Shown here: piece after piece, positions 1 through 62,732 of the stretch
How the letters are laid out: every line of letters starts with the position of its first letter
Numbering within the stretch: the first letter of the stretch is position 1
IMG/VR virus record: IMGVR_UViG_3300005095_000122
Coordinates: 1 to 62,732 of that record
DNA: 62,732 nucleotides
Reading direction: 5' to 3' (one strand)
Source of the DNA: a virus
The notes under the pieces: generated by a model
Databases searched by the model: none
The model's input: only the letters and a program-made list of their open reading frames with translations
Told to the model about the DNA's origin: nothing
Translations under genes and position numbers: made by a program

Positions 1-91
1 TGTAAAACGAAATCTGGTTTGGGTATGGGTGATTTCGCTCCAGCCAGGAGTGCCGTCAGAGCCGGTGTTGCGTCTCTATCCCATGCCCGAC
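1..91. repeat. Left copy of 91-bp terminal redundancy
   Basis: Bases 1-91 are identical to bases 62642-62732. The reading frame of the ssDNA-binding protein gene runs unbroken through the repeat, so joining the ends restores one intact gene. An odd-length perfect overlap inside a coding region is what a graph assembler leaves when it closes a circle. The sequence is therefore best read as a complete, circular or circularly permuted genome, not as a true short terminal repeat. Confidence 0.95.
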
Positions 92-802
92 AAGCTCCTT
101 TCGGATCTTTTATCTAATCGCAAAGATCCGGTGACAGGTCGTTTGCGTGATTTTCTTTCCCTAGATCGAGGAATGCCGGTTATTTTTGAAAAATCAGGAT
201 CAGGTCTTTCTACTCGATATACTTTCAAGGGGTTTGCCGAGCCCATTCCGGTGCCGCAGGAAGTGGTGGCGCAGTTGCGGCGTTTTAGAGACGTGTTGGT
301 GATACCGACTCAGGAAGAGCTAGCTGATTTGTTGGAGCAGCGTTTGCCGCAGATACTGGCGCAGGCTCAGCCGCAGGTCCAGTCCGGTTCTCAGCAGGCG
401 GCGGTACCGCCTACGGGACCGGCGACAGTGCCGCCTCAGCCCCAGGTAACCGTTCCGCCGACGGGTTCGACGACGGCTCAGCCGCAGGCTCCAGGACCGG
501 TATCGCCGACACCGATACAGGCCTCCGGGCCTCAGCCTACGCCCCAGCAGCCGGCGCAGGATATTCCGATAACTCCACCGATACAGGCTCCAAACCAAAC
601 CCAGGCCTCCGGGCCTCAGCCTACGCCCCAGCAGCCCATTCCCAATCCGACGCCCACTCCGGGGCCAGGCGCTAATCCAGTTCCGGGAGTAGCCGATATT
701 TTGGCTAATTTGCGGCAGCAGGCACAACAAACCCAGGCCTCCGGGCCTCAGCCTACGCCCCAGCAGCCCATTCCCAATCCGAACGGACAAGAAAATCAGT
801 AA
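2..802 (+). CDS. gp32-like ssDNA-binding protein, C-terminal part (continues from 62325)
   Basis: This is the second part of the gene that starts at 62325 and crosses the circular junction; the joined protein is 372 aa. The piece holds the end of the OB-fold-like core, followed by a long proline/glutamine/threonine-rich low-complexity tail (roughly the last 150 residues) with three copies of a QASGPQPTPQQP unit. The classic gp32 tail is acidic and recruits replication partners; here the tail is uncharged and PQ-rich, so any partner docking would work differently. A GTG at 29 looks like a start only because the window is cut here. The gene ends at a TAA that lies inside the stem of a terminator hairpin. 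Confidence 0.85.
   Translation, partial: VKRNLVWVWVISLQPGVPSEPVLRLYPMPDKLLSDLLSNRKDPVTGRLRDFLSLDRGMPVIFEKSGSGLSTRYTFKGFAEPIPVPQEVVAQLRRFRDVLVIPTQEELADLLEQRLPQILAQAQPQVQSGSQQAAVPPTGPATVPPQPQVTVPPTGSTTAQPQAPGPVSPTPIQASGPQPTPQQPAQDIPITPPIQAPNQTQASGPQPTPQQPIPNPTPTPGPGANPVPGVADILANLRQQAQQTQASGPQPTPQQPIPNPNGQENQ
518..768 (+). repeat. Three 35-bp direct repeats in the ssb tail
   Basis: A 35-bp unit beginning CAGGCCTCCGGGCC occurs identically at 518-552, 602-636 and 734-768, in frame with the coding sequence. Copies two and three share further flanking bases on both sides. Identity at the DNA level implies recent duplication. The repeats encode the PQ-rich linker, so they are coding repeats and not iterons or CRISPR repeats. 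Confidence 0.9.
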
Positions 803-829
803 AAGGTGGGGCAAATTGCCCCACCTTTT
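801..829 (+). terminator. Terminator hairpin after ssb
   Basis: A 12-bp perfect stem (801-812 with 818-829) has a GC-rich core, a 5-base loop, an A-run on the left and a T-run on the right, directly at the stop codon of the ssDNA-binding protein gene. The symmetric A/T flanks would allow termination from either direction. It separates the abundant ssb transcript from the recombination operon that begins at 843. Confidence 0.8.
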
Positions 830-842
830 ATGTGGAGGTGAT

Positions 843-1265
843 ATGATGGAACAACACACGCCGCAGCGAGATATGCGAGTAGATCGCCACCGCCTTGACG
901 ATTTCTTTGAACAACACCCAGCCGAGGTGGATGCGGTAGTAACAGCCTTGGCGGAGGCAAATATCGCCTATACGCGAGTAAAGGCCCAACTCCAGGAGCT
1001 GGAGGCTGAGTTACGTTTGCATTATCATCAACAGTTATCCCTCCAGGGCACCCGTCCGACCGAGAAGCTAATCGAGGCGCATATTCTTAAAGACCAGCGC
1101 TATAAGCAGTTTCAAGAACAACTTTTCCAGGCCCTAGAAACACTTGAGCGTCTCAAGGCCCTTGATAGGGTTTTGCGTGAGCGAGGTCGTTCAGCAGAGG
1201 AGCTATCAAAGCTCTTTCAGACAGGTTATTGGACACTATCTCAAACACCGCGGAGGGCAGTATGA
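843..1265 (+). CDS. Small coiled-coil protein preceding the recombinase
   Basis: The protein is 140 aa, highly charged and almost entirely helical, with leucine-rich heptad-like stretches across residues 35-130. I do not recognise a family. The start is ATG 843 (or 846), 4-7 bases after GGAGG at 834-838; an upstream in-frame ATG at 816 lies in the terminator hairpin and is not used. Its stop overlaps the start of the RecA-like gene (ATGA), so the two are translationally coupled. A small helical partner encoded beside a UvsX-like recombinase recalls a UvsY-type mediator, but this is only a positional guess. Confidence 0.7.
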   Translation: MMEQHTPQRDMRVDRHRLDDFFEQHPAEVDAVVTALAEANIAYTRVKAQLQELEAELRLHYHQQLSLQGTRPTEKLIEAHILKDQRYKQFQEQLFQALETLERLKALDRVLRERGRSAEELSKLFQTGYWTLSQTPRRAV

Positions 1266-2335
1266 ACCAAAAGGAGTTTTTGCATACTAGTTCAACAATG
1301 CTAAACCTCGCGCTAACAGGTAAGGCGATGCAGGGTTATCCTCTTGGTGGCATCGTCAATTTGGTGGGCGATTCCGCTACCGGGAAAACTCTTCTAGCAA
1401 TGTCCGCAGCCGCTTTGGCACAGCAGTTCCCACCAACCCCATCGTTTCAGATCGCTTTTGATGTAGTCGAGCGCGGTATGAATGAAGAGTTTGCGCAGGT
1501 AATTGGTTTGGACACCCGAGCCCTTTGGCGGCCTAAACAAGACGAACCGTTTTTGGCCTCCGCGACAATTGAGGACTTCTATAACCATTTGGAAAAGTTT
1601 TTGAAATCCATCCCTCCGGGCAACGGGGGCCTTTACATTCTCGATTCTCTAGATGCCCTCACGTGTGGTGCCGAACTGGCACGAGGGCTTGGTGACGCGA
1701 CTTACGGAACCGAAAAGGCCCGGCTCTTATCCGAGTTTTTTCGTCGGATAATCGGCACCTTGGTGGACCGTCGCGTAACCCTTCTCATAATTTCTCAAGT
1801 GCGCGAGAACATCTCTGCCCGGTTTGGGGCTAAGTACAAGCGCGCTGGGGGCAAAGCCCTAGATTTTTACGCTGACCAGGTGATTTGGTTGGCGGTAAAG
1901 GAGAAGTACACTCAAAATGATCTACCGGTCGGATACCTAGTCTCCGCAAAAGTAACCAAGAACCGATACGCTCCGCCCTTTCGCCAAGTAACGATACCGA
2001 TTTATTTCCACCTTGGAGTTGATGATGTATCGTCCATTTTGTTTTATCTAGCCCAACGTAATGTACTCCAGAACGCCGGTGGTTGGTGGAAGCTTGAGGG
2101 GTTTGAAAAGTCCAAGCGCTTTGAGGAGTGGGTTTCTTACGGCAACACCCCGGACGGTTACCGTTATTTGGTGTCGTTAGCGCAGCGGGAGTGGGAGCGC
2201 GAGGCCGAGGAGATTCGTCAAGCGTTTTCAAACCGCCTTCCGGTGATGTCTCTAATCCAATCCTTGCAGTCACAGGCTGACGTTGGAAATGAACAGCAAG
2301 AAGACCAGCCGGTGCAGGGGGAGCAGGATGCCTAA
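1262..2335 (+). CDS. recA: RecA/UvsX-like recombinase
   Basis: A 357-aa RecA-fold ATPase expected to form filaments on single-stranded DNA and drive strand invasion in recombination-dependent replication. Walker A is GDSATGKT at residues 36-43. A Walker B-like YILDSLDAL follows near residue 125, then LLIISQVREN and an AGGKALDFYAD segment typical of the RecA core. It is about the length of bacterial RecA but lacks an obvious C-terminal acidic tail, as in phage UvsX. The start ATG 1262 overlaps the preceding stop and sits 5 bases after GGAGGG. It is followed by Mre11/Rad50-like genes, the usual phage recombination module. Confidence 0.9.
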   Translation: MNQKEFLHTSSTMLNLALTGKAMQGYPLGGIVNLVGDSATGKTLLAMSAAALAQQFPPTPSFQIAFDVVERGMNEEFAQVIGLDTRALWRPKQDEPFLASATIEDFYNHLEKFLKSIPPGNGGLYILDSLDALTCGAELARGLGDATYGTEKARLLSEFFRRIIGTLVDRRVTLLIISQVRENISARFGAKYKRAGGKALDFYADQVIWLAVKEKYTQNDLPVGYLVSAKVTKNRYAPPFRQVTIPIYFHLGVDDVSSILFYLAQRNVLQNAGGWWKLEGFEKSKRFEEWVSYGNTPDGYRYLVSLAQREWEREAEEIRQAFSNRLPVMSLIQSLQSQADVGNEQQEDQPVQGEQDA

Positions 2336-3245
2336 TCTAGTAATAACCGGAGATTGGCACGTAACCGACCGCCCCAACCTTTGGGCGTTTTTGGAGAAAT
2401 TTACCGAGCGGCACCAAAAAGACGTGGTGATAATTGCAGGAGACCTGTTTGATCTTCGGCATCGCACTCCGTTGCGGGTTGTAGATCGTTTAATAAGTTA
2501 CCTTTTGAGGTTGGAGTCGGTGTGTTTGATTCCCGGACAACATGATTTGGATAACAAGGGAGAGTTTATCATCCCGGAAATATTTTTCTTAGCAAATGTG
2601 TATTTGGTGACCAAGCCCTATTCCCTAACTTTTGCAGGAACCACGTTTGAACTGATACCCTATTCACGGGATGTGGAGAGGTTGCGCGGATGGTTGCAAC
2701 AAACTGCGGCCCCGGTAGTAGTTTCGCATTTTCCTTTAGCCGAGTGCCTTCCACAGGGAAAGGCTCCATTGTCAGTGCAGGATCTTCCACCAAAGGTGTA
2801 TTTTTTGGGAGATATCCATAACGGTTTGGATTATCAACACAGCGGCACTTTGGTGCGTTACACCGGGCAGCCGGCTCCCCGCGATTGGCGTGATCGCTAT
2901 GCGCGGCAGTCTTATTTAGTAATCACGCCGGAAGGTGACGTGTCCAGGGTAGATTCTCCAGTCAAAACCTTGTTTGTTAGGGAGTTACCACCAACAACCG
3001 AACCGAACACCTTTTATTTTGTGGAGTCGGCGGACCCAGAGCAAGTGCCGAAGGACGAGCACGTGTTGGGTGTCAGACTAATTCCTCCGAGTGCCGAAGA
3101 CGCCACCACGTCCATCGCGGTGAAAACGGTGGATCAAGTGGTGCAGGATTGGGTAAACACGCACCGAACCAATCCGTCTTTTGAACGTTGGCAAGAACAA
3201 ATTTTAGCGGGGTTGACAGATGTATTTGACCAAGTTGGATCTTAA
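2328..3245 (+). CDS. sbcD: Mre11/SbcD-like nuclease subunit (T4 gp47-like)
   Basis: A 305-aa calcineurin-type metallophosphoesterase, the nuclease partner of the Rad50-like gene that overlaps its end. Visible motifs are GDWH (D9, H11), GDLFD (38-42), PGQHD (69-73), VSHFPLAE (H134) and GDIHNG (D162, H164). Two metal-site positions differ from the textbook family: Q71 stands where GNHD has asparagine, and D162 where GHIH has its first histidine. The complex normally processes DNA ends for recombination. Start ATG 2328, after a GGGGGAG ribosome site, was chosen over an ATG at 2283 that lies deep in the recombinase gene. Confidence 0.88.
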   Translation: MPNLVITGDWHVTDRPNLWAFLEKFTERHQKDVVIIAGDLFDLRHRTPLRVVDRLISYLLRLESVCLIPGQHDLDNKGEFIIPEIFFLANVYLVTKPYSLTFAGTTFELIPYSRDVERLRGWLQQTAAPVVVSHFPLAECLPQGKAPLSVQDLPPKVYFLGDIHNGLDYQHSGTLVRYTGQPAPRDWRDRYARQSYLVITPEGDVSRVDSPVKTLFVRELPPTTEPNTFYFVESADPEQVPKDEHVLGVRLIPPSAEDATTSIAVKTVDQVVQDWVNTHRTNPSFERWQEQILAGLTDVFDQVGS

Positions 3246-4923
3246 AGATTTTATAATTTTTAAAAACCAGTCTTTAGATCTGCCAAACCAGTCCCAGGTG
3301 ATTTTGGTACGAGGTGCTAGGGAATCCGACCCCGAGAGCAATAACGGAGTTGGAAAATCACTCCTTTTGGAGTCGATTTGGTTCGTTTTGTTTGGGGACT
3401 TCCTCCGGGGCACCCAGCCTCGGACTTATGACCTAGGTGTTCAAATAGGTTCTTTGTATTTAGGGCGAGTAAAGCGGCGTCAGGAGTCGTTTGCTTTGTT
3501 AGGTGAGCAGCGATTAACACAACCAGATTTGACAGAGCAGGTAGTACAAAAGTTTTTTAAAACCCGGTCCCAGGCCCAAGCCAAGCTTTTGGCAGCGTCG
3601 ATGTTTTATTATGGACGACGTTTTGAGCTTTGGTTTGAGCAGCGACCTTCTAACCAGACCGAATTTTTGCAACAGGTTTTTGGTTATGAACGAATAGCGC
3701 ATTTGCAAAACAACTTGCAAACTACTTTGTTAACAATCCAAGCAAAGCAGCAGCAAGAGGAAGTCGAGAAAGCCCGTTTGGAGGGCCAAAAGCAGCAATT
3801 GGAATCACTAATTCAGAAGTTTAGGGGAGAGTATCAGCAGCGAAAAACAGAACTTTTGTCGCAGTTACAACAATGGCAGCAGGTGGCAGAGCTTTTGGTG
3901 AAGCAAAAACAGTCTTTGGCGGAACAGTTGTTGGCAAAAGAGACTAAAAAAGCCGAGCTAGAGGCCGAATTGGGGCGGTTTCAACAAGAGCTGGCAGTTA
4001 TGGCAGGGTATGAGACCCAGGTAAAGAGCCAGTTGCAGGAATTGGAGCAGTTGTTATCGCAGGGGATTTGTCCGATTTGTCGAAGGTCGATGGACCATTC
4101 GGCACACGACCCACGCCATGATTTGAAAACCAATTTGGTGCAGGTTCAAGAGGCTAGAAGTAGATTGGAAAAACAACAAGCAGCGGTCCACCAGGAGTGG
4201 AGCAGGGTGCAGGGAGAGTACCAATCTTTGCGACATAAATATTTATCAACCGAGAAGGAATATCTTGAAGCAGCATCGATGTTGAAATCGATACAAGAAC
4301 GTTTGCAGGAGTTAGAAAGTGCTCAGGTGGGAATTACAGAAAAAGAGCGTGAGTTGTCGGAAGTGGAAGAGTTGTTGACGAGGAAATACGCATATCTTAG
4401 CCAATTGAGTTTAGATTATCAGTTTATACAGGAAGCGAAGCGTGATTTGGAGCGACGTGCCAAAGAAGCTTTGGCCGCGTTCGTTTCGTCAATCGTGGAG
4501 CGGGCAAATGTAATTTTGGCTTTGTCGCCTTTAGGGATAAGGGTAGGTGTGAAAGTGAAGGCCACTAAGGCCCGGTCAGAGATCCAGCTCCAAATACTTC
4601 GAGGCAGTAAGTCGGTTTCCGCAAACGCTCTTTCTGACGGAGAGCGCCAAACATTCCGTTTAGCTCTTTGGTTTGCTACCGCAGACGTACTTGCTCACGT
4701 GTTGCAGATACCGTTTCGGTTTTCCGTGTTGGATGAGCCGCTAACTGGACTAGATGCGATTAATCGGGAGCTAGTTTTTCAATTACTCCAGTCGCGAGCT
4801 GCGCAAGGCTACCAGCTATTTGTGGTAGATCATGATGCGGTCTTCCAGGAGCGCTTTGATAGTGTGATAACGGTAGTCGAGAAACGAGACGGAACGCGGG
4901 AGGTAGAAGTAAATGTTGGCTAA
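3220..4923 (+). CDS. sbcC: Rad50/SbcC-like ATPase (T4 gp46-like)
   Basis: A 567-aa SMC-type ATPase. The N-terminal Walker A is NNGVGKS (41-47). A long coiled coil runs from about 150 to 420 and is broken by a zinc hook CPIC (C284, C287). The C-terminal half carries the ABC signature SDGERQ near 475 and Walker B SVLDEPLTGLD near 505. This is the compact phage form with a short coil. It overlaps the Mre11-like gene by 26 bases and should act with it in DNA-end resection and recombination-dependent replication. Glutamine-rich coils are unremarkable in composition. Confidence 0.93.
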   Translation: MYLTKLDLKDFIIFKNQSLDLPNQSQVILVRGARESDPESNNGVGKSLLLESIWFVLFGDFLRGTQPRTYDLGVQIGSLYLGRVKRRQESFALLGEQRLTQPDLTEQVVQKFFKTRSQAQAKLLAASMFYYGRRFELWFEQRPSNQTEFLQQVFGYERIAHLQNNLQTTLLTIQAKQQQEEVEKARLEGQKQQLESLIQKFRGEYQQRKTELLSQLQQWQQVAELLVKQKQSLAEQLLAKETKKAELEAELGRFQQELAVMAGYETQVKSQLQELEQLLSQGICPICRRSMDHSAHDPRHDLKTNLVQVQEARSRLEKQQAAVHQEWSRVQGEYQSLRHKYLSTEKEYLEAASMLKSIQERLQELESAQVGITEKERELSEVEELLTRKYAYLSQLSLDYQFIQEAKRDLERRAKEALAAFVSSIVERANVILALSPLGIRVGVKVKATKARSEIQLQILRGSKSVSANALSDGERQTFRLALWFATADVLAHVLQIPFRFSVLDEPLTGLDAINRELVFQLLQSRAAQGYQLFVVDHDAVFQERFDSVITVVEKRDGTREVEVNVG

Positions 4924-5830
4924 TGAGTTTCGACCCAAGACCCTTAAAGAATTGGTGGGACAGTCAAAGATCAAGTCGATAGTAGCCAAGTTATTGAAGA
5001 AACCCCCACACGCATGGCTTTTTGCGGGGCCTCCGGGTACAGGAAAAACAACCTTGGCTCGGATTGTGGCCAATTCCATAGGTGGGAAAATAATTGAAAT
5101 AAATGCGGCTCAGTCAAAGGAATATGACCAGGTAAAGAGTTTATTAGAAAGCATTAAGTATAAACCACCGGGTGTAAAGAAGTTGGTAGTGATTTTGGAC
5201 GAGGCGCATGAATTAAATGCTTCGGCGCGAAATGCTCTTTTGAAACCAGTCGAGGAGCCTCCATCTTGGCTTTATTGGATTTTTTGCACAACCGAGCCAC
5301 AGTTGTTGGCGACGCCTCTTCGCTCGCGTTGTATCGAACTAACTCTTCAGCTATTGTCTGCGACGGAGTTGGTGCAAGTGTTGAAACGCATTGTAAGGGT
5401 GAAGCGGATTCCGCACGTCCAGGAATCTCTAAACCATATAGCAGAGGCAGCCGGAGGGGTAGCGAGGCGAGCCATAACCCTTTTGGAGTCTCTGCAAGAA
5501 CTTTTGGGGGAGCCCGACGAGGTAAAGGCATATTTGGAAAATTACACCCCCACCACACAAGCCCTTTCGATCCTCCAAGACCACTTCACTCGGACTGAGG
5601 GGGCGGTGCCGTTTCTCAAACACCGTCCCGTGACCGATTGGAAGGCACTAGAGCAGGAGTTAAAGTCTCAGTTGGTGGATTATTTTGTAGATCCGACCAA
5701 CAAACGTTGGGAGAAAGTACAGTATTCGACTCGGGCGTTCTATTTATTGCATTATTTGGTTTCCTTACCGGAGCAAGATTCGCGAGCGAAAATAATCTAT
5801 GCACTAACAGCTTCTTTATCGGTTAGGTAG
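4913..5830 (+). CDS. Clamp-loader ATPase subunit (RFC small/gp44/DnaX-like)
   Basis: A 305-aa AAA+ ATPase that should load the sliding clamp onto primed DNA. Walker A is GPPGTGKT (39-46), Walker B VVILDEAH with DEAH at 96-99, sensor 1 FCTTEP follows, and SRC carries the arginine finger. It lacks the zinc module of DnaX and resembles archaeal RFC small subunits and T4 gp44. No separate gp62-like partner is recognisable, although the small unknown gene at 5842 follows directly. It overlaps the Rad50-like gene by 11 bases. Confidence 0.9.
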   Translation: MLANEFRPKTLKELVGQSKIKSIVAKLLKKPPHAWLFAGPPGTGKTTLARIVANSIGGKIIEINAAQSKEYDQVKSLLESIKYKPPGVKKLVVILDEAHELNASARNALLKPVEEPPSWLYWIFCTTEPQLLATPLRSRCIELTLQLLSATELVQVLKRIVRVKRIPHVQESLNHIAEAAGGVARRAITLLESLQELLGEPDEVKAYLENYTPTTQALSILQDHFTRTEGAVPFLKHRPVTDWKALEQELKSQLVDYFVDPTNKRWEKVQYSTRAFYLLHYLVSLPEQDSRAKIIYALTASLSVR

Positions 5831-5841
5831 GGGAGGGATTA

Positions 5842-6093
5842 ATGACTTTGGCGGAATTTTTTAAAAAGCGTAACTTACCAATAAAGGATTTAGAGATCTG
5901 GCCGGAAGCGACTAACGTAGTGGTGGGCTTTGATCCACAGAAAAAATCAGTAGTGTTTTTGTTTGACCCCCAAAGTGATGGTCATTGGAAGGTGTTGGAG
6001 TTAAACGAAAGGAAGTTTAAGAAGTTGGTGAATGGTTTAGAGCAGGTACGTGCTAGGCTAGGAGCGGGGGAATGGACAGAGCGTATGTGCTAA
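5842..6093 (+). CDS. Hypothetical 83-aa protein in replication operon
   Basis: A small mixed alpha/beta protein with no family I recognise. It has a strong ribosome site (GGGGAGGG) ahead of ATG 5842 and overlaps the next gene by 22 bases, so it is almost certainly expressed. The predicted shape is a three- or four-strand sheet (residues 25-55) followed by a basic helix. The position after the clamp loader allows a role as an accessory clamp-loader subunit, without sequence evidence. Confidence 0.65.
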   Translation: MTLAEFFKKRNLPIKDLEIWPEATNVVVGFDPQKKSVVFLFDPQSDGHWKVLELNERKFKKLVNGLEQVRARLGAGEWTERMC

Positions 6094-6965
6094 TTGACGG
6101 GAACTCGATTGGGTATCAAGCTTGGTTGGCCCTTCAAGGGAAACATACCTGTGAAACACCAGAACAGCTAGCCGGTCTTTGGCAAAAACTTTTTTGGAGT
6201 CGCTTGATAAGTGCCTTTGATTATTTGCCCAAGGTTTCTTGCTATGAACCGATAATTTGTTGGGACGGTCCCGCTTCGGTACGTAAGCGGAGCTCGCGTA
6301 CATATAAGGCCAACCGGAAGCGAAAAGAGGTAGAAGAGTTACTGACCTATGGGGAAGCAGTGCGCATCTTCCAACACATGGCTAAAGCATTAGGCTTAGT
6401 GCAGTTTGTGCAGCAGGTTCCGGGGTTGGAGGCCGATGATTTAATAGCGGCTTTTGCGTCATTACAAGAGAGTCCGGTGGTGATTGTATCGGCGGACAAG
6501 GATTTTTTTCAACTGCTTTCCGAAAGGGTGACCCAGGTGCGGCCGCTACGCCAGGGAATTTCTTTTTGGGATGCGGCTAGGGTAGTTTCTGAGTACGGAC
6601 TCCAACCCCAGCATTTTAGTTTGTTTTTAGCAATAGTAGGAGATTCGACAGATGGTGTTCCTGGGGTTCCGGGGATAGGCCCCAAACGGTTTTCCAAACT
6701 GTTGGCCGAGCTCGGACCAGAAAAGTTGAAAAAGCATTTTGAACAAGAGCCTTCCTTTCAAGAGTCTCTAAAGCAGGTACGCCTCCCGGCAGATTGGGTG
6801 TGGGAACAAATCGGCCGCGATCCCAAAGAGTGGGTAAAAACAGTTTTGCGGAGTCTTCGTAGCGATTGGGTAGATCAACTAGCTCAGTTGTTTAGAGGAT
6901 ACCAAATTCGGCAAGTTTCATTAGCTCCTTTTGAAGAGGTTTCTTGTCGTGACCGTACTGATTAA
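6072..6965 (+). CDS. 5'-3' exonuclease / flap endonuclease (FEN family)
   Basis: A 297-aa structure-specific nuclease that would remove RNA primers and flaps, supplying the 5' nuclease activity missing from the phage polymerase. Motifs: VLIDGNS at the N-terminus (first metal aspartate), KANRKRK basic arch region, LEADDLIA (about 118-125), VSADKDFFQLL, and the helix-hairpin-helix block GDSTDGVPGVPGIGPK near 196-211. These match the PIN-like 5' nuclease domain of Pol I and T4 RNase H. The start ATG 6072 follows GGAGCGGGGG. Confidence 0.92.
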   Translation: MDRAYVLIDGNSIGYQAWLALQGKHTCETPEQLAGLWQKLFWSRLISAFDYLPKVSCYEPIICWDGPASVRKRSSRTYKANRKRKEVEELLTYGEAVRIFQHMAKALGLVQFVQQVPGLEADDLIAAFASLQESPVVIVSADKDFFQLLSERVTQVRPLRQGISFWDAARVVSEYGLQPQHFSLFLAIVGDSTDGVPGVPGIGPKRFSKLLAELGPEKLKKHFEQEPSFQESLKQVRLPADWVWEQIGRDPKEWVKTVLRSLRSDWVDQLAQLFRGYQIRQVSLAPFEEVSCRDRTD

Positions 6966-7764
6966 GCCTTATCCGGCAGAGGCGACAAGCAAAGCCGAGT
7001 TTGCTAAGTTAATAGCAACTTATTTTGATGGTTTAGATAGGCAGACCGTCAAAGATCGTCTTAGAACAACTATCCGTAATGTGGAGCGTTCGTCAATAAC
7101 CTTTACACAGGCTTTTGAACGTTTCCGCGTAGAAGATCCAGCTTATAGTTATTTGTCAGAGTATCCCCGGGAGGCGATAAAGCGGTTTACGTCTTGGGTG
7201 CGGGATTATCGAGCAATAGATCCCTATGACGTGAATCTTTATTATGTGCATCTTTGGTCATTTACCCAGGTTTTCGGGGACGAAGTACATCGGCGCATAA
7301 AACCCTCAGCTCATTACAAGTGGCGGGGTTTTGAGTGGTTTCACTTTTTTGGACATACGGTATTTGGTTTGTCATGGACCCAGGCTTTTTCAAAGTTTTT
7401 TGAGGCAATTTACCGAGCAATTGCGCAGACGACAGTTCGTTTTTTAGAGGAATATGAGAGAAATATAGGCGCAGGGATGTCCTATCTTTTGGGACCTGAT
7501 ATGTTGCACCATGATTTATTTAAGAGGGCGTTAGCAATAGAGATTCAAGAATATGGGTCCCCAGTCCAGTATTTGCGTTATTGTGCGGGGTTGTTGGATA
7601 GAGAGATGCAGTCTTTTTCGCAGCGCGCAGTGAGTGTGGCACGGCTTCGACAAATGCTTTTGGCACAAGGGCGTTTGGATCTGGCAGATAACGTTGGGAA
7701 ATTGGCGGCAAAGGGAGACTACGCGGCGATTGAGGAGCTACTGAAAGCGGAGGGATTATGTTAG
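6949..7764 (+). CDS. Hypothetical 271-aa protein between nuclease and helicase
   Basis: Unrecognised, mostly helical, aromatic-rich protein (several W and F clusters in residues 80-140). GTG 6949 is preferred because a GAAGAGGT ribosome site lies 8 bases upstream; TTG 6931 is in frame but lacks one. Its end overlaps the helicase start (ATGTTAG), a coupling that often marks interacting proteins. A helicase-loader role would fit the position but is not shown by sequence. Confidence 0.65.
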   Translation: MTVLIKPYPAEATSKAEFAKLIATYFDGLDRQTVKDRLRTTIRNVERSSITFTQAFERFRVEDPAYSYLSEYPREAIKRFTSWVRDYRAIDPYDVNLYYVHLWSFTQVFGDEVHRRIKPSAHYKWRGFEWFHFFGHTVFGLSWTQAFSKFFEAIYRAIAQTTVRFLEEYERNIGAGMSYLLGPDMLHHDLFKRALAIEIQEYGSPVQYLRYCAGLLDREMQSFSQRAVSVARLRQMLLAQGRLDLADNVGKLAAKGDYAAIEELLKAEGLC

Positions 7765-9125
7765 ACCCAGCGCATTTGCAAGCGGCAGATTTGGAGTTGC
7801 ATCTTTTTAAGGCCCTTTTTACCTATCCAGACATAGGGCAGCAGGCTCCACGCATTCCCCAGGAAGTTTTTCATTCCCCGCAGGTACAGCAGCTTTTTAG
7901 GTTGTTTTGTCGGTACGTACAGGATTTTCAGGAAGTGCCGTCAATAACAGAGTTTAGAGCGTTTTTGGAAACGCAGTCGGAGTGGCGCAATATTCAGGAG
8001 ATTGCAACAAAAATCCTCCAAACTTTGTCGAATTTAAATCCGCCGGCCCATGACTGGATCATCACCGAGTTCGATCGCTTGATAAAGCAGCAGCTTTATA
8101 CAGGGTTAATAGCAGAGTACCATTCGTATATAGCTCGAGGCCGCCTACGCGATTTTGAGCAGCAGATGCTCAAAATCGCTTATGGAACGCCTTTTCAGCT
8201 CCAATCTTTTGACAATGTGTTCTCCGCCGAACAACCGTCTTTCTTACAGCAGGCGGATATAGAGTTTAATTTTCCAACTCGCATTTATGCGCTTGATGAC
8301 GACATCAAGGGGTTTTTCCGCAAGGAGCTGGTCGTCATTTTGGCATTTCTAAACGTGGGCAAGTCTTGGTTCTGCGTACACACAGCCCAGTCAGCTCTTT
8401 TGGAGCAAAAGAAAGTTCTTTGGTTAACGCTGGAGATGTCCCGGTCGAAAGTATTACGGCGGCTTTTTCAGGCTTTTACGGGTTTGGTTGATGATCCTAC
8501 GGGCGAGCAGTTGGTAGAAATGGAGTTTTCCACGCCAGATGGAAACTCTTATATAAATCTAATACCTACGCTAAGCCATGCTGAGCAGGTACAGCGAGAC
8601 TATGAAATAATCAAACAGTTGATTGGAAGCGCTGTATTGGTGGTACGAGAGTTCCCTTCTTTGTCAATAACAGCAGAAGCCATTCGCGGAGAGATTCTCC
8701 GGTTTCAGGGTCTTTATCAGACACCGCCGGATTTGTTGATCGTAGATGCGTTGACGGATGTAAAGGCCCCTCGCGATCGAGACCGAGCTAATTATGGTCA
8801 AGTAGCTCGAATTTTGCGGGCTTATGCACAAGAGTTTGATATGACGGTTTTAGCAACGCACCAAGCGAATAGGGCAGCGTTGCGCGCGGATTTGATTGAT
8901 GCGTCTCATACCGGGGAGGATATTCGCATAATGCAGGTTGCGGATACGGGGATCTCATTAAATCAATCGCGGCTAGAGCGGAGACAAAACCAAATGCGTT
9001 TGTATTTGATGAGGGCGCGGAACGCGAAGAAGGACGAGATTTATCGCATTTACCAAAACTTTGCGACAGGGCAGTTTTGTTTACATTCGGAAAAGTATGT
9101 AGAAGAGGGGACAGAAAATGGGTAA
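7758..9125 (+). CDS. DnaB/gp41-like replicative helicase
   Basis: A 455-aa RecA-fold hexameric helicase. A helical N-terminal domain (1-160, DnaB-N-like, likely primase-binding) precedes the ATPase core. Walker A reads AFLNVGKS (196-203), with alanine in place of the usual first glycine. VLWLTLEMS is the hallmark DnaB strand-helix, LLIVDALTDV the Walker B, and LATHQANR the sensor strand. It should unwind the fork ahead of the family A polymerase and cooperate with the primase at 10935. Confidence 0.88.
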   Translation: MLDPAHLQAADLELHLFKALFTYPDIGQQAPRIPQEVFHSPQVQQLFRLFCRYVQDFQEVPSITEFRAFLETQSEWRNIQEIATKILQTLSNLNPPAHDWIITEFDRLIKQQLYTGLIAEYHSYIARGRLRDFEQQMLKIAYGTPFQLQSFDNVFSAEQPSFLQQADIEFNFPTRIYALDDDIKGFFRKELVVILAFLNVGKSWFCVHTAQSALLEQKKVLWLTLEMSRSKVLRRLFQAFTGLVDDPTGEQLVEMEFSTPDGNSYINLIPTLSHAEQVQRDYEIIKQLIGSAVLVVREFPSLSITAEAIRGEILRFQGLYQTPPDLLIVDALTDVKAPRDRDRANYGQVARILRAYAQEFDMTVLATHQANRAALRADLIDASHTGEDIRIMQVADTGISLNQSRLERRQNQMRLYLMRARNAKKDEIYRIYQNFATGQFCLHSEKYVEEGTENG

Positions 9126-9459
9126 GAAGTCTTTAGTGAAGGGAAAGCGGATTGAGTACGAAGTACGGGATGTATTGCGTGAGATTTTGGCACCAACAAA
9201 AGCAAACGTTTTTCGCATAGCGGCATCGGGGGCCGCAGAGGGAGACACCGGTGATTTGAAGGTCGAGTTCTCTTCAAAGACGTTGTTTTTTGAGGTGAAG
9301 GGGCGCAAAAGCCCGTTCAAGCAGATACAGGAATGGTTATCCCAGACAGGGTGCTTGGCGTTTAGGGCAGACCGGCAAAAACCAATTTTCATTTTCACCC
9401 CGGAGGCCCTACGGGAGTTAGTCGAGGCAATTCTCCATGAAGGCAAAAGAGGCACTTGA
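9118..9459 (+). CDS. PD-(D/E)XK nuclease, Holliday-junction-resolvase-like
   Basis: A 113-aa single-domain restriction-fold nuclease. An N-terminal helix carries E13, followed by GDTGDLKVE (D43/D46) and FEVKG (E59-V-K61), the E...D...ExK arrangement of Hjc/VRR-type enzymes. Length fits a stand-alone resolvase. It sits between two helicases and would resolve recombination or replication intermediates before packaging. It overlaps the helicase by 8 bases and the SNF2-like gene by 23. Confidence 0.75.
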   Translation: MGKKSLVKGKRIEYEVRDVLREILAPTKANVFRIAASGAAEGDTGDLKVEFSSKTLFFEVKGRKSPFKQIQEWLSQTGCLAFRADRQKPIFIFTPEALRELVEAILHEGKRGT

Positions 9460-10960
9460 TCTAAAGGCTCCGCCGGGTACCCCGGCTTGGCAAATTGCGC
9501 AGCTTCCGGTAGAGCAGTTACTCCAACCACCAAGACTGTTTCAGGAGCGGGGAATAGTTCTCCGAGATGACCAATTGCGTGTTTACAACCTAGCCTTAGC
9601 CCTCAAAACTCTTTTGATGGCTTTAGATATGGGTTTAGGCAAGACCTTGACCACTTTGGCCGTTTACGAGTTTCTGCGCGAGCAGGGTCAGGTAAAAACG
9701 GCATTAGTATTAATGCCTCATTCCGAAACCATCCTTCGCAATTGGGAAGTAGAAGTGCGTAAGTGGAACTTACCGTATAAAACGATAGTGTTGAACAAGC
9801 TGCCGACCGAAGAGCGCGACCTTTTCTTGTTACAAAATCGCTTAGGTGCGTTTAATTTAGTGATTATTTCAACCCAGGCTTTTTTAAATTTTTTGAAGCG
9901 GCATCAAGACTACTTTGGCCGGCAGGGACTAATAAACTGGGCGCGCAGGAATGTACAAATGTTAATTTGTGATGAGTCACATTTTCTTTGCAATCCAACA
10001 TCAAAGATTTTTCACGCAGTGGTCAAAGCATTTGTGTTTCAGAATGCAGTGCCGTATCGGTTTCTTTTGTCCGGGACACCTTTTGGAGACGACCTAAAGA
10101 ACGTGTGGGCACCTTACTACGTCTTGGATCGGGGACAGATGTTTGGACCAGATTATCAGGAGTTTTTGCAAACATATTGGGTGTGTTATACAAAACCATT
10201 TCCCCGGTACGTCTTTCGGCAGGAGATGTGGTCGGATTTTCAAATACGTCTTTGGTCACGCATGATTAGATATGCCAAAGAAGAAGTTTTAGAGCTGCCA
10301 GGGAAGCATTACAAGACCGTTTTAGCAGATCTCACGCCGCGGCAGCAATCAGCTTATTTGCGAGAGTTGGAGCGAGCGGCTCCGGAACGCCACGTTCTTC
10401 GGCGCATTGCGTCAGGGCTTTTTGGCCAGTTCTTAGATCCAGAGACCCCAAAGGCTCAGGATCTTTTAACACTAGTGCGAGAGGTGGTATCGCACGGAGG
10501 CCATGTTATAGTGTGGCATTGGTTGGAAGATGAGGGGCGGGCATTAAGCGATTTCCTTTCAGCACAACTGGGGCAATCAGTTGGGGAGTATCGGGCCGAA
10601 ATACCAGAGGCTAAACGCCGAGTCTATCTCAAAGATTGGCACCAGGGCCGGCTCAAAACCTTTGTAGCCAACCCAGCTTCTATGGGCCAAGCTCTAAACC
10701 TCACCGAGGCACGATTGGCGGTGTATTATTCAAACCCAGATTCGTACCGTTTGCGTAAACAGTCGGAGGATCGGATATATAGGCCGGGTCAGTCGGAACA
10801 GGTTTTGGTAGTTGATCTAGCTTCGCGCGGAACAATTGACCAGGTAATTTTAGAGGCATTGCGTCAAAAGAAGTCACTCCAGGAGTATCTTTTTAATGAT
10901 CATTTAATCACACAGCGGTTGCGCGAGGTGGCCCGTGCGGCGATATCGAACACCGGTTGA
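9437..10960 (+). CDS. SNF2/UvsW-like superfamily 2 helicase
   Basis: A 507-aa SF2 ATPase. Motif I is MGLGKT (65-70), motif Ia ALVLMP, motif II DESH (about 179-182), and motif III LSGTPF. The second RecA domain contains VWHWLE, an NLTEARL strand and the RIYRPGQS motif V/VI typical of SNF2 proteins. Phage enzymes of this type (T4 UvsW and relatives) remodel branched DNA and convert origin-dependent to recombination-dependent replication. Overlaps both neighbours. Confidence 0.88.
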   Translation: MKAKEALDLKAPPGTPAWQIAQLPVEQLLQPPRLFQERGIVLRDDQLRVYNLALALKTLLMALDMGLGKTLTTLAVYEFLREQGQVKTALVLMPHSETILRNWEVEVRKWNLPYKTIVLNKLPTEERDLFLLQNRLGAFNLVIISTQAFLNFLKRHQDYFGRQGLINWARRNVQMLICDESHFLCNPTSKIFHAVVKAFVFQNAVPYRFLLSGTPFGDDLKNVWAPYYVLDRGQMFGPDYQEFLQTYWVCYTKPFPRYVFRQEMWSDFQIRLWSRMIRYAKEEVLELPGKHYKTVLADLTPRQQSAYLRELERAAPERHVLRRIASGLFGQFLDPETPKAQDLLTLVREVVSHGGHVIVWHWLEDEGRALSDFLSAQLGQSVGEYRAEIPEAKRRVYLKDWHQGRLKTFVANPASMGQALNLTEARLAVYYSNPDSYRLRKQSEDRIYRPGQSEQVLVVDLASRGTIDQVILEALRQKKSLQEYLFNDHLITQRLREVARAAISNTG

Positions 10961-11858
10961 CATTCAGGGATTACTACAAGCACTTCAACTGCCCACAAAA
11001 GATCGCGGACGTAATGTGGGACGGGATCATATAAATATAAACTGCCCCGTGTGTGGCGATACCCGTTTTCATTTGGGATTCCATCGCACGGAAGGATGGT
11101 TTAAATGCCTTCGCTGTGGAGAGGTAAAAGGTCCTTGGGGAGATAAGGCCATTCAAATTTTGTCCAGGGCATCGGGCCTTTCGTTTTTGGAGGTCTATGA
11201 CCTGGCTCAGCAGTACCAGGCAGCGTCGAGTGCTTCTACGTCAGTGCCACAAAACCAGAGTGCAGAAAGGAGTTCGTTTCAGGTAAGTGGTCCAACCCCA
11301 GAGGCCGCCAAAGTCCTTTCAGAATACGCCACAGCGCGTCACTTGCTTCCCGAGGACTTGCAACCTTTAGGGCATCCGCTACCAGAGCCAGTGATTTTTA
11401 AAAACAAGCCATCGTTCTTGTTTCGTCTTCCTGGTTTGGTGGCATTTCGGGGACCTAAGCAGCCGTGGAATTTGTATTTTCATCCACAGGCGGTGCGCAG
11501 TTATCCGCAGCCACCTTTTGAAGGAAAAACTCTTGTCTTGGTAGAGGGATTATTTGATGCTTTTAGGTTTCCGGTGTCTCAGGTGGTGGCAATGTTGACA
11601 AACAGGCCATCACGAACCCTTTTACCACATTTGTCGGGAAAGAAGATAATATTTTGGCCGGATCGCGACATTTATCAGAACAACCCCAAATCAATTTTGA
11701 TGACCATTTCCACACTAAAGGCACTTGGAGCAACTCCAGTATTGTTTCCTTGGGAAAGCATTCCCCCAACTTGGGGAAAAGACCCGGACGAGCTATATTT
11801 ACATTTAGGGAGAGAAGAGTTTAATCGTTTGAGAGATGGTTTGTTGGAGGTGTTATGA
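10935..11858 (+). CDS. DnaG-like primase
   Basis: A 307-aa primase. An N-terminal zinc-binding domain has CPVC (C37, C40) and CLRC (C58, C61). The TOPRIM core begins LVEGLFDA near residue 203 and has FWPDRD as the metal-binding aspartate motif near residue 240. It is shorter than bacterial DnaG because it lacks the C-terminal helicase-binding domain. The start is GTG 10935, preceded by GAGGTGG. It closes the replication operon and its stop overlaps the small-terminase start. Confidence 0.87.
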   Translation: MRRYRTPVDIQGLLQALQLPTKDRGRNVGRDHININCPVCGDTRFHLGFHRTEGWFKCLRCGEVKGPWGDKAIQILSRASGLSFLEVYDLAQQYQAASSASTSVPQNQSAERSSFQVSGPTPEAAKVLSEYATARHLLPEDLQPLGHPLPEPVIFKNKPSFLFRLPGLVAFRGPKQPWNLYFHPQAVRSYPQPPFEGKTLVLVEGLFDAFRFPVSQVVAMLTNRPSRTLLPHLSGKKIIFWPDRDIYQNNPKSILMTISTLKALGATPVLFPWESIPPTWGKDPDELYLHLGREEFNRLRDGLLEVL

Positions 11859-12232
11859 TGTCGCGAGTACCAAGTCGTCAACAAACAACAGTCCCAACGC
11901 GGGTATATCCGTCAGAGGCCGAGATAATCGAGGCACTGCGCAATACACAGGGATTAATAACGCGTGCCGCATCGGTGTTGGGTGTGTCGGTGATGTGGTT
12001 GCGTGATATGATCGAAGCAACTCCAGCCTTGCAGGAAGTGGTGCAGGAAATCGAAGAGGTGTGGTTAGATGTGGCGGAGGACAAATTGCGGAAGCAATTG
12101 TTACAAGGAAACATCCGCGCACTAGAGTTTTATTTGTCGCGGAAGGGTAAGAGGCGTGGGTATGGAGAGGCCAAGATCGAGATAAATGGAACCGGAAACT
12201 TTCAACTAAATTGGGTAGAGTTGCATCGCTAA
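11855..12232 (+). CDS. terS: Terminase small subunit
   Basis: A 125-aa protein with an N-terminal helix-turn-helix (residues 20-60, including TRAASVLGVS) that would recognise phage DNA. A helical oligomerisation segment follows, with the family hallmark VAEDKLRKQLLQGNI and LEFYLSRKGKRRGYG near the C-terminus. Overlaps the primase stop; GGAGG lies 4 bases before ATG 11855. It precedes the large terminase by 23 bases. Confidence 0.82.
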   Translation: MMSRVPSRQQTTVPTRVYPSEAEIIEALRNTQGLITRAASVLGVSVMWLRDMIEATPALQEVVQEIEEVWLDVAEDKLRKQLLQGNIRALEFYLSRKGKRRGYGEAKIEINGTGNFQLNWVELHR

Positions 12233-12255
12233 CAGACTGAAAAAGAAGGGAAGAC

Positions 12256-13842
12256 ATGGCCAGACGAGTTCGTTTTGTGTGGGAAGATCCAGGGGAGTTG
12301 GCGCGCCAGCTACGCCGCGGGGAAGTGACAAAAGAGCAGGTAATAAAAGCCGCGCGCAAAGACCCGGTTGGTTGGATTAAGAACGTTTTGGGAGTAAAAC
12401 TTTATGAAAAGCAGGAGCAGATAGTAAAAAGCCTATATCGTCACAAGCGTTTAGCGGTACAGGCAGCGTTTTCCGTGGGAAAAACATTCCTCGCAGCAGC
12501 CATTGCCCTGCATTTCCTTTACAATTACGCCCCTTCAAAAGTAATCACTATAGCTCCCACCTGGCGTCAAGTCATCGGCCTTTTATGGCGTGAGATTCGC
12601 AAACTTTATAAACGAGCACTAGACCGAGGATGGGGTCTCATAGGCAATCTCAAGAAGACAGAGCTTGAGATTGACGAAGACTGGTTCGCGATGGGCTTTT
12701 CAACCCAAACAAGTGATGAGCAGGCCATCGACCGCATAACCGGTTTTCACCAGGAGAATATGTTGGTGATAATGGACCAAGCAGGTGGTTTAGGCGATCT
12801 TTGGTGGCGAGCAGTCAAAACCATGCTCGCCGGGCGGCATAATTACTGGCTAGCTTTGGGTAACACAGCTATTTGGAACTGCCCTTTTCGGCGCATTTGT
12901 TTGGAAGGTGGGATGCCGGGCCTCGGTCGCTGGCACGTCGAGAAAATCACAGCTTACGATTCCCCAAACGTACGTGCCAGGCGTACGGTCATACCCGGGT
13001 TAGTTTCTTGGGAGTGGGTCAGGGATATGGAGTCCCTGGGTCGCGATGACCCTCTCTTTCGCATATATGTTTTGGCCGAATTTGTGGCCGAGTCCGATCT
13101 CTTGCTCATACCCACCGAGGCTCTTGAGGCAGCCCGGACCGCCGAAATAAACATTTCCCCGGAACCCCAAGTCGCATTCGGTCTTGACGTAGCTTTGGAC
13201 GGAGGGGATTATTCAGTTTTGATAGGACTGGATCGCCGGACAGGGCAGCTTTTAGTCCTTCGCCGTATCCGGGGCAATCGCACTCACGGAGTGGTTTCAT
13301 TTGTGGAGTCGGTGGTGAACCAGGTTAAGCAAGTATATGCCCAATCTCAGCCGACGTTGGTGGCCGTGGACGCGGTAGGTATCGGGGCAGGTGTTTATGA
13401 CCTTTTGACAGAGCGGCTATCGGTCCCGGTGATTCCGATAATAGGCTCAGAGTCGCCACAGAATCCCCGCGCATTTTTGAATAAACGGTCTGAATCAGCG
13501 TGGCAATTACGAGAAGCATTTTCAGGGCGACAGATTCGATTACAGGTGCCGCAAGATCGATTTTCGGATTTGGTGGATCGAGAGTCTTATGGGAAATTAC
13601 TGGACCAGTTGCAAAATATGCCGTACCAGTATGACCAGCACGGCCGAATAAAACTACCGCCCAAAACAATTCTCAAGGGCATTTTTGGACATTCACCAGA
13701 TGAGTTTGACGCTTTGGTCTATGCGCACCAGGCGCGACAGGTCGCCGAGGCGTCAGTGGTGCGAGTAGTGACTCCGCAAACACAGGAAGAGTTGAACCCA
13801 TTTGAAGATCCTACTTTATGGGAGGAAGTGGAATGGCATTAG
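12256..13842 (+). CDS. terL: Terminase large subunit
   Basis: A 528-aa packaging motor. The ATPase domain has Walker A AAFSVGKT (70-77) and Walker B LVIMDQAGG (170-178), where Q175 replaces the usual catalytic glutamate. The RNase H-like nuclease domain begins FGLDVALDGGDYS (D311), continues VAVDAVGIG (near 376) and ends FDALVYAH (near 485), the three metal-binding aspartates. It cuts and translocates DNA into the prohead through the portal at 18257. It is separated from the portal by eight genes, including the ubiquitin-like cassette, which is unusual. Confidence 0.93.
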   Translation: MARRVRFVWEDPGELARQLRRGEVTKEQVIKAARKDPVGWIKNVLGVKLYEKQEQIVKSLYRHKRLAVQAAFSVGKTFLAAAIALHFLYNYAPSKVITIAPTWRQVIGLLWREIRKLYKRALDRGWGLIGNLKKTELEIDEDWFAMGFSTQTSDEQAIDRITGFHQENMLVIMDQAGGLGDLWWRAVKTMLAGRHNYWLALGNTAIWNCPFRRICLEGGMPGLGRWHVEKITAYDSPNVRARRTVIPGLVSWEWVRDMESLGRDDPLFRIYVLAEFVAESDLLLIPTEALEAARTAEINISPEPQVAFGLDVALDGGDYSVLIGLDRRTGQLLVLRRIRGNRTHGVVSFVESVVNQVKQVYAQSQPTLVAVDAVGIGAGVYDLLTERLSVPVIPIIGSESPQNPRAFLNKRSESAWQLREAFSGRQIRLQVPQDRFSDLVDRESYGKLLDQLQNMPYQYDQHGRIKLPPKTILKGIFGHSPDEFDALVYAHQARQVAEASVVRVVTPQTQEELNPFEDPTLWEEVEWH

Positions 13843-14291
13843 AAAACCGTTGGTATTTGTGGAATCGACGAGGTGTGGAATCTCCGGTAGATTCGGTATC
13901 TTTTGTGACGGAAGAGGGACAGGTACGAATTTTTCCAGAGAAGCAAGGTTATTTAAAGATTTTGGTGGGAGAAAAGCCAATACGCTTGAATTTTTACGAG
14001 GGCAAGATACGCTTGGCGGACTTGACGATCGTGGGTGTAGGAGACCTAGGATGTTTGTATTTTGCATTTTGGCGGCGCGGAGACAGTCAGCCACACCCTT
14101 CGTGGTTCGCTGGGGCAATAAATCCCGGACCCAATTGGCGCGATTTTTTGTTGCCGCTACGGCAACAGCGCCGCAAGATAGTTTGGGCAAAGAGGCTTTG
14201 GGGATTTCTGGAGAGAGAAGAGCGCCAGTCGCGGACTGTTTATAAGAGTATATCTTTTGCGCAGCGTTACGGGGTAACCAAGCCGCGGTAA
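13833..14291 (+). CDS. Hypothetical 152-aa protein after terminase
   Basis: Unrecognised protein. The N-terminal half (residues 1-90) is beta-rich with glycine turns; the C-terminal half is strongly basic (many R and K from about 100 to 152), suggesting nucleic-acid contact. ATG 13833 has GGAGG 7 bases upstream and overlaps the terminase end. An ATG at 13818 is in frame but precedes the ribosome site. Confidence 0.65.
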   Translation: MALENRWYLWNRRGVESPVDSVSFVTEEGQVRIFPEKQGYLKILVGEKPIRLNFYEGKIRLADLTIVGVGDLGCLYFAFWRRGDSQPHPSWFAGAINPGPNWRDFLLPLRQQRRKIVWAKRLWGFLEREERQSRTVYKSISFAQRYGVTKPR

Positions 14292-14300
14292 GGAGACGGT

Positions 14301-15047
14301 ATGGCAGAATTACAACCCATGCCCATATTAACACGCCGTCCAGTTTATGTGCTGTTTTCAGGCGGTCGTGATTCGACCGTAGCTTTGCATTGGGCGAAGA
14401 CGCAGTTCCCATTAGTGAAAGCAATATACGTTTCTTTGAACGATGACTGGTCTTCGCTAATAGAACACGTTCGGCGAGTAGCAGAAACCTTTTCGATTGA
14501 CCTCGAGATCAAGCAAGGTCCAAATCTTTATGATATTTTCGCAGCCGTCGGCCCGAAGCTCACTCCGGCAGCGATGGTGTGCAAAAAAGCAATGCTGGAA
14601 ACGGCACTAAGTGACATCCCAAAAGGTTCAATTTTGGTTTGGGGAAGTACCAGAAAACAGGCAAGCGTGATGGCGCGGATGTCCCAACCCATCCGCCGGG
14701 AGGGGGATTATATCTATATACGTCCTTTGCTTTTTAAAGGGTTTCCCTCGACGCGTTACTATATACGCGCGAATCGCCTTCCCATTTGGGAGGGGTATCG
14801 CCAGGGCTTGAACCGGACCGCCTGCCGTCTATGTCCGGGACAACGTCCTTTTTATTATGCCTTTTTGAGGCGACACCATCCAGATCTTTGGGAGCGACTT
14901 TTACGGTTTGAGCAGCAGTATGGGATTCGTCCGTGGCAGGCCCCTAGAGGGACGGCCTCTTTTACGGATTTGGCCAATTTAGCGGAGGTGTACCGATGTA
15001 CGCAGGGTGAAGTTTCCCGGGATCTCCGGCCAAGCAGGCAATCTTAA
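14301..15047 (+). CDS. PP-loop ATPase of PAPS reductase family
   Basis: A 248-aa adenine-nucleotide alpha hydrolase. The PP-loop is SGGRDS (20-25). A WGSTRKQAS stretch, the IRPLLF block and a C-terminal TACRLCPG two-cysteine motif follow, as in the wide PAPS reductase/DndC/3'-phosphoadenosine family. Members activate substrates by adenylation in sulfur assimilation, DNA phosphorothioation, tRNA thiolation and related chemistry. A lone copy in a phage is unlikely to run sulfate assimilation. It stands two genes upstream of the ubiquitin-like cassette; PP-loop enzymes and Ubl/E1 pairs cooperate in known sulfur-transfer pathways, so a link is possible but inferred. Confidence 0.82.
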   Translation: MAELQPMPILTRRPVYVLFSGGRDSTVALHWAKTQFPLVKAIYVSLNDDWSSLIEHVRRVAETFSIDLEIKQGPNLYDIFAAVGPKLTPAAMVCKKAMLETALSDIPKGSILVWGSTRKQASVMARMSQPIRREGDYIYIRPLLFKGFPSTRYYIRANRLPIWEGYRQGLNRTACRLCPGQRPFYYAFLRRHHPDLWERLLRFEQQYGIRPWQAPRGTASFTDLANLAEVYRCTQGEVSRDLRPSRQS

Positions 15048-15098
15048 AGAGTTTGCGCGATTGAGCAGACGTTGGTAATCGGAAAAATGGAGGAAGTC

Positions 15099-15521
15099 AT
15101 GAAGCAACAAAAAGAACAAGCACAGCAAGAGCCGAACAAGGGTGAGAGCCTTTTTGAGCGGCTAGGGTTGGCGTCGAGACCTCATGAATCAGTAGTGTAT
15201 CTATACGAGTCTTGGAAACGGACTCGAGAACAAGAGACGTTGGCCAAGCTAGCGTACAGGATTGCAGAATTTGTGCAGGAAGATACGAAGAACCATCTTT
15301 CAACAGCAATGCTATGTGACATTTTGAGTTTTAAACCGGGGAAACAAGAGTTCTTTTATATGTTAGTAAAGACTTTTATGCAGTGGTTTTCGGCCGTGGA
15401 CGAGAACGTGCAGGCAATTATGATTTACACGGTGGATCGTGAGTGGGATAATATGAAGCAGTTGCAGCGTTTTTATACGCAGCAAGCGTCAGAAACGCCC
15501 ACAAATAAAACTTCACATTAG
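15099..15521 (+). CDS. Hypothetical helical protein before Ubl gene
   Basis: A 140-aa all-helical protein with no family I recognise. It has a glutamine/lysine-rich N-terminus followed by several amphipathic helices (residues 30-125). ATG 15099 follows GGAGGAAG closely; earlier in-frame starts lie in or before the ribosome site. It is 11 bases upstream of the Ubl-like gene and could be part of that cassette, for example as a substrate or adaptor, but nothing in its sequence proves this. Confidence 0.6.
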   Translation: MKQQKEQAQQEPNKGESLFERLGLASRPHESVVYLYESWKRTREQETLAKLAYRIAEFVQEDTKNHLSTAMLCDILSFKPGKQEFFYMLVKTFMQWFSAVDENVQAIMIYTVDREWDNMKQLQRFYTQQASETPTNKTSH

Positions 15522-15532
15522 GGAGGTAGAAG

Positions 15533-15970
15533 ATGAGTCAAGAGAATCGTCAGCAGCAGTTACCCATCGTTTTTCCTGACGGGCAGGAGACACAATTGGA
15601 AGAAGTGACTCCTGAGCGTATAACCGAGATCGTACGCTCGCGTCTGGGATCGGCCAGGTTTATGGTGTACGATCAAGAAGGCAATCCCTTAGCTCCAGAG
15701 GATTTGGGAAGTCCGACGGTACGCCGCCTTTATGTAGAGGAGTATAATGAAGCCAAAGCTCCGATTCGCGAAATCCGGGACGAGAAGCGAAATGAGGTTT
15801 GGTACATAGACACCAAGACCGGTGAAGAAGTAAACCCATTTGAGGATGAGGAGACTTTTGTGTGTCCGTCATGTGGTGAGGAATATTCTGAAAACAGCCT
15901 GCCAGATAGGTGTGCTGTTTGTGGAGAGCCGTTGGCGGAATTGGACGACCATGATGATTTGATTTGGTAG
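15533..15970 (+). CDS. Ubiquitin-like beta-grasp protein with C-terminal zinc ribbon
   Basis: 145 aa. Residues 41-100 show the strand-strand-helix-strand-strand order of a small beta-grasp fold: a YDQEGNPL hairpin, an SPTVRRLYVEEY helix, then IREI and EVWYIDT strands. From memory this resembles the Ubl of PRTRC-type plasmid systems (protein C, Prok_Ub). Residues 109-132 form a zinc ribbon, CPSC (C111, C114) and CAVC (C127, C130). The chain ends DDLIW with no terminal diglycine, so conjugation would need processing or another mechanism. Its identity rests partly on the next three genes (E1, E2, JAMM). GGGAGG precedes ATG 15533. Confidence 0.6.
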   Translation: MSQENRQQQLPIVFPDGQETQLEEVTPERITEIVRSRLGSARFMVYDQEGNPLAPEDLGSPTVRRLYVEEYNEAKAPIREIRDEKRNEVWYIDTKTGEEVNPFEDEETFVCPSCGEEYSENSLPDRCAVCGEPLAELDDHDDLIW

Positions 15971-15981
15971 GGAGTGAGCAG

Positions 15982-16617
15982 ATGAGCGATCTCTATTTGC
16001 GACAAAAGGAACTAAATCTAAAGGTCCCCGAAGGCGTGATGGTGGTGGGGTGTGGTGGTGTTGGTTCATGGGTAGGATTGTTCTCCGCATTGGCAGGGGT
16101 CGAGAATATTTTGTTGGTAGATCCAGACGTGATTGAGGAACATAATCTAAATCGTACCCCTTTTACTCAGACCCAGGTCGGTCAAAACAAGGCCGAAGCC
16201 TTGGGATTCTTAATAAAAGAGCGGCGGCCGGGGGTACAGCTGGGCGTGGTGCCGCTACGTGTGGAGGATTTGGTTTTGATCGCTCCAGCCGAAGCTTGGG
16301 CGCAGATCCCAGTTGTTTTTGATTGTCGTGACACCAGCGAGCCGCTGCCTGATTTTCTCAAGGGGAAAACGCCAATTGTGGGGGGATATAACGGCAATTC
16401 GATAACACTCCACACATGGCCGGACCTTCGACCAACACCTTTGTGGGGTGCGGTAGGGCAAGGTTACAATACCCCGTCTTGGGTAGCCCCACCGACCCTT
16501 TTGGCTTCTCTATTGATTTTTGCAACGTTCTCTTATGATTTGCCGCGACAGACTCGCATTTCGACGTTGACGATGCAGGATGTTTTTGATCGGGTGATGG
16601 CAAAGCGTTGGCAATAG
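15982..16617 (+). CDS. E1/ThiF-like adenylating enzyme
   Basis: A 211-aa Rossmann-fold ThiF/MoeB/E1 domain expected to adenylate the C-terminus of a ubiquitin-like protein. The nucleotide loop is VVGCGGVGS (21-29), LLVDPDVIE carries the ATP-binding aspartate (D47 or D49), NLNR (55-58) is the conserved asparagine-arginine pair and K70 the conserved lysine. FDCRDTSE (113-120) corresponds to the family VDxxD strand. Only two cysteines exist (C24, C115), neither in the usual crossover-loop position of a catalytic cysteine, and there are no zinc CxxC pairs. ATG 15982 is preferred over TTG 15964, which lies before the GGGAG ribosome site. Confidence 0.85.
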   Translation: MSDLYLRQKELNLKVPEGVMVVGCGGVGSWVGLFSALAGVENILLVDPDVIEEHNLNRTPFTQTQVGQNKAEALGFLIKERRPGVQLGVVPLRVEDLVLIAPAEAWAQIPVVFDCRDTSEPLPDFLKGKTPIVGGYNGNSITLHTWPDLRPTPLWGAVGQGYNTPSWVAPPTLLASLLIFATFSYDLPRQTRISTLTMQDVFDRVMAKRWQ

Positions 16618-16643
16618 TATTAAAACAGGAGTAGGAGTCGAGA

Positions 16644-17711
16644 ATGTCTTACGAGAATTTGTGTGCGGTGTTGGAGCCTTATGGGTATCAGGTTTTTGCG
16701 ACGGCAGAGACTCGAGTGGCGGCTCCTACTCCACGCATAGCAGCGCGAACAAGTCGCGTAACGTATCACGTCGATATTCCCACGGGTATTCAACCCATAT
16801 CGGTATCGCTAGATGAGATTTTTCCGGCAACAATGCTGCCGACTCAATCCAACTTGTCAAATATACAACTGCCCACTCAAGCAGTGGCAGTGGTTTATAC
16901 GATCGGTGGTAAGCAAGTATTTTTGTTTGATAGGTTTGGGAACTTTTTTATATCAGCTTCGATCCCGTGGGCTTTCATAGGCGGAACCCACTTTCCCCAG
17001 TTAATCTCTTGGATACACGGCAACCACTCCAGGTGGATACAAGACCAAGTAATTGATTTTTTGTCGGCGGTTCAACATTATTATCCAGTAAGAATTGTTG
17101 AAGTGAAAATAGAATTGGATCGTGACGCATTGGCACAACAGTTATCCGATGAGCTGAATCGCCGAGTGGAGGCGATTCGGCGCATGATAGAAGCGGAGGC
17201 CAATGTAAAAGTAAGATTTGCGCAGGAGCAATATAAACAGCTTCAAAAGAAAATTGCAAAGTTGTCGCAAGAATTGGAGCGACAATCTCTTACTAGCATA
17301 AAACCATTTTTGGAGGCGTTGTCTCCGTACAGTTACCAGTTAGAGGGAGATTATTTGATAATAACAAGCCGTTTTGATGTAAGATTTTTGAAAAACAACG
17401 GGGAGATAAAGCCACTTCCTCCGAACAAAGTGGGTCATTTTTACATAGAAAAGTTTCGGTTCAAGATAGGAGAAACGGTAAACCGAGCTCAGGCCCAGGG
17501 ATACCATCCGAATCTCCAGGGCAATTCTCGCGATACGTGGGCAACCTTTTGTTTGGGTGATTTGTCAAATTCGTCTCCAATAAACTTGTTACGGGGCCTA
17601 AAGTCTTTGTTGGAAGTAGGGAATCTTGATTCAAGTTATGGAAACAAAGCAGCAAAAGAGGCGCTAGAGTTATGGCCTCAGTTGACTTCACAAGACGTGT
17701 TATGGAGGTAG
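16644..17711 (+). CDS. E2-like (UBC-fold) protein with N-terminal extension and coiled coil
   Basis: 355 aa. The last third (about 230-345) looks like an E2 ubiquitin-conjugating fold: beta strands DYLIIT and GHFYIEKFRFKI, then GYHPN (H288-P289-N290), twelve residues, and CLGDL with C303. This copies the HPN...CL active-site signature of E2 enzymes. Only two cysteines occur in the protein (C7 and C303). Upstream is a beta-rich domain (1-155) of unknown function and a charged coiled coil (about 165-225). Located between the E1-like and JAMM-like genes. The E2 assignment is by motif only; the larger HPN-Cys spacing than in eukaryotic E2s is a caveat. Confidence 0.6.
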   Translation: MSYENLCAVLEPYGYQVFATAETRVAAPTPRIAARTSRVTYHVDIPTGIQPISVSLDEIFPATMLPTQSNLSNIQLPTQAVAVVYTIGGKQVFLFDRFGNFFISASIPWAFIGGTHFPQLISWIHGNHSRWIQDQVIDFLSAVQHYYPVRIVEVKIELDRDALAQQLSDELNRRVEAIRRMIEAEANVKVRFAQEQYKQLQKKIAKLSQELERQSLTSIKPFLEALSPYSYQLEGDYLIITSRFDVRFLKNNGEIKPLPPNKVGHFYIEKFRFKIGETVNRAQAQGYHPNLQGNSRDTWATFCLGDLSNSSPINLLRGLKSLLEVGNLDSSYGNKAAKEALELWPQLTSQDVLWR

Positions 17712-17714
17712 AAG

Positions 17715-18203
17715 ATGATTTGGCAGTCTGTGTCACTAGTACGAATCCCGATAATTAAGGTGTCTTTAGACGTAAAGTTAATTTTTTCAGGCTTACAGAA
17801 CTACGTGCCAGGAAAAGAACTCTCTGTTCTGTTTAAAGCCGTTCCCACAAAGCGAGGTTTTGAGGTGTTGCCGGAGTGGGTACTGCCCGCTCAAGAGGTC
17901 ACCACCACGTCGGTTGATTATAGGGAAGATCTATCCGCGTTTCGTAAGCAAGGGTTTCTTTGTGTGACCCATTCTCATCCTTTTACTTCGGACAAGGCAT
18001 CGTTTTCAGCAAATGATTGGGACAACATAAATGCAAACTTTCCAGTTTCTTTGTTATTTAATGGAAAGGGAGAGATAACCGATTGGACGCTGACAATAAC
18101 GCCGAAAGAAAATGACCAGATGCGTTTGCAACTGGGAAGGGACGAAGTAGAGTTGCGGGTACGTCCTAGTTTAGACATAAAGTCACGAGTAATTGTGCGT
18201 TAA
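17715..18203 (+). CDS. JAB/JAMM-type metalloprotease-like protein
   Basis: 162 aa with a JAMM zinc site: THSHP (H86, H88, P89) followed by FSANDW giving S98-x2-D101, and an upstream glutamate candidate E61 in LPAQEV. JAMM proteases remove or trim ubiquitin-like proteins. The distance between HxHP and SxxD is two residues longer than in Rpn11. It follows the E2-like gene by 3 bases with GGAGGTAG before ATG 17715. In lambdoid phages JAMM domains occur in tail-assembly proteins (K), but this one is next to E1 and E2 genes and far from the tail tip, which argues for Ubl processing. Confidence 0.75.
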   Translation: MIWQSVSLVRIPIIKVSLDVKLIFSGLQNYVPGKELSVLFKAVPTKRGFEVLPEWVLPAQEVTTTSVDYREDLSAFRKQGFLCVTHSHPFTSDKASFSANDWDNINANFPVSLLFNGKGEITDWTLTITPKENDQMRLQLGRDEVELRVRPSLDIKSRVIVR

Positions 18204-18208
18204 CCTGC

Positions 18209-18236
18209 TTGAATTTTAAGTGGCGCTGCGTATATT
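18209..18236 (+). promoter_or_regulatory. Possible promoter before portal gene
   Basis: In the 53-base gap before the portal gene, TTGAAT (18209-18214) and TATATT (18231-18236) are separated by 16 bases, a fair sigma70 match about 20 bases before the portal start. It would separate head-gene transcription from the terminase and ubiquitin-like genes. No repeat of this element was seen elsewhere, so it may be chance. Confidence 0.35.
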
Positions 18237-18256
18237 CCAAGGTAACGGAGGGAAAT

Positions 18257-21238
18257 ATGCGCAGCGTCACAGATTGGTTTTTGTCGCAAACGAAATTACG
18301 CAAATTTGTGTTGGACCATTCTTACGAGTCCGTTTCTTGGGTCTTTGCGTGCGTTCAGCGCATTTCAACTGCCGCGTCTTCCGTTCCTTATATATTCACT
18401 CCGGAGAAACATGAATTGGTCTCTTTATTGCGGCGGCCAGAGTTTCCCCGCATTCCTTCATTTTCCAAACTAATAGAAATAACTTTTATGTATATGGAGC
18501 TTGATGGGGGGTGTATTTGGTATTGGGAAGATGAGGATTCTTTGCGTATTCTTTCGATAAAAGATGTCTCGCCGATGATGGATCAAAAGGACCCAACAAA
18601 GCTAATCGGTTGGGTCAGATATCGTCCCGACTCCCGTGTGCCGGATAAGGTAATCTCGCCTTCCGAAGTCGTTCCTTTTATCTATTTTAATCCGAGAAAT
18701 CCGTTACACGGACTTTCTCCTCTCAAGCCCGCGCGATTGGGGCTAGAACAGTGGTTTAACATGTCTGCTTGGAATGCGGCATTCTTTGAGTCAGGAATAA
18801 GAGCTCCTTTGGTTTTGGTGTCGAAGCACAAATTGACAGCCGAGCAAGAAAAACAAATACAAAAACGATTGAGAGAGTTTTATGCAGGGCTTTCTGGCGG
18901 ACATTCTGCGCTAATAGTAGATGGTGAGGCGGATGTAAAGCCATTAAATACCTCAGCGAAAGAGTTGGATTTTATCGAGGGCTTGCAGTTATCAAGAGAA
19001 GAGATTTGCGCGATTTTTGGAGTTCCTCCGGCTTTGGTAGGCATTTATAGGTATGCCAACTATGCCAATACCAAAGAACAACGCAAAATTTTTTGGGAGC
19101 AAACGATGCTCCCAAAACTTCGTTTTGTGGAGGAAATGCTAAATGCCTTTTTTGAGGTGAATGGGCGGGAGGTGGCTTTTGAATGGGATTATTCCAAGAT
19201 CGAGGCCCTCCGGCCCGACCCAATTGATGCAGCGCGAGCGGCAGAGATTTATGCCAATTTGGGCTATAGCAGAGACCAGATCGCAAGCATTTTGAATATT
19301 CCCCAGCTGGCCCCGGCTGAGGAAACACAGCAAGGACCGGAGGATTCTGAGGACAAAACAACGTATGTGGTCGGCCCGCGTACGGTAAAATTATCAGATG
19401 AGGATTATGCGCACGAGCTAGTTTCAACGTTTCGCATTTATGAGTCAAAGTGGGAAAGATTTTTTCGTGTTTTGGCGAAACAGTCGGCCGATGAGCTTTT
19501 GCTCCAGCTACGCCGTCGAGGGGAGATAGACGAAGGGCTTTATAGAAATAATGCACAACTTTGGCATGAAGATGCGGAACAGCGTACTTTTGAAGAGTTT
19601 TTTGTGTCTTATGCAGTAGCTTCTCGCGAAGTGTCCACGTCCAGGATTAAATTGGAGTCGGGAATCGAAGCCCATTTGAAAACCTTTGATTTGGATGCGT
19701 TTTTAAACACTTTGGATTTGAAAGAACGTGATTTTGCAGTGTCGGTGGCGCGCGAAATAGCGTATAAGACGCGGTGGGTGACGGATATGGTGCGCGAAAC
19801 CATTTTACAGGTAGTTTTGGCCCGTCTTTCTACTGGCGGGGCCTATGCGACCATTTCTGAAATTAAATCAGAGCTATATGCTTTTATTGAAGAACGTTAT
19901 TTAGGCCGCTCGCTGACCATAGCCCGAACAGTATCGGGAGCAGCATTAAATGCAGGAAGGTATGCAGTTTGGCAATCGAGGGGAGTGACTCATCACCGGT
20001 GGATAACGGCCCGCGACGCGGAGGTGCGGGATACCCATGCCTTGCAGCATGGGCAGGTAGTGCGTATAGGGGAAGCGTTCCAAAACGGTTTGTTGTATCC
20101 ACACGATCCAAATGGACCGGCCCGGGAGGTAATCAACTGCCGTTGTACAACCACACCAGTTGCTAAGCTGGAGGGCACGCGTCCTCGACCGGTAAAGCCT
20201 CGCAAAACCGATCTCCGCACCGCCTATGAAGAGTTCATTCTTGGTTTAGAAGAGCTGGTCGAGGTTTTCAAAGACAAGAATTATTGGAAAGAGCGCAAAC
20301 TTTGGGCTTTTGAGGGTTATGCAGAGAACCAACCTATTCATGAAGCGGATAAAGCAGTAACTAGTTTAGCAAAAGTGGTGAAGGATAATGATTTCCAGAA
20401 CATAGGTAAGTTTATCGAGGAAAATCGCAAGAACCAGCGGGTTTCCTTGCAGATGTCGGCGTCGTTTAAAGTGTCGGAGAAGGCACAAGATACCTTTGAG
20501 AGATATCTTGGACGGTTGTTGCCGAAAGAGACTACCGAGTTGCTGCACCATTCCGGTTTGAAGATGGAATTTAAGAATATTAACATAGGCGGATTGTATC
20601 GCATACGTGAGAATAAAATAGTGTTGAAGTTGACGAAAACAGATGTCGAACAGTTAGCGGATTTGATGCGGGTAAGTATGGGGGAATTGACTGCGGAGGA
20701 ATTAGAAAAGAGTTTGGTAAAATGGGCCGAGCGAAAGGTGGCGAAAAAGGAAATTGATCCAGATACACGAGACTTTATAGTAAAGAAGTTGGTGGCGGAT
20801 CGCAAAGGTTGGTTGATGCGGAAGCTGGAAACAGTGGTTCATGAATATGGTCATGCGGTACACAAACACGATCCAATAGTACAGGGGATGGTAAAAGACA
20901 TTTATGAGGCACGCGTAACAGAGAAAACATATCGGCGTTACGATCCGGGGAAGTGGCCTTCGTACTATGCGGGAAGAGTATATCCACGGCCCCCAGTTGG
21001 TGTGACGAGAGGGGCAGAGGTCCCTTCGGTAGCTTTTGAGGCTTTGGCAGTAGTGCCTCAGTCTGCGCAAGGGGCAAAGGAGTTGGCAGAGGTGATAAAA
21101 ACGATGTTGCCGGGCCATGCAGAGATTTCTAATTACCGTTCTACCTATTCGTTTATCCCAGATTTTGTGGATTATTGGTTTGAGGATATTCATTTTGAAG
21201 CGGAGAAAATTAAAGCAAAACGAACGGGGGGACAGTGA
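18257..21238 (+). CDS. Portal - MuF - HExxH metallopeptidase-like fusion protein
   Basis: A 993-aa single polypeptide with three parts. Residues 1 to about 380 are an HK97-type portal (VFACVQRIS start, FNPRNPLHGLSPL, GVPPALVGI). Residues about 430-635 are a Mu gpF-like head protein ending in the family signature with HALQHGQV and INCRC (N627-C630). Residues about 650-993 are an extra domain with HEYGH (H862-E863-H866), a zinc-metallopeptidase motif, and downstream acidic candidates such as SVAFEALA for the third ligand. MuF proteins of other phages carry polymorphic toxin-like tails, but those are usually separate from portal. ATG 18257 follows GGAGGG; no internal start with a ribosome site was seen at the domain borders. 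Confidence 0.87.
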   Translation: MRSVTDWFLSQTKLRKFVLDHSYESVSWVFACVQRISTAASSVPYIFTPEKHELVSLLRRPEFPRIPSFSKLIEITFMYMELDGGCIWYWEDEDSLRILSIKDVSPMMDQKDPTKLIGWVRYRPDSRVPDKVISPSEVVPFIYFNPRNPLHGLSPLKPARLGLEQWFNMSAWNAAFFESGIRAPLVLVSKHKLTAEQEKQIQKRLREFYAGLSGGHSALIVDGEADVKPLNTSAKELDFIEGLQLSREEICAIFGVPPALVGIYRYANYANTKEQRKIFWEQTMLPKLRFVEEMLNAFFEVNGREVAFEWDYSKIEALRPDPIDAARAAEIYANLGYSRDQIASILNIPQLAPAEETQQGPEDSEDKTTYVVGPRTVKLSDEDYAHELVSTFRIYESKWERFFRVLAKQSADELLLQLRRRGEIDEGLYRNNAQLWHEDAEQRTFEEFFVSYAVASREVSTSRIKLESGIEAHLKTFDLDAFLNTLDLKERDFAVSVAREIAYKTRWVTDMVRETILQVVLARLSTGGAYATISEIKSELYAFIEERYLGRSLTIARTVSGAALNAGRYAVWQSRGVTHHRWITARDAEVRDTHALQHGQVVRIGEAFQNGLLYPHDPNGPAREVINCRCTTTPVAKLEGTRPRPVKPRKTDLRTAYEEFILGLEELVEVFKDKNYWKERKLWAFEGYAENQPIHEADKAVTSLAKVVKDNDFQNIGKFIEENRKNQRVSLQMSASFKVSEKAQDTFERYLGRLLPKETTELLHHSGLKMEFKNINIGGLYRIRENKIVLKLTKTDVEQLADLMRVSMGELTAEELEKSLVKWAERKVAKKEIDPDTRDFIVKKLVADRKGWLMRKLETVVHEYGHAVHKHDPIVQGMVKDIYEARVTEKTYRRYDPGKWPSYYAGRVYPRPPVGVTRGAEVPSVAFEALAVVPQSAQGAKELAEVIKTMLPGHAEISNYRSTYSFIPDFVDYWFEDIHFEAEKIKAKRTGGQ

Positions 21239-21555
21239 TGGAGTTGCTTGAGATAAAGCGTGAGGATAAGTTGGTGTGTACCTATGACCCAGAGACTTGG
21301 AAGTTTGAACCGGCACCCAAGAAGAAAACAGAAACCGAGTTCTTAAAGCGTTTGCATAAGCGCGTCGGAACACAAGAGCCGTCGGTAGGATATTATTATG
21401 ATTTGACGGATTTTCCCGAGTTGAAAGACCCATTTGATGTTGCTCATTTGTTAGGTTTTGTGTTGATACTAGAATCTGAGGGCTATGAAGCTTATTACAA
21501 AGGGAAGCGTTTAGAGTTAAAATTAGTTGACGAAGGCGATATATTTTTCGATTGA
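21238..21555 (+). CDS. Hypothetical 105-aa acidic protein after portal fusion
   Basis: Unrecognised alpha/beta protein, rich in charged residues, with an aromatic segment (YYYDL) near residue 55. Its ATG overlaps the stop of the portal-MuF-metallopeptidase gene (TGATG), so translation is coupled. A GTG at 21235 is an alternative start. Small genes directly after toxin-tailed proteins often encode immunity factors; that is a positional idea only. Confidence 0.65.
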   Translation: MELLEIKREDKLVCTYDPETWKFEPAPKKKTETEFLKRLHKRVGTQEPSVGYYYDLTDFPELKDPFDVAHLLGFVLILESEGYEAYYKGKRLELKLVDEGDIFFD

Positions 21556-21605
21556 GTCATTCGTCAACTGAGCTATAAACAAGATTGAAGACTGGAGGTG
21601 AAAGC

Positions 21606-22958
21606 ATGGACAAGGTGCATTTGAAAACAACCGAATTTTTAATTAAACAAAAGTCTCCAGAAGTGTTTACGTTTACAGCGTCCACCGCGGCAGTGGATCG
21701 GGACAGGGAAGTGTTGCTGCCCGAGGGATGTGATCCCTCACGTTTTTTGAAAAATCCGGTGTTTCTTTGGGGACATAATTACCGCCAGTTTCCGATTGGT
21801 AAGGTGGTTCGGGTACACATAGGACGCAGTGTCGATATCGACGTAGTATTTGCGGAGACTGAGGAAGGTCAAAAAGCTAAGTATTTGTACGAAGAGGGCT
21901 TTTTGAATGCGGTTTCGGTGGGTTTCGTTCCACATAAGTGGTATGATGTGCCTTCGGATCAAGGAGTGACCACGATTGAAATTGAAGTGCGCGGAAAGAA
22001 GCGTCGGATTGATTTGACAAAGTATGAAGTTCGTCCGCGGATGATAATTGCTGAGTGGGAGCTTCTTGAGGTTTCGGCGGTAACCGTGCCGGCGAATCCC
22101 GAAGCACTGATTCGCCGTTCTATTGAGTCTTTGGCCGCGACCCACGGGATATCGAAGGACGTAGTTTCTCAGATGGCGGCTCCAGTAACAGAGCAGTTCC
22201 AAAAGATATTTAAGGAATTAAAGGAACAAATTGAAGATTTTGTGAAGGGGGCCGTTCCGCCACATACCACTCCAATTGATTTTAATTCGTCTTGGGATAA
22301 GAACCGGGCGCGTGCCCATCTTGCGCAGTGGGCCTCTTCCGACGGTTCGGGGGACAAGGACAAGATAGATTTTGCAAAATTCGCTCGCGGGTTTGCTTGG
22401 TATGATTCCGAAAAGAAAACCAATCTCACTGCGTACAAACTGCCACATCACGATGTAATTGAAGGCAAGTTTGTGGCAGTGTGGCGTGGGGTAGTTGCTG
22501 CGATGGCAGCACTGCTAGGAGCCAGGGGCGGCGTAAATATTCCCGAAGCGGACCGGAAAAAGGTTTGGAATCACCTCGCGCGACATTATCGCGATGCCGA
22601 CCGCGAGCCGCCTCCGTTGGAGAGGGACTACACCCAGGAAGAACTAAAGGCGATAGAAGAAGGTCGCTGGCCACTACAAGATGAAGGTAAAAAGCAGGAA
22701 GGGCAACAGACTCCAGCAGCGCCGGAAAAACAGTTGGTAGAGTTGGCAGAGCTAAAAGATTTGCTGTTAGAAATGCAGACGGTGCTGGAAACGCGGTTGA
22801 AGATTGTGGAAATGTTAATTGAGGAAAAGTTTGATCAATTGGTGAACGCCAAAGACAGCTCCAAAAGCGATACGCAAGGAATACAGGATCAACACGACCT
22901 TGATCCTGACGAAATCATAAAGCGTGCTTGGGAAATAACCAAGAAAATTACAGTTTAG
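21606..22958 (+). CDS. HK97-type prohead protease with long C-terminal extension
   Basis: 450 aa. The N-terminal protease domain (1-185) shows the family pattern: STAAVDRDREV, LWGHNY with catalytic H57, and NAVSVGF with catalytic S104. It matures the capsid by cleaving scaffold segments. Residues about 220-335 form a second domain containing KLPHHD and GARGGVNIP, seen downstream of many phage proteases. The end (370-430) is a coiled coil that may act as built-in scaffold. ATG 21606 is 5 bases after GGAGGTG; the in-frame ATG at 21585 lies before that site. Confidence 0.88.
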   Translation: MDKVHLKTTEFLIKQKSPEVFTFTASTAAVDRDREVLLPEGCDPSRFLKNPVFLWGHNYRQFPIGKVVRVHIGRSVDIDVVFAETEEGQKAKYLYEEGFLNAVSVGFVPHKWYDVPSDQGVTTIEIEVRGKKRRIDLTKYEVRPRMIIAEWELLEVSAVTVPANPEALIRRSIESLAATHGISKDVVSQMAAPVTEQFQKIFKELKEQIEDFVKGAVPPHTTPIDFNSSWDKNRARAHLAQWASSDGSGDKDKIDFAKFARGFAWYDSEKKTNLTAYKLPHHDVIEGKFVAVWRGVVAAMAALLGARGGVNIPEADRKKVWNHLARHYRDADREPPPLERDYTQEELKAIEEGRWPLQDEGKKQEGQQTPAAPEKQLVELAELKDLLLEMQTVLETRLKIVEMLIEEKFDQLVNAKDSSKSDTQGIQDQHDLDPDEIIKRAWEITKKITV

Positions 22959-22970
22959 GGGGTAAGGAAA

Positions 22971-24104
22971 ATGGATAAGTTTTTGGAAGTATTGGAAGCT
23001 TTGGAAAAGAAATTGTCGAAGTTTGTAGAGCAAAAGGACAAGGATATTGATGCTCTAAAGAAGGAAGTAAAGTCTTTGGAGAAGCAGGTTTTAGAGCTTC
23101 TTGCTTCTCAGCGACAGGTGGTGAAGGACCGTGATCCGTATGTGGCCTTTACCGACGCAGAGGCTGATTTGGCAAAGGGTTTTGTGGAGTTAGCCCAGGC
23201 TATTTTCAGTCAGGACTTGAACAAGATCAAGGCCATGACGGAACAAACCGATTCTGAGGGCGGCTATCTGGTACCCGAAGAGTTCCGCGCCACTTTGGTT
23301 CGTTTGATTGAGACCTACGGCGAAGCGCGAAAGATGGCTACGGTTATCCCCATGACCCGGGACGAATTGCGTATTCCGTCTCTTGTTTCTGGAGTGACGG
23401 TTTACTGGGTCGGTGAGGGACAGAACATCACCCAGTCTCAGCCCACGTTTGATCGCGTCAACATGGTGGCTAAGAAGATGGCTGCGTTGGTGCCCGTAAC
23501 TGCCGAACTTCTTGAGGATGCTTCCATTTCGATCGCCAACCTCTTGGCCAACCTCTTTGCCGAGGCGATGGCTGCAGAGGAAGATCGAGTGGCCTTTACC
23601 GGAAACCCGGGCGCGGGAGATCCCTTTTCCGGGGTCATGTACACGTCTGGAGTAAATATCGTGGAGATCGGAGGGGCCAATTTTTCCGATCTTACCGCCG
23701 ATGATCTGCTGACGTTGACTTCGGCCGTCCCCAGTCCGGCAGCCAAGCGGGGTGTGTTTGTGTTAAACCGCACAGTGTTCGATCAAATCAGGAAACTTAA
23801 AGATAATAACGGGAATTACATTTGGCAGTCTCCCAGTGCCGCAGCTCCAGGGACGATTTGGGGTTATCCGTACGTTCTCTCGGATGTGATGCCGTCTATG
23901 TCCGACAGCGCCGCTAATACGCCTTTTGTGATCTTTGGCGATTTTCGTCAGTTGTATTTTGGTGATCGGAGGCGGATGAGTATGTCCCAGTCCAGTCATG
24001 TGGGGTTTATTCAGGACTTGACTTATATTAAGGCGACACAGAGATTGGCCATTGCGGTGGCTATTCCGAGGGCGTTTGCTGTGGCTAAGACGGCGGCAAG
24101 CTAA
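22971..24104 (+). CDS. HK97-fold major capsid protein
   Basis: 377 aa. Residues 1-48 are a charged coiled coil, the delta scaffold that the upstream protease would remove. The HK97 fold follows, with EQTDSEGGYLVPEEFRA near 85-100, the AALVPVTAELLEDAS stretch (spine/P-domain) and the C-terminal LAIAVAIPRAFAV strand. The order protease then capsid, a strong AGGGGGT ribosome site and a hairpin after the gene all suit a highly expressed capsid gene. Confidence 0.94.
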   Translation: MDKFLEVLEALEKKLSKFVEQKDKDIDALKKEVKSLEKQVLELLASQRQVVKDRDPYVAFTDAEADLAKGFVELAQAIFSQDLNKIKAMTEQTDSEGGYLVPEEFRATLVRLIETYGEARKMATVIPMTRDELRIPSLVSGVTVYWVGEGQNITQSQPTFDRVNMVAKKMAALVPVTAELLEDASISIANLLANLFAEAMAAEEDRVAFTGNPGAGDPFSGVMYTSGVNIVEIGGANFSDLTADDLLTLTSAVPSPAAKRGVFVLNRTVFDQIRKLKDNNGNYIWQSPSAAAPGTIWGYPYVLSDVMPSMSDSAANTPFVIFGDFRQLYFGDRRRMSMSQSSHVGFIQDLTYIKATQRLAIAVAIPRAFAVAKTAAS

Positions 24105-24112
24105 AATAACTA

Positions 24113-24134
24113 GAAGGGGCCTTGTGGCCCCTTC
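24113..24134 (+). terminator. Hairpin after major capsid gene
   Basis: A perfect 9-bp GC-rich stem (24113-24121 with 24126-24134) with a TTGT loop lies 8 bases after the capsid stop codon. It lacks a T-run, so it may act as a weak terminator or a 3' stabilising structure that raises capsid mRNA over downstream genes. Confidence 0.65.
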
Positions 24135-24154
24135 GCATAATTAGGGGGTAGAAA

Positions 24155-24370
24155 ATGCCGAAAGTGTGGAAAGCAAAAAGTGATATTTATGTACAAGGAG
24201 TGAAATTAATTGAGTCGGGTAAGTATTATAAGTTTAACCCTCCGTTAGATACTTTGTTTTCAAAAGGTTATTACAAAGCCTTTTTTGAGGTGGTGGAAAC
24301 AAATGACAAGAAGATTTTGGCACAGGCAACGGAGTTGCCTGTAAAGACGGCAGGAAAGACTAAGAAATGA
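24155..24370 (+). CDS. Hypothetical 71-aa protein after capsid
   Basis: A small basic protein with a beta-rich start and a lysine-rich tail. It follows the capsid hairpin, has an AGGGGGT ribosome site and overlaps the connector gene by ATGA. Not recognised; its position between capsid and connector suggests a head accessory or decoration role, which the sequence does not prove. Confidence 0.65.
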   Translation: MPKVWKAKSDIYVQGVKLIESGKYYKFNPPLDTLFSKGYYKAFFEVVETNDKKILAQATELPVKTAGKTKK

Positions 24371-24999
24371 TAAGCATTCAGGAATTGGCAACATTCTTAG
24401 CACCGGTGGTTCAAGAGGCGTGTGTCTTATTGGATCTCCGGGATGGAGATTCACTAAGGGCCTATGATCCCGCGGTAGCGGCGTGTGCTCGCTCAGCATT
24501 TGCAGCGGTAACGTCTTTTACGCAGCGCGATTGGATATTGAAACAATACCGCGAGCTTTATTTGGGTCGTCCAGGAGAGTCAATTCCTTTGCGAAACGTC
24601 CCGGTGCAGGAAGTGGAGGCAGTAGTTTTTTATAATGACACACAGGGGCCAGAGTGGACGCAAGAGGGTGAGGGCGTTACTTTGGCCCCTTTCACCTCAG
24701 TGCCGGAAGACGAGGATGCCGACGTTTATTCAGACGTGAGATGGGAATTGGTTGTGACTTATACGGGGGGATTACAAACAGCATCGGAGAGTGTGGAGTT
24801 ATTTTCGGCTTTAGTGAACCAGACCGTGGCAAATTATAACAAACGTCGTTTGTTAGGTACGCGAGCAATGTCAGGGACAGCTCTTGTGACAGCACAATCA
24901 GGGTCAATTCAACTAGACCCTGATTCCCGCGGTCTTTTGCCGGAGGTCAAGACGATTTTGGCTCCTTTGGTTTTTCATGAGTATTGGAGGCCAGTCTAA
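24367..24999 (+). CDS. Head-tail connector protein (HK97 gp6-like)
   Basis: 210 aa. Alpha-helical N-terminus (1-75), then a beta-rich region with IPLRNVPVQEVEAVVFYND, typical of gp6/gp15-like adaptors where a loop gives way to paired strands. It ends with helices and the LAPLVFHEYWRP motif often seen in this family. It would form the first ring below the portal. Overlaps the previous gene by 4 bases and the next by one. Confidence 0.72.
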   Translation: MISIQELATFLAPVVQEACVLLDLRDGDSLRAYDPAVAACARSAFAAVTSFTQRDWILKQYRELYLGRPGESIPLRNVPVQEVEAVVFYNDTQGPEWTQEGEGVTLAPFTSVPEDEDADVYSDVRWELVVTYTGGLQTASESVELFSALVNQTVANYNKRRLLGTRAMSGTALVTAQSGSIQLDPDSRGLLPEVKTILAPLVFHEYWRPV

Positions 25000-25583
25000 T
25001 GGGAGAGATAAAAATACAGGCCCGGGGAGGTAGGGAATTTTATAACTTTCTAACAGAACTGCGAAAGATCCGTGGCGCAGCAGGTGTGCGAGAAGCTTTG
25101 TGGGATTGGGCCACACATGAGTTGGACCCGGCTATTCAAGAAGTGTTGGCGGGGGAAGTGCTCCATCGGCGAACGGGAACGTTGGCGCGCGAGACGTATG
25201 TGAAAGATGTGACAGCAAGTGGCAGTACAGCGACGGTGGCAGTGAACACAACCATTTATGGCCCGGTGCATGAGTTTGGAGCGGTGATAAAGCCGCGGCG
25301 GCGCAAGTGGTTGACAGTACCACTTGCGGATGCCCTGACACCAGCAGGAGCTTTGCGATACTCAGCGCCGGAATGGAAAGACTATTTAGGGAAAACTTTT
25401 TTGGTGAAGAAGGATGGCAAGTTATTTATAGTTGGTCGGCGTAACAAAAAACTTTTGTGGCTTTTTGTGCTCAAAAAGGAAGTAAGGATCCCAGCGCGTC
25501 GATGGTTTTCCAAGGCGGTGGACCGGGCATCTGAGAAATTAGCAGATTATGCACACAGGCACTTGCAGAGGTTAGGGAAGTGA
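24999..25583 (+). CDS. HK97 gp10-like neck/tail-completion protein
   Basis: 194 aa. It contains the family core RRTGTLARETYV near residue 57 and YGPVHEFGAVIKPRR near residue 87 and ends with PARRWFSKAVD. This pattern marks HK97 gp10-like head-tail joining proteins. ATG 24999 overlaps the previous stop (TAATG) with GGAGG 8 bases upstream. Residues about 125-160 are an insert relative to short family members. Confidence 0.8.
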   Translation: MGEIKIQARGGREFYNFLTELRKIRGAAGVREALWDWATHELDPAIQEVLAGEVLHRRTGTLARETYVKDVTASGSTATVAVNTTIYGPVHEFGAVIKPRRRKWLTVPLADALTPAGALRYSAPEWKDYLGKTFLVKKDGKLFIVGRRNKKLLWLFVLKKEVRIPARRWFSKAVDRASEKLADYAHRHLQRLGK

Positions 25584-26008
25584 TTCGCCAAGAAATAATA
25601 CAGCAGTTGAAACAAAATTTGGGCGAACGCTTTACAGTGCCAATATACCGGGGGTTTCCCGGGATGTCGGTACATCAACTACCTTCTCTTTGGTTGGTAG
25701 AGCATGGAGAGGAATCAAAACTAGATACATCAGGGACGTATAAACGTTCTTTGGAGATTTCCATAGAATATTTTGATGGAATGCGATCTTCTATTGAAGA
25801 AACTTTTGATTTTTTGATAGAAATTTTGGACGCAGTGCGCGAAGCAGTGGAAGTGGTAAGATATTATCGTTTTCCGATAACGGAAATGTACGAACTGGAA
25901 AATTTATATTCGGCGTTGCCTGATTCTCGGTTTAATTTGTCGGTGGCATACAAGTTTGTTTATGTAGAGCCTTTTAAGGGCTCTTGGAGACCAAGGAATA
26001 ATATTTAA
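25580..26008 (+). CDS. Probable tail terminator / tail-completion protein
   Basis: 142 aa with the alpha/beta pattern of lambda gpU-like tail terminators: an N-terminal helix, SLEISIEYFDG strand, long helix, and a final FNLSVAYKFVYV strand. Start is GTG 25580 overlapping the previous gene. Placement between the neck protein and the tail tube is where a tail terminator is expected. Sequence evidence alone is modest. Confidence 0.6.
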   Translation: MIRQEIIQQLKQNLGERFTVPIYRGFPGMSVHQLPSLWLVEHGEESKLDTSGTYKRSLEISIEYFDGMRSSIEETFDFLIEILDAVREAVEVVRYYRFPITEMYELENLYSALPDSRFNLSVAYKFVYVEPFKGSWRPRNNI

Positions 26009-26020
26009 GGGGGTAATAAA

Positions 26021-26758
26021 ATGAGTGGATTTCTGGGTGCAGGAGATCTTTTGATAGATCGTGATTTGCAAGGCGGTTTTATTTATGTGGGGAATGCGAC
26101 CCAGTTTGCGGTGAATGAAACCGATGCGGATGTGAAAGAACGTATCTCGAAAATGCGGGAAACATATGGCCAGGCTTTGGATACGGTAACCTTGCCGAAA
26201 CCTCCGAAGATAGCCATAACGATTGACGAGTTTAACGTCGATAACTTGGCAATTGCTTTGCGAGGCTTGATTGAGGTGATTGAGGTGGCGGCAGGAAGTG
26301 TGTCGGATGTATCCTATACGGCCCGCAAGGGGAAGTGGATTCCTCTTGAGCATCGGAACATTCAGGAGTCCGGGTTTACCGTGACTAATGAGGATGGGTC
26401 CACGACCTATACTTTGGGGACGGACTATCAAGTGAATTATCGTCTAGGAATGCTGTTTATTACCGAAGAGGGAGCGATAACTGATGGACAGACGATCAAA
26501 GTGGCTTATAATTATGGAGAGACTGCTGGTAAGCGTATTAAGGCATCTCGCAATTCGGAAATTGAGGCCGCACTAATCTTAGATGGGTTGAACAAAGTAA
26601 ACGGAAAGGATTGTACGGTTCGCGTGTTTAAGGCGAAGCTTCGTCCGGCTTCCGAAGTAGATTTCTTGGCCGATGATTTCCAGTCGTTGGCTCTCGAAGG
26701 AACCCTGGTGACTCCAGAGGGCTACACCGAACCTTATGTGGTGGAGTATTTTGCCTAA
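26021..26758 (+). CDS. Major tail tube protein
   Basis: 245 aa, beta-rich, with a predicted opening GDLLIDRDLQGG, a central IAITIDEFNVDNLA block and a terminal pattern resembling tail tube proteins that build stacked hexameric rings. A strong AGGGGGT site and placement just after the connector genes and before tail assembly genes support it. Residues about 105-170 could be a small Ig-like or beta insertion. Confidence 0.75.
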   Translation: MSGFLGAGDLLIDRDLQGGFIYVGNATQFAVNETDADVKERISKMRETYGQALDTVTLPKPPKIAITIDEFNVDNLAIALRGLIEVIEVAAGSVSDVSYTARKGKWIPLEHRNIQESGFTVTNEDGSTTYTLGTDYQVNYRLGMLFITEEGAITDGQTIKVAYNYGETAGKRIKASRNSEIEAALILDGLNKVNGKDCTVRVFKAKLRPASEVDFLADDFQSLALEGTLVTPEGYTEPYVVEYFA

Positions 26759-26772
26759 GGCTGAGGGGAAAA

Positions 26773-27129
26773 GTGAAAAAGATATTAGTAGTTGATGATA
26801 ACGAGGAATTGCTCGAATCGCTTGTGATAGTTCTGACGCATTTGGGATACTATGTTTGTGGATGCGTATCTTTTTGCGAAGCCAAGCAGAAGTTAGCGTC
26901 AGAGCACTTTGACATTTGTATAATTGACGTTGTTTACAAGGGGGAGGGGGTAGCAGATGTCTATTCTCTCCCCCAGCGCTATCCAGAGACAAAGTTTATT
27001 GTAATAACGGCTTACTCCCGGATCTTAAACAAAGAAGCCTTACATGGACAAGGAGTTCCCGTACTATCCAAACCATTTTCTTTGGAAGAGTTGATGGGGG
27101 TGGTGACTACCAGTGAACGATATAATTAA
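26773..27129 (+). CDS. Stand-alone CheY-like receiver domain protein
   Basis: 118 aa covering one response-regulator receiver domain and nothing else. All phosphorylation residues are present: acidic pair D8-D9, phospho-acceptor D52 in CIIDV, T79 in VITAYS, and K100 in LSKPF. No DNA-binding output domain follows. It is cotranscribed with tail genes (start GTG 26773, 14 bases after the tube gene; its end overlaps the next gene). Such a domain could titrate or mimic a host response regulator. A structural role is unlikely given intact catalytic residues. Confidence 0.88.
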   Translation: MKKILVVDDNEELLESLVIVLTHLGYYVCGCVSFCEAKQKLASEHFDICIIDVVYKGEGVADVYSLPQRYPETKFIVITAYSRILNKEALHGQGVPVLSKPFSLEELMGVVTTSERYN

Positions 27130-27391
27130 ATCTTTAGTAGAGGCGTTAGCGAAGTCCGAGAACGCTTTGGTGGGTCTAGTATGGATAATCCCTTCGGTCG
27201 CAGGGACGTGGTTTTTCTTTAAATTCGTGGTCTCACCCGCAGTCATGTTGTTTAAAGAAATAATCTTGGAACATCGGAATTTAGTGAGGGAGGTAACGGC
27301 GTTGCGAGAGACGATAAAGCGTTTAGATGACGCTATTCGCAATTTGCAAGCTTTTTGCAGTCGGAGGACGGGAGATGACCGAGAGGGTTAA
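27113..27391 (+). CDS. Small membrane protein with coiled coil
   Basis: 92 aa. One or two hydrophobic spans lie at about residues 17-48 (including VWIIPSVAGTWFFF), followed by a charged coiled coil (50-82). GTG 27113 overlaps the receiver gene by 17 bases. A holin-like or membrane-anchored regulatory role is possible; the pairing with a receiver domain protein could be functional. Not assigned to a family. Confidence 0.6.
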   Translation: MNDIIKSLVEALAKSENALVGLVWIIPSVAGTWFFFKFVVSPAVMLFKEIILEHRNLVREVTALRETIKRLDDAIRNLQAFCSRRTGDDREG

Positions 27392-27617
27392 GGCCTTATT
27401 GCGTTGGCCGCAGAAAAAAGTTTTTGCATGGCTAGTAAAAGAAACGGGTTCTTTGGACCGTGTGCGATTATATGGATTTGAGAATCCAGAGGAATTATAT
27501 GAGGAATTGGTACGACGTGGTTTGCCCCTTTGTGGTTCGGGCATTTCTTCTCTTTTAGAAGAATTGAAAGGCGAGTCGGAACAAACGGAAGCACAAATTT
27601 TAAATGGACGTTCATAA
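27375..27617 (+). CDS. Hypothetical 80-aa protein
   Basis: A small helical protein with no recognised family, rich in glutamate and leucine, with a basic N-terminus. ATG 27375 follows GGACGGGAG and overlaps the membrane protein gene by 17 bases; its stop abuts the next ATG. It sits just before the G8-domain adhesin and could assist its assembly, but this is not shown. Confidence 0.55.
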   Translation: MTERVKALLRWPQKKVFAWLVKETGSLDRVRLYGFENPEELYEELVRRGLPLCGSGISSLLEELKGESEQTEAQILNGRS

Positions 27618-29996
27618 ATGGAAGATATAAAGTCGGTCCAATCCGGTTTATGGAGCGATCCAAACACTTGGGATCTGGGCCGCGTGCCCGATTTCGGAGA
27701 CCGTGTTTGGATAATGGAGGGACATGAAGTAGTAATTGACACGGACGCGCGGTGTGGAGAAGAGGCAGGTTACTACGTTTCGACGGCTTATCCTTATCGC
27801 GAAAGTTATGGTTCTTTAATACTTAGAGGAGTGTTGAAGGCGTCTCGAGAGGTCAACGCTTCGCTTGATTGTCGCGGAACCATTAGTTGTGATGCAGTTT
27901 ATCCAGATCGTGCAGGTGTTTTTGATCTAGGCAACCCAGATGATCCTCTTCCTGCAGATATAACTTTCACTTGGTATCGTAATAATACAGGTTTTGCTAC
28001 TAGGGGTTCTTACTATGCGATAGGTTTTAGAGGATATGCAGCAGACAAGGAACCAAAGTTTTATGCAGTGTCGGCACATTATCGAAGGCGGACAACCTAC
28101 CTTTTGCAGCGGGCCAATCCAGGAGACACAAAAATTTATGTAAAAGATGTAACAGGATGGATGCCAGGCGATAAGTTATTACTGGCTCCAATTTGGGAAG
28201 AGGTAACTAATCGCTATCCTTATCTTCAAGTGACTCCAGATGACTGGGAATGGGTGTTCGTTGATACCGTAAATGGAAATGAGGTCACGTTGCAATCTCC
28301 TTTGAATAAGCCTCACGGTTATGATGATTTAGATTTATTACCGGCTGGATTGGTGAACAACTTCACCAGTAATTTAGTTTTTGAAGGTGGCGGACCGGAT
28401 ACGATGTTGCCAGCAGGTTATTTTTTAATGTCTCGTGTCCACGCTGAGAATGTAGTTGTAACTTATGCAAACAATCCTTGGAGTGGAAGTGGAGCTTGTT
28501 TTTATTGTTTTAAGTGTTCAAGTGCGGTAAACGAACCAGCGAGGATTAAGCATAGTGCTTTCCATGTAGATGCTTCGGAATACCCACAACTTTTGAATCA
28601 TGTTTTGTATTTTTATTATGACATAACGCACTCTGAAATAGAGGACGTGGCCATAGTAGCATCATTGGCTGATGGAAAATATGTCCAATATGGACTGATT
28701 GGTGCAACATCCGGCGGGTTTGATATTTATTTTAAAGATGTCGATATATCAATAATGAAGGAATTTTCGACTTATTCGTTTGGTCTAGGTTCTCAGGTAC
28801 ACCATCTAGAAAATTGCCGTTGTATTGGTAGCCGGATGCCGTATTACCCGCAGGGAACAACAGGTTTCTATGCAAAAAATTGCTGGTCGATTGGGTGTGG
28901 TGATGGTTGGTCTAGTAGGAATGCAACTCCGGTGTTTGAAGACTTACACTTGCACGCGGTGGGCTACTTTTCAAATATGGTCAGAGATTGGCAGAGTCTT
29001 GGCGAGGTTAGGCGTCTTTGGTATAAGCCGGGGATGGTATTAAATGAGAATGTATATCGCAGCGCGCCAGACCAAACGCCCACTTCTCTTCATTATTATG
29101 AAGAAATAAACGGCGCTGCAAATAAGTTAATTTGGTTTTGGGCAGATGGCAAAGTTTGGACTGAAACAGATACGAGGTCGGGCCAAGGTTTGTCAGTCCA
29201 TATTTGGACTTTTGAGACAGATATACCAATAACTTATAAACGCACTTTTTCTATTTTGGAAGGCGAGCCGGTGATGGTTGGTGTTTACGTGAAACGAGTG
29301 TCTGGCTCTGGCGGTGTGTTGAAGATGCGTACAAAGCAGGGAACGGTTCTTCTTGCTGAGGTCGAAGTTAATTTAGAAGATTATCCGTTAGGGGAGTGGT
29401 TTTTTATTTCTTCCGGTGCCTCAGCACATCACACAGGAACGGTTGAGTGGGAGTTTGAGTTAACAGGGACGGTGCCGGATGGAGACCCTGAGATCGTCTT
29501 ATCGGATTTCCAAGAACCCTTTACCCAGGACGAGAACCGCATAGCCCGTGCAGTTTGGGCACAGTTGTTGTCCGACAACAACGTCTCAGGAAGTTTTGGT
29601 GAGTATGTGGGCCAGTTGTTGAAATCAGAGACAGCCTTTGAAGTTTGGAGAGAATTATTAGCAACCTATACCGAACCCGGTTCGGCAGCGGTACTGTTGA
29701 AAGAAATTTTTGCAAAGGTGCAAGGCTTGCCAGAACATCCGGCGTCGGTGGAGGACTTAGCAACTTTAGCGAGCAAGTCCGACATGGACGCTTTGCAAGC
29801 GGCGGTGGTTGTAGTAAAAGCGGCATTGCTTGGTAAACTAGAGATGAGAGATGATGGGAGTGGTAATACCGAACTAGTAATTTATAACGAAGCTGGTTCG
29901 GAGGTAGTAGCCAGGTTTGCATTATATGATAAGACGGGACAGAATAAATTTACGACGTTACCCGAGACAGCGATAGTGAAGCGGGAGCCGAAATGA
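27618..29996 (+). CDS. G8-domain beta-helix tail adhesin/spike
   Basis: 792 aa. Residues 7-60 match the G8 domain pattern (SGLWSDPNTWDLGRVPDFGD, then VVID), a beta module named for eight glycines and found in surface and polysaccharide-related proteins. Residues about 60-470 are repetitive short strands with the loop spacing of a right-handed parallel beta-helix. Residues about 500-640 form a jelly-roll-like carbohydrate-binding region, and the end is helical then beta-rich. It probably binds or cleaves host surface glycans. Its position upstream of the tape measure is unusual for a receptor-binding protein. Confidence 0.75.
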   Translation: MEDIKSVQSGLWSDPNTWDLGRVPDFGDRVWIMEGHEVVIDTDARCGEEAGYYVSTAYPYRESYGSLILRGVLKASREVNASLDCRGTISCDAVYPDRAGVFDLGNPDDPLPADITFTWYRNNTGFATRGSYYAIGFRGYAADKEPKFYAVSAHYRRRTTYLLQRANPGDTKIYVKDVTGWMPGDKLLLAPIWEEVTNRYPYLQVTPDDWEWVFVDTVNGNEVTLQSPLNKPHGYDDLDLLPAGLVNNFTSNLVFEGGGPDTMLPAGYFLMSRVHAENVVVTYANNPWSGSGACFYCFKCSSAVNEPARIKHSAFHVDASEYPQLLNHVLYFYYDITHSEIEDVAIVASLADGKYVQYGLIGATSGGFDIYFKDVDISIMKEFSTYSFGLGSQVHHLENCRCIGSRMPYYPQGTTGFYAKNCWSIGCGDGWSSRNATPVFEDLHLHAVGYFSNMVRDWQSLGEVRRLWYKPGMVLNENVYRSAPDQTPTSLHYYEEINGAANKLIWFWADGKVWTETDTRSGQGLSVHIWTFETDIPITYKRTFSILEGEPVMVGVYVKRVSGSGGVLKMRTKQGTVLLAEVEVNLEDYPLGEWFFISSGASAHHTGTVEWEFELTGTVPDGDPEIVLSDFQEPFTQDENRIARAVWAQLLSDNNVSGSFGEYVGQLLKSETAFEVWRELLATYTEPGSAAVLLKEIFAKVQGLPEHPASVEDLATLASKSDMDALQAAVVVVKAALLGKLEMRDDGSGNTELVIYNEAGSEVVARFALYDKTGQNKFTTLPETAIVKREPK

Positions 29997-30160
29997 ACCT
30001 GTTAACGCAGGGATATGGGGACCAACAACACGGGTTTTTGATAACTTTTGGTTTTGGTGCGGTGCGTGTAGTGGTAGATCGTCACTTTGTGAAGGTGCTA
30101 AATTTTGTTGGAAGCCTAAAACAAGTGATATTGGTGGAGGGACGCACTTGTTGGAAGTAG
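29993..30160 (+). CDS. Hypothetical 55-aa protein
   Basis: A short reading frame starting with ATG that overlaps the adhesin stop (ATGA) and ends inside the next gene. It encodes a beta-rich peptide with strands FLITFGF and VRVVVD. The tight overlap on both sides supports it as real. No family recognised. Confidence 0.5.
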   Translation: MNLLTQGYGDQQHGFLITFGFGAVRVVVDRHFVKVLNFVGSLKQVILVEGRTCWK

Positions 30161-30309
30161 TAGGAACTTTAGAGCAGATTGATGTAGTAGGCACGTTGTC
30201 AGTGGAATTGTCGGCGGAATCGGCGATACAGTTTTTAGTGGAGGTGGAGACCAACCCATTTGGGAAACTAGAGTTTGATTCACCAGAGTCTTTTGTGGAG
30301 GTGGATTAA
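30148..30309 (+). CDS. Hypothetical 53-54-aa acidic protein (TTG start)
   Basis: This frame starts at TTG 30148 or 30151, with GGAGGG upstream at 30136-30141, and ends overlapping the next ATG. The peptide is acidic and beta-rich with a tandem VVGTL motif (twice in residues 3-16). No family recognised; the overlaps and ribosome site are the evidence for translation. Confidence 0.5.
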   Translation: MLEVVGTLEQIDVVGTLSVELSAESAIQFLVEVETNPFGKLEFDSPESFVEVD

Positions 30310-30596
30310 TGCCTTTTGTGGGTGATAAAAATACGTTGGTAAGATACAAGTTCCCGTGTGAAGCAGTGATCGAACAAGCAACATTTGAGATAAAGAAACC
30401 GGATGGTACTACACTCACGTTAGATGGGACGGTGGTACCAAGTACGGAAACAAGGTATAAGTTTTATATTGATTGTGTGGTACCAGAGTTTGACCAGCAG
30501 GGTATTTGGTGCATAGTATTAAAAGTGAGAACTGATTCTTGGGAGGGAACCGTTTCTCCTGTGCAGCAAATTTTAGTGCAGGGAATCTGTGAATGA
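30309..30596 (+). CDS. Hypothetical 95-aa beta-sandwich-like protein
   Basis: A predicted all-beta protein: alternating strands such as VIEQATFEIKKPDG and GIWCIVLKVR resemble a small Ig-like or fibronectin-like module common in tail accessory proteins. ATG 30309 overlaps the previous stop. Not recognised by name; probably a minor tail component. Confidence 0.6.
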   Translation: MPFVGDKNTLVRYKFPCEAVIEQATFEIKKPDGTTLTLDGTVVPSTETRYKFYIDCVVPEFDQQGIWCIVLKVRTDSWEGTVSPVQQILVQGICE

Positions 30597-30612
30597 CTTT
30601 AGGGGGTGTATA

Positions 30613-30783
30613 ATGGCGGTAAAAATCAAAGTCGATCGAGACGAGTTAAGGTTTGGTGACAAGGTATATAAGCGTGGTGATGAGTTAGAGGTGCCCGAGT
30701 TTTGGGCGAAGGTAATTGTGAAGGATCTAAAGGCGGGTGTTCCGGTAAGGACCCGTCGTAAAGAGGAAAAGCGAGAAGAATAA
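30613..30783 (+). CDS. Hypothetical 56-aa basic protein
   Basis: Small protein with a FGDKVYKRGDELEV beta hairpin and a lysine/arginine-rich end. AGGGGGT lies 5 bases before ATG 30613. The hairpin resembles short connector-type phage proteins. Function unknown. Confidence 0.55.
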   Translation: MAVKIKVDRDELRFGDKVYKRGDELEVPEFWAKVIVKDLKAGVPVRTRRKEEKREE

Positions 30784-30799
30784 CAAAAGGGGGTAAAAC

Positions 30800-31234
30800 A
30801 TGGGCAGATTTTTTAAGGGGTTTCGTAAGGCGGTAAAATCCAATGAAGAAATGGCGATTTTGATTGCCACAGATGCTTTGGCAATTTATCTCTATGGCCG
30901 AGAAGAAGATGCCAAGGTGATTAAAGAAGGTCTCCAAGATGCTTTGGAAGTTTTGGATGATCCCGAGGTGACTACGGAGGACAAAATCCATGAACTAGTG
31001 TCTGACGCAATCAATAAGGTTCTAACAGACGCCCCGCTTTATGTGAAGGTGGCCGCACGTAACACCATGCGAACTATTGTTAGCCTGGTAAGTGAAAAAC
31101 TCGGAGGGATAGACGAAGATAAAATCCTTGACCCAGATGAACGTAAAGCCTGGAAACACGTCCTTGAAGAGATGATAGAAATTTGTGATATGGCTATTGA
31201 AGAGCGGGAACGTCGGAAGAAAAAGACGAAATGA
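30800..31234 (+). CDS. Hypothetical 144-aa helical protein
   Basis: An all-helical protein with a basic start and a basic end (RRKKKTK). The middle (residues 35-125) is acidic with regular leucines. A strong AGGGGGT site precedes ATG 30800. It lies where tail assembly genes are found. No family recognised. Confidence 0.6.
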   Translation: MGRFFKGFRKAVKSNEEMAILIATDALAIYLYGREEDAKVIKEGLQDALEVLDDPEVTTEDKIHELVSDAINKVLTDAPLYVKVAARNTMRTIVSLVSEKLGGIDEDKILDPDERKAWKHVLEEMIEICDMAIEERERRKKKTK

Positions 31235-31395
31235 GGGATTCTTTTTGGTGGGTAGTGACATTGGTGGTACTTTTAATGTTGTTACTACTGACCACATTTG
31301 CGACGGAAATAATTGCCCAGGCGGTACTTGAGGCTTTGGACCAGGTATCGCTTGGGCTTTTGTGTATAAAGAAAGTGTTTAAAAACTTATTGTAG
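31231..31395 (+). CDS. Small single-span membrane peptide (54 aa)
   Basis: Starts with ATG 31231 overlapping the previous stop (ATGA). Residues 6-22 are strongly hydrophobic (WWVVTLVVLLMLLLL), followed by a short amphipathic stretch and a lysine-containing end. It is the right size for a small holin or a membrane-targeted accessory peptide, but it lies in the tail region, away from the lysin at 48938. Unassigned. Confidence 0.55.
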   Translation: MRDSFWWVVTLVVLLMLLLLTTFATEIIAQAVLEALDQVSLGLLCIKKVFKNLL

Positions 31396-31405
31396 GGGAG
31401 AGAAA

Positions 31406-31825
31406 ATGCGTTTGGAGCGAAGAATAGAGTTGGATGGGATAGGACAAGTGGTTGTGCGGGAACTGACTCCGCGCATAGTGCGGAATCTTTTGTCTCAGAT
31501 ACCGGATGAGGAAGAGTTAAAGAATATGACACTTCTTGAGTATGCAAAGAAATTTATGTTGGACTTTTTCGAGTTTTTGGGGGATTGTATCGAACTGCCG
31601 AACGGGTACACTTATCAAGACCTTTCCTATTCAGCGATTGAAAAGATAATGCAGGCTTTTTCGGAGGTGAACGAGGCTTTTTTCAGGGTGCAGGAGCGGC
31701 TTCTGCCCGTTCCGGTAATGCAATTTTTGAATTGGAATGTGCCGTCTTCGCTCTTAGCGAACGAGGACATTCCCAGCCCTGGGAGTGGGGATGGGGATTC
31801 TTCGCAAAAAGCACAGAGTACTTAA
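31406..31825 (+). CDS. Probable tail assembly chaperone
   Basis: 139 aa, immediately before the tape measure gene, which is the standard place for the chaperone. N-terminal beta hairpin (RIELDGIGQVVVRELTP) then helices, ending in a serine/glycine-rich tail, as in several gpG-like proteins. I found no convincing programmed frameshift that would make a longer product. The call rests mainly on synteny. Confidence 0.55.
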   Translation: MRLERRIELDGIGQVVVRELTPRIVRNLLSQIPDEEELKNMTLLEYAKKFMLDFFEFLGDCIELPNGYTYQDLSYSAIEKIMQAFSEVNEAFFRVQERLLPVPVMQFLNWNVPSSLLANEDIPSPGSGDGDSSQKAQST

Positions 31826-31849
31826 AGCACCTAGAGAAGGGGGCTAAGA

Positions 31850-34800
31850 GTGGCTAAACAAGCTCGGTTGGATTTACTCATCAACGTGGCCCTGAGCGGT
31901 CTTCGCGAGGCCGAGAAGCTTCGTCAGGCCCTCGACAATCTAGGAAAGGTTCGTTCTTTTCAACAACTTTCTCAGCAGCTCACTAAGACCGAGCAGGAGC
32001 TACAACGGGCGAAACAGCGCTTTACCGAGCTAAGACAACAAATCAGAGCCACTCAAGCCCCGAGCACACAGCTAAAGGCCGAGTTTGAAAAGGCTTCTCA
32101 AACCGTCCAGCAGCTCTCCCAGCGCTACAACCGGCTCAAGTCTCAGTTAGGTGAGCTTCGGTCTTCTCTCCAGCAGGCAGGAATCAGTACCAGAAGTCTG
32201 GCCGATGCCGAACGGCTCTTAACTCAGGAAACCCAGCGTTTGGAGCAGACTCTCCGTCGCACCTCTGCTTTGGATGCCTACAAGAGGATGTTGAATGTGA
32301 AGCCCTTTCGACAGGTGCAGGCGGAGATTCAGCGATTGAACCAAGCTTATAAGGAACTGGAGCGCGGTTTTCGACGCGGAGAAGTAACCTCATTTGAACT
32401 AGCGAAGGCAAAGGTGAATTTGCGTAAGCGAGTGTCCGAACTCTCCCGAGAGTACCGTGTTTTGCATAAAGAGCAAACACAGGTACTTGATTCGTTCAAA
32501 GGACTTATTGCTGCTTATGCTTCTTACCAGGGCCTAGTGCAGCTCAAGCAGCACGTACAAGAGGCCGTTCAAGCGTATGTACGGTTTGACGACGCCATTC
32601 GTAGTGTGGCGGCCGTAGCTCGGGCCTCCGAGGAAGATTTTCAGCGTCTAGCTCAAACGGCCAGGGAGATGGGCCGCAACACCCGTTACTCGGCCACGGA
32701 GGCCGCTGAGGGCATGCGGTACCTCGCGATGGCCGGTTTTGATGTGAACCAAACCATTTCCGCTATTCCAACGGTGCTCAATCTCGCGGCGGCGGGCATG
32801 ATGGATCTCGGACAGGCGTCGGACATAGTGACCAACATAATGACCCAATTTAATATGTCTATTTCTGAGCTTCCTCATGCGGCCGATTTACTTACCGCGG
32901 CATTCACTCAGTCGAACACGTCTCTAACCGAGTTGGGGTATGCGTTTTCCTACGTCGGTCCCGTAGCCAAATCAGCAGGGCAAACTCTTGAGGAAACCAC
33001 CGCCGTTTTGATGGCCCTTGCCAACGCCGGTTATCGCGGGGAGCGGGCAGGTACGACGCTAAGGCAAGCACTAGTTCGTTTGATAAAGCCCACAGCCGAG
33101 GGCGCGGCCGTACTAGAAAAGTACGGAGTGGCAGTGCGTGATACAGCCGGACGAATGCGGCCTTTGATAGATATTTTGTTAGATCTCCGTCGAGCCGGAA
33201 TTTCGGCTGAGGATACGGTACGGCTTTTTGGAATGATCGCCGGTCCGGGGATGTCAGCAGTTCTCCAACAGGGTGAAGATGCTTTAGTTAGCTATCGCGA
33301 AAAGCTCCAGGATGTGGAGGGAACCGCCCAGAAGGTGGCCCAGTTCCAGGAAGCCGGTCTCGGGGGCGCACTGCGACGGCTAAAGGCCCAATTTGAAGAG
33401 TATCAGATAGCCATTGGTGAGGCCATTAAGCACGATGGTGTGTTGATTGATTCCCTATCCGATTTAGTGGGATGGTTGGAACGCAATCGGGAACAGATAG
33501 CACAGTTAATCGTCCAGCTTTCCCACTATGCGGCCACTCTTTTGCGTTTGGCGCAGTCCGCAGGAGATTTTGTGATAAAGCACAAAGAGTTAGTTTTAAC
33601 TTTGGTCGAAGTGGCAGCCAAGTTGTATATTTTGAACAAGGCTTGGGCATTGTTTAAGACCACTTCGATGACCTTTAGTGCGGCCAAGGCCGTGGCTGAG
33701 TTGCGTGGTATGCACACAGCCTTGGCATTGGTAGAAGGATCTTTGAAGGCGGTGCGCGCAGCCTCTTTGCCCTTGTTGGCTTTGTGGATGGGTTGGGAGT
33801 TGGGGAAGGCCATCAAGGAAATATACGATCTTTCGCAGGCAAATAAACAGTTGAAACAGGCCGAGCAAGATGGGTATTTAGCCGCTATCAAGCTAAAGAC
33901 AGCACTTGAGACTTTTGGCGAGTCCGTAGGTGTACAGATAACCACGATAAAAGAATTGGACCAGTTAATAACCAACGGCACTTTGGTTTGGTCACAGTCG
34001 ATGGGATCGTGGGTTGCTTCGGTGCAGGATGCCCAGGGAGCCGTGCTTTCTTTAACAGATCTTCATAAGCGATTAGACCAGGTTTTGTTGGACCATAAAA
34101 CGACTTTGGAAAGCCAGCGCAATGCCGTTTTTGAAAATTATAAACAAGAAGAGCAGATATTTAATAAGAAGTTAGAGCTTTATGCACAGGATGCAAACAC
34201 TTTTAGCCAGTTGATGTCTTTGCGGCAGCAGCTTTTAGAGATGACGAATAGCCGAGCCCTTGAGCAGTTGTCAACTTATACGGTCCGATCAAAGCAAGCA
34301 GAGGCCGAAATCTTATCTGCGAAGCAACAAATTTGGCAGCAGTCGATAAACGAGTACCGAGCTTTTATCGACTTTTTGGTGCAGGAAGAGCAGCGTCGCC
34401 GCCAGGCCGTAGAGCTTATTGAACAAGAGATTCAACGCGCTCGAATGACGACGGAGCAGTTTATCCGTGAGCTCCGTCGTCAAACCATGACCGAGGAAGA
34501 GGCATATCGTGATCGTTCTTTGGAGGCGGAAGAGAAGATTTCGGCGATGCGCAAGGCTCTTGCGGAGGGCGATTTAAAGTCGGCAAGGCGGTATTATAAC
34601 GAAGCTTTGTCTGCAATAAGGCGGATTTCTCAAGGAATTCAAGACGAAGCACTTAAGCAAGAGGCGCGTAATCAGCAAATCGAACTGGCCACGCGGTTGC
34701 AGCAAACGTATATTTCGGCTTTGGAAAAAGAAAAGAAGAAGCATTCGGAAATCGCCGATGCAGCGGCGCAGGCTAAGCAGACCGTCGAAGAGCGTATTCG

Positions 34801-37240
34801 CGAGATCCAGCAGCAGCTTGAAGAGATAACGGCAAGAAAGCAGGAGCTGAAAATAGCGGTGCAGTTGGAACAGGAGGCGACAAAAGAGCAGGCCCAACAA
34901 TTGCGCAATTATTTGGACTCACTATTCCAAGAGATAAAAGTAAATATCAAGTTATATGATGAGGCAGTGCGTGAGCAAGCCCAGATTTTGCATCGTGATC
35001 TGGAGACAGAGCTTGCCGAAAACCCAATCCGGGCGGCACTGGCTTTGGGTAGTGAAGACCTTCCGAGTCAGGTCGGAGAGGTAAGGGCTTCTTTGTCACG
35101 GTTTTTCGAGGAAGCGCCGATCGCGGTAGCAACTTCTTTGGATACGCAATCGATTTATCAGAGCATGGAGCAGGTACAGCAAGAACTTGGAGAGAAATTT
35201 AACGTGACGGGGACCGCTTCTTTGGATACGTCCCCAATTTTGCAGGCTGCTCAGGCCGCGCGGCAACAGGTAGAAGGGACCCTCACAGGTATTACAACAC
35301 ACTCACAGCACCGCGTTTTTGACAATGCCTCGCAAGTGTTGCAAGCACTGGATAGCTTGCAGGGCCGGGATACATCTTCGACACATACCATTTATGTGCG
35401 TCGAGTGGAGGCCCGTGCTCTTGGTGGACAGATAGACCCGGCAGCTTTTTCTCGCAAGCGGGGATATTTGCCCGGGTACGGTTCGGCCGACTCGGTACCG
35501 GCCCTTTTGATGCCGGGCGAGTTTGTTATCCGGAAAGAAGCCGTTCGGAAGTATGGCCTTCGCTTGTTTCAACTACTAAATTTTGGTCAGTTTCCAAGAG
35601 AGGCTTTGCCAAAATTTGCAACCGGGGGTCTAGTAGATTATTTCCGTCATAACTTGCGAAAGTATCCGTTTAACCCGGCACAGGTACAAGAACAAGTCAT
35701 CTTGGAGAAGGATTACTTTTCGGAAAATTTGTGGAAGCGTCTTTTTAGCGAGGCATTGCGGGAGTTCCGAACGACCGATTCTTTTAAGCCTTTAGTAGAA
35801 GAAGTGAAAAAGGCGCAGTCTCTCCCGGAAGACGAACGCCGACAGTATTTGCAGGATTTGGTAGCACATAAGGATCTTAAGCAGCTTTTGGGTACGGAGG
35901 GCCAGAAATTATTACGGCGTTATACTAGTTTGTTAGCAGCGAAGGCGAGTAGAATCAAAGCACCGGAAGTGTTGCCGCAGACGCTGGTAAGTGCAGGGGT
36001 AATCGAATCACAAGAGTTAGATCGGTTTTCTCGCAGCCTGGTGGCGGCAGTGGCGGCAACAAATGCGCTTCGAGCGGAGCTGGAGACTTACAAATTAAAA
36101 ATACGAACAACAGTGCCCTACCAGCCGCGGGAATTATCAATTCCGTATTCATTTAAAGCAGTCCTTCCTCCGTTTGTATTAACGAAACCGTTTCAGGTAT
36201 TTGGACAGAATCCACGACGGGCGTTTGATGTCGGGAACGTAGCGAATTTTTTGACGGTGATCGACGCGTGGACAAACTTGTTTAAGCCGGAGACGGTTTC
36301 TAGTGGAGGCGGCCGCTTGTGGACTTGGACGGATGCAGGTTTGGGTCGTGAGTACGGACCGCTTTTTAAAGAGGCGTCCAAGCATTTGGTGACTTTTCCG
36401 TTGACGTATGCCGTGAATCATACCGAGCAAGTATTAGCAGCCATAAAGAGACGGCAGGCTGAATTGGAGCAAACTTCGCGAGAACTATCAAAGAAAACAG
36501 AGGAGTATTTTGATCGTGCGGGAGAGCTATGGAATCGCGTTCCCCAGTCCTTTGAGCGCGATCAAGTGAATCGCACAGCGGAGGCCATGTCGGCTTATTT
36601 TCGCAAGGCTTATGACTATTTGAAACAGGAAAAGCGAGTCGAGGCAGAGTTGCGCAGCCTCCGCTCTTTGACGGAACCTATTGCAGCGATTCAGCGCCAG
36701 CGTGAGGTGCAGCAGATAGTGGTGCGGCCTCCGGGTTGGGATGCGTGGGACCCTTCGACGGAAGGACAGTTGCGGCAGCTATATGGGCGGTTTTTTCCGT
36801 ATAAATCACCTTGGTTGTCGGCAGAGCCATTCCTCGCGCGTCAGGACCGCGCACAATCGGCCCTAGCGAAGTCTGTGGCCGGGGCACGTTTCGATCTCGA
36901 CTTCCCGGCTATATTCAGGGGCGTTCCAATACAAAAGTTTCACACGGGCGGATTTGTGGCTTCATTTAGCGGGCTTTCACAGGTGCCTTCGCTGTTACAG
37001 TCGGGAGAATTTGTAATTCGCAAGGAAGCGGTGGATCGATACGGGTTGGGGTTGTTGTCACGGTTGAATTCTTTACAGATTCCCCGTTTTGCGACAGGAG
37101 GTGAGGTGAAGTCGCTTGAGTTTCCAAATCTTGGTCGTGTGGTGATACAAATAAATGGAAAGCAGATGCCAGTTTATGCTGAGTCGGATGTAGCGAAGGA
37201 ATTGGTGAAGCAGTTGCAAAGCTTGGCGGAGGTGAGTTGA
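31850..37240 (+). CDS. Tail tape measure protein
   Basis: 1,796 aa. An N-terminal coiled coil (30-210) is followed by the TP901/lambda-type tape measure core with AREMGRNTRYSATEAAEGMRY near 270-290, hydrophobic helices at 560-660, and long charged coiled coils (780-1060). The C-terminal half has two copies of a GEFVIRKEAV...YGL motif ending FATGG (near 1223-1265 and 1721-1752). The length would correspond to a tail of roughly 270 nm using 1.5 angstrom per residue. GTG start after AGGGGGC. Confidence 0.93.
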   Translation: MAKQARLDLLINVALSGLREAEKLRQALDNLGKVRSFQQLSQQLTKTEQELQRAKQRFTELRQQIRATQAPSTQLKAEFEKASQTVQQLSQRYNRLKSQLGELRSSLQQAGISTRSLADAERLLTQETQRLEQTLRRTSALDAYKRMLNVKPFRQVQAEIQRLNQAYKELERGFRRGEVTSFELAKAKVNLRKRVSELSREYRVLHKEQTQVLDSFKGLIAAYASYQGLVQLKQHVQEAVQAYVRFDDAIRSVAAVARASEEDFQRLAQTAREMGRNTRYSATEAAEGMRYLAMAGFDVNQTISAIPTVLNLAAAGMMDLGQASDIVTNIMTQFNMSISELPHAADLLTAAFTQSNTSLTELGYAFSYVGPVAKSAGQTLEETTAVLMALANAGYRGERAGTTLRQALVRLIKPTAEGAAVLEKYGVAVRDTAGRMRPLIDILLDLRRAGISAEDTVRLFGMIAGPGMSAVLQQGEDALVSYREKLQDVEGTAQKVAQFQEAGLGGALRRLKAQFEEYQIAIGEAIKHDGVLIDSLSDLVGWLERNREQIAQLIVQLSHYAATLLRLAQSAGDFVIKHKELVLTLVEVAAKLYILNKAWALFKTTSMTFSAAKAVAELRGMHTALALVEGSLKAVRAASLPLLALWMGWELGKAIKEIYDLSQANKQLKQAEQDGYLAAIKLKTALETFGESVGVQITTIKELDQLITNGTLVWSQSMGSWVASVQDAQGAVLSLTDLHKRLDQVLLDHKTTLESQRNAVFENYKQEEQIFNKKLELYAQDANTFSQLMSLRQQLLEMTNSRALEQLSTYTVRSKQAEAEILSAKQQIWQQSINEYRAFIDFLVQEEQRRRQAVELIEQEIQRARMTTEQFIRELRRQTMTEEEAYRDRSLEAEEKISAMRKALAEGDLKSARRYYNEALSAIRRISQGIQDEALKQEARNQQIELATRLQQTYISALEKEKKKHSEIADAAAQAKQTVEERIREIQQQLEEITARKQELKIAVQLEQEATKEQAQQLRNYLDSLFQEIKVNIKLYDEAVREQAQILHRDLETELAENPIRAALALGSEDLPSQVGEVRASLSRFFEEAPIAVATSLDTQSIYQSMEQVQQELGEKFNVTGTASLDTSPILQAAQAARQQVEGTLTGITTHSQHRVFDNASQVLQALDSLQGRDTSSTHTIYVRRVEARALGGQIDPAAFSRKRGYLPGYGSADSVPALLMPGEFVIRKEAVRKYGLRLFQLLNFGQFPREALPKFATGGLVDYFRHNLRKYPFNPAQVQEQVILEKDYFSENLWKRLFSEALREFRTTDSFKPLVEEVKKAQSLPEDERRQYLQDLVAHKDLKQLLGTEGQKLLRRYTSLLAAKASRIKAPEVLPQTLVSAGVIESQELDRFSRSLVAAVAATNALRAELETYKLKIRTTVPYQPRELSIPYSFKAVLPPFVLTKPFQVFGQNPRRAFDVGNVANFLTVIDAWTNLFKPETVSSGGGRLWTWTDAGLGREYGPLFKEASKHLVTFPLTYAVNHTEQVLAAIKRRQAELEQTSRELSKKTEEYFDRAGELWNRVPQSFERDQVNRTAEAMSAYFRKAYDYLKQEKRVEAELRSLRSLTEPIAAIQRQREVQQIVVRPPGWDAWDPSTEGQLRQLYGRFFPYKSPWLSAEPFLARQDRAQSALAKSVAGARFDLDFPAIFRGVPIQKFHTGGFVASFSGLSQVPSLLQSGEFVIRKEAVDRYGLGLLSRLNSLQIPRFATGGEVKSLEFPNLGRVVIQINGKQMPVYAESDVAKELVKQLQSLAEVS

Positions 37241-37614
37241 TGAGTTGGGTTTTGACCGGCACAACAATCACGGTGTCATTACCCGCCGATTTGGTGTGGA
37301 TAGACAAGTCTTGGCAAGAAGTAGTGGCACAAGTTGATCGTTCTTTAGCAGGAACCTTAATAACACAGACAAGTAGGAAGGTCGGGGGGAGGCCGATAAC
37401 TTTGGTGGGGGATGAGGAAATTTGGGTAAGCAAAGAGCTTCTCGATTCTTTGTTTGAATTATTAAACATTAATGAACAAATGACTTTGACCACACCGACA
37501 GGAGACACATTTGAAGTTGTGTTTCGATACGATGAGCAGGCAATAGAGTTTGAAGAGCTTGCACACAACGTCGAGACGTATAACAATTTAAAAATAAAGC
37601 TGAGGGAAGTGTAA
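37240..37614 (+). CDS. Minor tail protein (distal-tail-like, small)
   Basis: A 124-aa beta-rich protein with strands TTITVSLPADLVW and GDTFEVVFRYD. Its position directly after the tape measure suits a distal tail or tail-tip adaptor. ATG 37240 overlaps the tape measure stop and follows GGAGGTGAG. Family not recognised. Confidence 0.6.
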   Translation: MSWVLTGTTITVSLPADLVWIDKSWQEVVAQVDRSLAGTLITQTSRKVGGRPITLVGDEEIWVSKELLDSLFELLNINEQMTLTTPTGDTFEVVFRYDEQAIEFEELAHNVETYNNLKIKLREV

Positions 37615-37844
37615 TGGCGGAATATCCTTTTAAAACCAAAAAGTTAGAAAATGGAGAAGTAGTCGTTAACTTTTCAAAGGAAGACGTAAAAGCTTACCTT
37701 TGTTTTGCAGTCGAGAAATGGCGTGAGAAAAAGAAACAAGCAAAAACAGAGGAAGAAAAATTAATAGCTTCTTGTTACATCGACGCATTTTTATCTGTTC
37801 TTTACTCTCTTTTTGGTTCGCAAGAGAAGTGTAATGGAGGCTAG
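37614..37844 (+). CDS. Hypothetical 76-aa protein
   Basis: Small helical, lysine-rich protein whose ATG overlaps the previous stop. Residues 20-45 form a basic helix and 50-70 a hydrophobic amphipathic helix. Likely a tail assembly accessory; no family recognised. Confidence 0.5.
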   Translation: MAEYPFKTKKLENGEVVVNFSKEDVKAYLCFAVEKWREKKKQAKTEEEKLIASCYIDAFLSVLYSLFGSQEKCNGG

Positions 37845-37846
37845 AT

Positions 37847-40800
37847 ATGGCCATCTTTTATGAAGACATAAAATTGATGAAATCGGAACGGCTTGATGAT
37901 ACGCCAGAAGGCGGTGGTCGCATGACGGGGGAAGAAGTGATTGACGGTGAAATGAACAATCTCTTCCCCGACGTTTCTCGCCTTGATCGTGTTTATGGCA
38001 GGGTAAATTTGCGAAAAGCTTTTCCCGCAGTCATGTCTTTGAATGCAGATCCGTACTATGGTTCGCATCTGGTAATAACCCGTCCTCCGGTAGATAGAAA
38101 GATAAAATGCACAATGTTCACCCGTCACGATAGCCTTGACCGTCGAGCAGAGGCAGTAAATTTTCTTCAATCCTACCAAACGCCAGCGTATCGGAGAGGC
38201 GGGTATCTGGTAGGTTTCCACCCTGCAGGGTTAGGCGTTTTGACAGTATTTTGCCCACCTGGAAGCGATATTTTCAGAGTTAATCAGGTTGTTTATCTTG
38301 TTGATTATTCTGGAGGTTCGTTAGTTGACGGTGATGGCCACGCAGAATTCGTCCGAATAAGTGAAGCGGATTTTCAGGAAAAAGAGGTGATGATGGAAGT
38401 TGACGGCAAGATTCAAGCCGTCAAGGTAGTCGAATGGCGTTTGACTCTAGAGCGTCCTCTTCAATTTGACCACTCAGGCTCACCGTTAAGCCCAGTCTTT
38501 TATCCAGCAGACGGCACGTATCTTTATGATACAGTTGTGGGTGCGTCTGCAAGGTTCTATGGAATCGCGCCATTGATCGAACCTGCTTCGGTCGGTGATT
38601 TTACGGTTAAAGTAGAAAGTATCTTCTCAAATGTTGTTCCAACGGCCCGAAGTGAGATAGCTTTGGCCGATCGTTATGTTTCAGGCCAGCAAGTCGGTTT
38701 GTTTCCTATTTCCTATACAGAACAGACGGAAACAATAACCGTTTCGTCAGGTGATGTAATAAGATTGCCTTTTGCGGTAGTCCCAAGGACGGTAGGCGGA
38801 GATTTTACCGATTCTCCGAAAAATGAACGATATGGCGATTTGCTATCAGGAACAACGGTTGTCGGACAGATAGATTATTATGAAGGAACTATTGAGTTTG
38901 CGTCTTCTTTTACAGGTGCTTCTTTGGCCTATATTCCAGCTCTTGACTTGAACGTGTTTACTTATACAGCTTTTGAATCAATTACTCAGGAAACGCAAAG
39001 AAACACGTTCGTTAAGACTTTGCTTCCGTTTCCTTCGGCTTTCACAGTCGAATTCCATTACAGGAGCCAAGGTAACTGGTATGTGTTAAGAGATGATGGG
39101 ACGGGGACTTTGCGTGGTTCTGACCCTGCTATTGGTTCGGGAACTTTTAATTATGATACGGGGACGTTAACCGTTTCAACAGGAGCATTGCCCGATGTTG
39201 ATTCGGCGATTATGTATCGCTGGGCGACTGTTCCTCATATAACGCTAGCAGCACCAGAACAAAGCTTGAGCAAGTTGTTTTATAGATTTAAGCTAGATAC
39301 GTTTGTTCCGGTTTCAGGTTTGCAAATAGATTACATTGCAAATGGTGCTTCTAAGTCTGTATCCGATGACGGTAGTGGAAACTTGCAAGGGGATGGCCAA
39401 GGATCGGTTCTTTATCAGAACGGTGAAATTATTTTCTATCCAACTGAGATTCCCGACGCAGCAACTCAAATAACGGTGACTGTTTCGGCAAAAGAGACTG
39501 TTAGAGAATCAGGAGCCAAGCTTGAAGATGATTGGAACGATGCGGAACCGTATTGGGCTTTTGAGACGGGCAATGCTATTGAACCAGGTTCGGTAGTGAT
39601 TCGTTACAACGTTAATATAGTTAGACCGATAACGGAACTGCGTTTTATAGCGAGAATTGACCCACCTGTTTACGCACGAGACGACGGAAGCGGAAATCTG
39701 ATAAATATGTTTGGAGACCAAGTTGGAACTGTTGACTATACAAACGGTTCAATTTTGTTGGCGAAAATACAACCGTATCATGAATATTTGCCAGGTGAGC
39801 TTGAGACGAATGTTTTTTCTAGTGAGTCATTTTTGACTTCTTACAGAACGGACCCGACCCAGATATATAAACCAGAATTCACTAATAGGTTAGCGGCTTC
39901 TCTAGTCGCTTCTTACAGGACGAGACCACCTTTGACTAGGGAAGAAGTTGTAATAGGAACAAACAGGTTTCGGCGTGTTTATCGTGCAGGTTATATCGAA
40001 GTTAACCCGAAAATGGCTTATGCTTTATCTTATGTGATAGATGGAACGTCTGAGAACAGTCAGACGTGGACTTATGACGCGAGACCTATTTTACTAAAAG
40101 TTGATTATGAGGATTTTAAACCGTTGCCTCGCACCTTCTCCTTTGAGTGGAACGGAAATAAATATTATGAAAGCAACGGTGATCTTCTTAAAGGTTTTGA
40201 TGTGACAACAGGTGAGTATGGAGATAAGGTTGGAGAGTATGATGAGGCTGAGTATGCTTTTAAGTTAACATCTGTTCAAGATGGAGTGACTAATACAGAA
40301 CCGACCGGAGTAATAGGCGCTTTTGCCGGACTTTTACCGTCAACGTCACTTTCTTTCCTTGTTGATGTGACTCCGGTTGCACCAGGGACATTTCAACTAG
40401 TTTTCCCTGATTTAGACGGTAATCTCCGAACGGTAACAGCAGATTTAGCCGGAGTGATAAATGATGATTTTTGTATCGGAGAGATAGATGTTTTAAGTGG
40501 GCTAGTAAAAGTTCGATTTGGGAAATGGATTCCACACCAAACAGAATACGAGACGGAGGATTGGTTTAAGCCTGAGCTTTTGAATGAAGATGGAACTCAG
40601 GTCTTTGTTCCTTATATGCCGGACGTTAGCAGGATTCGTTATAATGCGGTTGGTTATAAGTCTATCCCGCTAGATCCGTCAATTCTTGGTCTCGATCCTA
40701 TAAGACTTCCACCTGACGGCAGGGTTCCCGTTTTTCATATCGGCGATGTTGTAGTGATACATAACATTCAGCAAACAACCCTACCTAATCCAGTCGAGGC

Positions 40801-41542
40801 TGGACAGACTTATGACTTAGGACGGACAAACCTTTCTTACGTGGACATCTTCGACCAAGAAGGTCGTTATGTAAACCGCAATTTATTTTCGGTTGATTTA
40901 GACAATGGAACAGTAACTTTTGCGGACCCATTGGATTTGTCAGGATATACACAACCTTTGATTGCGTATCATAGAAGAGAAGATATGCGTCTAGTTTCTG
41001 ACGTGCAAGTGAGCGGTCATTTAACGTTTACTGAGGCGATAGACCACGATTACCTTTTAGACGGGAATTCTTTTGTTTCCTCAGCTCTTTTGATGGGAGA
41101 TCTTCAAGCAAAAGTCTTAAATGTTTTTGACCAAAAGAACTGGTATGGGACTTTCTCGGATGAGCTTGAAGGTGATCCAGCGGAAGCGACTTTTAACATA
41201 ATTGATTATCCGATTGAAGTGACGAATAAAGGCTCGATTCAAGAACGTTGGGCGATTGTTTTCACTAGCTCGACAAATTTCAAGGTGATCGGAGAAAACG
41301 TTGGAGTAATAGCAACTGGTGATATTTATAATGATCTAGCACCGATAAACCCAGCTACGAATGAACCTTATTTCTATATTAGAAAAGAGGGCTGGGGCAC
41401 CGGTTGGCAAACAAACAACGTTTTGCGTTTTAATACAACAGCAGCCCACTTTCCGGTTTGGTTTGTCAGAACGGTTCTTCAAGGTGACCCGGAGGGTGAG
41501 GGAGATTCGTTTAAGGTCCAAATACGAGGTGACGTGGATTAA
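37847..41542 (+). CDS. Large tail-tip structural protein with repeated beta modules
   Basis: 1,231 aa, almost entirely beta. The N-terminal region (KLMKSERLDDTPEGGGRMTG) resembles, from memory, large virion proteins of Mu-like siphophages such as Pseudomonas B3/D3112. Internal repeats of about 90-110 residues are visible, each with a DDGSGNL-type loop followed by a short GxVxYxNGxI strand pair (near 413, 505 and 611, with weaker copies near 340 and 770). Likely forms a tail-tip or central fibre component. Confidence 0.65.
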   Translation: MAIFYEDIKLMKSERLDDTPEGGGRMTGEEVIDGEMNNLFPDVSRLDRVYGRVNLRKAFPAVMSLNADPYYGSHLVITRPPVDRKIKCTMFTRHDSLDRRAEAVNFLQSYQTPAYRRGGYLVGFHPAGLGVLTVFCPPGSDIFRVNQVVYLVDYSGGSLVDGDGHAEFVRISEADFQEKEVMMEVDGKIQAVKVVEWRLTLERPLQFDHSGSPLSPVFYPADGTYLYDTVVGASARFYGIAPLIEPASVGDFTVKVESIFSNVVPTARSEIALADRYVSGQQVGLFPISYTEQTETITVSSGDVIRLPFAVVPRTVGGDFTDSPKNERYGDLLSGTTVVGQIDYYEGTIEFASSFTGASLAYIPALDLNVFTYTAFESITQETQRNTFVKTLLPFPSAFTVEFHYRSQGNWYVLRDDGTGTLRGSDPAIGSGTFNYDTGTLTVSTGALPDVDSAIMYRWATVPHITLAAPEQSLSKLFYRFKLDTFVPVSGLQIDYIANGASKSVSDDGSGNLQGDGQGSVLYQNGEIIFYPTEIPDAATQITVTVSAKETVRESGAKLEDDWNDAEPYWAFETGNAIEPGSVVIRYNVNIVRPITELRFIARIDPPVYARDDGSGNLINMFGDQVGTVDYTNGSILLAKIQPYHEYLPGELETNVFSSESFLTSYRTDPTQIYKPEFTNRLAASLVASYRTRPPLTREEVVIGTNRFRRVYRAGYIEVNPKMAYALSYVIDGTSENSQTWTYDARPILLKVDYEDFKPLPRTFSFEWNGNKYYESNGDLLKGFDVTTGEYGDKVGEYDEAEYAFKLTSVQDGVTNTEPTGVIGAFAGLLPSTSLSFLVDVTPVAPGTFQLVFPDLDGNLRTVTADLAGVINDDFCIGEIDVLSGLVKVRFGKWIPHQTEYETEDWFKPELLNEDGTQVFVPYMPDVSRIRYNAVGYKSIPLDPSILGLDPIRLPPDGRVPVFHIGDVVVIHNIQQTTLPNPVEAGQTYDLGRTNLSYVDIFDQEGRYVNRNLFSVDLDNGTVTFADPLDLSGYTQPLIAYHRREDMRLVSDVQVSGHLTFTEAIDHDYLLDGNSFVSSALLMGDLQAKVLNVFDQKNWYGTFSDELEGDPAEATFNIIDYPIEVTNKGSIQERWAIVFTSSTNFKVIGENVGVIATGDIYNDLAPINPATNEPYFYIRKEGWGTGWQTNNVLRFNTTAAHFPVWFVRTVLQGDPEGEGDSFKVQIRGDVD

Positions 41543-41557
41543 ACGGAGGATTCGATT

Positions 41558-42607
41558 ATGAGTGATGTGATAGTATATAAATCAGATGACACCGATGCGC
41601 CGCAGTTTGTTGGGACTACTGCGACGGATTTAATGAACTCTATTGCGAACGTGTTTAAGAAGTGTTTAGTTGAAGGTTATGGAACTAAGCCAGCAGCCGG
41701 TTGGACTATAGTTGATGAGGGCAATGATCCAGTTGGAAATCCGATGTTGATTTTGAAAACAGATGAGGTTGAAGGGAATGGGACACATTTAGCAATAGGT
41801 TTATATCAGGATGATTATATACAGTTTCAAGTGGCAGAGCAATATACTTTAGATGAGTCAGTAATTACGTATCCGGTTAGAGGGCAAACGGGCCGGATTA
41901 GCCAGGAGAGTTATTCAGGATTGGGGATTAGTAATTTCAACAGCGGTTCTAACCATCATTGGATTTTGGTAGCAACAAATAGGTTTTTTTATTTATTTAC
42001 TCAGAGCGCTGACGGTGGTTTTGATGATGATTTTAGATATGCTTTGTGCGCAGGTGATTATACGAAGGCTCCTTTTGCATATACTTGTTTTAGGAATAAC
42101 TCAGTGACTGATTTTGTGGTTAGATCTTATTGGTGTGAAGCGGTTAAAGTAGTGCAGTTCCCTACTGCATTCTATACGTCAGATAAAGCGGTTTATTACG
42201 GTAAGGCGTTAGGTTTTCCCTATTCTCCACAAACTCAGGTCGCTATACAATTAAAGCCTGGCTTTTATAACCCGTTTGGGACTTTATTCGCATCACGCTT
42301 TATCGGATCTCCCGTTTATGCAATATGTGATTTTTTAGGCGGGGATACAGCTTTCTTTAAAATGCCAGGTTTGGTTAAGCCGACAGATACAGCTTCACTT
42401 TTGTATAGTCTTTTTCAAGCGGATTATTCGTTAGTTCCAGACGCGCATTCTTACCCTGGTTTTTCTCCGTCGGTTTCCGTAGATACAACATCGGCATCCT
42501 CTATGATGCGCCAGATTGATGTTGGCGGTAAGTCTTATGTTGCTTTGTGGTGGGAGTGGGGCTTAATCTCCTTAGATTCGGAGGATTGGGACGGTGGCTT
42601 ATACTAA
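41558..42607 (+). CDS. Tail-tip structural protein (349 aa)
   Basis: Beta-rich protein of unknown fold, with many aromatic residues and glycine turns, in the same cluster as the large structural protein upstream. ATG 41558 follows CGGAGGA. It overlaps the next gene by 14 bases. Gene order matches the run of virion proteins after the tape measure in B3-like siphophages. Confidence 0.55.
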   Translation: MSDVIVYKSDDTDAPQFVGTTATDLMNSIANVFKKCLVEGYGTKPAAGWTIVDEGNDPVGNPMLILKTDEVEGNGTHLAIGLYQDDYIQFQVAEQYTLDESVITYPVRGQTGRISQESYSGLGISNFNSGSNHHWILVATNRFFYLFTQSADGGFDDDFRYALCAGDYTKAPFAYTCFRNNSVTDFVVRSYWCEAVKVVQFPTAFYTSDKAVYYGKALGFPYSPQTQVAIQLKPGFYNPFGTLFASRFIGSPVYAICDFLGGDTAFFKMPGLVKPTDTASLLYSLFQADYSLVPDAHSYPGFSPSVSVDTTSASSMMRQIDVGGKSYVALWWEWGLISLDSEDWDGGLY

Positions 42608-43724
42608 TCAAATTGATTTAACGATAACGGGCAATTCTGAGGCCAGTGATGGGATTCTTTTCCTTCGCCTTTGTAAAAGCGATGCTGTTTTAGACGGAAT
42701 AGTTAGCTTGGCTCTTGATGGTTGTGAGAATTGGCCGATAGATGTAGCTTTTTCATTTGATGGTGGTTCTACATTTGTTCCGTTCATTCGCTTTGAAGTG
42801 GTGCCAGGACATTTGGTTTTTATAATTCCAGGTGACTATTCAAGCGATAAGACTTTGACAGTTTTTTGGGGAGATGCAAGTGCACCGGATTATAACGATG
42901 ATTCTTTAGCTGATTTTGTAGCTCGTGATAATATGTTTCACCAGTTTTCACCGATATCAGCACCTTTGACAGCGGTAGTTCCGTATGCAACAAGAAACAA
43001 TTATGGATTTTATAGTTCGACTGGCATGGCCTGTTTCTTTGAAGAGGGAACGGGAGATTATGTGTCGGTAGTTCCTTATGGAGCCTATTTTCGAGTTTAT
43101 GTGAATAGTAGTTATGCGAGTTATTACCACGATGATACAAATGATGTTCAGACTGTGAGAGCCTTCTTTCTCAAGTTAGACGGCTCAAATGCGATTTTGG
43201 AATGGACTCCGCAATTAGGCGTAGATTTAACGTCAATATCCAAAGCTTGTGATTACGCTTCAATAGATCGGGTAGAATTCCCGATGACCTATCGTTTACA
43301 AGCAATTTGCGGTGGCGTGGCGATATTTTCAGGTCTAAAGAAGCAAGTTTACGTAAACGAAGCGGAGTATTATAAACCACCGAAATTTCCTCCGCCAGGA
43401 GAGTTTCAGCACTTACCGATTAGTGAGGCAGGAACCCAACGTTGGGTTTTTTCCGGTTATGTAACGGAAGGCGGTGAACCAGCAACGAACGATGTAATTC
43501 TTTACCACCATCAAACTGGGTTTGTAACAAAAACAAAATCTAGACCGTCGGACGGTTATTGGAGGATAGCTCTGCCTCGACTTGTTTTTACGGATCCGTT
43601 TCAGCAATTAAAGCCATTTATTTATGTTGACAGAGCTTTTGCAGTATTTTGTCACGATAAAGAGCAAGTTTATAATGCGAAAATTTATGACCACATAACA
43701 CCAGCTCTAGAGATAGGAGAATAA
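42594..43724 (+). CDS. Tail structural protein (376 aa)
   Basis: Beta-rich virion-like protein. The last 100 residues (about 275-376) look like a separate carboxypeptidase-regulatory or beta-sandwich module (YVTEGGEPATNDVILYHHQ). GTG 42594 start. No enzymatic motif. Probably part of the tail tip or a fibre base. Confidence 0.55.
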   Translation: MAYTNQIDLTITGNSEASDGILFLRLCKSDAVLDGIVSLALDGCENWPIDVAFSFDGGSTFVPFIRFEVVPGHLVFIIPGDYSSDKTLTVFWGDASAPDYNDDSLADFVARDNMFHQFSPISAPLTAVVPYATRNNYGFYSSTGMACFFEEGTGDYVSVVPYGAYFRVYVNSSYASYYHDDTNDVQTVRAFFLKLDGSNAILEWTPQLGVDLTSISKACDYASIDRVEFPMTYRLQAICGGVAIFSGLKKQVYVNEAEYYKPPKFPPPGEFQHLPISEAGTQRWVFSGYVTEGGEPATNDVILYHHQTGFVTKTKSRPSDGYWRIALPRLVFTDPFQQLKPFIYVDRAFAVFCHDKEQVYNAKIYDHITPALEIGE

Positions 43725-43725
43725 A

Positions 43726-44472
43726 ATGCTAAATCCAGACATTTGGCAACCTAATATGTCCGTTCCAGCAGGCGAATTTATACGTCCGACAACAGATAAT
43801 GGGTTTGTTTATTATGCACTAACGGGAGGTTTAACAGGTTCGACAGAACCTTCTTGGCCGACGGCAAACGGTCAGTCTGTCATTGATAATGAAGTGACTT
43901 GGATAGCGATGAGAAACAGAGCATCTTATACGATGCTCCAGCCAGCTTTGGATTATCTAAAGAACAACGGCAACCTAGTGACAGTTTGCTTTAAAAACCC
44001 GACTAATTATTATCAAGCTTGTAATCCAGATGAATGGCAAGCTTCAACAACCTACAACGTAGGCGATGTAGTTAGACCGACAACTAGAAATGGATTTGTA
44101 TATGTTTGCACAGTAGCAGGAACCACGGGTTCGTCAGAGCCTTCTTGGCCCACTAACGCAGGTGATACGATTACGGATAATGAGATTACCTGGGAAGCGG
44201 TCGAGAATTTTTCCTTGTGTGCAGTTGAAATGACTTCGGCAGACTATGCTATTGAGGTATCAGAAGACGGTGGTTTGAAAATTAAAACAGCGACTAAGAC
44301 GGATATTCTAGTTTACCGAGAAGGTGAAGGCAATTTCGGAGTCATTCTTGACACGATAAACAAAAATATCCTTTTTGTGACTTTACCAAACACGCCTCAG
44401 AATTTTATTGAAGGGGCCTTGGCACGTATAACAGAGATTATTTACGAGATAAACTTGCCAGGAGTTTGTTAG
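43726..44472 (+). CDS. Tail protein with two aromatic carbohydrate-binding-like repeats
   Basis: 248 aa. Two repeats of about 45 residues (17-62 and 115-160) share the pattern RPTT-NGFVY...TGS-EPSWPT...DNE-TW. The regular tryptophans and WQASTTYNVGDVV resemble chitin/cellulose-binding modules of the CBM5/12 type. They may bind host surface glycan. The remaining C-terminus is beta-rich. Confidence 0.65.
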   Translation: MLNPDIWQPNMSVPAGEFIRPTTDNGFVYYALTGGLTGSTEPSWPTANGQSVIDNEVTWIAMRNRASYTMLQPALDYLKNNGNLVTVCFKNPTNYYQACNPDEWQASTTYNVGDVVRPTTRNGFVYVCTVAGTTGSSEPSWPTNAGDTITDNEITWEAVENFSLCAVEMTSADYAIEVSEDGGLKIKTATKTDILVYREGEGNFGVILDTINKNILFVTLPNTPQNFIEGALARITEIIYEINLPGVC

Positions 44473-44476
44473 GCTG

Positions 44477-45625
44477 GTGGCATACTCCCCTCCATCCTCC
44501 GAAGCCCTGGGATTTGATTTAAGCGGTCCCTTGCCAGAGGGACCGCTCTTTTTTGATTTAGCAAACCCAGGACAAGAACTAAACTTTGATCTTTCTACGA
44601 TAGTTGCGGTTGATGGTGACAATATTCTTTTCGATTGCAGAGAAGAACTGACAGGAACAGTTTTTCTTTCTTTGTTTAATTCAGTAGCTACGGAAGCCGA
44701 GAGTGATTTTGGTTTACAGTCTTATTTTGAGTTTGTAGTTAGTGAGGCTTCGACCGAGAGTGAGGTAATATTAACTCAAATTCAGCAGATAGAATTAATA
44801 CCCTCACAGACAACACCTTTCGCTTCTTTTGATGTAAGAAGACTAATTGCGCAAGGATTCATTTCTCTTGATGTAGCTGGCGAAACTCCGATAACGAAGT
44901 TCTACTCCGATCCGGTTTTGATTTACCCGCGACCGCAAGAACAAGAGCCGGAAGCTGAGTCTGAGCTAGAACAGCTTCCGCTTTGGCGGAAACCGTATCG
45001 AACTCAAGGTGGAGTCGGTCTTGTTTGGGATAAACCGGAACAAGACGACGTAAAACGAGCGATTAACTTTGAAGAGTCGGAGAAGTTAGACAAAAAAGAA
45101 GATTTAACGTTCGATAAAGCGGAAGTCGAAGATAAGCAACTAGACTTTGTTTTAGATCGACCGGACAGGTTAGATGTAAAGATTAAAGGTGCATGCGGGC
45201 AGGCTACTAGGCAAGACAAGTCAAAGTTGGTGAATTTTGACGATTTGCAGCGTTTCGAAAAACAACAGTTGCGAATAGTTTTTTCAGATTTTGATTCTGT
45301 GTTAGATACGTTTCTTTCGTTAGAAAATAAAATACCGGTTCCAGTGGACGTAGCCGATTTTGATTTACCCTGGGACAGGTTACTAGAACAAGATAAGGGT
45401 TTACTAATTCCTGCGATTGACTTGATTAGATCTGAGTCATCAAAACTAATTCCGTGGGGCAAAGTGAGCTATCCTAGACCTTGTTATTGGCTACCAAAAC
45501 TACCTGAGAATGCAACGGTAATAGACTTTCATTTTGAAGAAGCCGATAGATATGAACCACCGAAACCCAGGCTAGTAAGGAGAGGAAGTGGATTTCGCAC
45601 CATTGCCGGCACGTGTCCAGGCTAA
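44477..45625 (+). CDS. Tail structural protein (382 aa)
   Basis: GTG start. The N-terminal 40 residues are encoded across a strong terminator-like hairpin. The middle (160-270) is a highly charged, low-complexity region rich in D, K and E (DKKEDLTFDKAEVEDK). It precedes and overlaps the hub-like gene by 38 bases. No family recognised. Likely virion-associated by position. Confidence 0.55.
   Translation: MAYSPPSSEALGFDLSGPLPEGPLFFDLANPGQELNFDLSTIVAVDGDNILFDCREELTGTVFLSLFNSVATEAESDFGLQSYFEFVVSEASTESEVILTQIQQIELIPSQTTPFASFDVRRLIAQGFISLDVAGETPITKFYSDPVLIYPRPQEQEPEAESELEQLPLWRKPYRTQGGVGLVWDKPEQDDVKRAINFEESEKLDKKEDLTFDKAEVEDKQLDFVLDRPDRLDVKIKGACGQATRQDKSKLVNFDDLQRFEKQQLRIVFSDFDSVLDTFLSLENKIPVPVDVADFDLPWDRLLEQDKGLLIPAIDLIRSESSKLIPWGKVSYPRPCYWLPKLPENATVIDFHFEEADRYEPPKPRLVRRGSGFRTIAGTCPG
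44522..44554 (+). terminator. Terminator-like hairpin inside coding sequence
   Basis: A perfect 9-bp GC-rich stem (44522-44530 with 44539-44547) with an 8-base loop is followed by C and six T. It has all features of an intrinsic terminator, yet lies codons 16-26 inside the gene starting at 44477. It may lower expression of the downstream hub genes or be relieved by translating ribosomes. Confidence 0.6.
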
Positions 45626-46805
45626 ACAGAATTGCCCGTTAGCCTTAACATGGCTTGGTTTCAGCTTTGTTATATCTGAGGAGACACACGTTTGGACGTG
45701 TGAGCCTTGGCCCTATGGGACCGGACCGGTTCACGGACAAATTTATGATAGGCGGACGGTCCCAGGATCACAAGAGTTGGGCGACGTTTATTATTCGGAG
45801 GTTTCAGCAATGCTTTTCCGAGTGAGTGATAATTTAACAATTCCCGTCAAAAGTATAAGTTTCTCGATCGATTGTGACTCATGGACTTGGGCTTTTAGTG
45901 CAGAAGTGCTAGGGAAAGAAGCACTTGAAGCGGTTAAACCTCTAACCGATCCTGTGGAAGTGGAAGCAGTAATAAACGGACATCGTTTCCGCGCAATAGT
46001 GGAGAAATGGAATGATCAATATTCGTTTAATCAGAAGACCTATACCATCAAGGGACGCTCTCCTTGTGCGTTGTTAGACAAGCCGTATGTAGAACCGACA
46101 TTGTTAAACCTAACAAGTGATTCTTCGGCTAAGCAGGTGGTGGAAAACATTTTGAATCCTCAGGGTTATTCGTTAGATTGGAATACTTCTTTGGTGCCTG
46201 ATTGGATTATTAAGGCGGAGGCCCTTTCAGTAAGAGAGACACCCATAAGGCAGGTGTTACACATCCTTTCCGCTTTAGATGTGATACTAAACGTTGACAA
46301 AGCAGATTTGGTTTTTCACGTACGGCCTCGGCACAAACACAAGTCTTGGACTTGGGCAGGACAAACTCCCGACTCAGTTCTCCAGGAGAGTTTTTGTTAT
46401 TCTCTTTCTGGTGAGTTCATTCCGGGGAGGGACATAGATTGTGTTTATGTACAGGGCGATTCGGCCGGGGCAGTGGGTGCAAAAGTAATTATCTCGGGCG
46501 AGGCCGGAAACAAACCTTTGCCGGAGATCACCCATCCTTTGTTGACCGACACCCAGGCATGTCTTTTTCGGGGAACTCAAGCATTATCTTATGCAAAGAT
46601 TCCCATGAGAAAGAATACACTTGTTACAGTTCTAAACCCGCCAGACACAAATCCGAATTTGTTTCTACCCGGGGACTTTATCGAGTTTTTTATAGAAGGG
46701 GTGTCCCACAAAGGTGCGGTCGCGTCCACGTCAATAACCGCAGCTTGGGACGACCGTGGGTTAAAAGTAATCCAAACTTTGGAAGTCTTTTCGATTGTGA
46801 GGTAG
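45588..46805 (+). CDS. Baseplate/tail hub-like protein
   Basis: 405 aa. A mixed beta fold with NGHRFRAIVEKWN and VVENILNPQGYSLDW, and an IRQVLHILSALDVILN helix, all reminiscent of Mu gpP/T4 gp27-type hub proteins that seat the tail tube on the tip. GTG 45588 follows AGGAGAGGAAG. The next small gene also suits a hub operon. Confidence 0.6.
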   Translation: MDFAPLPARVQAKQNCPLALTWLGFSFVISEETHVWTCEPWPYGTGPVHGQIYDRRTVPGSQELGDVYYSEVSAMLFRVSDNLTIPVKSISFSIDCDSWTWAFSAEVLGKEALEAVKPLTDPVEVEAVINGHRFRAIVEKWNDQYSFNQKTYTIKGRSPCALLDKPYVEPTLLNLTSDSSAKQVVENILNPQGYSLDWNTSLVPDWIIKAEALSVRETPIRQVLHILSALDVILNVDKADLVFHVRPRHKHKSWTWAGQTPDSVLQESFCYSLSGEFIPGRDIDCVYVQGDSAGAVGAKVIISGEAGNKPLPEITHPLLTDTQACLFRGTQALSYAKIPMRKNTLVTVLNPPDTNPNLFLPGDFIEFFIEGVSHKGAVASTSITAAWDDRGLKVIQTLEVFSIVR

Positions 46806-46809
46806 GACC

Positions 46810-47046
46810 ATGATCGTTTCGTCTTTGAAACAATTACGAGAAGCTTTGGTTGGACAGCCGGAGTATGTGGGCAATGTACTTTCGTTTGATTCGGCGACCT
46901 ACACGGCCACGGTGGAGTTGGTGGCCGGAGGTGTATTGAAGGCAAAAAGCAAGATCCAGGTATCTCCGGGACAACGGGTAAAAGTGCGGGGAAAAGAGAT
47001 CGAAACAGTGGTTTCTATTGTAGATTATGTGGAGGTACAAGTATGA
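46810..47046 (+). CDS. Small tail-tip protein, OB-like (78 aa)
   Basis: Short beta-barrel-like protein with repeated valine strands (YTATVELVAGGVLKAKSKI and RVKVRGKEIETVV), similar in outline to gpV/gp5 OB-like spike-base domains. It begins 4 bases after the hub-like gene. Function inferred from position and strand pattern only. Confidence 0.5.
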   Translation: MIVSSLKQLREALVGQPEYVGNVLSFDSATYTATVELVAGGVLKAKSKIQVSPGQRVKVRGKEIETVVSIVDYVEVQV

Positions 47047-47243
47047 TGGGATGCAGGATGACCGATTTGGTAAAGAGCAAGGCGGAGGGGACGCTCACCT
47101 CATTTTTGTTGCGTCGTGATTTTCGGCCGGCGTGTGTGCGCTACGCAGAACAGGCGCTAAAACTGGCCCGTCTGTACCAAATACGCTCTTTGGAAGAGCT
47201 TGCGTTACAGTATTTATCCCGGGCACGTGGAGACGTTGGATAA
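47043..47243 (+). CDS. Hypothetical 66-aa helical protein
   Basis: Basic helical protein starting at ATG 47043 (GGAGG 7 bases upstream), overlapping the previous stop. ATG 47046 and 47058 are alternatives. The last gene before the membrane and lysis block. No family recognised. Confidence 0.5.
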   Translation: MMGCRMTDLVKSKAEGTLTSFLLRRDFRPACVRYAEQALKLARLYQIRSLEELALQYLSRARGDVG

Positions 47244-47270
47244 AGTAAAGTATTCCGCAAGGGGGACGAA

Positions 47271-47696
47271 ATGCGCAAGGTTCTAAATTTTTTGGTGCCG
47301 TTAGTTTTGTTAGTGTGGTTTGCATTATTGGTGTTTTTGACGGTGGAAGTCTTTTCCTTTGATTCAGAGTTGGTGTCCCTAGCGGGGGAGTGGTACGCGT
47401 GGGACGGGGAGCAGGGGGTGCGAGTGGAGATCGAGCCCGTACCGCAAGAAATAATCTTTTTCTTTAAAAAGTATCAGTGCGTTCCGGTGTTGGTGGCGGG
47501 AGCCGACGTAGGAGCCTTTTTGTGTCGCGAGGCCCCGGATCGGTACCAGATTCGTGTTCAAAACAAGGTGGTTGATGTGTGTGTTTTGGGACCTGAAACA
47601 AGGTTCACGATCGAGAACGATCGCATTGGAGAGTTGGAGGTCGATCTAGGGCCGGCAACGGTGGAATGTACACGGTGGCGGCTTTTTCGGCGGTAA
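47271..47696 (+). CDS. Membrane-anchored 141-aa protein
   Basis: An N-terminal hydrophobic span (residues 6-28, LNFLVPLVLLVWFALLVFL) is followed by an extracytoplasmic beta-rich domain with three cysteines. It has no lipobox. It may be a signal-anchor protein at the host membrane, for example a spanin-like or exclusion protein, but no diagnostic feature is present. A strong promoter follows the stop. Confidence 0.6.
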   Translation: MRKVLNFLVPLVLLVWFALLVFLTVEVFSFDSELVSLAGEWYAWDGEQGVRVEIEPVPQEIIFFFKKYQCVPVLVAGADVGAFLCREAPDRYQIRVQNKVVDVCVLGPETRFTIENDRIGELEVDLGPATVECTRWRLFRR

Positions 47697-47705
47697 AATT
47701 TCAAC

Positions 47706-47734
47706 TTGACACCGACCTAAGCCGATGATAGGAT
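47706..47734 (+). promoter_or_regulatory. Sigma70-type promoter, copy 1
   Basis: TTGACA (47706-47711) and TAGGAT (47729-47734) are separated by 17 bases. The whole 29-base unit, its spacer and several flanking bases are identical to copies at 59643 and 59916. It drives the gene at 47766 and the downstream PEP-CTERM-like gene. A CCTA...TAGG pair spans the spacer and -10 and could be an operator half-site pair. Confidence 0.85.
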
Positions 47735-47765
47735 TAGACAAGAAAATTAAAATGAGGTAGTCGAG

Positions 47766-48122
47766 ATGGTCATTCTGTTAGAGAAGACGGCTATATTTCC
47801 CACTAGGCCCTTTGATGTGTCAGTGGTGGGGCCGTATAGCATGGGGAAGAGGCAAGAGGCCAGGATCGAGTTGGTAGAGAATGAAGGGACGGTCACACTG
47901 GTCGAAGTAAGGTGGTCGCAGTGTGTGGATAAAGAAAAGGCCCTTCGATTTCTTCAAGCTTTATTTGTGAGGCTAGTGGCGCGGGTGAAGCAGGCGGAAG
48001 AAAGCCGGCAAGCCATAATAATGAAAGTATTTGTACAGCAAGCCGTGGAACGGTATTTTGAAAGCGGTTTAGAAGAGGTGGTCATAACCTTAGACGAATG
48101 TCCAGTGGTGGAGGTTCTTTAG
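47766..48122 (+). CDS. Hypothetical 118-aa probable early protein
   Basis: An alpha/beta protein with strands TVTLVEVRW and EEVVITLDECPVVEVL and a central helix. No family recognised. It is directly behind promoter copy 1 and shares the leader GAGGTAGTCGAGATG with the gene behind promoter copy 3 (59972), suggesting coregulation as early genes. Confidence 0.6.
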   Translation: MVILLEKTAIFPTRPFDVSVVGPYSMGKRQEARIELVENEGTVTLVEVRWSQCVDKEKALRFLQALFVRLVARVKQAEESRQAIIMKVFVQQAVERYFESGLEEVVITLDECPVVEVL

Positions 48123-48206
48123 GTGTTTCCGTTACCGGCAACAGTTTTATTGGTGATTTCGGCAATAATAGCACTAATTTTACTCATAGGGAGGACGAGA
48201 AAATGA
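48123..48206 (+). CDS. 27-aa hydrophobic peptide with PEP-CTERM-like signature
   Basis: A GTG codon immediately after the previous stop, 8 bases downstream of GGAGG (48110-48114), opens a 27-codon frame whose stop overlaps the next start (ATGA). The peptide is PLPAT, then about 16 hydrophobic residues, then GRTRK. That is the PEP-CTERM layout (Pro motif, transmembrane helix, basic cluster) without a protein body. It might be a coupling leader, a small membrane peptide or an exosortase decoy; the last is speculation. Confidence 0.55.
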   Translation: MFPLPATVLLVISAIIALILLIGRTRK

Positions 48207-48883
48207 GGGCAGCGACATTTGGAGGATTTGTAAAGTTTTCGGTGATTTGGGCAGTTTTTATGTTGTTGATATTTGGTGCGTTTGTTTCTTTGGCGCGAGC
48301 CGACGTAATTGATTTTGAAGGATTGGGTGTTGAGGGAGACACGTTGCACTCCGTTAGTGGAGTAAGTTTTGAGAACGCCATCTTGGCGACCGAACTAAGT
48401 GGCAGAATCTATGCATTTTTTTATGGTATTTCTACCAGAGGATGGGATGATGCGGTGGTGGATGGGACCGTACCAGTTGGAGGGACCATGCTAACGGATA
48501 AATGGGGGGATCACACTCCCTATCCTTTCTTAATAGGCAAACAAGTAAGCTGGACTTATGAGAAGCCGGTTACAAGCACATCGTTCTATTTAATTGATGT
48601 GGACGCACATGAGCGGTATGTGGTCGAGGCGATAACCGTGTCAGGTGAGGTGCTCGAAAAGGTAATAGCAGATGGAGACCCAGGAACCGGAGATGGTAAG
48701 GCGGTAAAGATGGAGTTTATCTCTTCGATGGACCCAATTAAGTCGGTCAAAATAACACCGCCTTCTTGGAGTGGCTGGGCGGTAGATCACATAGAGTTTG
48801 AGCCCGTACCGGCTCCAGCCACGGTGGTTTTGATGTTGGCGGGAGTGGTGGCCGTGACGGCTTACCGAAAGGTGTCGCGATAG
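48203..48883 (+). CDS. Exported PEP-CTERM-like protein
   Basis: 226 aa. N-terminal signal peptide (hydrophobic 12-30, likely cut after ARA near 33). A beta-rich extracellular domain follows, beginning VIDFEGLG, a start common among PEP-CTERM proteins. The C-terminus has VPAPAT (202-207), a hydrophobic helix and a basic RKVSR end, matching the PEP-CTERM sorting signal with VPAP in place of VPEP. Exosortase in the host would process it. ATG 48203 has GGAGGAC upstream; longer in-frame starts lack ribosome sites. Followed by a terminator. Confidence 0.75.
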   Translation: MRAATFGGFVKFSVIWAVFMLLIFGAFVSLARADVIDFEGLGVEGDTLHSVSGVSFENAILATELSGRIYAFFYGISTRGWDDAVVDGTVPVGGTMLTDKWGDHTPYPFLIGKQVSWTYEKPVTSTSFYLIDVDAHERYVVEAITVSGEVLEKVIADGDPGTGDGKAVKMEFISSMDPIKSVKITPPSWSGWAVDHIEFEPVPAPATVVLMLAGVVAVTAYRKVSR

Positions 48884-48889
48884 GCACAG

Positions 48890-48918
48890 GCAGGTGGGGA
48901 AATCCCCACCTGCTTTTT
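48890..48918 (+). terminator. Intrinsic terminator after PEP-CTERM-like gene
   Basis: A perfect 10-bp GC-rich stem (48890-48899 with 48904-48913), AAAT loop and a TTTTT run follow the stop codon by 6 bases. It isolates the PEP-CTERM-like unit from the lysin gene. Confidence 0.9.
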
Positions 48919-48937
48919 GTTTAAAAGTGGAGGAATT

Positions 48938-50011
48938 ATGGTCGAAGAACTAACACCGTTAGTGGTTCAAGGCTTGGAAGGTAATCGTTTTTTATTAAAG
49001 GAACCTTTTCGTCTTTTAACCAGTTTCCACCAACACCAAGTGATAACAATAAAGCCAGGATTGGTGACAGATTTTGCTTCGGTGCCCAGGATATTTTGGA
49101 ACCTATTCCCACCACATACTTATGAAGTTCGAGGTCCGGCTTTAGTTCACGATGCCCTTTATCAGTTTAATGTTGTCCCGCGCAAAACAGCAGACAAGTT
49201 GTTTTATAAACACCTGCGGTCACGAGGTACATCTAAGCTAAAAGCTTGGGCAATGTACCAAGCAGTTAGACTTGGCGGAAAGAAAGCATATGAAACTTAT
49301 ACGCGCCGGCTTCGGGCAGGACTTCCGCCTTTACCTTATTATAAAGACAAGACGCCGTTAGTGAAGTTGGAATTGCTGCAGTTTATGTCTTTAGATGATT
49401 TGGTTTCTGGAGGACGTATGGAAGGCTCAAAAGAGCAGTTTTTACAGTTTCTAGTGCAAACAGAGGGCGCTTATGCGGAGGATGTAGGCGGTCGCACGGT
49501 GATAGGAATTGCCGAACGGCATCATCCCGAGGTGGTGGCCAAGATCGAAACACTAGCACAAGAGGCAGGTAAGAAATTAGCGGATTTTGCGGTGGACATT
49601 TGGTATTACCTTCAAGGACGGTATAAGCGAGAAGTAAGTGCGCAGCTACGAGAAGCAGCGAAAATAATACGGAAATTTTATTTCGATCTTTTTCAGGAGC
49701 TCCCGCTCCCCGAGCAGGTGCTTTTCGTGTACTGGGACGCGATAGTAAATCAGGGCCTTAAAACCGCAAACCGACTGCTTCAAAGATCTCTCCAGCAGCT
49801 TGGCGAGCCAATCATTGCCGATGGAATAGTCGGCCCAAAAACACTCGCAGCAATCAACTCAAGTGGAAATCATCCCCACTTATTTGAAATTTATCTCTTA
49901 CAACGTGCTTACCAGTATGCACAAACCCGTTTGCAAGAGCTCTATCTAAGAGGCTGGATCAAACGTTTGATAGATTTACAACGTTATATAATAAACACTT
50001 TGGAGGTTTAG
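48938..50011 (+). CDS. DUF1353 - GH108 lysin fusion
   Basis: 357 aa. Residues 1-130 match DUF1353, a phage family of unknown role (VTDFASVPRIFW, ALVHDALY). Residues 161-357 match a glycoside hydrolase family 108 muramidase with a C-terminal peptidoglycan-binding segment: TEGAY with catalytic E176, EDVGGRTVIGIAERHHPE, VNQG, and DGIVGPKT. The enzyme cleaves peptidoglycan glycan strands for lysis. No signal peptide is visible, so a holin or another release path is needed. ATG 48938 follows GGAGG by 4 bases. Confidence 0.82.
   Translation: MVEELTPLVVQGLEGNRFLLKEPFRLLTSFHQHQVITIKPGLVTDFASVPRIFWNLFPPHTYEVRGPALVHDALYQFNVVPRKTADKLFYKHLRSRGTSKLKAWAMYQAVRLGGKKAYETYTRRLRAGLPPLPYYKDKTPLVKLELLQFMSLDDLVSGGRMEGSKEQFLQFLVQTEGAYAEDVGGRTVIGIAERHHPEVVAKIETLAQEAGKKLADFAVDIWYYLQGRYKREVSAQLREAAKIIRKFYFDLFQELPLPEQVLFVYWDAIVNQGLKTANRLLQRSLQQLGEPIIADGIVGPKTLAAINSSGNHPHLFEIYLLQRAYQYAQTRLQELYLRGWIKRLIDLQRYIINTLEV
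49418..50011 (+). CDS. Internal start producing free GH108 muramidase
   Basis: Within the DUF1353-lysin gene, ATG 49418 (residue M161) lies exactly at the start of the muramidase domain. It is preceded by GGAGG (49409-49413) with a 4-base spacer, the same geometry as the upstream start. This nested in-frame gene would yield a 197-aa muramidase without DUF1353, a normal length for a GH108 endolysin. Inferred from sequence geometry only. Confidence 0.6.
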   Translation: MEGSKEQFLQFLVQTEGAYAEDVGGRTVIGIAERHHPEVVAKIETLAQEAGKKLADFAVDIWYYLQGRYKREVSAQLREAAKIIRKFYFDLFQELPLPEQVLFVYWDAIVNQGLKTANRLLQRSLQQLGEPIIADGIVGPKTLAAINSSGNHPHLFEIYLLQRAYQYAQTRLQELYLRGWIKRLIDLQRYIINTLEV

Positions 50012-50013
50012 TC

Positions 50014-50331
50014 GTGAAGCATTTTGTAGTTTATACCATTCGAGGTACCTTTTTTGGCAAGGTGAAGACAACTTCTCCACTAACGTTGGAGGAACCGCTG
50101 TTACTGGTAGCAGAACCCACTGGGCGCTCGGTAGGTGGTGTAGGAATCATGCCCCTGCCCGTGACCGAGATTACGTTCCAGGGAGATTGTGCGTATGGTC
50201 CGGCCACCGAAGCGTTGGTGGAGTTGGTACGCAAGGCTAAGGTCGAACAGGTGGGGATCAAGCCGGCGAGTGTGCAGGACCTTTCCCGGGCAGGGAAAGT
50301 ATTTGAATTTGATCGGAGGTTGAAGGGATGA
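50014..50331 (+). CDS. Hypothetical 105-aa protein
   Basis: GTG 50014 start, 2 bases after the lysin stop. N-terminal beta strands (FVVYTIRGTFFGKV and PLLLVAEPTG) then a helix and a basic tail. It overlaps thyX by ATGA. No family recognised. Confidence 0.6.
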   Translation: MKHFVVYTIRGTFFGKVKTTSPLTLEEPLLLVAEPTGRSVGGVGIMPLPVTEITFQGDCAYGPATEALVELVRKAKVEQVGIKPASVQDLSRAGKVFEFDRRLKG

Positions 50332-51251
50332 TAACTTTGGGGAGTTATCGGTACGAGTTGGTAAGGAAAGTGACCCCAGTTTGCCATAAGTTGTTGCGAG
50401 AGGGAGCTTTTTATTTACCAGATAACTTTTTATTTTCAGCATTGGGAGCACGTGTGTGCTACGCGTCGGAGCCCATAACTCAGCTTTTGTCAGAGGATTT
50501 GCGCATAAAGGACCCGGAAAAACGTGTGGAGTTTTTGACAAGGCTGGCAAAGGTGAAGCACTATTCGGTTTTTAGCCATTCCCCAATCATTTTGGAAGAG
50601 GGAGTGTCAGAGGACGAAAAGCAGGTGCTAAGTCAGTTATTTAAAACCTTTGTTTATAACCCAAAAGGTTGGAATTATTTATGTTTGAATTTGCGGCATT
50701 TGACAGAGTTAGTTTCTCTTGAAACTTTGCATAAGTATTTGACGTTGAACCATTCTTCTTTTTTGCATCTAACAAAAGAGTTATCGGGCGATCGTCAAGT
50801 GCATTTGTTGACTTTTGAAGATCCGCTTCGGCCGTATGGTTGGTTAGTGGTCGTGGCGGAGGGCTTTTCTAGGGTATTTTCCCACCAGTTCGTGCGTCAC
50901 ACCTGGTTAAATTTTAATCAGAGATCGCATCGTTATACCGAAGTAGATGGGTATTATCTGCCCCAGTCCGTGCAATGGAGTATCACGTTTGAGCTGTTAG
51001 ACCACGTGGACGGCGTATATAACCAGCTTATTTCGGACGGAGTGCATCGGGAGGACGCGCGTTATATCACACCCCAGGCGTCCAGGACCACGGTTTTAGC
51101 GTCGGGACCTCTTCTTGCATGGCAGGATTTCTTAGAGAAGAGAAAGCATCCGAAAGCCCAGTCTGAAATAAGGGAATTTGCCCAGGTCGTTGACGAATTG
51201 ATTTTGGAATCTCCATATAAGTACAGCTATGCAGAAATGCCCGCAGTGTAA
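50328..51251 (+). CDS. thyX: Flavin-dependent thymidylate synthase ThyX
   Basis: A 307-aa ThyX that methylates dUMP to dTMP using FAD and methylenetetrahydrofolate. The ThyX signature appears as RHTWLNFNQRSHRY (R190 onward), with threonine where most have arginine in the opening RHR. Further conserved blocks are DARYITPQ and SRTTVLASG. It is longer than bacterial enzymes (about 220-250 aa) because of inserts near residues 75-130. It forms a nucleotide-synthesis group with the deaminase at 52139 and kinase at 52633. Confidence 0.92.
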   Translation: MITLGSYRYELVRKVTPVCHKLLREGAFYLPDNFLFSALGARVCYASEPITQLLSEDLRIKDPEKRVEFLTRLAKVKHYSVFSHSPIILEEGVSEDEKQVLSQLFKTFVYNPKGWNYLCLNLRHLTELVSLETLHKYLTLNHSSFLHLTKELSGDRQVHLLTFEDPLRPYGWLVVVAEGFSRVFSHQFVRHTWLNFNQRSHRYTEVDGYYLPQSVQWSITFELLDHVDGVYNQLISDGVHREDARYITPQASRTTVLASGPLLAWQDFLEKRKHPKAQSEIREFAQVVDELILESPYKYSYAEMPAV

Positions 51252-51660
51252 CAAAATTGATTTTGTGTCGGAAAAAGGCCTTTGTTTAGATTGCGAGGCA
51301 CGGTTGGAAGTAGAGTCCAAGTACCATACCGAGTCTTGGGAGGGATTTATGCGAGCAGTGGATCAATTTTTGGAGGAAGAGGCACAGGTCGAGCAGGAGT
51401 CGGCCGGGGGCAAAAGCTCTCGCGTCCAGAGGTGTCGCCGATGTGGTCGAGAAAAGTACATAAAGGCTCGGGGTTTGTGTACGGCGTGTTGGATTGCAGA
51501 GCGCCGCAAGGAGCCTTCTTTACGACTTTATTTGGATTTTAGCAATTATCCCGAGCTTTATGAGAAGCTAGAGAAGCAAGCCAGGAAGGATTTTCGTCCA
51601 GTGGAGCTGGAAATCTTATACTTACTCAAAACCGTTTTGGAGGAAACAAATGAAAAGTGA
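51229..51660 (+). CDS. Zinc-ribbon - ribbon-helix-helix regulator
   Basis: 143 aa. Two zinc modules are visible: CPQC...CLDC (residues 4-22) and CRRCG...CTAC (about 68-87). The C-terminus (about 98-140) reads LRLYLDFSNYPELYEKLEK followed by two helices, the layout of an Arc/MetJ-type ribbon-helix-helix domain. It is probably a DNA-binding transcription regulator. It overlaps thyX by 23 bases and has a weak ribosome site, so it is likely translated by coupling. Confidence 0.65.
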   Translation: MQKCPQCNKIDFVSEKGLCLDCEARLEVESKYHTESWEGFMRAVDQFLEEEAQVEQESAGGKSSRVQRCRRCGREKYIKARGLCTACWIAERRKEPSLRLYLDFSNYPELYEKLEKQARKDFRPVELEILYLLKTVLEETNEK

Positions 51661-51928
51661 AGTGCCCAGTTTTGAGCCGGTAGTGCGTCGGTACGCAGAT
51701 GTTTATTTGCGTCGTCTATCCATCGAACATCATTTGCAAGAGTTGGCAGAGAAGCTGCGCAAGCATTTATCGGAAGACCGGAATCCGTTCGAGCAACCGG
51801 ATTTTGTTAAAGAATTGGCGGATTTAGGCATTCTTTTGGAGATGCACGCGTACCATGATCCAGATTTTCGCGAAAGTATTCGGTTAAGACGTTATCGGTT
51901 TCTGGAGAAGGTCGAGCGGGGGAGGTAG
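51650..51928 (+). CDS. Hypothetical 92-aa helical protein
   Basis: Charged, all-helical protein (many R, E, L), overlapping the regulator gene by 11 bases. No recognised family. Located in the nucleotide-metabolism operon. Confidence 0.55.
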   Translation: MKSEVPSFEPVVRRYADVYLRRLSIEHHLQELAEKLRKHLSEDRNPFEQPDFVKELADLGILLEMHAYHDPDFRESIRLRRYRFLEKVERGR

Positions 51929-51930
51929 GA

Positions 51931-52146
51931 ATGTACAGATGCCCAGAGTGTGCTGGCGCAGCACGGCAACTGGATACTATGTGGCACAAATATTTAAACG
52001 TTTTGTATAGGTATCGAGAATGCCAGGAGTGTGGGCACCGGTTTTTGACGTGGGAGCTACCGATAAGAATAAACAAGCGTCATCGCAAGGAGTTTAAGCA
52101 GGAACTGGAAAAGTTTTTACGAGAAATGGGAGACAAATATGGCTAG
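51931..52146 (+). CDS. NrdR-type zinc-ribbon protein
   Basis: 71 aa. CPEC (4-7) and CQECGHRF (31-38) with RYREC before the second pair and TWE after it match the zinc ribbon of NrdR (RRRECxxCxxRFTTYE). The ATP-cone that follows in NrdR is absent and is replaced by a basic helix. It may bind DNA near nucleotide genes or be related to Ogr/Com zinc-finger activators. ATG 51931 follows GGAGGTAGGA. Confidence 0.65.
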   Translation: MYRCPECAGAARQLDTMWHKYLNVLYRYRECQECGHRFLTWELPIRINKRHRKEFKQELEKFLREMGDKYG

Positions 52147-52681
52147 GATTTCTTGGTTGGATTACTTCTTCGAGTTGGTACAGGTCAACGCAGCACGTTC
52201 TTCTTGTTTACGGAGACAGGTGGGTGCAGTGGCGGTAGATCCGACATCAAAACGAGTGTTGGCCCAGGGTTACAACGGCGCGCCAGCCAAAATAGAGGAG
52301 TGTTTGCAGAGGGGATGTTATCGAGAGTCTCGGGGCATTCCCTCTGGGCACAGGGAAGAACTGTGTTTTGCAGTTCATGCGGAACAGAATCTTTTGGCTT
52401 ACGCGGCACGTTTTGGAGTGTCGCTAGACAAGTCTTGGGTATTTGTGTCGTGTAAACCATGCTTGACTTGTCTCAAACTACTTTATTCAGCGGGTATTAA
52501 ACTAATAGTTTATCAAGACGATTACCCCACCGAAGAGTTTATCTATCAGCAAATTGCTCACAGATTACCTTTGATTTCTCGAGCCCAAGCCGAGGCAATT
52601 TCTCTATTTGAAAATTATGGAAGGGAGGAATTATGCGAATTGCTATTTTCGGGCCGAAACGTAGTGGAAAAGACACGGTAG
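52139..52681 (+). CDS. dCMP deaminase
   Basis: A 180-aa zinc deaminase converting dCMP to dUMP, which feeds ThyX. Motifs: RRQVGAVAVD, GYNGAP, HAEQN (zinc histidine and catalytic glutamate) and PCLTC (zinc cysteines). Residues 55-70 hold an extra ECLQRGCYRE segment found in phage dCMP deaminases. It overlaps the dNMP kinase gene by 49 bases. Confidence 0.93.
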   Translation: MARISWLDYFFELVQVNAARSSCLRRQVGAVAVDPTSKRVLAQGYNGAPAKIEECLQRGCYRESRGIPSGHREELCFAVHAEQNLLAYAARFGVSLDKSWVFVSCKPCLTCLKLLYSAGIKLIVYQDDYPTEEFIYQQIAHRLPLISRAQAEAISLFENYGREELCELLFSGRNVVEKTR

Positions 52682-53286
52682 CCAAGTTAATTGCGGGAAG
52701 GTTGTCGGGAACCAAGGCGTTTTTTCAGTTTTCACAACCTTTGAAAATGTTGGTAAAACGAATGATGGGCAAAGTAGGTCATTCAGATGAGTCACTAAAG
52801 TCGAATGTTGAACTTTTTCGTTTACGAGCGGAGGCGATTCGTATTTTGGAGGAATTTCTCGCAACACATGGCTTGGACCCACTAACCGAAAGCGAGTTTC
52901 AAATGATCGTGGAAGTGTCCGAGCGATCCGTCACAGAGGCGTATCGGTATCTTTTGCAGCGGGTAGGTACCGAGATAGTGCGAAAGCGAGATAAGAAATT
53001 TTGGACGCGCCTTCTTTTGGAGCAGTTAGAACGGTCTCCGGCCGACCACCAGTTGGTGACGGATGGACGTTTTTTGGACGAATTGGAGGCGGTCAAGCCC
53101 CGAGCACTAACAGTGGGACTGCGGCGATTGTCACAACCCGTGGAAGACGAACACGTTTCGGAGAAAGAGGCCCTAGCCGCGGCAAAAGAGTGCGACATTT
53201 ATTTTGAGCTAGAAGAGGGACAAGAGTCTTTGCAGCAAGCGGCAGAGGTGGTGGTGCTTGCGATAGAGACATATTTTAAAGATTAA
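52633..53286 (+). CDS. Deoxynucleoside monophosphate kinase
   Basis: 217 aa P-loop kinase. Walker A is GPKRSGKDT (residues 7-15), typical of T4 gp1-like dNMP kinases, with LLQRVGTE and VTDGRFLDELE (near 141) further along. It would phosphorylate dNMPs, completing the dTTP supply route with the deaminase and ThyX. The ATG lies well inside the deaminase gene after GGAAGGGAGG. Confidence 0.85.
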   Translation: MRIAIFGPKRSGKDTVAKLIAGRLSGTKAFFQFSQPLKMLVKRMMGKVGHSDESLKSNVELFRLRAEAIRILEEFLATHGLDPLTESEFQMIVEVSERSVTEAYRYLLQRVGTEIVRKRDKKFWTRLLLEQLERSPADHQLVTDGRFLDELEAVKPRALTVGLRRLSQPVEDEHVSEKEALAAAKECDIYFELEEGQESLQQAAEVVVLAIETYFKD

Positions 53287-53291
53287 GACCC

Positions 53292-54173
53292 ATGTCAGAT
53301 TTTTTTACCTTAGAGCGTCGGTTAGCAGAGGGGGTTTGGTACGACGCCCCGGATTTGGTGCGTCAGGAGATCCGCCGATTTGAGTATCAATACATTTTTA
53401 GAGGAAAAAGGCTTCGTCTAATAGAGCGTCAGTTACGGAATGGGGCATTGGCAACAGTTGATCTAGCTCCATATTTAAGCGGTCCGACGGCCCCGGGATT
53501 GGACGGCTTGATCGTACGACGCCTTTTGCGAGCACGAGGTGATGGTCTTCCAAAGGAGTATTTGGAGCTTTTCCGAGAGCTGTATCAGCAGATAGTGCGT
53601 TATGCGGCAGCAGTGGCCGATCGACACGGACTTCATGGAGCAATACGGGAAGAGTTTGAGGCTTCTGTGCCGTCTCTAGCCATAAGATTGATAGATCGGT
53701 ACGATCCAACGGGCACCGTGTCGTTTTTTCAGTATGTAGGCGCTTCTTTAACATATCTGCGGGGACGCTCAGGCTATGCAATCAACAACGGTCTTTCTGG
53801 AGGACGGCGCCGTTTCTACCGCCAACTTTCAGAGTTTTTGTCAGGACAACAGTTGGATCAAACGGCCCAGGCATTGTATCAAGCACCGTTAAGTTTGGAA
53901 AAAGAACTAGATAATGGTTTATCGGTGAAGGATTTGGTGGCAGAGGAAAGTTCAAATCACGAGGAAAAAGTTTTAAATAAGCGAACGGTAAGCAAGTTAC
54001 TAAAAGGTCTCTCACATGAGGAAGCATTATTGCTTTTGCGAAGGTTTGGTTTGCCACCGTTTCGTGAGCACACGTTGCGCCAAATAGGTGTGTTGGAGGG
54101 CATATCGGAAGAAGCAGTTCGTTTGCGAGTAAATAAGCTTTTGCAGAAGTTGCGTAGGAAGGCGTCAGATTGA
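53292..54173 (+). CDS. Sigma-70-like RNA polymerase sigma factor
   Basis: 293 aa. Residues about 120-165 look like sigma region 2 (IRLIDRYDPTGTVSFFQYVG). The C-terminus (238-290) is a region 4 helix-turn-helix (LSHEEALLLLRRFGLPP, then LRQIGVLEGISEEAVRLRV). It should guide host RNA polymerase to phage middle or late promoters. Region 1.1 is absent and region 3 appears short. It closes the nucleotide operon. Confidence 0.75.
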   Translation: MSDFFTLERRLAEGVWYDAPDLVRQEIRRFEYQYIFRGKRLRLIERQLRNGALATVDLAPYLSGPTAPGLDGLIVRRLLRARGDGLPKEYLELFRELYQQIVRYAAAVADRHGLHGAIREEFEASVPSLAIRLIDRYDPTGTVSFFQYVGASLTYLRGRSGYAINNGLSGGRRRFYRQLSEFLSGQQLDQTAQALYQAPLSLEKELDNGLSVKDLVAEESSNHEEKVLNKRTVSKLLKGLSHEEALLLLRRFGLPPFREHTLRQIGVLEGISEEAVRLRVNKLLQKLRRKASD

Positions 54174-54230
54174 TGGAAACGGAGTCGCGAAAAACGTTGG
54201 AGTATTACAACCACTCCCATCTAACCAACC

Positions 54231-54310
54231 ACCCATTTACCACAGCCCTCAGTGCATTTAGCACTCTAGGCATTGGTAAATGGGTACCTGGTAAATGGGT
54301 ACCAATGCCT
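54231..54310. repeat. GGTAAATGGGT repeats and long hairpin
   Basis: The 11-mer GGTAAATGGGT occurs at 54275-54285 and 54290-54300 in direct orientation and as its complement at 54231-54241. Around the two direct copies, AGGCATTGGTA (54268-54278) pairs with TACCAATGCCT (54300-54310) to give an 11-bp stem with a 21-base loop. A small GTGC/GCAC hairpin lies at 54252-54264. No T-run follows, so this is not a terminator. It could be an origin iteron set or an operator. Confidence 0.75.
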
Positions 54311-54448
54311 GGAAAACAAAACTTGGACAAAACTAATTGGGTAGAGGTTTAAAATGTTTGGCAGTATAACTTGGTCGGAAGTATTTTTGGTTTACAAAGT
54401 GTTTGGTAGTTGGGTATTTGGTTCGGTCTCGGAGGTACGTGAACACAG

Positions 54449-54470
54449 CCCCGCCCACACCCCCAACCCC
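54449..54470 (-). other. G-quadruplex motif (minus strand)
   Basis: The + strand carries four C-runs of 4, 3, 5 and 4 bases separated by 1, 3 and 2 bases. The complementary strand therefore holds four G-runs with very short loops, a canonical quadruplex motif predicted to be stable. It stands about 120 bases before the clamp gene ribosome site, in the non-coding region. Confidence 0.75.
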
Positions 54471-54587
54471 ACCGCTCAGCGTCTCGCGCACGGCTCCCTC
54501 AGAGCGTTTCGCCACGCGCAAGGGGTCAGGGTAGGATCGGCGGAGAAAACGTCTCAAAACGAAAATATTCGCGGAGGTTAGTAACCC

Positions 54588-55616
54588 ATGAAGGCATTGT
54601 TAAAAGTACTATCCCAACAAGATCCGATCAGCCCACCTTTACTGCATTGCGACGGCCAACAATTAATCGCAACCAATCATCGCGTTTGGGCCTACCAAGA
54701 CACTTCTTACTTCCCTTTTCCCATCCCAGCCTTTACTACTCCCACTGGCCTCAAGCTCCTTAAAGTTTTGGAAACCTTCCGCCACGTCTCCCCCACCGTC
54801 TCCGTCACCGGCGACACGATCGCAATTGACTTTGACGGCACGCATCTGACTTTTCCCACCATCGCCGAGTTCCCACACTTCCCCGACAACCCCAGTTTTG
54901 ACATCCCCCAATTCGGTCTCTTTTTGTCAACTCTTACTTATCTACCCAAGGCCAAATCCATCCTTTGGCCCGAACACGTCTCCGGCCTTCGATACGAGCA
55001 GGGCCATCTCTATTACCTGGACTTGGCCCTGCTCTATACGATCACCGATCACGATTTCACCTTGCCGGATTTCGATTTCACCATCCCCAACTCCTACCGA
55101 CCCTTTTTATTTCCTCACTTCCATTCTGCGCGCGTATCGCCGCAAGCCGTCGAGCTTTACGGCGATGACTCGAAGCTCCAGTTCTACCACTATCAGGACG
55201 AAACCAGCTTCTTTGCAGAAGAAGAGCGTCAGGTCCTTTCCCAACTGGCCGAAGGCGAGGTAAAAAGATTAAACTTTCAACCCCAAAGGGGTTTTGCTCA
55301 GCGATTCCGAATTTTGGCGCAAAACCCCACGCCGATACGAATAGAAAACGGTCGGTTTACCATAGATCAATCGAATTGGCGGGAAGTGGTCGGCACGGTA
55401 CCGCAGGACTTTCCTTCATTGACAACTTATGCACCGGCCAAGCTTTTAGATTACTATTTCCACCAGTGCTCAAATCACCATTTGACTCCGACAGCTCTTT
55501 TGGCCGATCACGTACAAACCAAGGCAGCCGGTCAGATGATAATTGCTTTTCTATCCGGGGCGTTGGAAACGCAATTGGAAGAACCCGAAGACGAGGCCGA
55601 AACGGAGGAAAACTAA
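54588..55616 (+). CDS. Probable DNA polymerase sliding clamp
   Basis: 342 aa beta-rich protein directly upstream of the polymerase. It shows a repeated beta-alpha-beta pattern suited to a clamp: N-terminal LLKVLSQQ, the middle IPQFGLFLSTL, and a third part with WREVVGTVPQDFPS, resembling the DnaN pattern before its third domain. The acidic C-terminal tail (EEPEDEAETEEN) is unusual for a clamp. The genome has a clamp loader, so a clamp is expected; no other candidate was seen. Codon use here is cleaner and more C-rich than in the head genes. Confidence 0.55.
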   Translation: MKALLKVLSQQDPISPPLLHCDGQQLIATNHRVWAYQDTSYFPFPIPAFTTPTGLKLLKVLETFRHVSPTVSVTGDTIAIDFDGTHLTFPTIAEFPHFPDNPSFDIPQFGLFLSTLTYLPKAKSILWPEHVSGLRYEQGHLYYLDLALLYTITDHDFTLPDFDFTIPNSYRPFLFPHFHSARVSPQAVELYGDDSKLQFYHYQDETSFFAEEERQVLSQLAEGEVKRLNFQPQRGFAQRFRILAQNPTPIRIENGRFTIDQSNWREVVGTVPQDFPSLTTYAPAKLLDYYFHQCSNHHLTPTALLADHVQTKAAGQMIIAFLSGALETQLEEPEDEAETEEN

Positions 55617-58376
55617 ATGTACGACTCGGCTTTGCAACACTCACCGAATCTGCTCTTCAAAGACCCCACCGAGAACTGCGTCCAGTGCCGACTCTCACAG
55701 CGCGACAACTCTCACCCGGTACCGTTTGAACTTCCTCCGGACCCCACAGCCCCTTATCTGCTGGCCGTGGGCCTCGGCCCGGGGCGGGAGGAAGTGCAAC
55801 GAGGACGACCTTTTATCGGGCCGTCAGGACAACTGCTTCGTACTACCTTGACAACAACTTGGGCACGTGTGGCGCGCATTCCTCTTCTTACGGCGACAAA
55901 CCAGGTAACCCATTTGGTGGGGTATGCAAATTCCATTCGGTGCCAGCCTCCGAAACACCAGCCAACTCCGCAGGATCTCCGCGCGTGCACTCCAGTTTTG
56001 CAGGAACTTCTTCGACAGTATCCTCCACGCGCCATCTTGGCGCTAGGAGAGTATGCGATCAAAGGACTTTTTCCAAAGGCTCCACAAAAGTTTTGGTCGG
56101 CAAAGATTTCTTCACTCCGGTCGCGCATCATTCCACTTCACATCGGCGACCGAACCATTCCCGTGGTGCCCACCTACCATCCGAGCTACATTCTCCGCTC
56201 GGGCGAAAACAAATCGTTCTTTGCACAAGATCTCGAATTAGCTTTTCAAGTCTTTTTGCAACCACCGGAACTGCCGAAGCCGCCAAAGGCCCGGGTCGAG
56301 CACGTTACACTAACCCGTTTGTTAGAGTTATTGCAACAACACAAGCCCAGAGCCGTTGCCTTTGACTTTGAAACCGTCGGCCTAGATCCGCACAGTCCGC
56401 AATCACAGCTTTATACCGTGGCAATTGCGTATTATCACCAGGGACAATTGCTATCTTTTGCTGCACCAATTGCAAATCAACCGGACGCAGCTTGTTTTAC
56501 TCAAATCTTTACCTATTTGATAGACAACCAAACCACTTTAATAGCTCACAACCTGGCTTTTGAATTAAGATGGTTGCTTTATACAATAGCCAATCAAGTA
56601 AATCCGGGCCGACGCGACCAGCTAGCGAGACGCATTTTGGACAAAATTAGCCAACAATCTCATATCTTTGAAGATACACAGCTTTTGGAGTACATCCGTT
56701 GCGAGTTCGCACCCCTCTCTCTAAAAGCATTAGGTACGGTATATTTTGGATTGGAAGATTGGTCCGTAGATGTTGCGAATGTAGCACGACTACCTCTTAA
56801 CAAAGTTTTAACGTATAACGCTTTAGACTCAGCCTATACGCTAGCCCTTTACCAAGCCCAATTGGCATTTTTGCAAAATGATTCCAGATTAAACAAGTCT
56901 CTAGACAGGGTTTATCGCCAGATACTCATTCCGGCTACGTTGCGTTTCCAAGCATTGGTTTTCCCGGGGGTCCCGTTTAACCCGCAAACTTCGGCAGAAT
57001 TGGAGGACAAGTTCTCAGCCGAATTGCAAGCGTCCATGCGCAAGATACGTCTTCATTTGCCGGAAGATCTCAAATCCATGAATCTAAACTCAGTCCACCA
57101 ACTTAGAAATTATTTTTATGTGTTGAAGCGCTATCCTCCGATAGTGCAGCGCGGAAGGCATTTTGAAGTAGATCCCAAGGCTTCACCTTTTGAGGCGTCC
57201 ACGGCAGTTGAAGCGTTGAAGATCCTGGCCGAGAAGCATAAAGATCCGGTAGCAAAACACCTTTTGGCGTATCGCAAGGCCCAAAAGATCGTCTCGACGT
57301 ACATCCGCGGCCTGGCGAAGCACGTGACAAAGACAACCGTTCCGCAGATCCCATTTGCTCTTCGTCCCTTTGGGAATCTTTCGACAACCGTAACCGGTCG
57401 CACTTCGTTCAACTCGCCAAACATTCAAAACTTTCCCAAACGCGAGCTTCCCGAGATCCGAAACGTGATCGAGGCCCCACCGGGTCATCTCATCGCAGCA
57501 TTTGACCAAGGCCAAATCGAGGCCCGCTTTTTCGCAATCGTTTCAGGAGACCCCAATTACCTCAAAGCCCTACATGAGGGCTACGACATCCACGCCTTTT
57601 TCGCAAAAATGGCTTATGGTGTAACTTATGAGGGGGCAGATCCCCAAGAGGATGCGTATGTGTGTCGCTTGATTCGCGTACGTTCCTTGGAAGTTCTCGA
57701 CAAGAAGACCTTTAAAAAATACCGATCAACGGCCAAAAACGGTTTCACTTTTCCATGTTTGTACGGAGCAGGCGTTGAAACCATCGCCACAGGTCTTTCA
57801 AAGATAGGTCGCCAGGTGTCCCCCGATCGTGTGCGGCTAATGCAGCAAGAGCTTTGGTCGAGGTTTCCCCTTCTCCAGCAGTTTGTCCACTACGTACATT
57901 CGTTTTATGAGGAAAACCATTACCTAGTTTCGTTATATCACCGCTACCGCCGCCCGCCTATTTCCTACACGCAGCGGGTCAACTTTATCATTCAGTCCTC
58001 CGCTTCGGATACCGTATTGGTGACCGGTCTTCTTTTGTCACTTTTCTATTTCTGGCTCTTTTTCATTCACGATGACAATTCGTTTATCCTTCCCGAGGAT
58101 GATTTGTTAGAGCGGCGGTTAAACAACATAGCAGCGCTTATGATCGCCTATCCCTGGACCTACTTGGCCCAGGCCCCCTCCGAGCTGTTTAAAGCCTATA
58201 TTCCTTTTGAGATAGAGATTTCCTTGGGAAGGCGTTGGGGAGAGTTGGAGGAAGTAAAAACAATTTCCGCAGATGATTTGGGCTTAAACACTTTGGAAGA
58301 AGCGTTGAACGCGTTGCCGGAGATGATCGCAGAGGCCCAGGAACTATCTCCCAACTACGACTTTTTGCAGATTTGA
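55617..58376 (+). CDS. Family 4 UDG-like - 3'-5' exonuclease - family A DNA polymerase fusion
   Basis: 919 aa in three parts. Residues 15-215 resemble an iron-sulfur family 4 uracil-DNA glycosylase: cysteines C21, C24, C109 and C124, GLGPGREEVQRGRPFIG, and HPSYIL (188-193). Residues about 240-420 are the DEDD exonuclease (DFET at 250-253, AHNLAFE, YNALDSAYT). Residues about 430-919 are a Pol I-type polymerase with motif A FDQGQIEAR (D630), motif B RSTAKNGFTFPCLYG (R703, K707) and motif C HDD (818-820). Motif A and C deviate from DYSQIE and HDE. From memory, SPO1-like phages also have UDG-like domains on their polymerases. Confidence 0.9.
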   Translation: MYDSALQHSPNLLFKDPTENCVQCRLSQRDNSHPVPFELPPDPTAPYLLAVGLGPGREEVQRGRPFIGPSGQLLRTTLTTTWARVARIPLLTATNQVTHLVGYANSIRCQPPKHQPTPQDLRACTPVLQELLRQYPPRAILALGEYAIKGLFPKAPQKFWSAKISSLRSRIIPLHIGDRTIPVVPTYHPSYILRSGENKSFFAQDLELAFQVFLQPPELPKPPKARVEHVTLTRLLELLQQHKPRAVAFDFETVGLDPHSPQSQLYTVAIAYYHQGQLLSFAAPIANQPDAACFTQIFTYLIDNQTTLIAHNLAFELRWLLYTIANQVNPGRRDQLARRILDKISQQSHIFEDTQLLEYIRCEFAPLSLKALGTVYFGLEDWSVDVANVARLPLNKVLTYNALDSAYTLALYQAQLAFLQNDSRLNKSLDRVYRQILIPATLRFQALVFPGVPFNPQTSAELEDKFSAELQASMRKIRLHLPEDLKSMNLNSVHQLRNYFYVLKRYPPIVQRGRHFEVDPKASPFEASTAVEALKILAEKHKDPVAKHLLAYRKAQKIVSTYIRGLAKHVTKTTVPQIPFALRPFGNLSTTVTGRTSFNSPNIQNFPKRELPEIRNVIEAPPGHLIAAFDQGQIEARFFAIVSGDPNYLKALHEGYDIHAFFAKMAYGVTYEGADPQEDAYVCRLIRVRSLEVLDKKTFKKYRSTAKNGFTFPCLYGAGVETIATGLSKIGRQVSPDRVRLMQQELWSRFPLLQQFVHYVHSFYEENHYLVSLYHRYRRPPISYTQRVNFIIQSSASDTVLVTGLLLSLFYFWLFFIHDDNSFILPEDDLLERRLNNIAALMIAYPWTYLAQAPSELFKAYIPFEIEISLGRRWGELEEVKTISADDLGLNTLEEALNALPEMIAEAQELSPNYDFLQI

Positions 58377-58385
58377 GAAGCAAGA

Positions 58386-58802
58386 ATGCAGATAACGGAT
58401 TTGATAGACCAGACCCGGCGAGCATCTAAGTGTCAGGAGAGATTCGGTTCGCCACAGATTAAAAAAGACAGAGGCGGTGTAGGGATGATTTTTGGAGTGG
58501 TGTGTGGTTTTATACAATTGATGCTAACAGGTTTCTTTATCGAATACGACCTGGCAGCGGTGCGTGATCTAGTGATATTTTCGTTAGTATCTGCTTTTTT
58601 AGCTTTTTTGTTGTTACTAATTTGGGTGGAGCACCGAACCCATTCGTTTGAGTCTTGGGTGCGAAGGGCAGGTGTTTATGGGTTTTTGATGACAGTTGTA
58701 GTTGGCTTGGTAGTGATAAACAAGCAGCCACATCATTTGTCTTTATTTTTGGGACTGTTGGTGTTAATCAGTTTTTTCCTAGATTTAAGGCGAGTGTTTT
58801 AG
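58386..58802 (+). CDS. Multi-span membrane protein
   Basis: 138 aa with four hydrophobic segments, roughly at residues 34-52, 60-82, 95-112 and 117-132, after a polar N-terminus. ATG 58485 (residue 34), after GGCGGTG, would give a shorter 105-aa membrane-only protein and may be the real start, since the ribosome site before 58386 is weak. Could be a holin candidate, but it is far from the lysin gene. Confidence 0.6.
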   Translation: MQITDLIDQTRRASKCQERFGSPQIKKDRGGVGMIFGVVCGFIQLMLTGFFIEYDLAAVRDLVIFSLVSAFLAFLLLLIWVEHRTHSFESWVRRAGVYGFLMTVVVGLVVINKQPHHLSLFLGLLVLISFFLDLRRVF

Positions 58803-58812
58803 GTGGTTGGAA

Positions 58813-59097
58813 ATGTTGCGACCGAAGTTTAAATACTTTATAACGTATCGCGTAGGGGATTTAGACGCGCGGGGCATAGGACGGCACTATTTGGCGGTTA
58901 ATCTTCCGGCCAAATTGATAATGGTAAACAAACCTTTGGCTCATAGCCCAATAATGAAAGACCCAAATTTTTGGTTAGATGAAGATGAGTGCCGACTGTT
59001 TGATCAATTGGGACTTTGCTTGGACGGGTTTGTGTTGCGGTCCGTTTATCGAGACCGATCATTTAAAATCGAGTGCAAGGACCGGGAAAGGCCTTAA
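58813..59097 (+). CDS. Hypothetical 94-aa protein
   Basis: Alpha/beta protein with strands FKYFITYRVG and FVLRSVYRDRSFKIEC. ATG 58813 follows AGGTGG by 6 bases. Not recognised; it belongs to the run of small probable early genes. Confidence 0.55.
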   Translation: MLRPKFKYFITYRVGDLDARGIGRHYLAVNLPAKLIMVNKPLAHSPIMKDPNFWLDEDECRLFDQLGLCLDGFVLRSVYRDRSFKIECKDRERP

Positions 59098-59129
59098 ACG
59101 TTAGTAAACCAAAAATTAGGGGGTAAAAG

Positions 59130-59594
59130 ATGTCGCGAGAAACAGAACTTGTTTTGGTGTCGGAGTTTATAGGGGCGATTATGTTTGATTTGGGTTCGGT
59201 AGAGGTGACACCCACAGCGGCGAATTACATAGCCAAGGCTTTGTCAGGCAAGAAAGGCGGGAAGGTTGTGTCGTTGATAGCTCGCCACGCGGAGTATTCA
59301 ACAACGCAGCCCATTTTTTATGTGATTGCACGCAGAAAGGCCGGAGATTTCAGCGTGGAATCGTGGCTTCTTCCTTTGTTAAACGAGCAGCTTCTTCCAG
59401 ATTTAAAGGACTTGTTGAAACGGTCTGGATTGGAAGAGCCGCACGACATAACCGCTTCGTATGTGGTGGTAATTCCTACGACCAAGTTCTTGCATACGTC
59501 AGAATTGGAAGAGAAGCCCAAGTTTGACGTGTACGAGCCTACTTTTCAGGAAGTGCGTTTTAAGGTGCGCAAGGCATTGGGGGAATTGGGGTAG
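59130..59594 (+). CDS. Hypothetical 154-aa protein
   Basis: Alpha/beta protein, with AGGGGGT 5 bases before ATG 59130. Strands IFYVIARR and SYVVVIPTT frame a long helical middle. No family recognised. It is followed by a promoter at 59643. Confidence 0.6.
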   Translation: MSRETELVLVSEFIGAIMFDLGSVEVTPTAANYIAKALSGKKGGKVVSLIARHAEYSTTQPIFYVIARRKAGDFSVESWLLPLLNEQLLPDLKDLLKRSGLEEPHDITASYVVVIPTTKFLHTSELEEKPKFDVYEPTFQEVRFKVRKALGELG

Positions 59595-59642
59595 TCGAGA
59601 AGGCCCTCTGAGCCGCCAGGGTGAGTGTCGGGAATTTTAAAC

Positions 59643-59671
59643 TTGACACCGACCTAAGCCGATGATAGGAT
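59643..59671 (+). promoter_or_regulatory. Sigma70-type promoter, copy 2
   Basis: TTGACA (59643-59648), a 17-base spacer and TAGGAT (59666-59671), identical including the spacer to copies 1 and 3. It drives the 36-aa membrane peptide at 59702, about 30 bases away. Confidence 0.85.
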
Positions 59672-59701
59672 TAGAGACAAGAAACAGTTAGGGGGCATCA
59701 G

Positions 59702-59812
59702 ATGAGATGGATAGTTTATTTACCGGCAGCTTTAGTGGTGTATATGATAGGAGATTTTGTGTGGAGTTTCATAAAGTATTTAGAAGTTTTCCAGGCGTTG
59801 GTGAAACACTAA
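59702..59812 (+). CDS. 36-aa membrane peptide
   Basis: ATG 59702 follows AGGGGGC and promoter copy 2. The peptide has one hydrophobic span (residues 3-22) and an amphipathic end, stopping at 59812. It has its own promoter and a terminator after it, an isolated transcription unit that supports a real small regulatory or inhibitory peptide, perhaps superinfection exclusion or host-membrane targeting. No homology claimed. Confidence 0.6.
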   Translation: MRWIVYLPAALVVYMIGDFVWSFIKYLEVFQALVKH

Positions 59813-59871
59813 GATCGTGGTAGATTTCAAGTACTTCCTCACCATCCGGACCTCCAAGGCACCTCCCTTGT

Positions 59872-59898
59872 CCCCGGCCCCAAAGGCCGGGGTTTTTT
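59872..59898 (+). terminator. Intrinsic terminator after 36-aa peptide gene
   Basis: An 8-bp all-GC stem (59872-59879 with 59885-59892), CCAAA loop and a run of six T. It ends the small unit that began at promoter copy 2, 18 bases before promoter copy 3. Confidence 0.92.
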
Positions 59899-59915
59899 AT
59901 TTAAATTTTTTCAAC

Positions 59916-59944
59916 TTGACACCGACCTAAGCCGATGATAGGAT
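59916..59944 (+). promoter_or_regulatory. Sigma70-type promoter, copy 3
   Basis: TTGACA (59916-59921), the same 17-base spacer and TAGGAT (59939-59944). The gene behind it at 59972 shares the leader GAGGTAGTCGAGATG with the gene behind copy 1. Placed immediately after a terminator. Confidence 0.87.
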
Positions 59945-59971
59945 TAGAACAAAACAAGGGAGGTAGTCGAG

Positions 59972-60481
59972 ATGAAAGAGCTCATGAGTGTTTACCAAGT
60001 CCTAGAAAGACAGGTCGAAGAGGGTAAGTGGACTCCCGCTGAGCTCGAAGAGTTCGCTCAGCGGGTTTTGACGTTGGCAAAAAAGGCGCGGCAGCAGAAC
60101 GGCAGCTTCGCCTTTTTTGTTTCTGTGGGGCCGGTTGACCCACGTAAAGGCAAGCCCTACGTAGCCCGCCTTTATCTCGACACATCGGGAAAACTTTGTC
60201 GGGAGTTCTTTGAACTAGACTATACATGGGGCAAGAAGTCAGTACACATGAAGGGTAGTTTCGAGGCTCGCTCAGGTGACATTATCGAGATCCGTTGGGG
60301 CGGGTCGTGGCGGAACGACTATCGCTATTGGTATTGGGTGTCGTCAGATGGAGACCTCATTGAAGTTGCAGATATAGGACACGCAGAGGAAAAGGCAGCG
60401 GTCCTCGATTATCTCAAGACTGGGGATGAGACAGTTTTGACTATGAAGAACGTTGAAGAACGCGTGCGGCGGATTGACTAA
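59972..60481 (+). CDS. Hypothetical 169-aa probable early protein
   Basis: Basic-acidic alpha/beta protein, helical at the N-terminus (1-45) and beta-rich with many W, Y and R residues in the middle (100-125), a surface fit for nucleic-acid or protein contact. It sits alone between promoter copy 3 and a terminator, the typical setting of an early host-takeover gene. Not recognised. Confidence 0.65.
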   Translation: MKELMSVYQVLERQVEEGKWTPAELEEFAQRVLTLAKKARQQNGSFAFFVSVGPVDPRKGKPYVARLYLDTSGKLCREFFELDYTWGKKSVHMKGSFEARSGDIIEIRWGGSWRNDYRYWYWVSSDGDLIEVADIGHAEEKAAVLDYLKTGDETVLTMKNVEERVRRID

Positions 60482-60487
60482 GCTGCC

Positions 60488-60518
60488 AGGGGCCTTCGGC
60501 TGGAGGCCCCTAATTTTT
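60488..60518 (+). terminator. Intrinsic terminator after 59972 gene
   Basis: A 7-bp GC-rich stem (60488-60494 with 60505-60511), a 10-base loop, and AA followed by five T. It lies 7 bases after the stop codon and ends the single-gene unit that began at promoter copy 3. Confidence 0.85.
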
Positions 60519-60532
60519 CTAGGGGGTGTTGA

Positions 60533-62314
60533 ATGCTAGGAGATCCGTTACAACTACAAGCGGTCGTGGATAAGCATCTGCGACCACTGGTGCGCAAACT
60601 GGCACCGAATATCCCGCCACATGTAGTGGAGGACTGGCAAGACGAGATCGTAGTTCGGGTATATGAAAAAGCAGCACGGATGCCCTACATTGGCACACAA
60701 CGGCAGCAGGACCGCTGGTTGCAACTCACCGTTCGTTCTCAATTCTTCGACCTACTTCGATCTTACTTGGCAGAAGTAACGCTAATTCGCGTCAACCGCG
60801 ACCAACTCTTTCCTCAAACCGCTTTTGAAGACCAAGACGAAGACCAGCCCACTCAAACGTTTGTGTCCCAACTAACACCCGACCTACTACTCCAGCTATA
60901 CGAGCTTGGCTACGAGCAACTTGACGATCTTTTTGGTCAATCGCTCCCCGCCACGTCGAAGCGCAAGCGCATTACTCTCTTTGAAGCCTTTTTAACAGGG
61001 TTTCCCGGCTCTTATCCCACGACCTTTTCCGAGTTTCTTACCATGCTCTATTCCCAGGGCTGGTATGGTTCTCCCAAAACCGTTTGGACAAAGTTTTCCG
61101 ATTTTGAATTTACCCCGGGAGGCATAATCATGCGCATGACAGAAAAGACCCTTAACAAGATTTCACAAGCCTTTCAAACCGATCTCACCAAACTAACCCC
61201 TCACCAGCAGGTCGTTTTGTTGATTTATATTTTAGAAGGGACAACACCATTCCAGCTTTTGGGCATCAACCCCACTTTTGAGCCTTTTTACCGACAACTA
61301 ACAGACCGCCTAACCCCAGTTGATCCTTTTGCATTGCCTCCAGAAATTGTGCAACAAATACGGAAGATGTATCTTTTACTGCTTGATGGTCATTCCCTTG
61401 ACTTTGCGCTACCGCGCAAGAAGCGACAACGTGTGCGTCGTGAGGATATTTTTGTAAAGCAGGGAAGCATTTCGGGACCATTTGTGCGGGTAAGCGAAGA
61501 CGGCCAGGTGCAATCGAATTGTCCTCGAGACGTTAGCAATACTAAAACAAATGATTTGGGAGGTTTGATTATGAAGTTGCAAGATTTGATTGAGCAGACG
61601 AAGGTGGCTCAGGAAACACAGCACGCACAAGCGGAGGCTCAGCTCCAATCCCCGGCCGAGGACGTGCAGCCCACGGCCCAGCCGGAGGCCCAGGAGCCGA
61701 AGAAGGCCAAGACTTCTAAGGCTAAGAAGGCCAAGACTTCTAAAGCTAAGAAGGGCAAGACTTCTAAGGCCAAGAAGGACACAAAGTCGAAGAAGGACGA
61801 ACAGTCTCAAGAGGCCCAGGCTCCTACCGAGGACGTGCAGCCCACGGCCCAGCCGGAGTCCCAGGAGCCGGTCCAGCCGGAGGCTCAGCCTGCGGAGACG
61901 CCCAAAAAGAGAGGGCGGAAACCGAAGGCGGAGGGAAAGGGAACGAGTCGGACAAAAACCCCTCCAGAGGTAAAGGAAAAAGTTACAGCTTTTGTGGAGC
62001 AACAGTTCAACTCTGGTATTCAGACATTTGCAGAGATTTGGCCGCTAATCCAACAGAACCCCGAGTTTGAGGGTGTGACCGAGCAGTTTGTGAAGCAGCA
62101 GATTGGTCGTCTTCGCAAGCAGGCAGGCCAGATACAAAAGGTTCGCATCACGGCCCCTTGGGTACGCATTGTTTGTGAATTGGTCAAGCAGGGAGTCACC
62201 AGTTTGGAGGAAGTACAGAAGCACTTGCGCCAGCAAGGTTTTAATGTGAAGGACCGTTTTGTTTATCAACGGATTGAAGAGGCCAAAATGGTGTTTGGCC
62301 AAAACCAGGGCTAG
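60533..62314 (+). CDS. Sigma-like N-terminal domain fused to a histone-like/AT-hook tail
   Basis: 593 aa. Residues 1-85 resemble sigma region 2 (EDWQDEIVVRVYEKAA, then WLQLTVRSQFFDLLRS), and residues about 215-265 resemble region 4 (LTPHQQVVLLIYILEG). From 347 on, the protein turns into a lysine/alanine/proline-rich stretch (repeated KAKTSKAKK, then KKRGRKPK, an AT-hook-like motif) and ends in two helical DNA-binding-like segments (490-590). A nested start at 61571 divides the two halves. An ECF-like transcription factor is possible; the sigma assignment is moderate. Confidence 0.6.
   Translation: MLGDPLQLQAVVDKHLRPLVRKLAPNIPPHVVEDWQDEIVVRVYEKAARMPYIGTQRQQDRWLQLTVRSQFFDLLRSYLAEVTLIRVNRDQLFPQTAFEDQDEDQPTQTFVSQLTPDLLLQLYELGYEQLDDLFGQSLPATSKRKRITLFEAFLTGFPGSYPTTFSEFLTMLYSQGWYGSPKTVWTKFSDFEFTPGGIIMRMTEKTLNKISQAFQTDLTKLTPHQQVVLLIYILEGTTPFQLLGINPTFEPFYRQLTDRLTPVDPFALPPEIVQQIRKMYLLLLDGHSLDFALPRKKRQRVRREDIFVKQGSISGPFVRVSEDGQVQSNCPRDVSNTKTNDLGGLIMKLQDLIEQTKVAQETQHAQAEAQLQSPAEDVQPTAQPEAQEPKKAKTSKAKKAKTSKAKKGKTSKAKKDTKSKKDEQSQEAQAPTEDVQPTAQPESQEPVQPEAQPAETPKKRGRKPKAEGKGTSRTKTPPEVKEKVTAFVEQQFNSGIQTFAEIWPLIQQNPEFEGVTEQFVKQQIGRLRKQAGQIQKVRITAPWVRIVCELVKQGVTSLEEVQKHLRQQGFNVKDRFVYQRIEEAKMVFGQNQG
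61571..62314 (+). CDS. Nested in-frame start: 247-aa basic DNA-binding protein
   Basis: ATG 61571 (residue 347 of the long frame) is 7 bases after GGGAGG (61558-61563), a stronger ribosome site than many real starts here. The residues just before it have no recognisable domain character. The product begins MKLQDLIEQ, carries the lysine-rich repeats, the AT-hook-like RGRKPK, and two helical modules. Either it is a separate gene whose upstream neighbour lost its stop, or one gene makes two proteins. Confidence 0.6.
   Translation: MKLQDLIEQTKVAQETQHAQAEAQLQSPAEDVQPTAQPEAQEPKKAKTSKAKKAKTSKAKKGKTSKAKKDTKSKKDEQSQEAQAPTEDVQPTAQPESQEPVQPEAQPAETPKKRGRKPKAEGKGTSRTKTPPEVKEKVTAFVEQQFNSGIQTFAEIWPLIQQNPEFEGVTEQFVKQQIGRLRKQAGQIQKVRITAPWVRIVCELVKQGVTSLEEVQKHLRQQGFNVKDRFVYQRIEEAKMVFGQNQG
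61655..61900 (+). repeat. Coding repeats in the basic tail
   Basis: A segment encoding EDVQPTAQPE occurs twice (about 61657 and 61829) with near-identical DNA, flanking three tandem units that encode KAKTSKAKK. As in the ssb tail, this is low-complexity coding repetition. Confidence 0.85.
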
Positions 62315-62324
62315 GGGGTATTAA

Positions 62325-62732
62325 ATGATTCAGGTAAAAACCTATTCGGAAGAGGACTTAGACCGTATTGAGCGACAATTAAATAGGCGGAATGCGTATT
62401 TAGTGCCCGAAGTAGAGGTATTTGAGCCGGCGCAAGGCGACCATGCCATTAGAATTATTCCGCCGCGGGCAGATGATGATTTGGCAAGTGCGTTTTATTT
62501 GACGATACGTACTCACTACCTAGGACAAAACTATCTTTGTCCTAGGTCGTTGGATAATTCCCAAACTTGTCCGGTTTGTGACAAGTTTTTTGAGCTGCGG
62601 GGACAGGGGCAGCCCCAGGAAGTTTTGCGTCAGATCTCCGGTGTAAAACGAAATCTGGTTTGGGTATGGGTGATTTCGCTCCAGCCAGGAGTGCCGTCAG
62701 AGCCGGTGTTGCGTCTCTATCCCATGCCCGAC
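62325..62732 (+). CDS. gp32-like ssDNA-binding protein, N-terminal part (continues at 2)
   Basis: First 136 residues of the 372-aa protein that continues at the window start. After a short N-terminal helix, the OB-like core contains a zinc-binding site with spacing H-x7-C-x9-C-x2-C (THYLGQNYLCPRS...TCPVC), closely recalling T4 gp32. It protects single-stranded DNA and would organise the phage replisome. The ATG has AGGGGGT 5 bases upstream (62313-62319). Confidence 0.85.
   Translation, partial: MIQVKTYSEEDLDRIERQLNRRNAYLVPEVEVFEPAQGDHAIRIIPPRADDDLASAFYLTIRTHYLGQNYLCPRSLDNSQTCPVCDKFFELRGQGQPQEVLRQISGVKRNLVWVWVISLQPGVPSEPVLRLYPMPD
62642..62732. repeat. Right copy of 91-bp terminal redundancy
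   Basis: Identical to bases 1-91; see the left copy. Removing one copy gives a 62,641-bp circular map. Confidence 0.95.

Follow-up and report, generated by a model that had tools for sequence, protein, structure and literature searches.

Conjugation of ubiquitin-like (Ubl) proteins in bacteria is known mainly as a form of host defence, Bil being an antiphage system. Bacterial operons that join Ubl, E1, E2 and JAB genes were predicted in 2006 as types 6a-6e, of which type 6d is the nearest in gene content to the locus described here (PMC1779556), and conjugation operons of the Ubl type were later demonstrated in CBASS and Bil (PMC10097602, PMC11354881). In Bil, BilA carries two Ubl domains, BilD combines an inactive and an active adenylation domain with a Cys domain (Cys417), and BilB has a CEHH motif (PMC11354881). 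Conjugation through a C-terminal Gly or Ala is established for the cGAS of CBASS (PMC10097602).

The locus compared with these systems is carried by a virus. The window (the whole stretch of DNA analysed, 62,732 bases, IMG/VR record IMGVR_UViG_3300005095_000122) comes from an uncultivated tailed phage, and at 15533-18203 on its + strand, between the terminase and portal genes, it holds four genes for a Ubl, an E1, an E2 and a JAMM/JAB protease (Table 1). The genes are separated by gaps of 3 to 26 bases, and each is preceded by a purine-rich sequence resembling a ribosome-binding site. A sequence-only reading had proposed a complete conjugation and deconjugation set on a phage. All four open reading frames are present where it placed them, as are the motifs it named (GCGGVGS and NLNR in E1; H288-P289-N290 and C303 in E2; H86-S-H88-P, S98 and D101 in JAB), and the proposal as a whole is supported: the identity of the E1 is certain from its sequence and Pfam match, while family profiles identify the Ubl, E2 and JAB, with predicted structures as further evidence for the Ubl and E2. 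The conjugation set is real, it is complete and it recurs among viruses, and its biochemistry is well predicted.

Table 1. The four cassette genes and the two genes that flank them, in window positions.
Feature	Position	Strand	Description
Large terminase subunit (flanking)	12256..13842	+	PHROG 2, 5.7e-33
Ubl	15533..15970	+	Predicted beta-grasp at residues about 8-72, core end VEEYNEAKA; then C-terminal four-Cys zinc-ribbon extension, end DDLIW
E1	15982..16617	+	Minimal ThiF-type adenylation domain, 211 aa; Pfam ThiF 5.8e-20
E2	16644..17711	+	Coiled coil 160-226, predicted UBC domain about 228-346, HPN 288-290, predicted catalytic Cys303, tail QDVLWR
JAMM/JAB protease	17715..18203	+	E35, H86, H88, S98, D101; N-terminus MIWQS
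Portal fused to Mu-F-like head morphogenesis region (flanking, outside the system)	18209..21238	+	Pfam Phage_portal 1.6e-47, Phage_Mu_F 1.4e-10

The left part of the window contains UvsX-like recombinase, SbcD-like, SbcC-like, clamp loader, 5'-3' exonuclease and DnaB-like helicase genes, and the cassette sits apart from these replication genes, in the head module; a search of the window for tRNA genes found none. A PAPS-reductase/QueC-like PP-loop gene (14301-15047) lies 0.5 kb upstream of the cassette. A helical gene at 15072-15521 was considered as a conserved fifth member and rejected, being dissimilar to the upstream gene of the related locus L001.

The beta-grasp fold of the 15533 protein and the UBC fold of the 16644 protein had been left to structure prediction, and both are borne out by models and profiles. 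For the Ubl, an AF2 model based on a 21-row alignment (mean pLDDT 83) has the order beta-beta-alpha-beta-beta, with core blocks at about 90-95 and a zinc-ribbon tail after the core, and Foldseek matched it mainly to ubiquitin, SUMO, NEDD8 and one bacterial Ubl, mostly with probability 1.00 and E near 0.01, the best single structure match staying above E 0.001. Among the 21 aligned Ubls the four-Cys tail (C111, C114, C127 and C130) is found in the window only, where its zinc-ribbon Pfam matches fall under the curated cut-offs. Most relatives end in AG, as YDVAG or YDEAG, and some run 1-5 residues further (AG followed by R, T, I, LV or NVVLV); such short extensions are what pro-forms trimmed by a JAMM protease would show. 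The clade of the window has other ends, namely YNEAA, YNEAK, YYEAK, YNEAKGG with a tail and, in the window, YNEAKAP with the zinc ribbon (AA in L009, AK in L013 and L014, KGG and a tail in L001), so that in the window Ubl a Gly is missing where the mature end is expected. One relative, L049, carries a natural Ubl-E1 fusion.

The start of the E1 is most likely ATG 15982 rather than TTG 15964, because relatives begin with M..LYxRQ and GGGAG lies upstream. A profile search of the PDB matched the protein to MccB, Uba1, UBA5, ThiF and Cap2. Over 54 E1 sequences the ATP site is invariant at G-x-G-G-x-G, D53, N61, K76 and D123, and near-invariant at R64, and the only cysteines kept in most of these homologues are those of the GCGG loop and the DCxD motif; column statistics across the 54 revealed no conserved catalytic or thioester Cys in the later (crossover) loop, where ThiF/MoeB-type enzymes keep their catalytic Cys.

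The AF2 model of the E2 reaches a pLDDT of about 90 over the UBC region, its first 160 residues being without a confident model, and the top Foldseek matches are E2 enzymes (Ubc3, UBE2N and Ubc9; best E 0.013, no single structure match falling below E 0.001). A full-length profile searched against the PDB gave mainly coiled coils, with E2 enzymes only at E about 0.6, whereas a profile of the UBC domain alone, built from 11 relatives, resolved the identity: E2 enzymes accounted for all 60 of the 60 matches listed (best E=0.0011), and the HPN, Cys and N-x-D-S motif aligned with theirs. Pfam UQ_con was matched by 5 of the 11 relatives, at best with 7.5e-4. When the window E2 itself was scanned against Pfam, NCBIfam and PHROG, the matches were uninformative coiled coils, and a viral structure library gave no credible E2 match. 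C303 and G305 are invariant in 24 E2 homologues, including those of a second E2 type in which HYHQxxPDCWG replaces HPN.

The JAMM residues E35, H86, H88, S98 and D101 are invariant in 19 JAB sequences. The window protein by itself matches Prok-JAB at E=0.012, under the Pfam cut-off, and 16 of the 19 relatives match the family (best 1.2e-6); in the PDB the JAB profile places AMSH-like deubiquitinating proteases at the top and touches Citrobacter BubCD weakly (0.44). An acidic-Trp motif is common to the Ubl and E2, and probably to the JAB. It lies within the final 16 residues of 24 of 36 E2 proteins, as against 18 of 567 other neighbouring ORFs (3%), and within the initial 30 residues of 14 of 26 Ubls, as against 28 of the 567 (5%), a descriptive contrast, since the motif was noticed first and counted afterwards. 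JABs often have it further in, and the Trp peptides of the window are QDVLWR in E2, MIWQS in JAB and DDLIW at the Ubl end.

Related cassettes are found widely among viral contigs. A scan of IMG/VR with an E1 profile gave 93 relatives, of which 80 were kept, and with a profile for each component the full set of four was recognised at 31 of the 74 distinct loci that bear an E1 (about 30 separate viral contigs, not counting the window). Gene order is Ubl-E2-E1-JAB in 27 of the 31 and Ubl-E1-E2-JAB in 3, as in the window, and the remaining locus (L011) has two E2 genes; since the component profiles were built partly from the same loci, these counts serve to describe the family and do not test it independently. 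Linkage of the four genes in relatives, which had been set as a test of the cassette, is thus seen in about 30 contigs and in two orders. One of the 31 loci, L088, lies on a contig assigned to a Thermoplasmata bin; it was also the one close match among those listed in a scan of bacterial genomes, and this 6.3-kb contig, which carries T4-like clamp genes, is probably viral. The other bacterial matches listed are weaker and resemble generic TcdA/ThiF-type E1s.

In the E1 tree the clade that holds the window has 11 rows and a support of 98, and next to it stands a T4-like clade of 21 rows (98). L001 and the window phage are truly related, since they agree in the cassette, in the portal and in the structural genes that come next; when viral contigs were scanned with an E2 pattern, the contig of L001 was the only match. 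Identity between the two is 40% for the Ubl, 49% for E1, 25% for E2 and 40% for JAB, and, in the portal, prohead and capsid genes that adjoin the cassette, 41% for the portal and 53% and 61% for the next two genes. That the four genes are intact in both phages at 25-61% identity argues for selection on the cassette as a set. The earlier reading had known of no exact described counterpart, and none came to light in the isolate phages, plasmids and papers searched. Searches of 50,697 phage records and 72,556 plasmids gave no counterpart of the cassette; when INPHARED isolates were searched by tblastn with E1 and E2, the window, T4-like (L042), L062 and giant-E2 (L040) types had no match, and the E1 of L036 matched nothing but YgdL proteins of the host type and a single, distant E1 from a huge phage. 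The literature covered, which left out preprints and most subscription papers, yielded no account of the full set on a phage, though one may exist unseen.

We hypothesize, and consider probable, that the tailed phage encodes a reversible ubiquitin-like protein-conjugation pathway. The JAB would trim the Ubl after its YNEA(K) core, a cut by which the zinc-ribbon tail would be lost in the window phage, and the E1 would adenylate the exposed C-terminus. The adenylated Ubl would then move straight to Cys303 of the E2 and form a thioester there, a direct transfer that is proposed because the E1 is without a crossover-loop cysteine. From the E2 the Ubl would pass to lysines of its targets, with no E3 devoted to the task, and the JAB would remove it from them again. 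The Trp peptide, borne by the E2 tail and the Ubl terminus and probably by the N-terminal region of the JAB, may be a common docking signal that assembles the enzymes. A Lys end is unusual for E1 adenylation, and trimming of the window Ubl to Ala is for this reason assumed. As to timing and target, the weakest step of the scheme, we favour a role early in infection, in replication or in takeover of the host, over one in virion assembly, because replication modules house the cassette in most relatives: clamp loader and sliding clamp genes adjoin it in the largest clade, and SbcD-like genes follow it in L026 and L021 (with an SbcC-like gene also in L026).

The place of the window cassette between terminase and portal had been taken as a hint of a virion or packaging target, a hint that does not extend to the family: only the window and L001 are so placed, and the largest clade lies beside sliding clamp and clamp loader genes. 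If the phage modified virion or packaging proteins of its own, this would account for a cassette kept directly upstream of the portal in these two phages while their structural proteins diverged to 41-61% identity, but a portal was found in 5 of 13 contigs searched and is adjacent to the cassette in these two only, the other members being placed elsewhere, and we regard this target as quite unlikely. Conjugation to replication proteins such as the sliding clamp, analogous to ubiquitylation and SUMOylation of PCNA, may be suggested by the 21-member clade, in which the clamp loader large subunit, its small subunit (PF16790), a PCNA-like clamp and Ubl-E2-E1-JAB typically follow one another, with the Ubl gene (almost) directly after the clamp. 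The window phage also has UvsX, SbcCD-like and clamp loader genes. We nevertheless consider a replication target unlikely: the connection is one of adjacency, the clamp is identified weakly (PCNA E=0.017, and position), many members of the window's clade have no clamp context, and no clamp gene was recognised in the window. It is very doubtful that the viral pathway was ancestrally tied to the replisome, with a cysteine-free E1 passing the Ubl straight to an HPN-type E2, assembly through the Trp peptide and a tag on, for example, the sliding clamp, as an independent parallel of PCNA modification.

A weapon against competitors, by superinfection exclusion or by Bil-like tagging of the structural proteins of competing or incoming phages (or of plasmids) to block their assembly, would work like the Bil and CBASS modules (PMC11354881, PMC10097602), which are antiphage, and would suit the window, whose cassette resembles an accessory element inserted between the terminase and portal genes. 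We think it improbable, however, as the main clade keeps the cassette stably next to core genes of replication and not at a variable site of the defence type, and the phage's own virion proteins would need protection. Could the Ubl instead be a sulfur carrier, a ThiS/MoaD-like thiocarboxylate donor activated by the E1 for thiolation of a cofactor, tRNA or nucleotide, with the JAB serving only in maturation and the upstream PP-loop gene as partner? The E1 does resemble ThiF/MoeB and is without a thioester Cys, bacterial JAB, E1 and ThiS operons with a PAPS reductase are known (PMC1779556), the window has its PAPS-reductase/QueC-like gene close by, and one Ubl relative weakly resembles ThiS (0.0015). 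The E2 with its HPN and Cys, conserved across the family, has no role in a sulfur relay, though, and reading of the neighbours recognised no PP-loop or rhodanese gene beside the relatives' cassettes, which makes a sulfur carrier highly unlikely.

A complete conjugation cycle that many tailed phages own and keep reverses the picture of bacterial Ubl conjugation as host defence, and suggests that viruses of microbes may tag proteins in a ubiquitin-like manner with their own enzymes. The very small E1 and E2 enzymes offer models for how ubiquitin cascades began, and the cassette raises a tractable question: what the phage tags, and why the tag is removed again.

Among known systems, the ISG15-like antiphage operon Bil (BilABCD) shares with the cassette a four-gene operon of Ubl, E2, JAB and E1, maturation of the Ubl by the JAB and a full conjugation cycle. 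The phage Ubl has a single beta-grasp domain, unlike the tandem Ubl of BilA; its E1 of one ThiF domain is without the Cys domain of BilD; and its E2 has HPN before C303 where BilB has CEHH. PRTRC, or type 6d, shares separate Ubl, E1, E2 and JAB genes and a mobile-element context; its E2 is without the classical His (PMC1779556), whereas that of the phage has HPN, and the PRTRC family models gave 20.6 bits for ThiF against a cut-off of 144.75 and no significant match for the Ubl, E2 or JAB. Kinship with Bil and PRTRC, as proposed earlier, stands as a similarity of working, and strict membership fails on the defining features of Bil and on the PRTRC models.

Type II CBASS, with Cap2 and Cap3, shares E1 and E2 activities and a JAB peptidase, and conjugates through a C-terminal Gly or Ala (PMC10097602), but Cap2 is an E2-E1 fusion with an E1 Cys that conjugates cGAS, and there is no Ubl gene, whereas the phage has separate genes and its own Ubl; the window genes examined around the cassette included no CD-NTase. 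Bub, or type 6e, also clusters E1, JAB and Ubl genes, but its JAB is fused to the E1, its Ubl comes in 1-3 repeats and its E2-like domains are inactive (PMC1779556). Among phages, the lambdoid tail proteins I and K are a Ubl and JAB pair encoded with tail assembly genes, with no E1 or E2 (PMC1779556), and the huge phage LR756511.1 (a 595-kb record) has E1-like and JAB-like ORFs about 0.8 kb apart, with no Ubl, UBC or JAB match to the profiles of the cassette family. What would be new, then, is the complete Ubl-E1-E2-JAB set in phages; already known are its bacterial relatives, Bil, PRTRC/6d and CBASS, which differ from it in anatomy.

The genes flanking the window cassette (see the table) include, a short way upstream, one for a PP-loop protein that could have a role in sulfur, queuosine or DNA-modification chemistry. 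The additional C-terminal region of the portal-MuF protein contains an HEYGHAVH (HExxH) motif, a sequence pattern suggestive of a fused zinc metallopeptidase. The terminase ends in NPFEDPTLWEEVEWH, which resembles both the acidic-Trp motif (common to the E2 tail, the Ubl and probably the JAB of the cassette family) and the NPFEDEE stretch of the window Ubl tail. The replication gene set is carried by a phage of about 63 kb; among the genes searched in the window, no sliding clamp was recognised.

Features of the window and of other loci
Locus	Feature	Coordinates
Window	UvsX, SbcD/SbcC-like, clamp loader, 5'-3' exonuclease and DnaB-like helicase genes	1229-9125
Window	Terminase	12256-13842
Window	PAPS-reductase/QueC-like PP-loop protein	14301-15047
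Window	Portal-MuF protein, 1009 aa	18209-21238
L011	Two tandem E2 genes, PDCWG type (HYHQxxPDCWG replacing HPN), within a single cassette	4252-5994
L022	Zinc-binding protein, 92 aa, adjoining the cassette	7649-7927
L049	Natural Ubl-E1 fusion, Ubl domain (SYNEAG) at the E1 N-terminus	5446-6807
L159 (LR756511.1, 595-kb phage)	JAB-like and E1-like ORFs, spacing about 0.8 kb	3594-5519

The zinc-ribbon-plus-Trp tail that the window Ubl carries as a fusion may have its separately encoded counterpart in the small protein of L022, whose C-terminal end is SWEKSWETEA. By profile, the huge-phage pair (L159) showed no relation to the cassette family. A complete cassette, accompanied by a clamp loader and a clamp, is present on contig L088 (6.3 kb), which was assigned to a Thermoplasmata archaeal bin but is probably a virus fragment of uncertain host.

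Follow-up and report, generated by a model that had tools for sequence, protein, structure and literature searches.

Does a phage make a protein for the exosortase of its host? Sorting by exosortase has been recognised in the genomes of bacteria, and what part it plays when phages infect seems not to have been studied. The question is raised by a gene in a viral DNA of 62,732 nt, the whole stretch analysed here, which we call the window. From the sequence it had been predicted that the product of this gene, P0001, bears a signal peptide and a PEP-CTERM-like tail by which a host exosortase would sort it to the surface or extracellular matrix.

The phage genome

The first and last 91 bases of the window (nt 1–91 and 62642–62732) are identical and form an exact direct terminal repeat. 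Such a repeat commonly marks an assembly as complete, and the window thus probably represents the whole genome of the phage, about 62.64 kb long. It encodes the proteins of a tailed phage, among them a terminase, a portal, a DnaB-like helicase, a UvsX-like recombinase and an SbcCD-like protein, together with a ThyX-like protein, dCMP deaminase, a sigma factor, DNA polymerase, tape measure and tail proteins. The terminase, portal, tape measure and DNA polymerase bear out that P0001 is virus-encoded. No integrase was seen among the window proteins scanned, and profile searches with TIGR02602 and PF09721 found no exosortase in the window.

Between the terminase and portal genes lie a PAPS-reductase/ATP-pyrophosphatase-like protein (nt 14301–15047) and a ThiF-like adenylyltransferase (nt 15964–16617). 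The GC skew goes negative at nt 54001–58000, in the DNA polymerase region, though the genes there share the strand of the rest. In the tail region the product of nt 43726–44472 matches the carbohydrate-binding model CBM_5_12 at 26.4 bits, against a cut-off of 26.2, and is possibly a surface-binding tail protein.

Organization of the P0001 locus

The features of the locus, all on the plus strand, are as follows.

47706..47738, +, promoter-like element of 33 bp, TTGACA-17-TAGGAT plus 4 bp, an exact threefold repeat
47766..48122, +, first gene of the unit, 118-aa protein of no family, no signal peptide by reading
48123..48206, +, 27-aa ORF with GTG start, MFPLPATVLLVISAIIALILLIGRTRK, a bare PEP/VPLPA-CTERM-like tail
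48203..48883, +, P0001, predicted secreted protein of 226 aa with a variant PEP-CTERM-like tail, ATG to TAG
48203..48301, +, predicted signal peptide of P0001, residues 1–33, ending A-R-A (by reading)
48302..48805, +, ectodomain of P0001, residues 34–201, with relatives L118 and L197
48806..48880, +, C-terminal tail of P0001, VPAPATVVLMLAGVVAVTAYRKVSR, residues 202–226 (sequence and tail models)
48888..48915, +, terminator-like hairpin of 12 pairs, then T-rich, directly 3′ of the P0001 gene
48938..50011, +, protein with DUF1353, Glyco_hydro_108 and PG_binding_3, a probable endolysin, outside the unit

The TTGACA-17-TAGGAT sequence itself spans nt 47706–47734. Exact copies of the 33-bp element, spacer included, occur at nt 59643–59675 and 59916–59948; with up to 3 mismatches allowed the genome holds 3 matches, and 100 shuffles hold none. 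Consensus promoter-like sites number 17 against 18.1 expected. Since such sites are no commoner than chance, the case for a promoter rests on the exact threefold repeat. The hairpin has a folding energy of −27.3 kcal/mol (z −5.5), and none of 200 shuffles was as good. The repeated promoter element and the strong terminator hairpin indicate that the P0001 gene probably ends a self-contained unit, apart from the endolysin transcript. The view of P0001 as a lone ORF is thereby corrected: its gene closes a promoter-terminator unit in which a second product, a bare tail-like peptide, is also encoded. At the level of sequence the extra genes are enclosed by their own promoter and terminator, as in a moron. 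The copy at nt 59643 precedes a sole gene, a hydrophobic 36-aa ORF (nt 59702–59812, MRWIVYLPAALVVYMIGDFVWSFIKYLEVFQALVKH), with a hairpin near nt 59872. The copy at nt 59916 precedes a 169-aa ORF (nt 59972–60481), with a terminator-like hairpin near nt 60488.

The 27-aa ORF directly follows the TAG of the 118-aa gene, in frame and without a gap, and its end overlaps the start of P0001 as ATGA. A GGAGG at nt 48110–48114 lies 8 nt ahead of its GTG. The FPLPAT at the start of the peptide resembles the VPLPA-CTERM tail of TIGR03370; the peptide differs in that it stays under the cut-off (12 bits vs 25.35) and has no protein attached. As a second bare tail, a 27-aa VPEPAT frame after a TAG, VPEPATNIFMGTALLLGSFFRRGRARV, was considered on the exosortase contig of the Desulfohalobiaceae genome G001 (L124:1489-1572), and was rejected for want of a clear ribosome site. 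The surroundings of that frame look decayed.

Architecture of P0001

A GGAGG also stands 8 nt upstream of the ATG at nt 48203. By reading, the N-terminus of P0001 has a basic n-region, a hydrophobic core and a cleavage-like site between A-R-A and D. The C-terminus runs VPAPAT, about 17 mostly hydrophobic residues and YRKVSR, so that a predicted transmembrane helix is followed by a basic cluster. The ORF, the signal peptide and the VPAPAT-hydrophobic-basic tail were thus read as originally predicted. A hydropathy filter of 26,187 ORFs from 117 sequences left P0001 as one of 5 ORFs of at least 90 aa with a clean C-terminal helix and basic end. The AlphaFold model, made from the single sequence, is poor (mean pLDDT 43) and places helices at residues 4–31 and 207–225 at low confidence; no relative was found in the PDB. 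At 0.488, the GC content of the P0001 gene hardly differs from that of the window (0.474), giving no compositional sign of recent transfer.

A u-spanin is a lysis protein with a lipobox and a C-terminal helix. This identity was rejected for P0001, which has no cysteine in its 226 residues and hence no lipobox.

In the EpsH model, as the excerpt of Haft 2006 (PMC1569441) presents it, a substrate is exported by its signal peptide, retained by a C-terminal helix and recognised by its motif at the periplasmic face; the same excerpt describes a near-invariant Pro-Glu-Pro motif in the PEP-CTERM sorting domain. P0001 resembles the substrates of that excerpt in its signal peptide, its homology-less domain, its motif-helix-basic order and its kin L118 and L197. 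It differs in having P-A-P (residues 203–205) in place of the near-invariant motif, in scores below the cut-offs, in its phage origin and in the phage-repeated promoter element.

Tail models and chance controls

Scanning P0001 with PEP-CTERM HMMs had been proposed as a check. The tail was matched, with every score under the curated cut-off: PF07589 gave 14.4 bits against 20.7 (E 0.041 over 24,736 models) and TIGR02595 13.9 bits against 16, while NF038120 matched residues 192–222 at E 5.4e-4. For any single model, it is unlikely that these scores arose by chance. An exact search for VPAPAT plus four hydrophobic residues on viral contigs returned 41 stretches, 26 of them within 30 aa of the frame end; read individually, none of the 26 was a helix-plus-basic tail on a signal-peptide protein.

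With an HMM of 37 Desulfobacterota tails, P0001 came 1st (E 1.3e-4) and the 27-aa ORF 2nd (E 0.046) among 26,187 C-termini of 117 sequences, a partly circular result, as the training tails were gathered largely with a profile containing P0001; L125–L136 and L137 were omitted. To repair the circularity, a P0001-independent HMM was built from 32 canonical tails, and the outcome was weaker: P0001 scored 6.9 bits (E 7.4, rank 4), which is not significant. When the independent HMM was limited to the 174 tail-anchor-like ORFs, P0001 and the 27-aa ORF were again 1st and 2nd. An ordinary tail anchor in a host without exosortase had been named as the outcome contrary to the prediction. What was found is a P0001 tail that outranks the other tail-anchor-like viral ORFs, and an exosortase in the sole genome-resolved relative of the tail module, G001.

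Cellular relatives of P0001

At E≤0.001, the only protein that a single-sequence P0001 query matched among 395 Desulfobacterota genomes is L118, of genome G258. L118 has a signal-peptide-like start and the tail VPAPASFLLLFSGLIGLLRFTRR, beyond which the protein extends a little further. A BLAST alignment of P0001 and L118 without their signals and tails scores 31.6 bits, and the best of 300 shuffles reaches 22.3. The class of G001, represented by 297 genomes, gave 3 matches to the query at E≤0.01. The best is L197 of genome G480 (E 7.3e-5), which has a signal-like start and the end TPIPGAVWLLGGGLVGLLGLRRRGVV; the other two, L198 and L199, are not PEP-CTERM-like and bear no such tail. The best cellular relatives of P0001, as found in Desulfobacterota by single-sequence query, are by their sequences secreted proteins with variant PEP-CTERM tails. 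The description of P0001 as PEP-CTERM-like stands as to the order of its elements and the kinship of its ectodomain with cellular PEP-CTERM-type proteins, and not as to its P-A-P motif and its scores, which lie below the curated cut-offs.

The NCBIfam pattern of L197 is like that of P0001, with NF038120 at 6.3e-4 and no TIGR02595 at E≤0.1. Genome G480 carries an exosortase (2.1e-61) and has no PF07589 match. Thus a cellular tail of this kind, that of the sub-threshold L197, also escapes the curated models where the enzyme is present. In G258 no exosortase was found despite nine PEP-CTERM matches, the completeness of this genome not being stated, and 17 genomes of its class gave no additional P0001 relatives. 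Exosortase was present in 9 of 10 genomes hand-chosen from the 46 with P0001/L118-profile matches. No P0001 relatives were found in phage records, in IMG/VR or, by peptide patterns, in GTDB contigs.

Tail module and host

The 1231-aa tail protein of the phage matches mostly phages of Gamma- and Betaproteobacteria, at about 30–35%, and IMG/VR records at 41–42%. A counterpart of 40% identity lies in a prophage of the Desulfohalobiaceae MAG G001, which has an exosortase (2e-63) and five PEP-CTERM proteins that exceed the cut-off. Of 148 Desulfobacterota genomes, 49 contain PEP-CTERM matches above the cut-off; with so high a background, the link of G001 to the host of this phage is only suggestive. 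The tail-module relatives L113 and L115 are viral fragments without hosts, and a regex scan found no PEP-like tail in either. Scans of IMG/VR with the terminase and the endolysin found nothing.

The tail gene is also carried, at 41%, by a contig binned as Nanohalarchaeota (L116), which is probably a misbinned phage fragment. In the Desulfohalobiaceae prophage the last tail gene is followed by three ORFs that are lipoprotein-like by reading (L117:11327-13705), showing that exported proteins recur at the post-tail slot.

PEP-CTERM proteins of other viral contigs

A search of viral sequences for the exact pattern VPEPATLLLLG yielded 12 contigs, each with an ORF bearing such a C-terminal tail. The TIGR02595 check took in L197 and 9 of these 12 proteins, and all nine viral proteins passed the cut-off. 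Phage use of the PEP-CTERM pathway would thus not be unique to the present phage. Among 20 neighbouring proteins scanned from 8 of the 12 contigs were a terminase (L129), RDF and SSB (L134), and SSB and exonuclease (L132); some of the 12 contigs may represent host DNA that flanks a prophage. The canonical proteins (L127, L128, L129, L132, L134 and others) resemble P0001 in being virus-borne and secreted with PEP-CTERM tails. They differ in that their VPEPAT tails exceed the cut-off and in their ectodomains, which by reading are unlike that of P0001.

In the titles and abstract openings of the literature pairing PEP-CTERM with phage or virus, no phage-encoded exosortase substrate was found; the excerpts of PMC12642866 and PMC4886054 deal with host PEP-CTERM genes.

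Alternative explanations

P0001 could be a type I membrane protein of the ordinary kind: its signal peptide would be cleaved, its periplasmic domain would be tethered to the inner membrane by a plain C-terminal anchor, and no exosortase would ever cut it. Its role might then be, for example, to keep DNA from entering or to adjust lysis alongside the endolysin. The sub-cut-off tail scores, the P-A-P in place of P-E-P, the short basic end and the probable endolysin gene next downstream all fit this reading, to which we give an appreciable minority weight. However, a strong terminator separates the P0001 gene from the endolysin, and the motif, helix and basic end stand in PEP-CTERM order. The best whole-sequence cellular relatives are exosortase-type proteins, and even the P0001-independent HMM places P0001 first among the 174 viral ORFs that resemble tail anchors.

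The 27-aa ORF might also be the active part, an N-out/C-in bare tail that occupies the host exosortase and inhibits or retunes sorting, with P0001 as the favoured cargo. Its model score is weak (12 against 25.35 for TIGR03370), it has no known homologue, its translation is a prediction, and FPLPAT may arise by chance in a short membrane peptide. These points make the reading very improbable, even though its GGAGG spacing is ideal, two neighbouring genes that overlap within one transcription unit both have tail-like C-termini, and the two rank 1 and 2 both of the 26,187 C-termini (partly circular) and of the 174 ORFs. A two-part takeover, in which the free 27-aa tail competes for or retunes the exosortase, host surface proteins are held back and P0001 is displayed as cargo, is improbable as well. 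That read-through at the TAG at nt 48120 gives the 118-aa protein the FPLPAT tail is scarcely credible: the 27-aa frame does continue past this TAG in the same frame without a gap, but it has a start and Shine-Dalgarno of its own, and reading the 118-aa protein reveals no signal peptide. Stop usage is normal in 69 ORFs (32 TAA, 20 TAG and 17 TGA), and stop recoding or read-through was accordingly set aside.

Proposed mechanism

P0001 is a phage-borne, variant PEP-CTERM-like protein and probably a substrate of the host exosortase; together with the tail-like peptide, it suggests that the phage uses the surface-sorting pathway of its host. The best explanation, which we hold with somewhat better than even confidence, is that the locus is a moron-like accessory unit and that the phage infects a Gram-negative bacterium whose exosortase would sort P0001 so as to alter the cell surface. 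Against an exosortase substrate we counted the P-A-P motif, the missed cut-offs, the non-significant independent HMM and the exosortase not found in G258, and also that L198 and L199 are not PEP-CTERM-like and that no close viral relative of P0001 was found.

The gene, its architecture, the tail resemblance, the ectodomain kinship and the unit boundaries are read from sequence; from them we infer export, cleavage, host and purpose in the following model. Transcription from the promoter at nt 47706 would cover the genes of the 118-aa protein, of the tail-like membrane peptide of 27 aa and of P0001, and would be halted by the terminator ahead of the endolysin. P0001 would be exported by Sec and its signal peptide removed, the C-terminal helix holding it in the inner membrane with VPAPAT at the periplasmic face. 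The host exosortase would then cut it and pass it to the surface or exopolysaccharide. Displayed P0001 would most likely change the surface of the infected cell, for example by receptor masking or added matrix, which could serve to block further phages or to keep cells together.

In the excerpt of PMC7067206, moron loci affect phage immunity, motility and biofilm, and from this we infer the purpose of the unit; by such analogy P0001 may act in surface modification or superinfection exclusion. The unit is like the morons of that excerpt in consisting of extra genes, separately transcribed by prediction, among phage modules, and differs in that its phage has no recognised integrase or repressor. 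Overlapping exclusion genes in another phage, in the excerpt of PMC9936078, offer an analogy only.

If real, the 27-aa tail-only peptide would offer a natural means of probing recognition by exosortase. If a phage product is indeed exported through the exosortase pathway, it would form a bridge between biofilm surface sorting and superinfection or control of the host.
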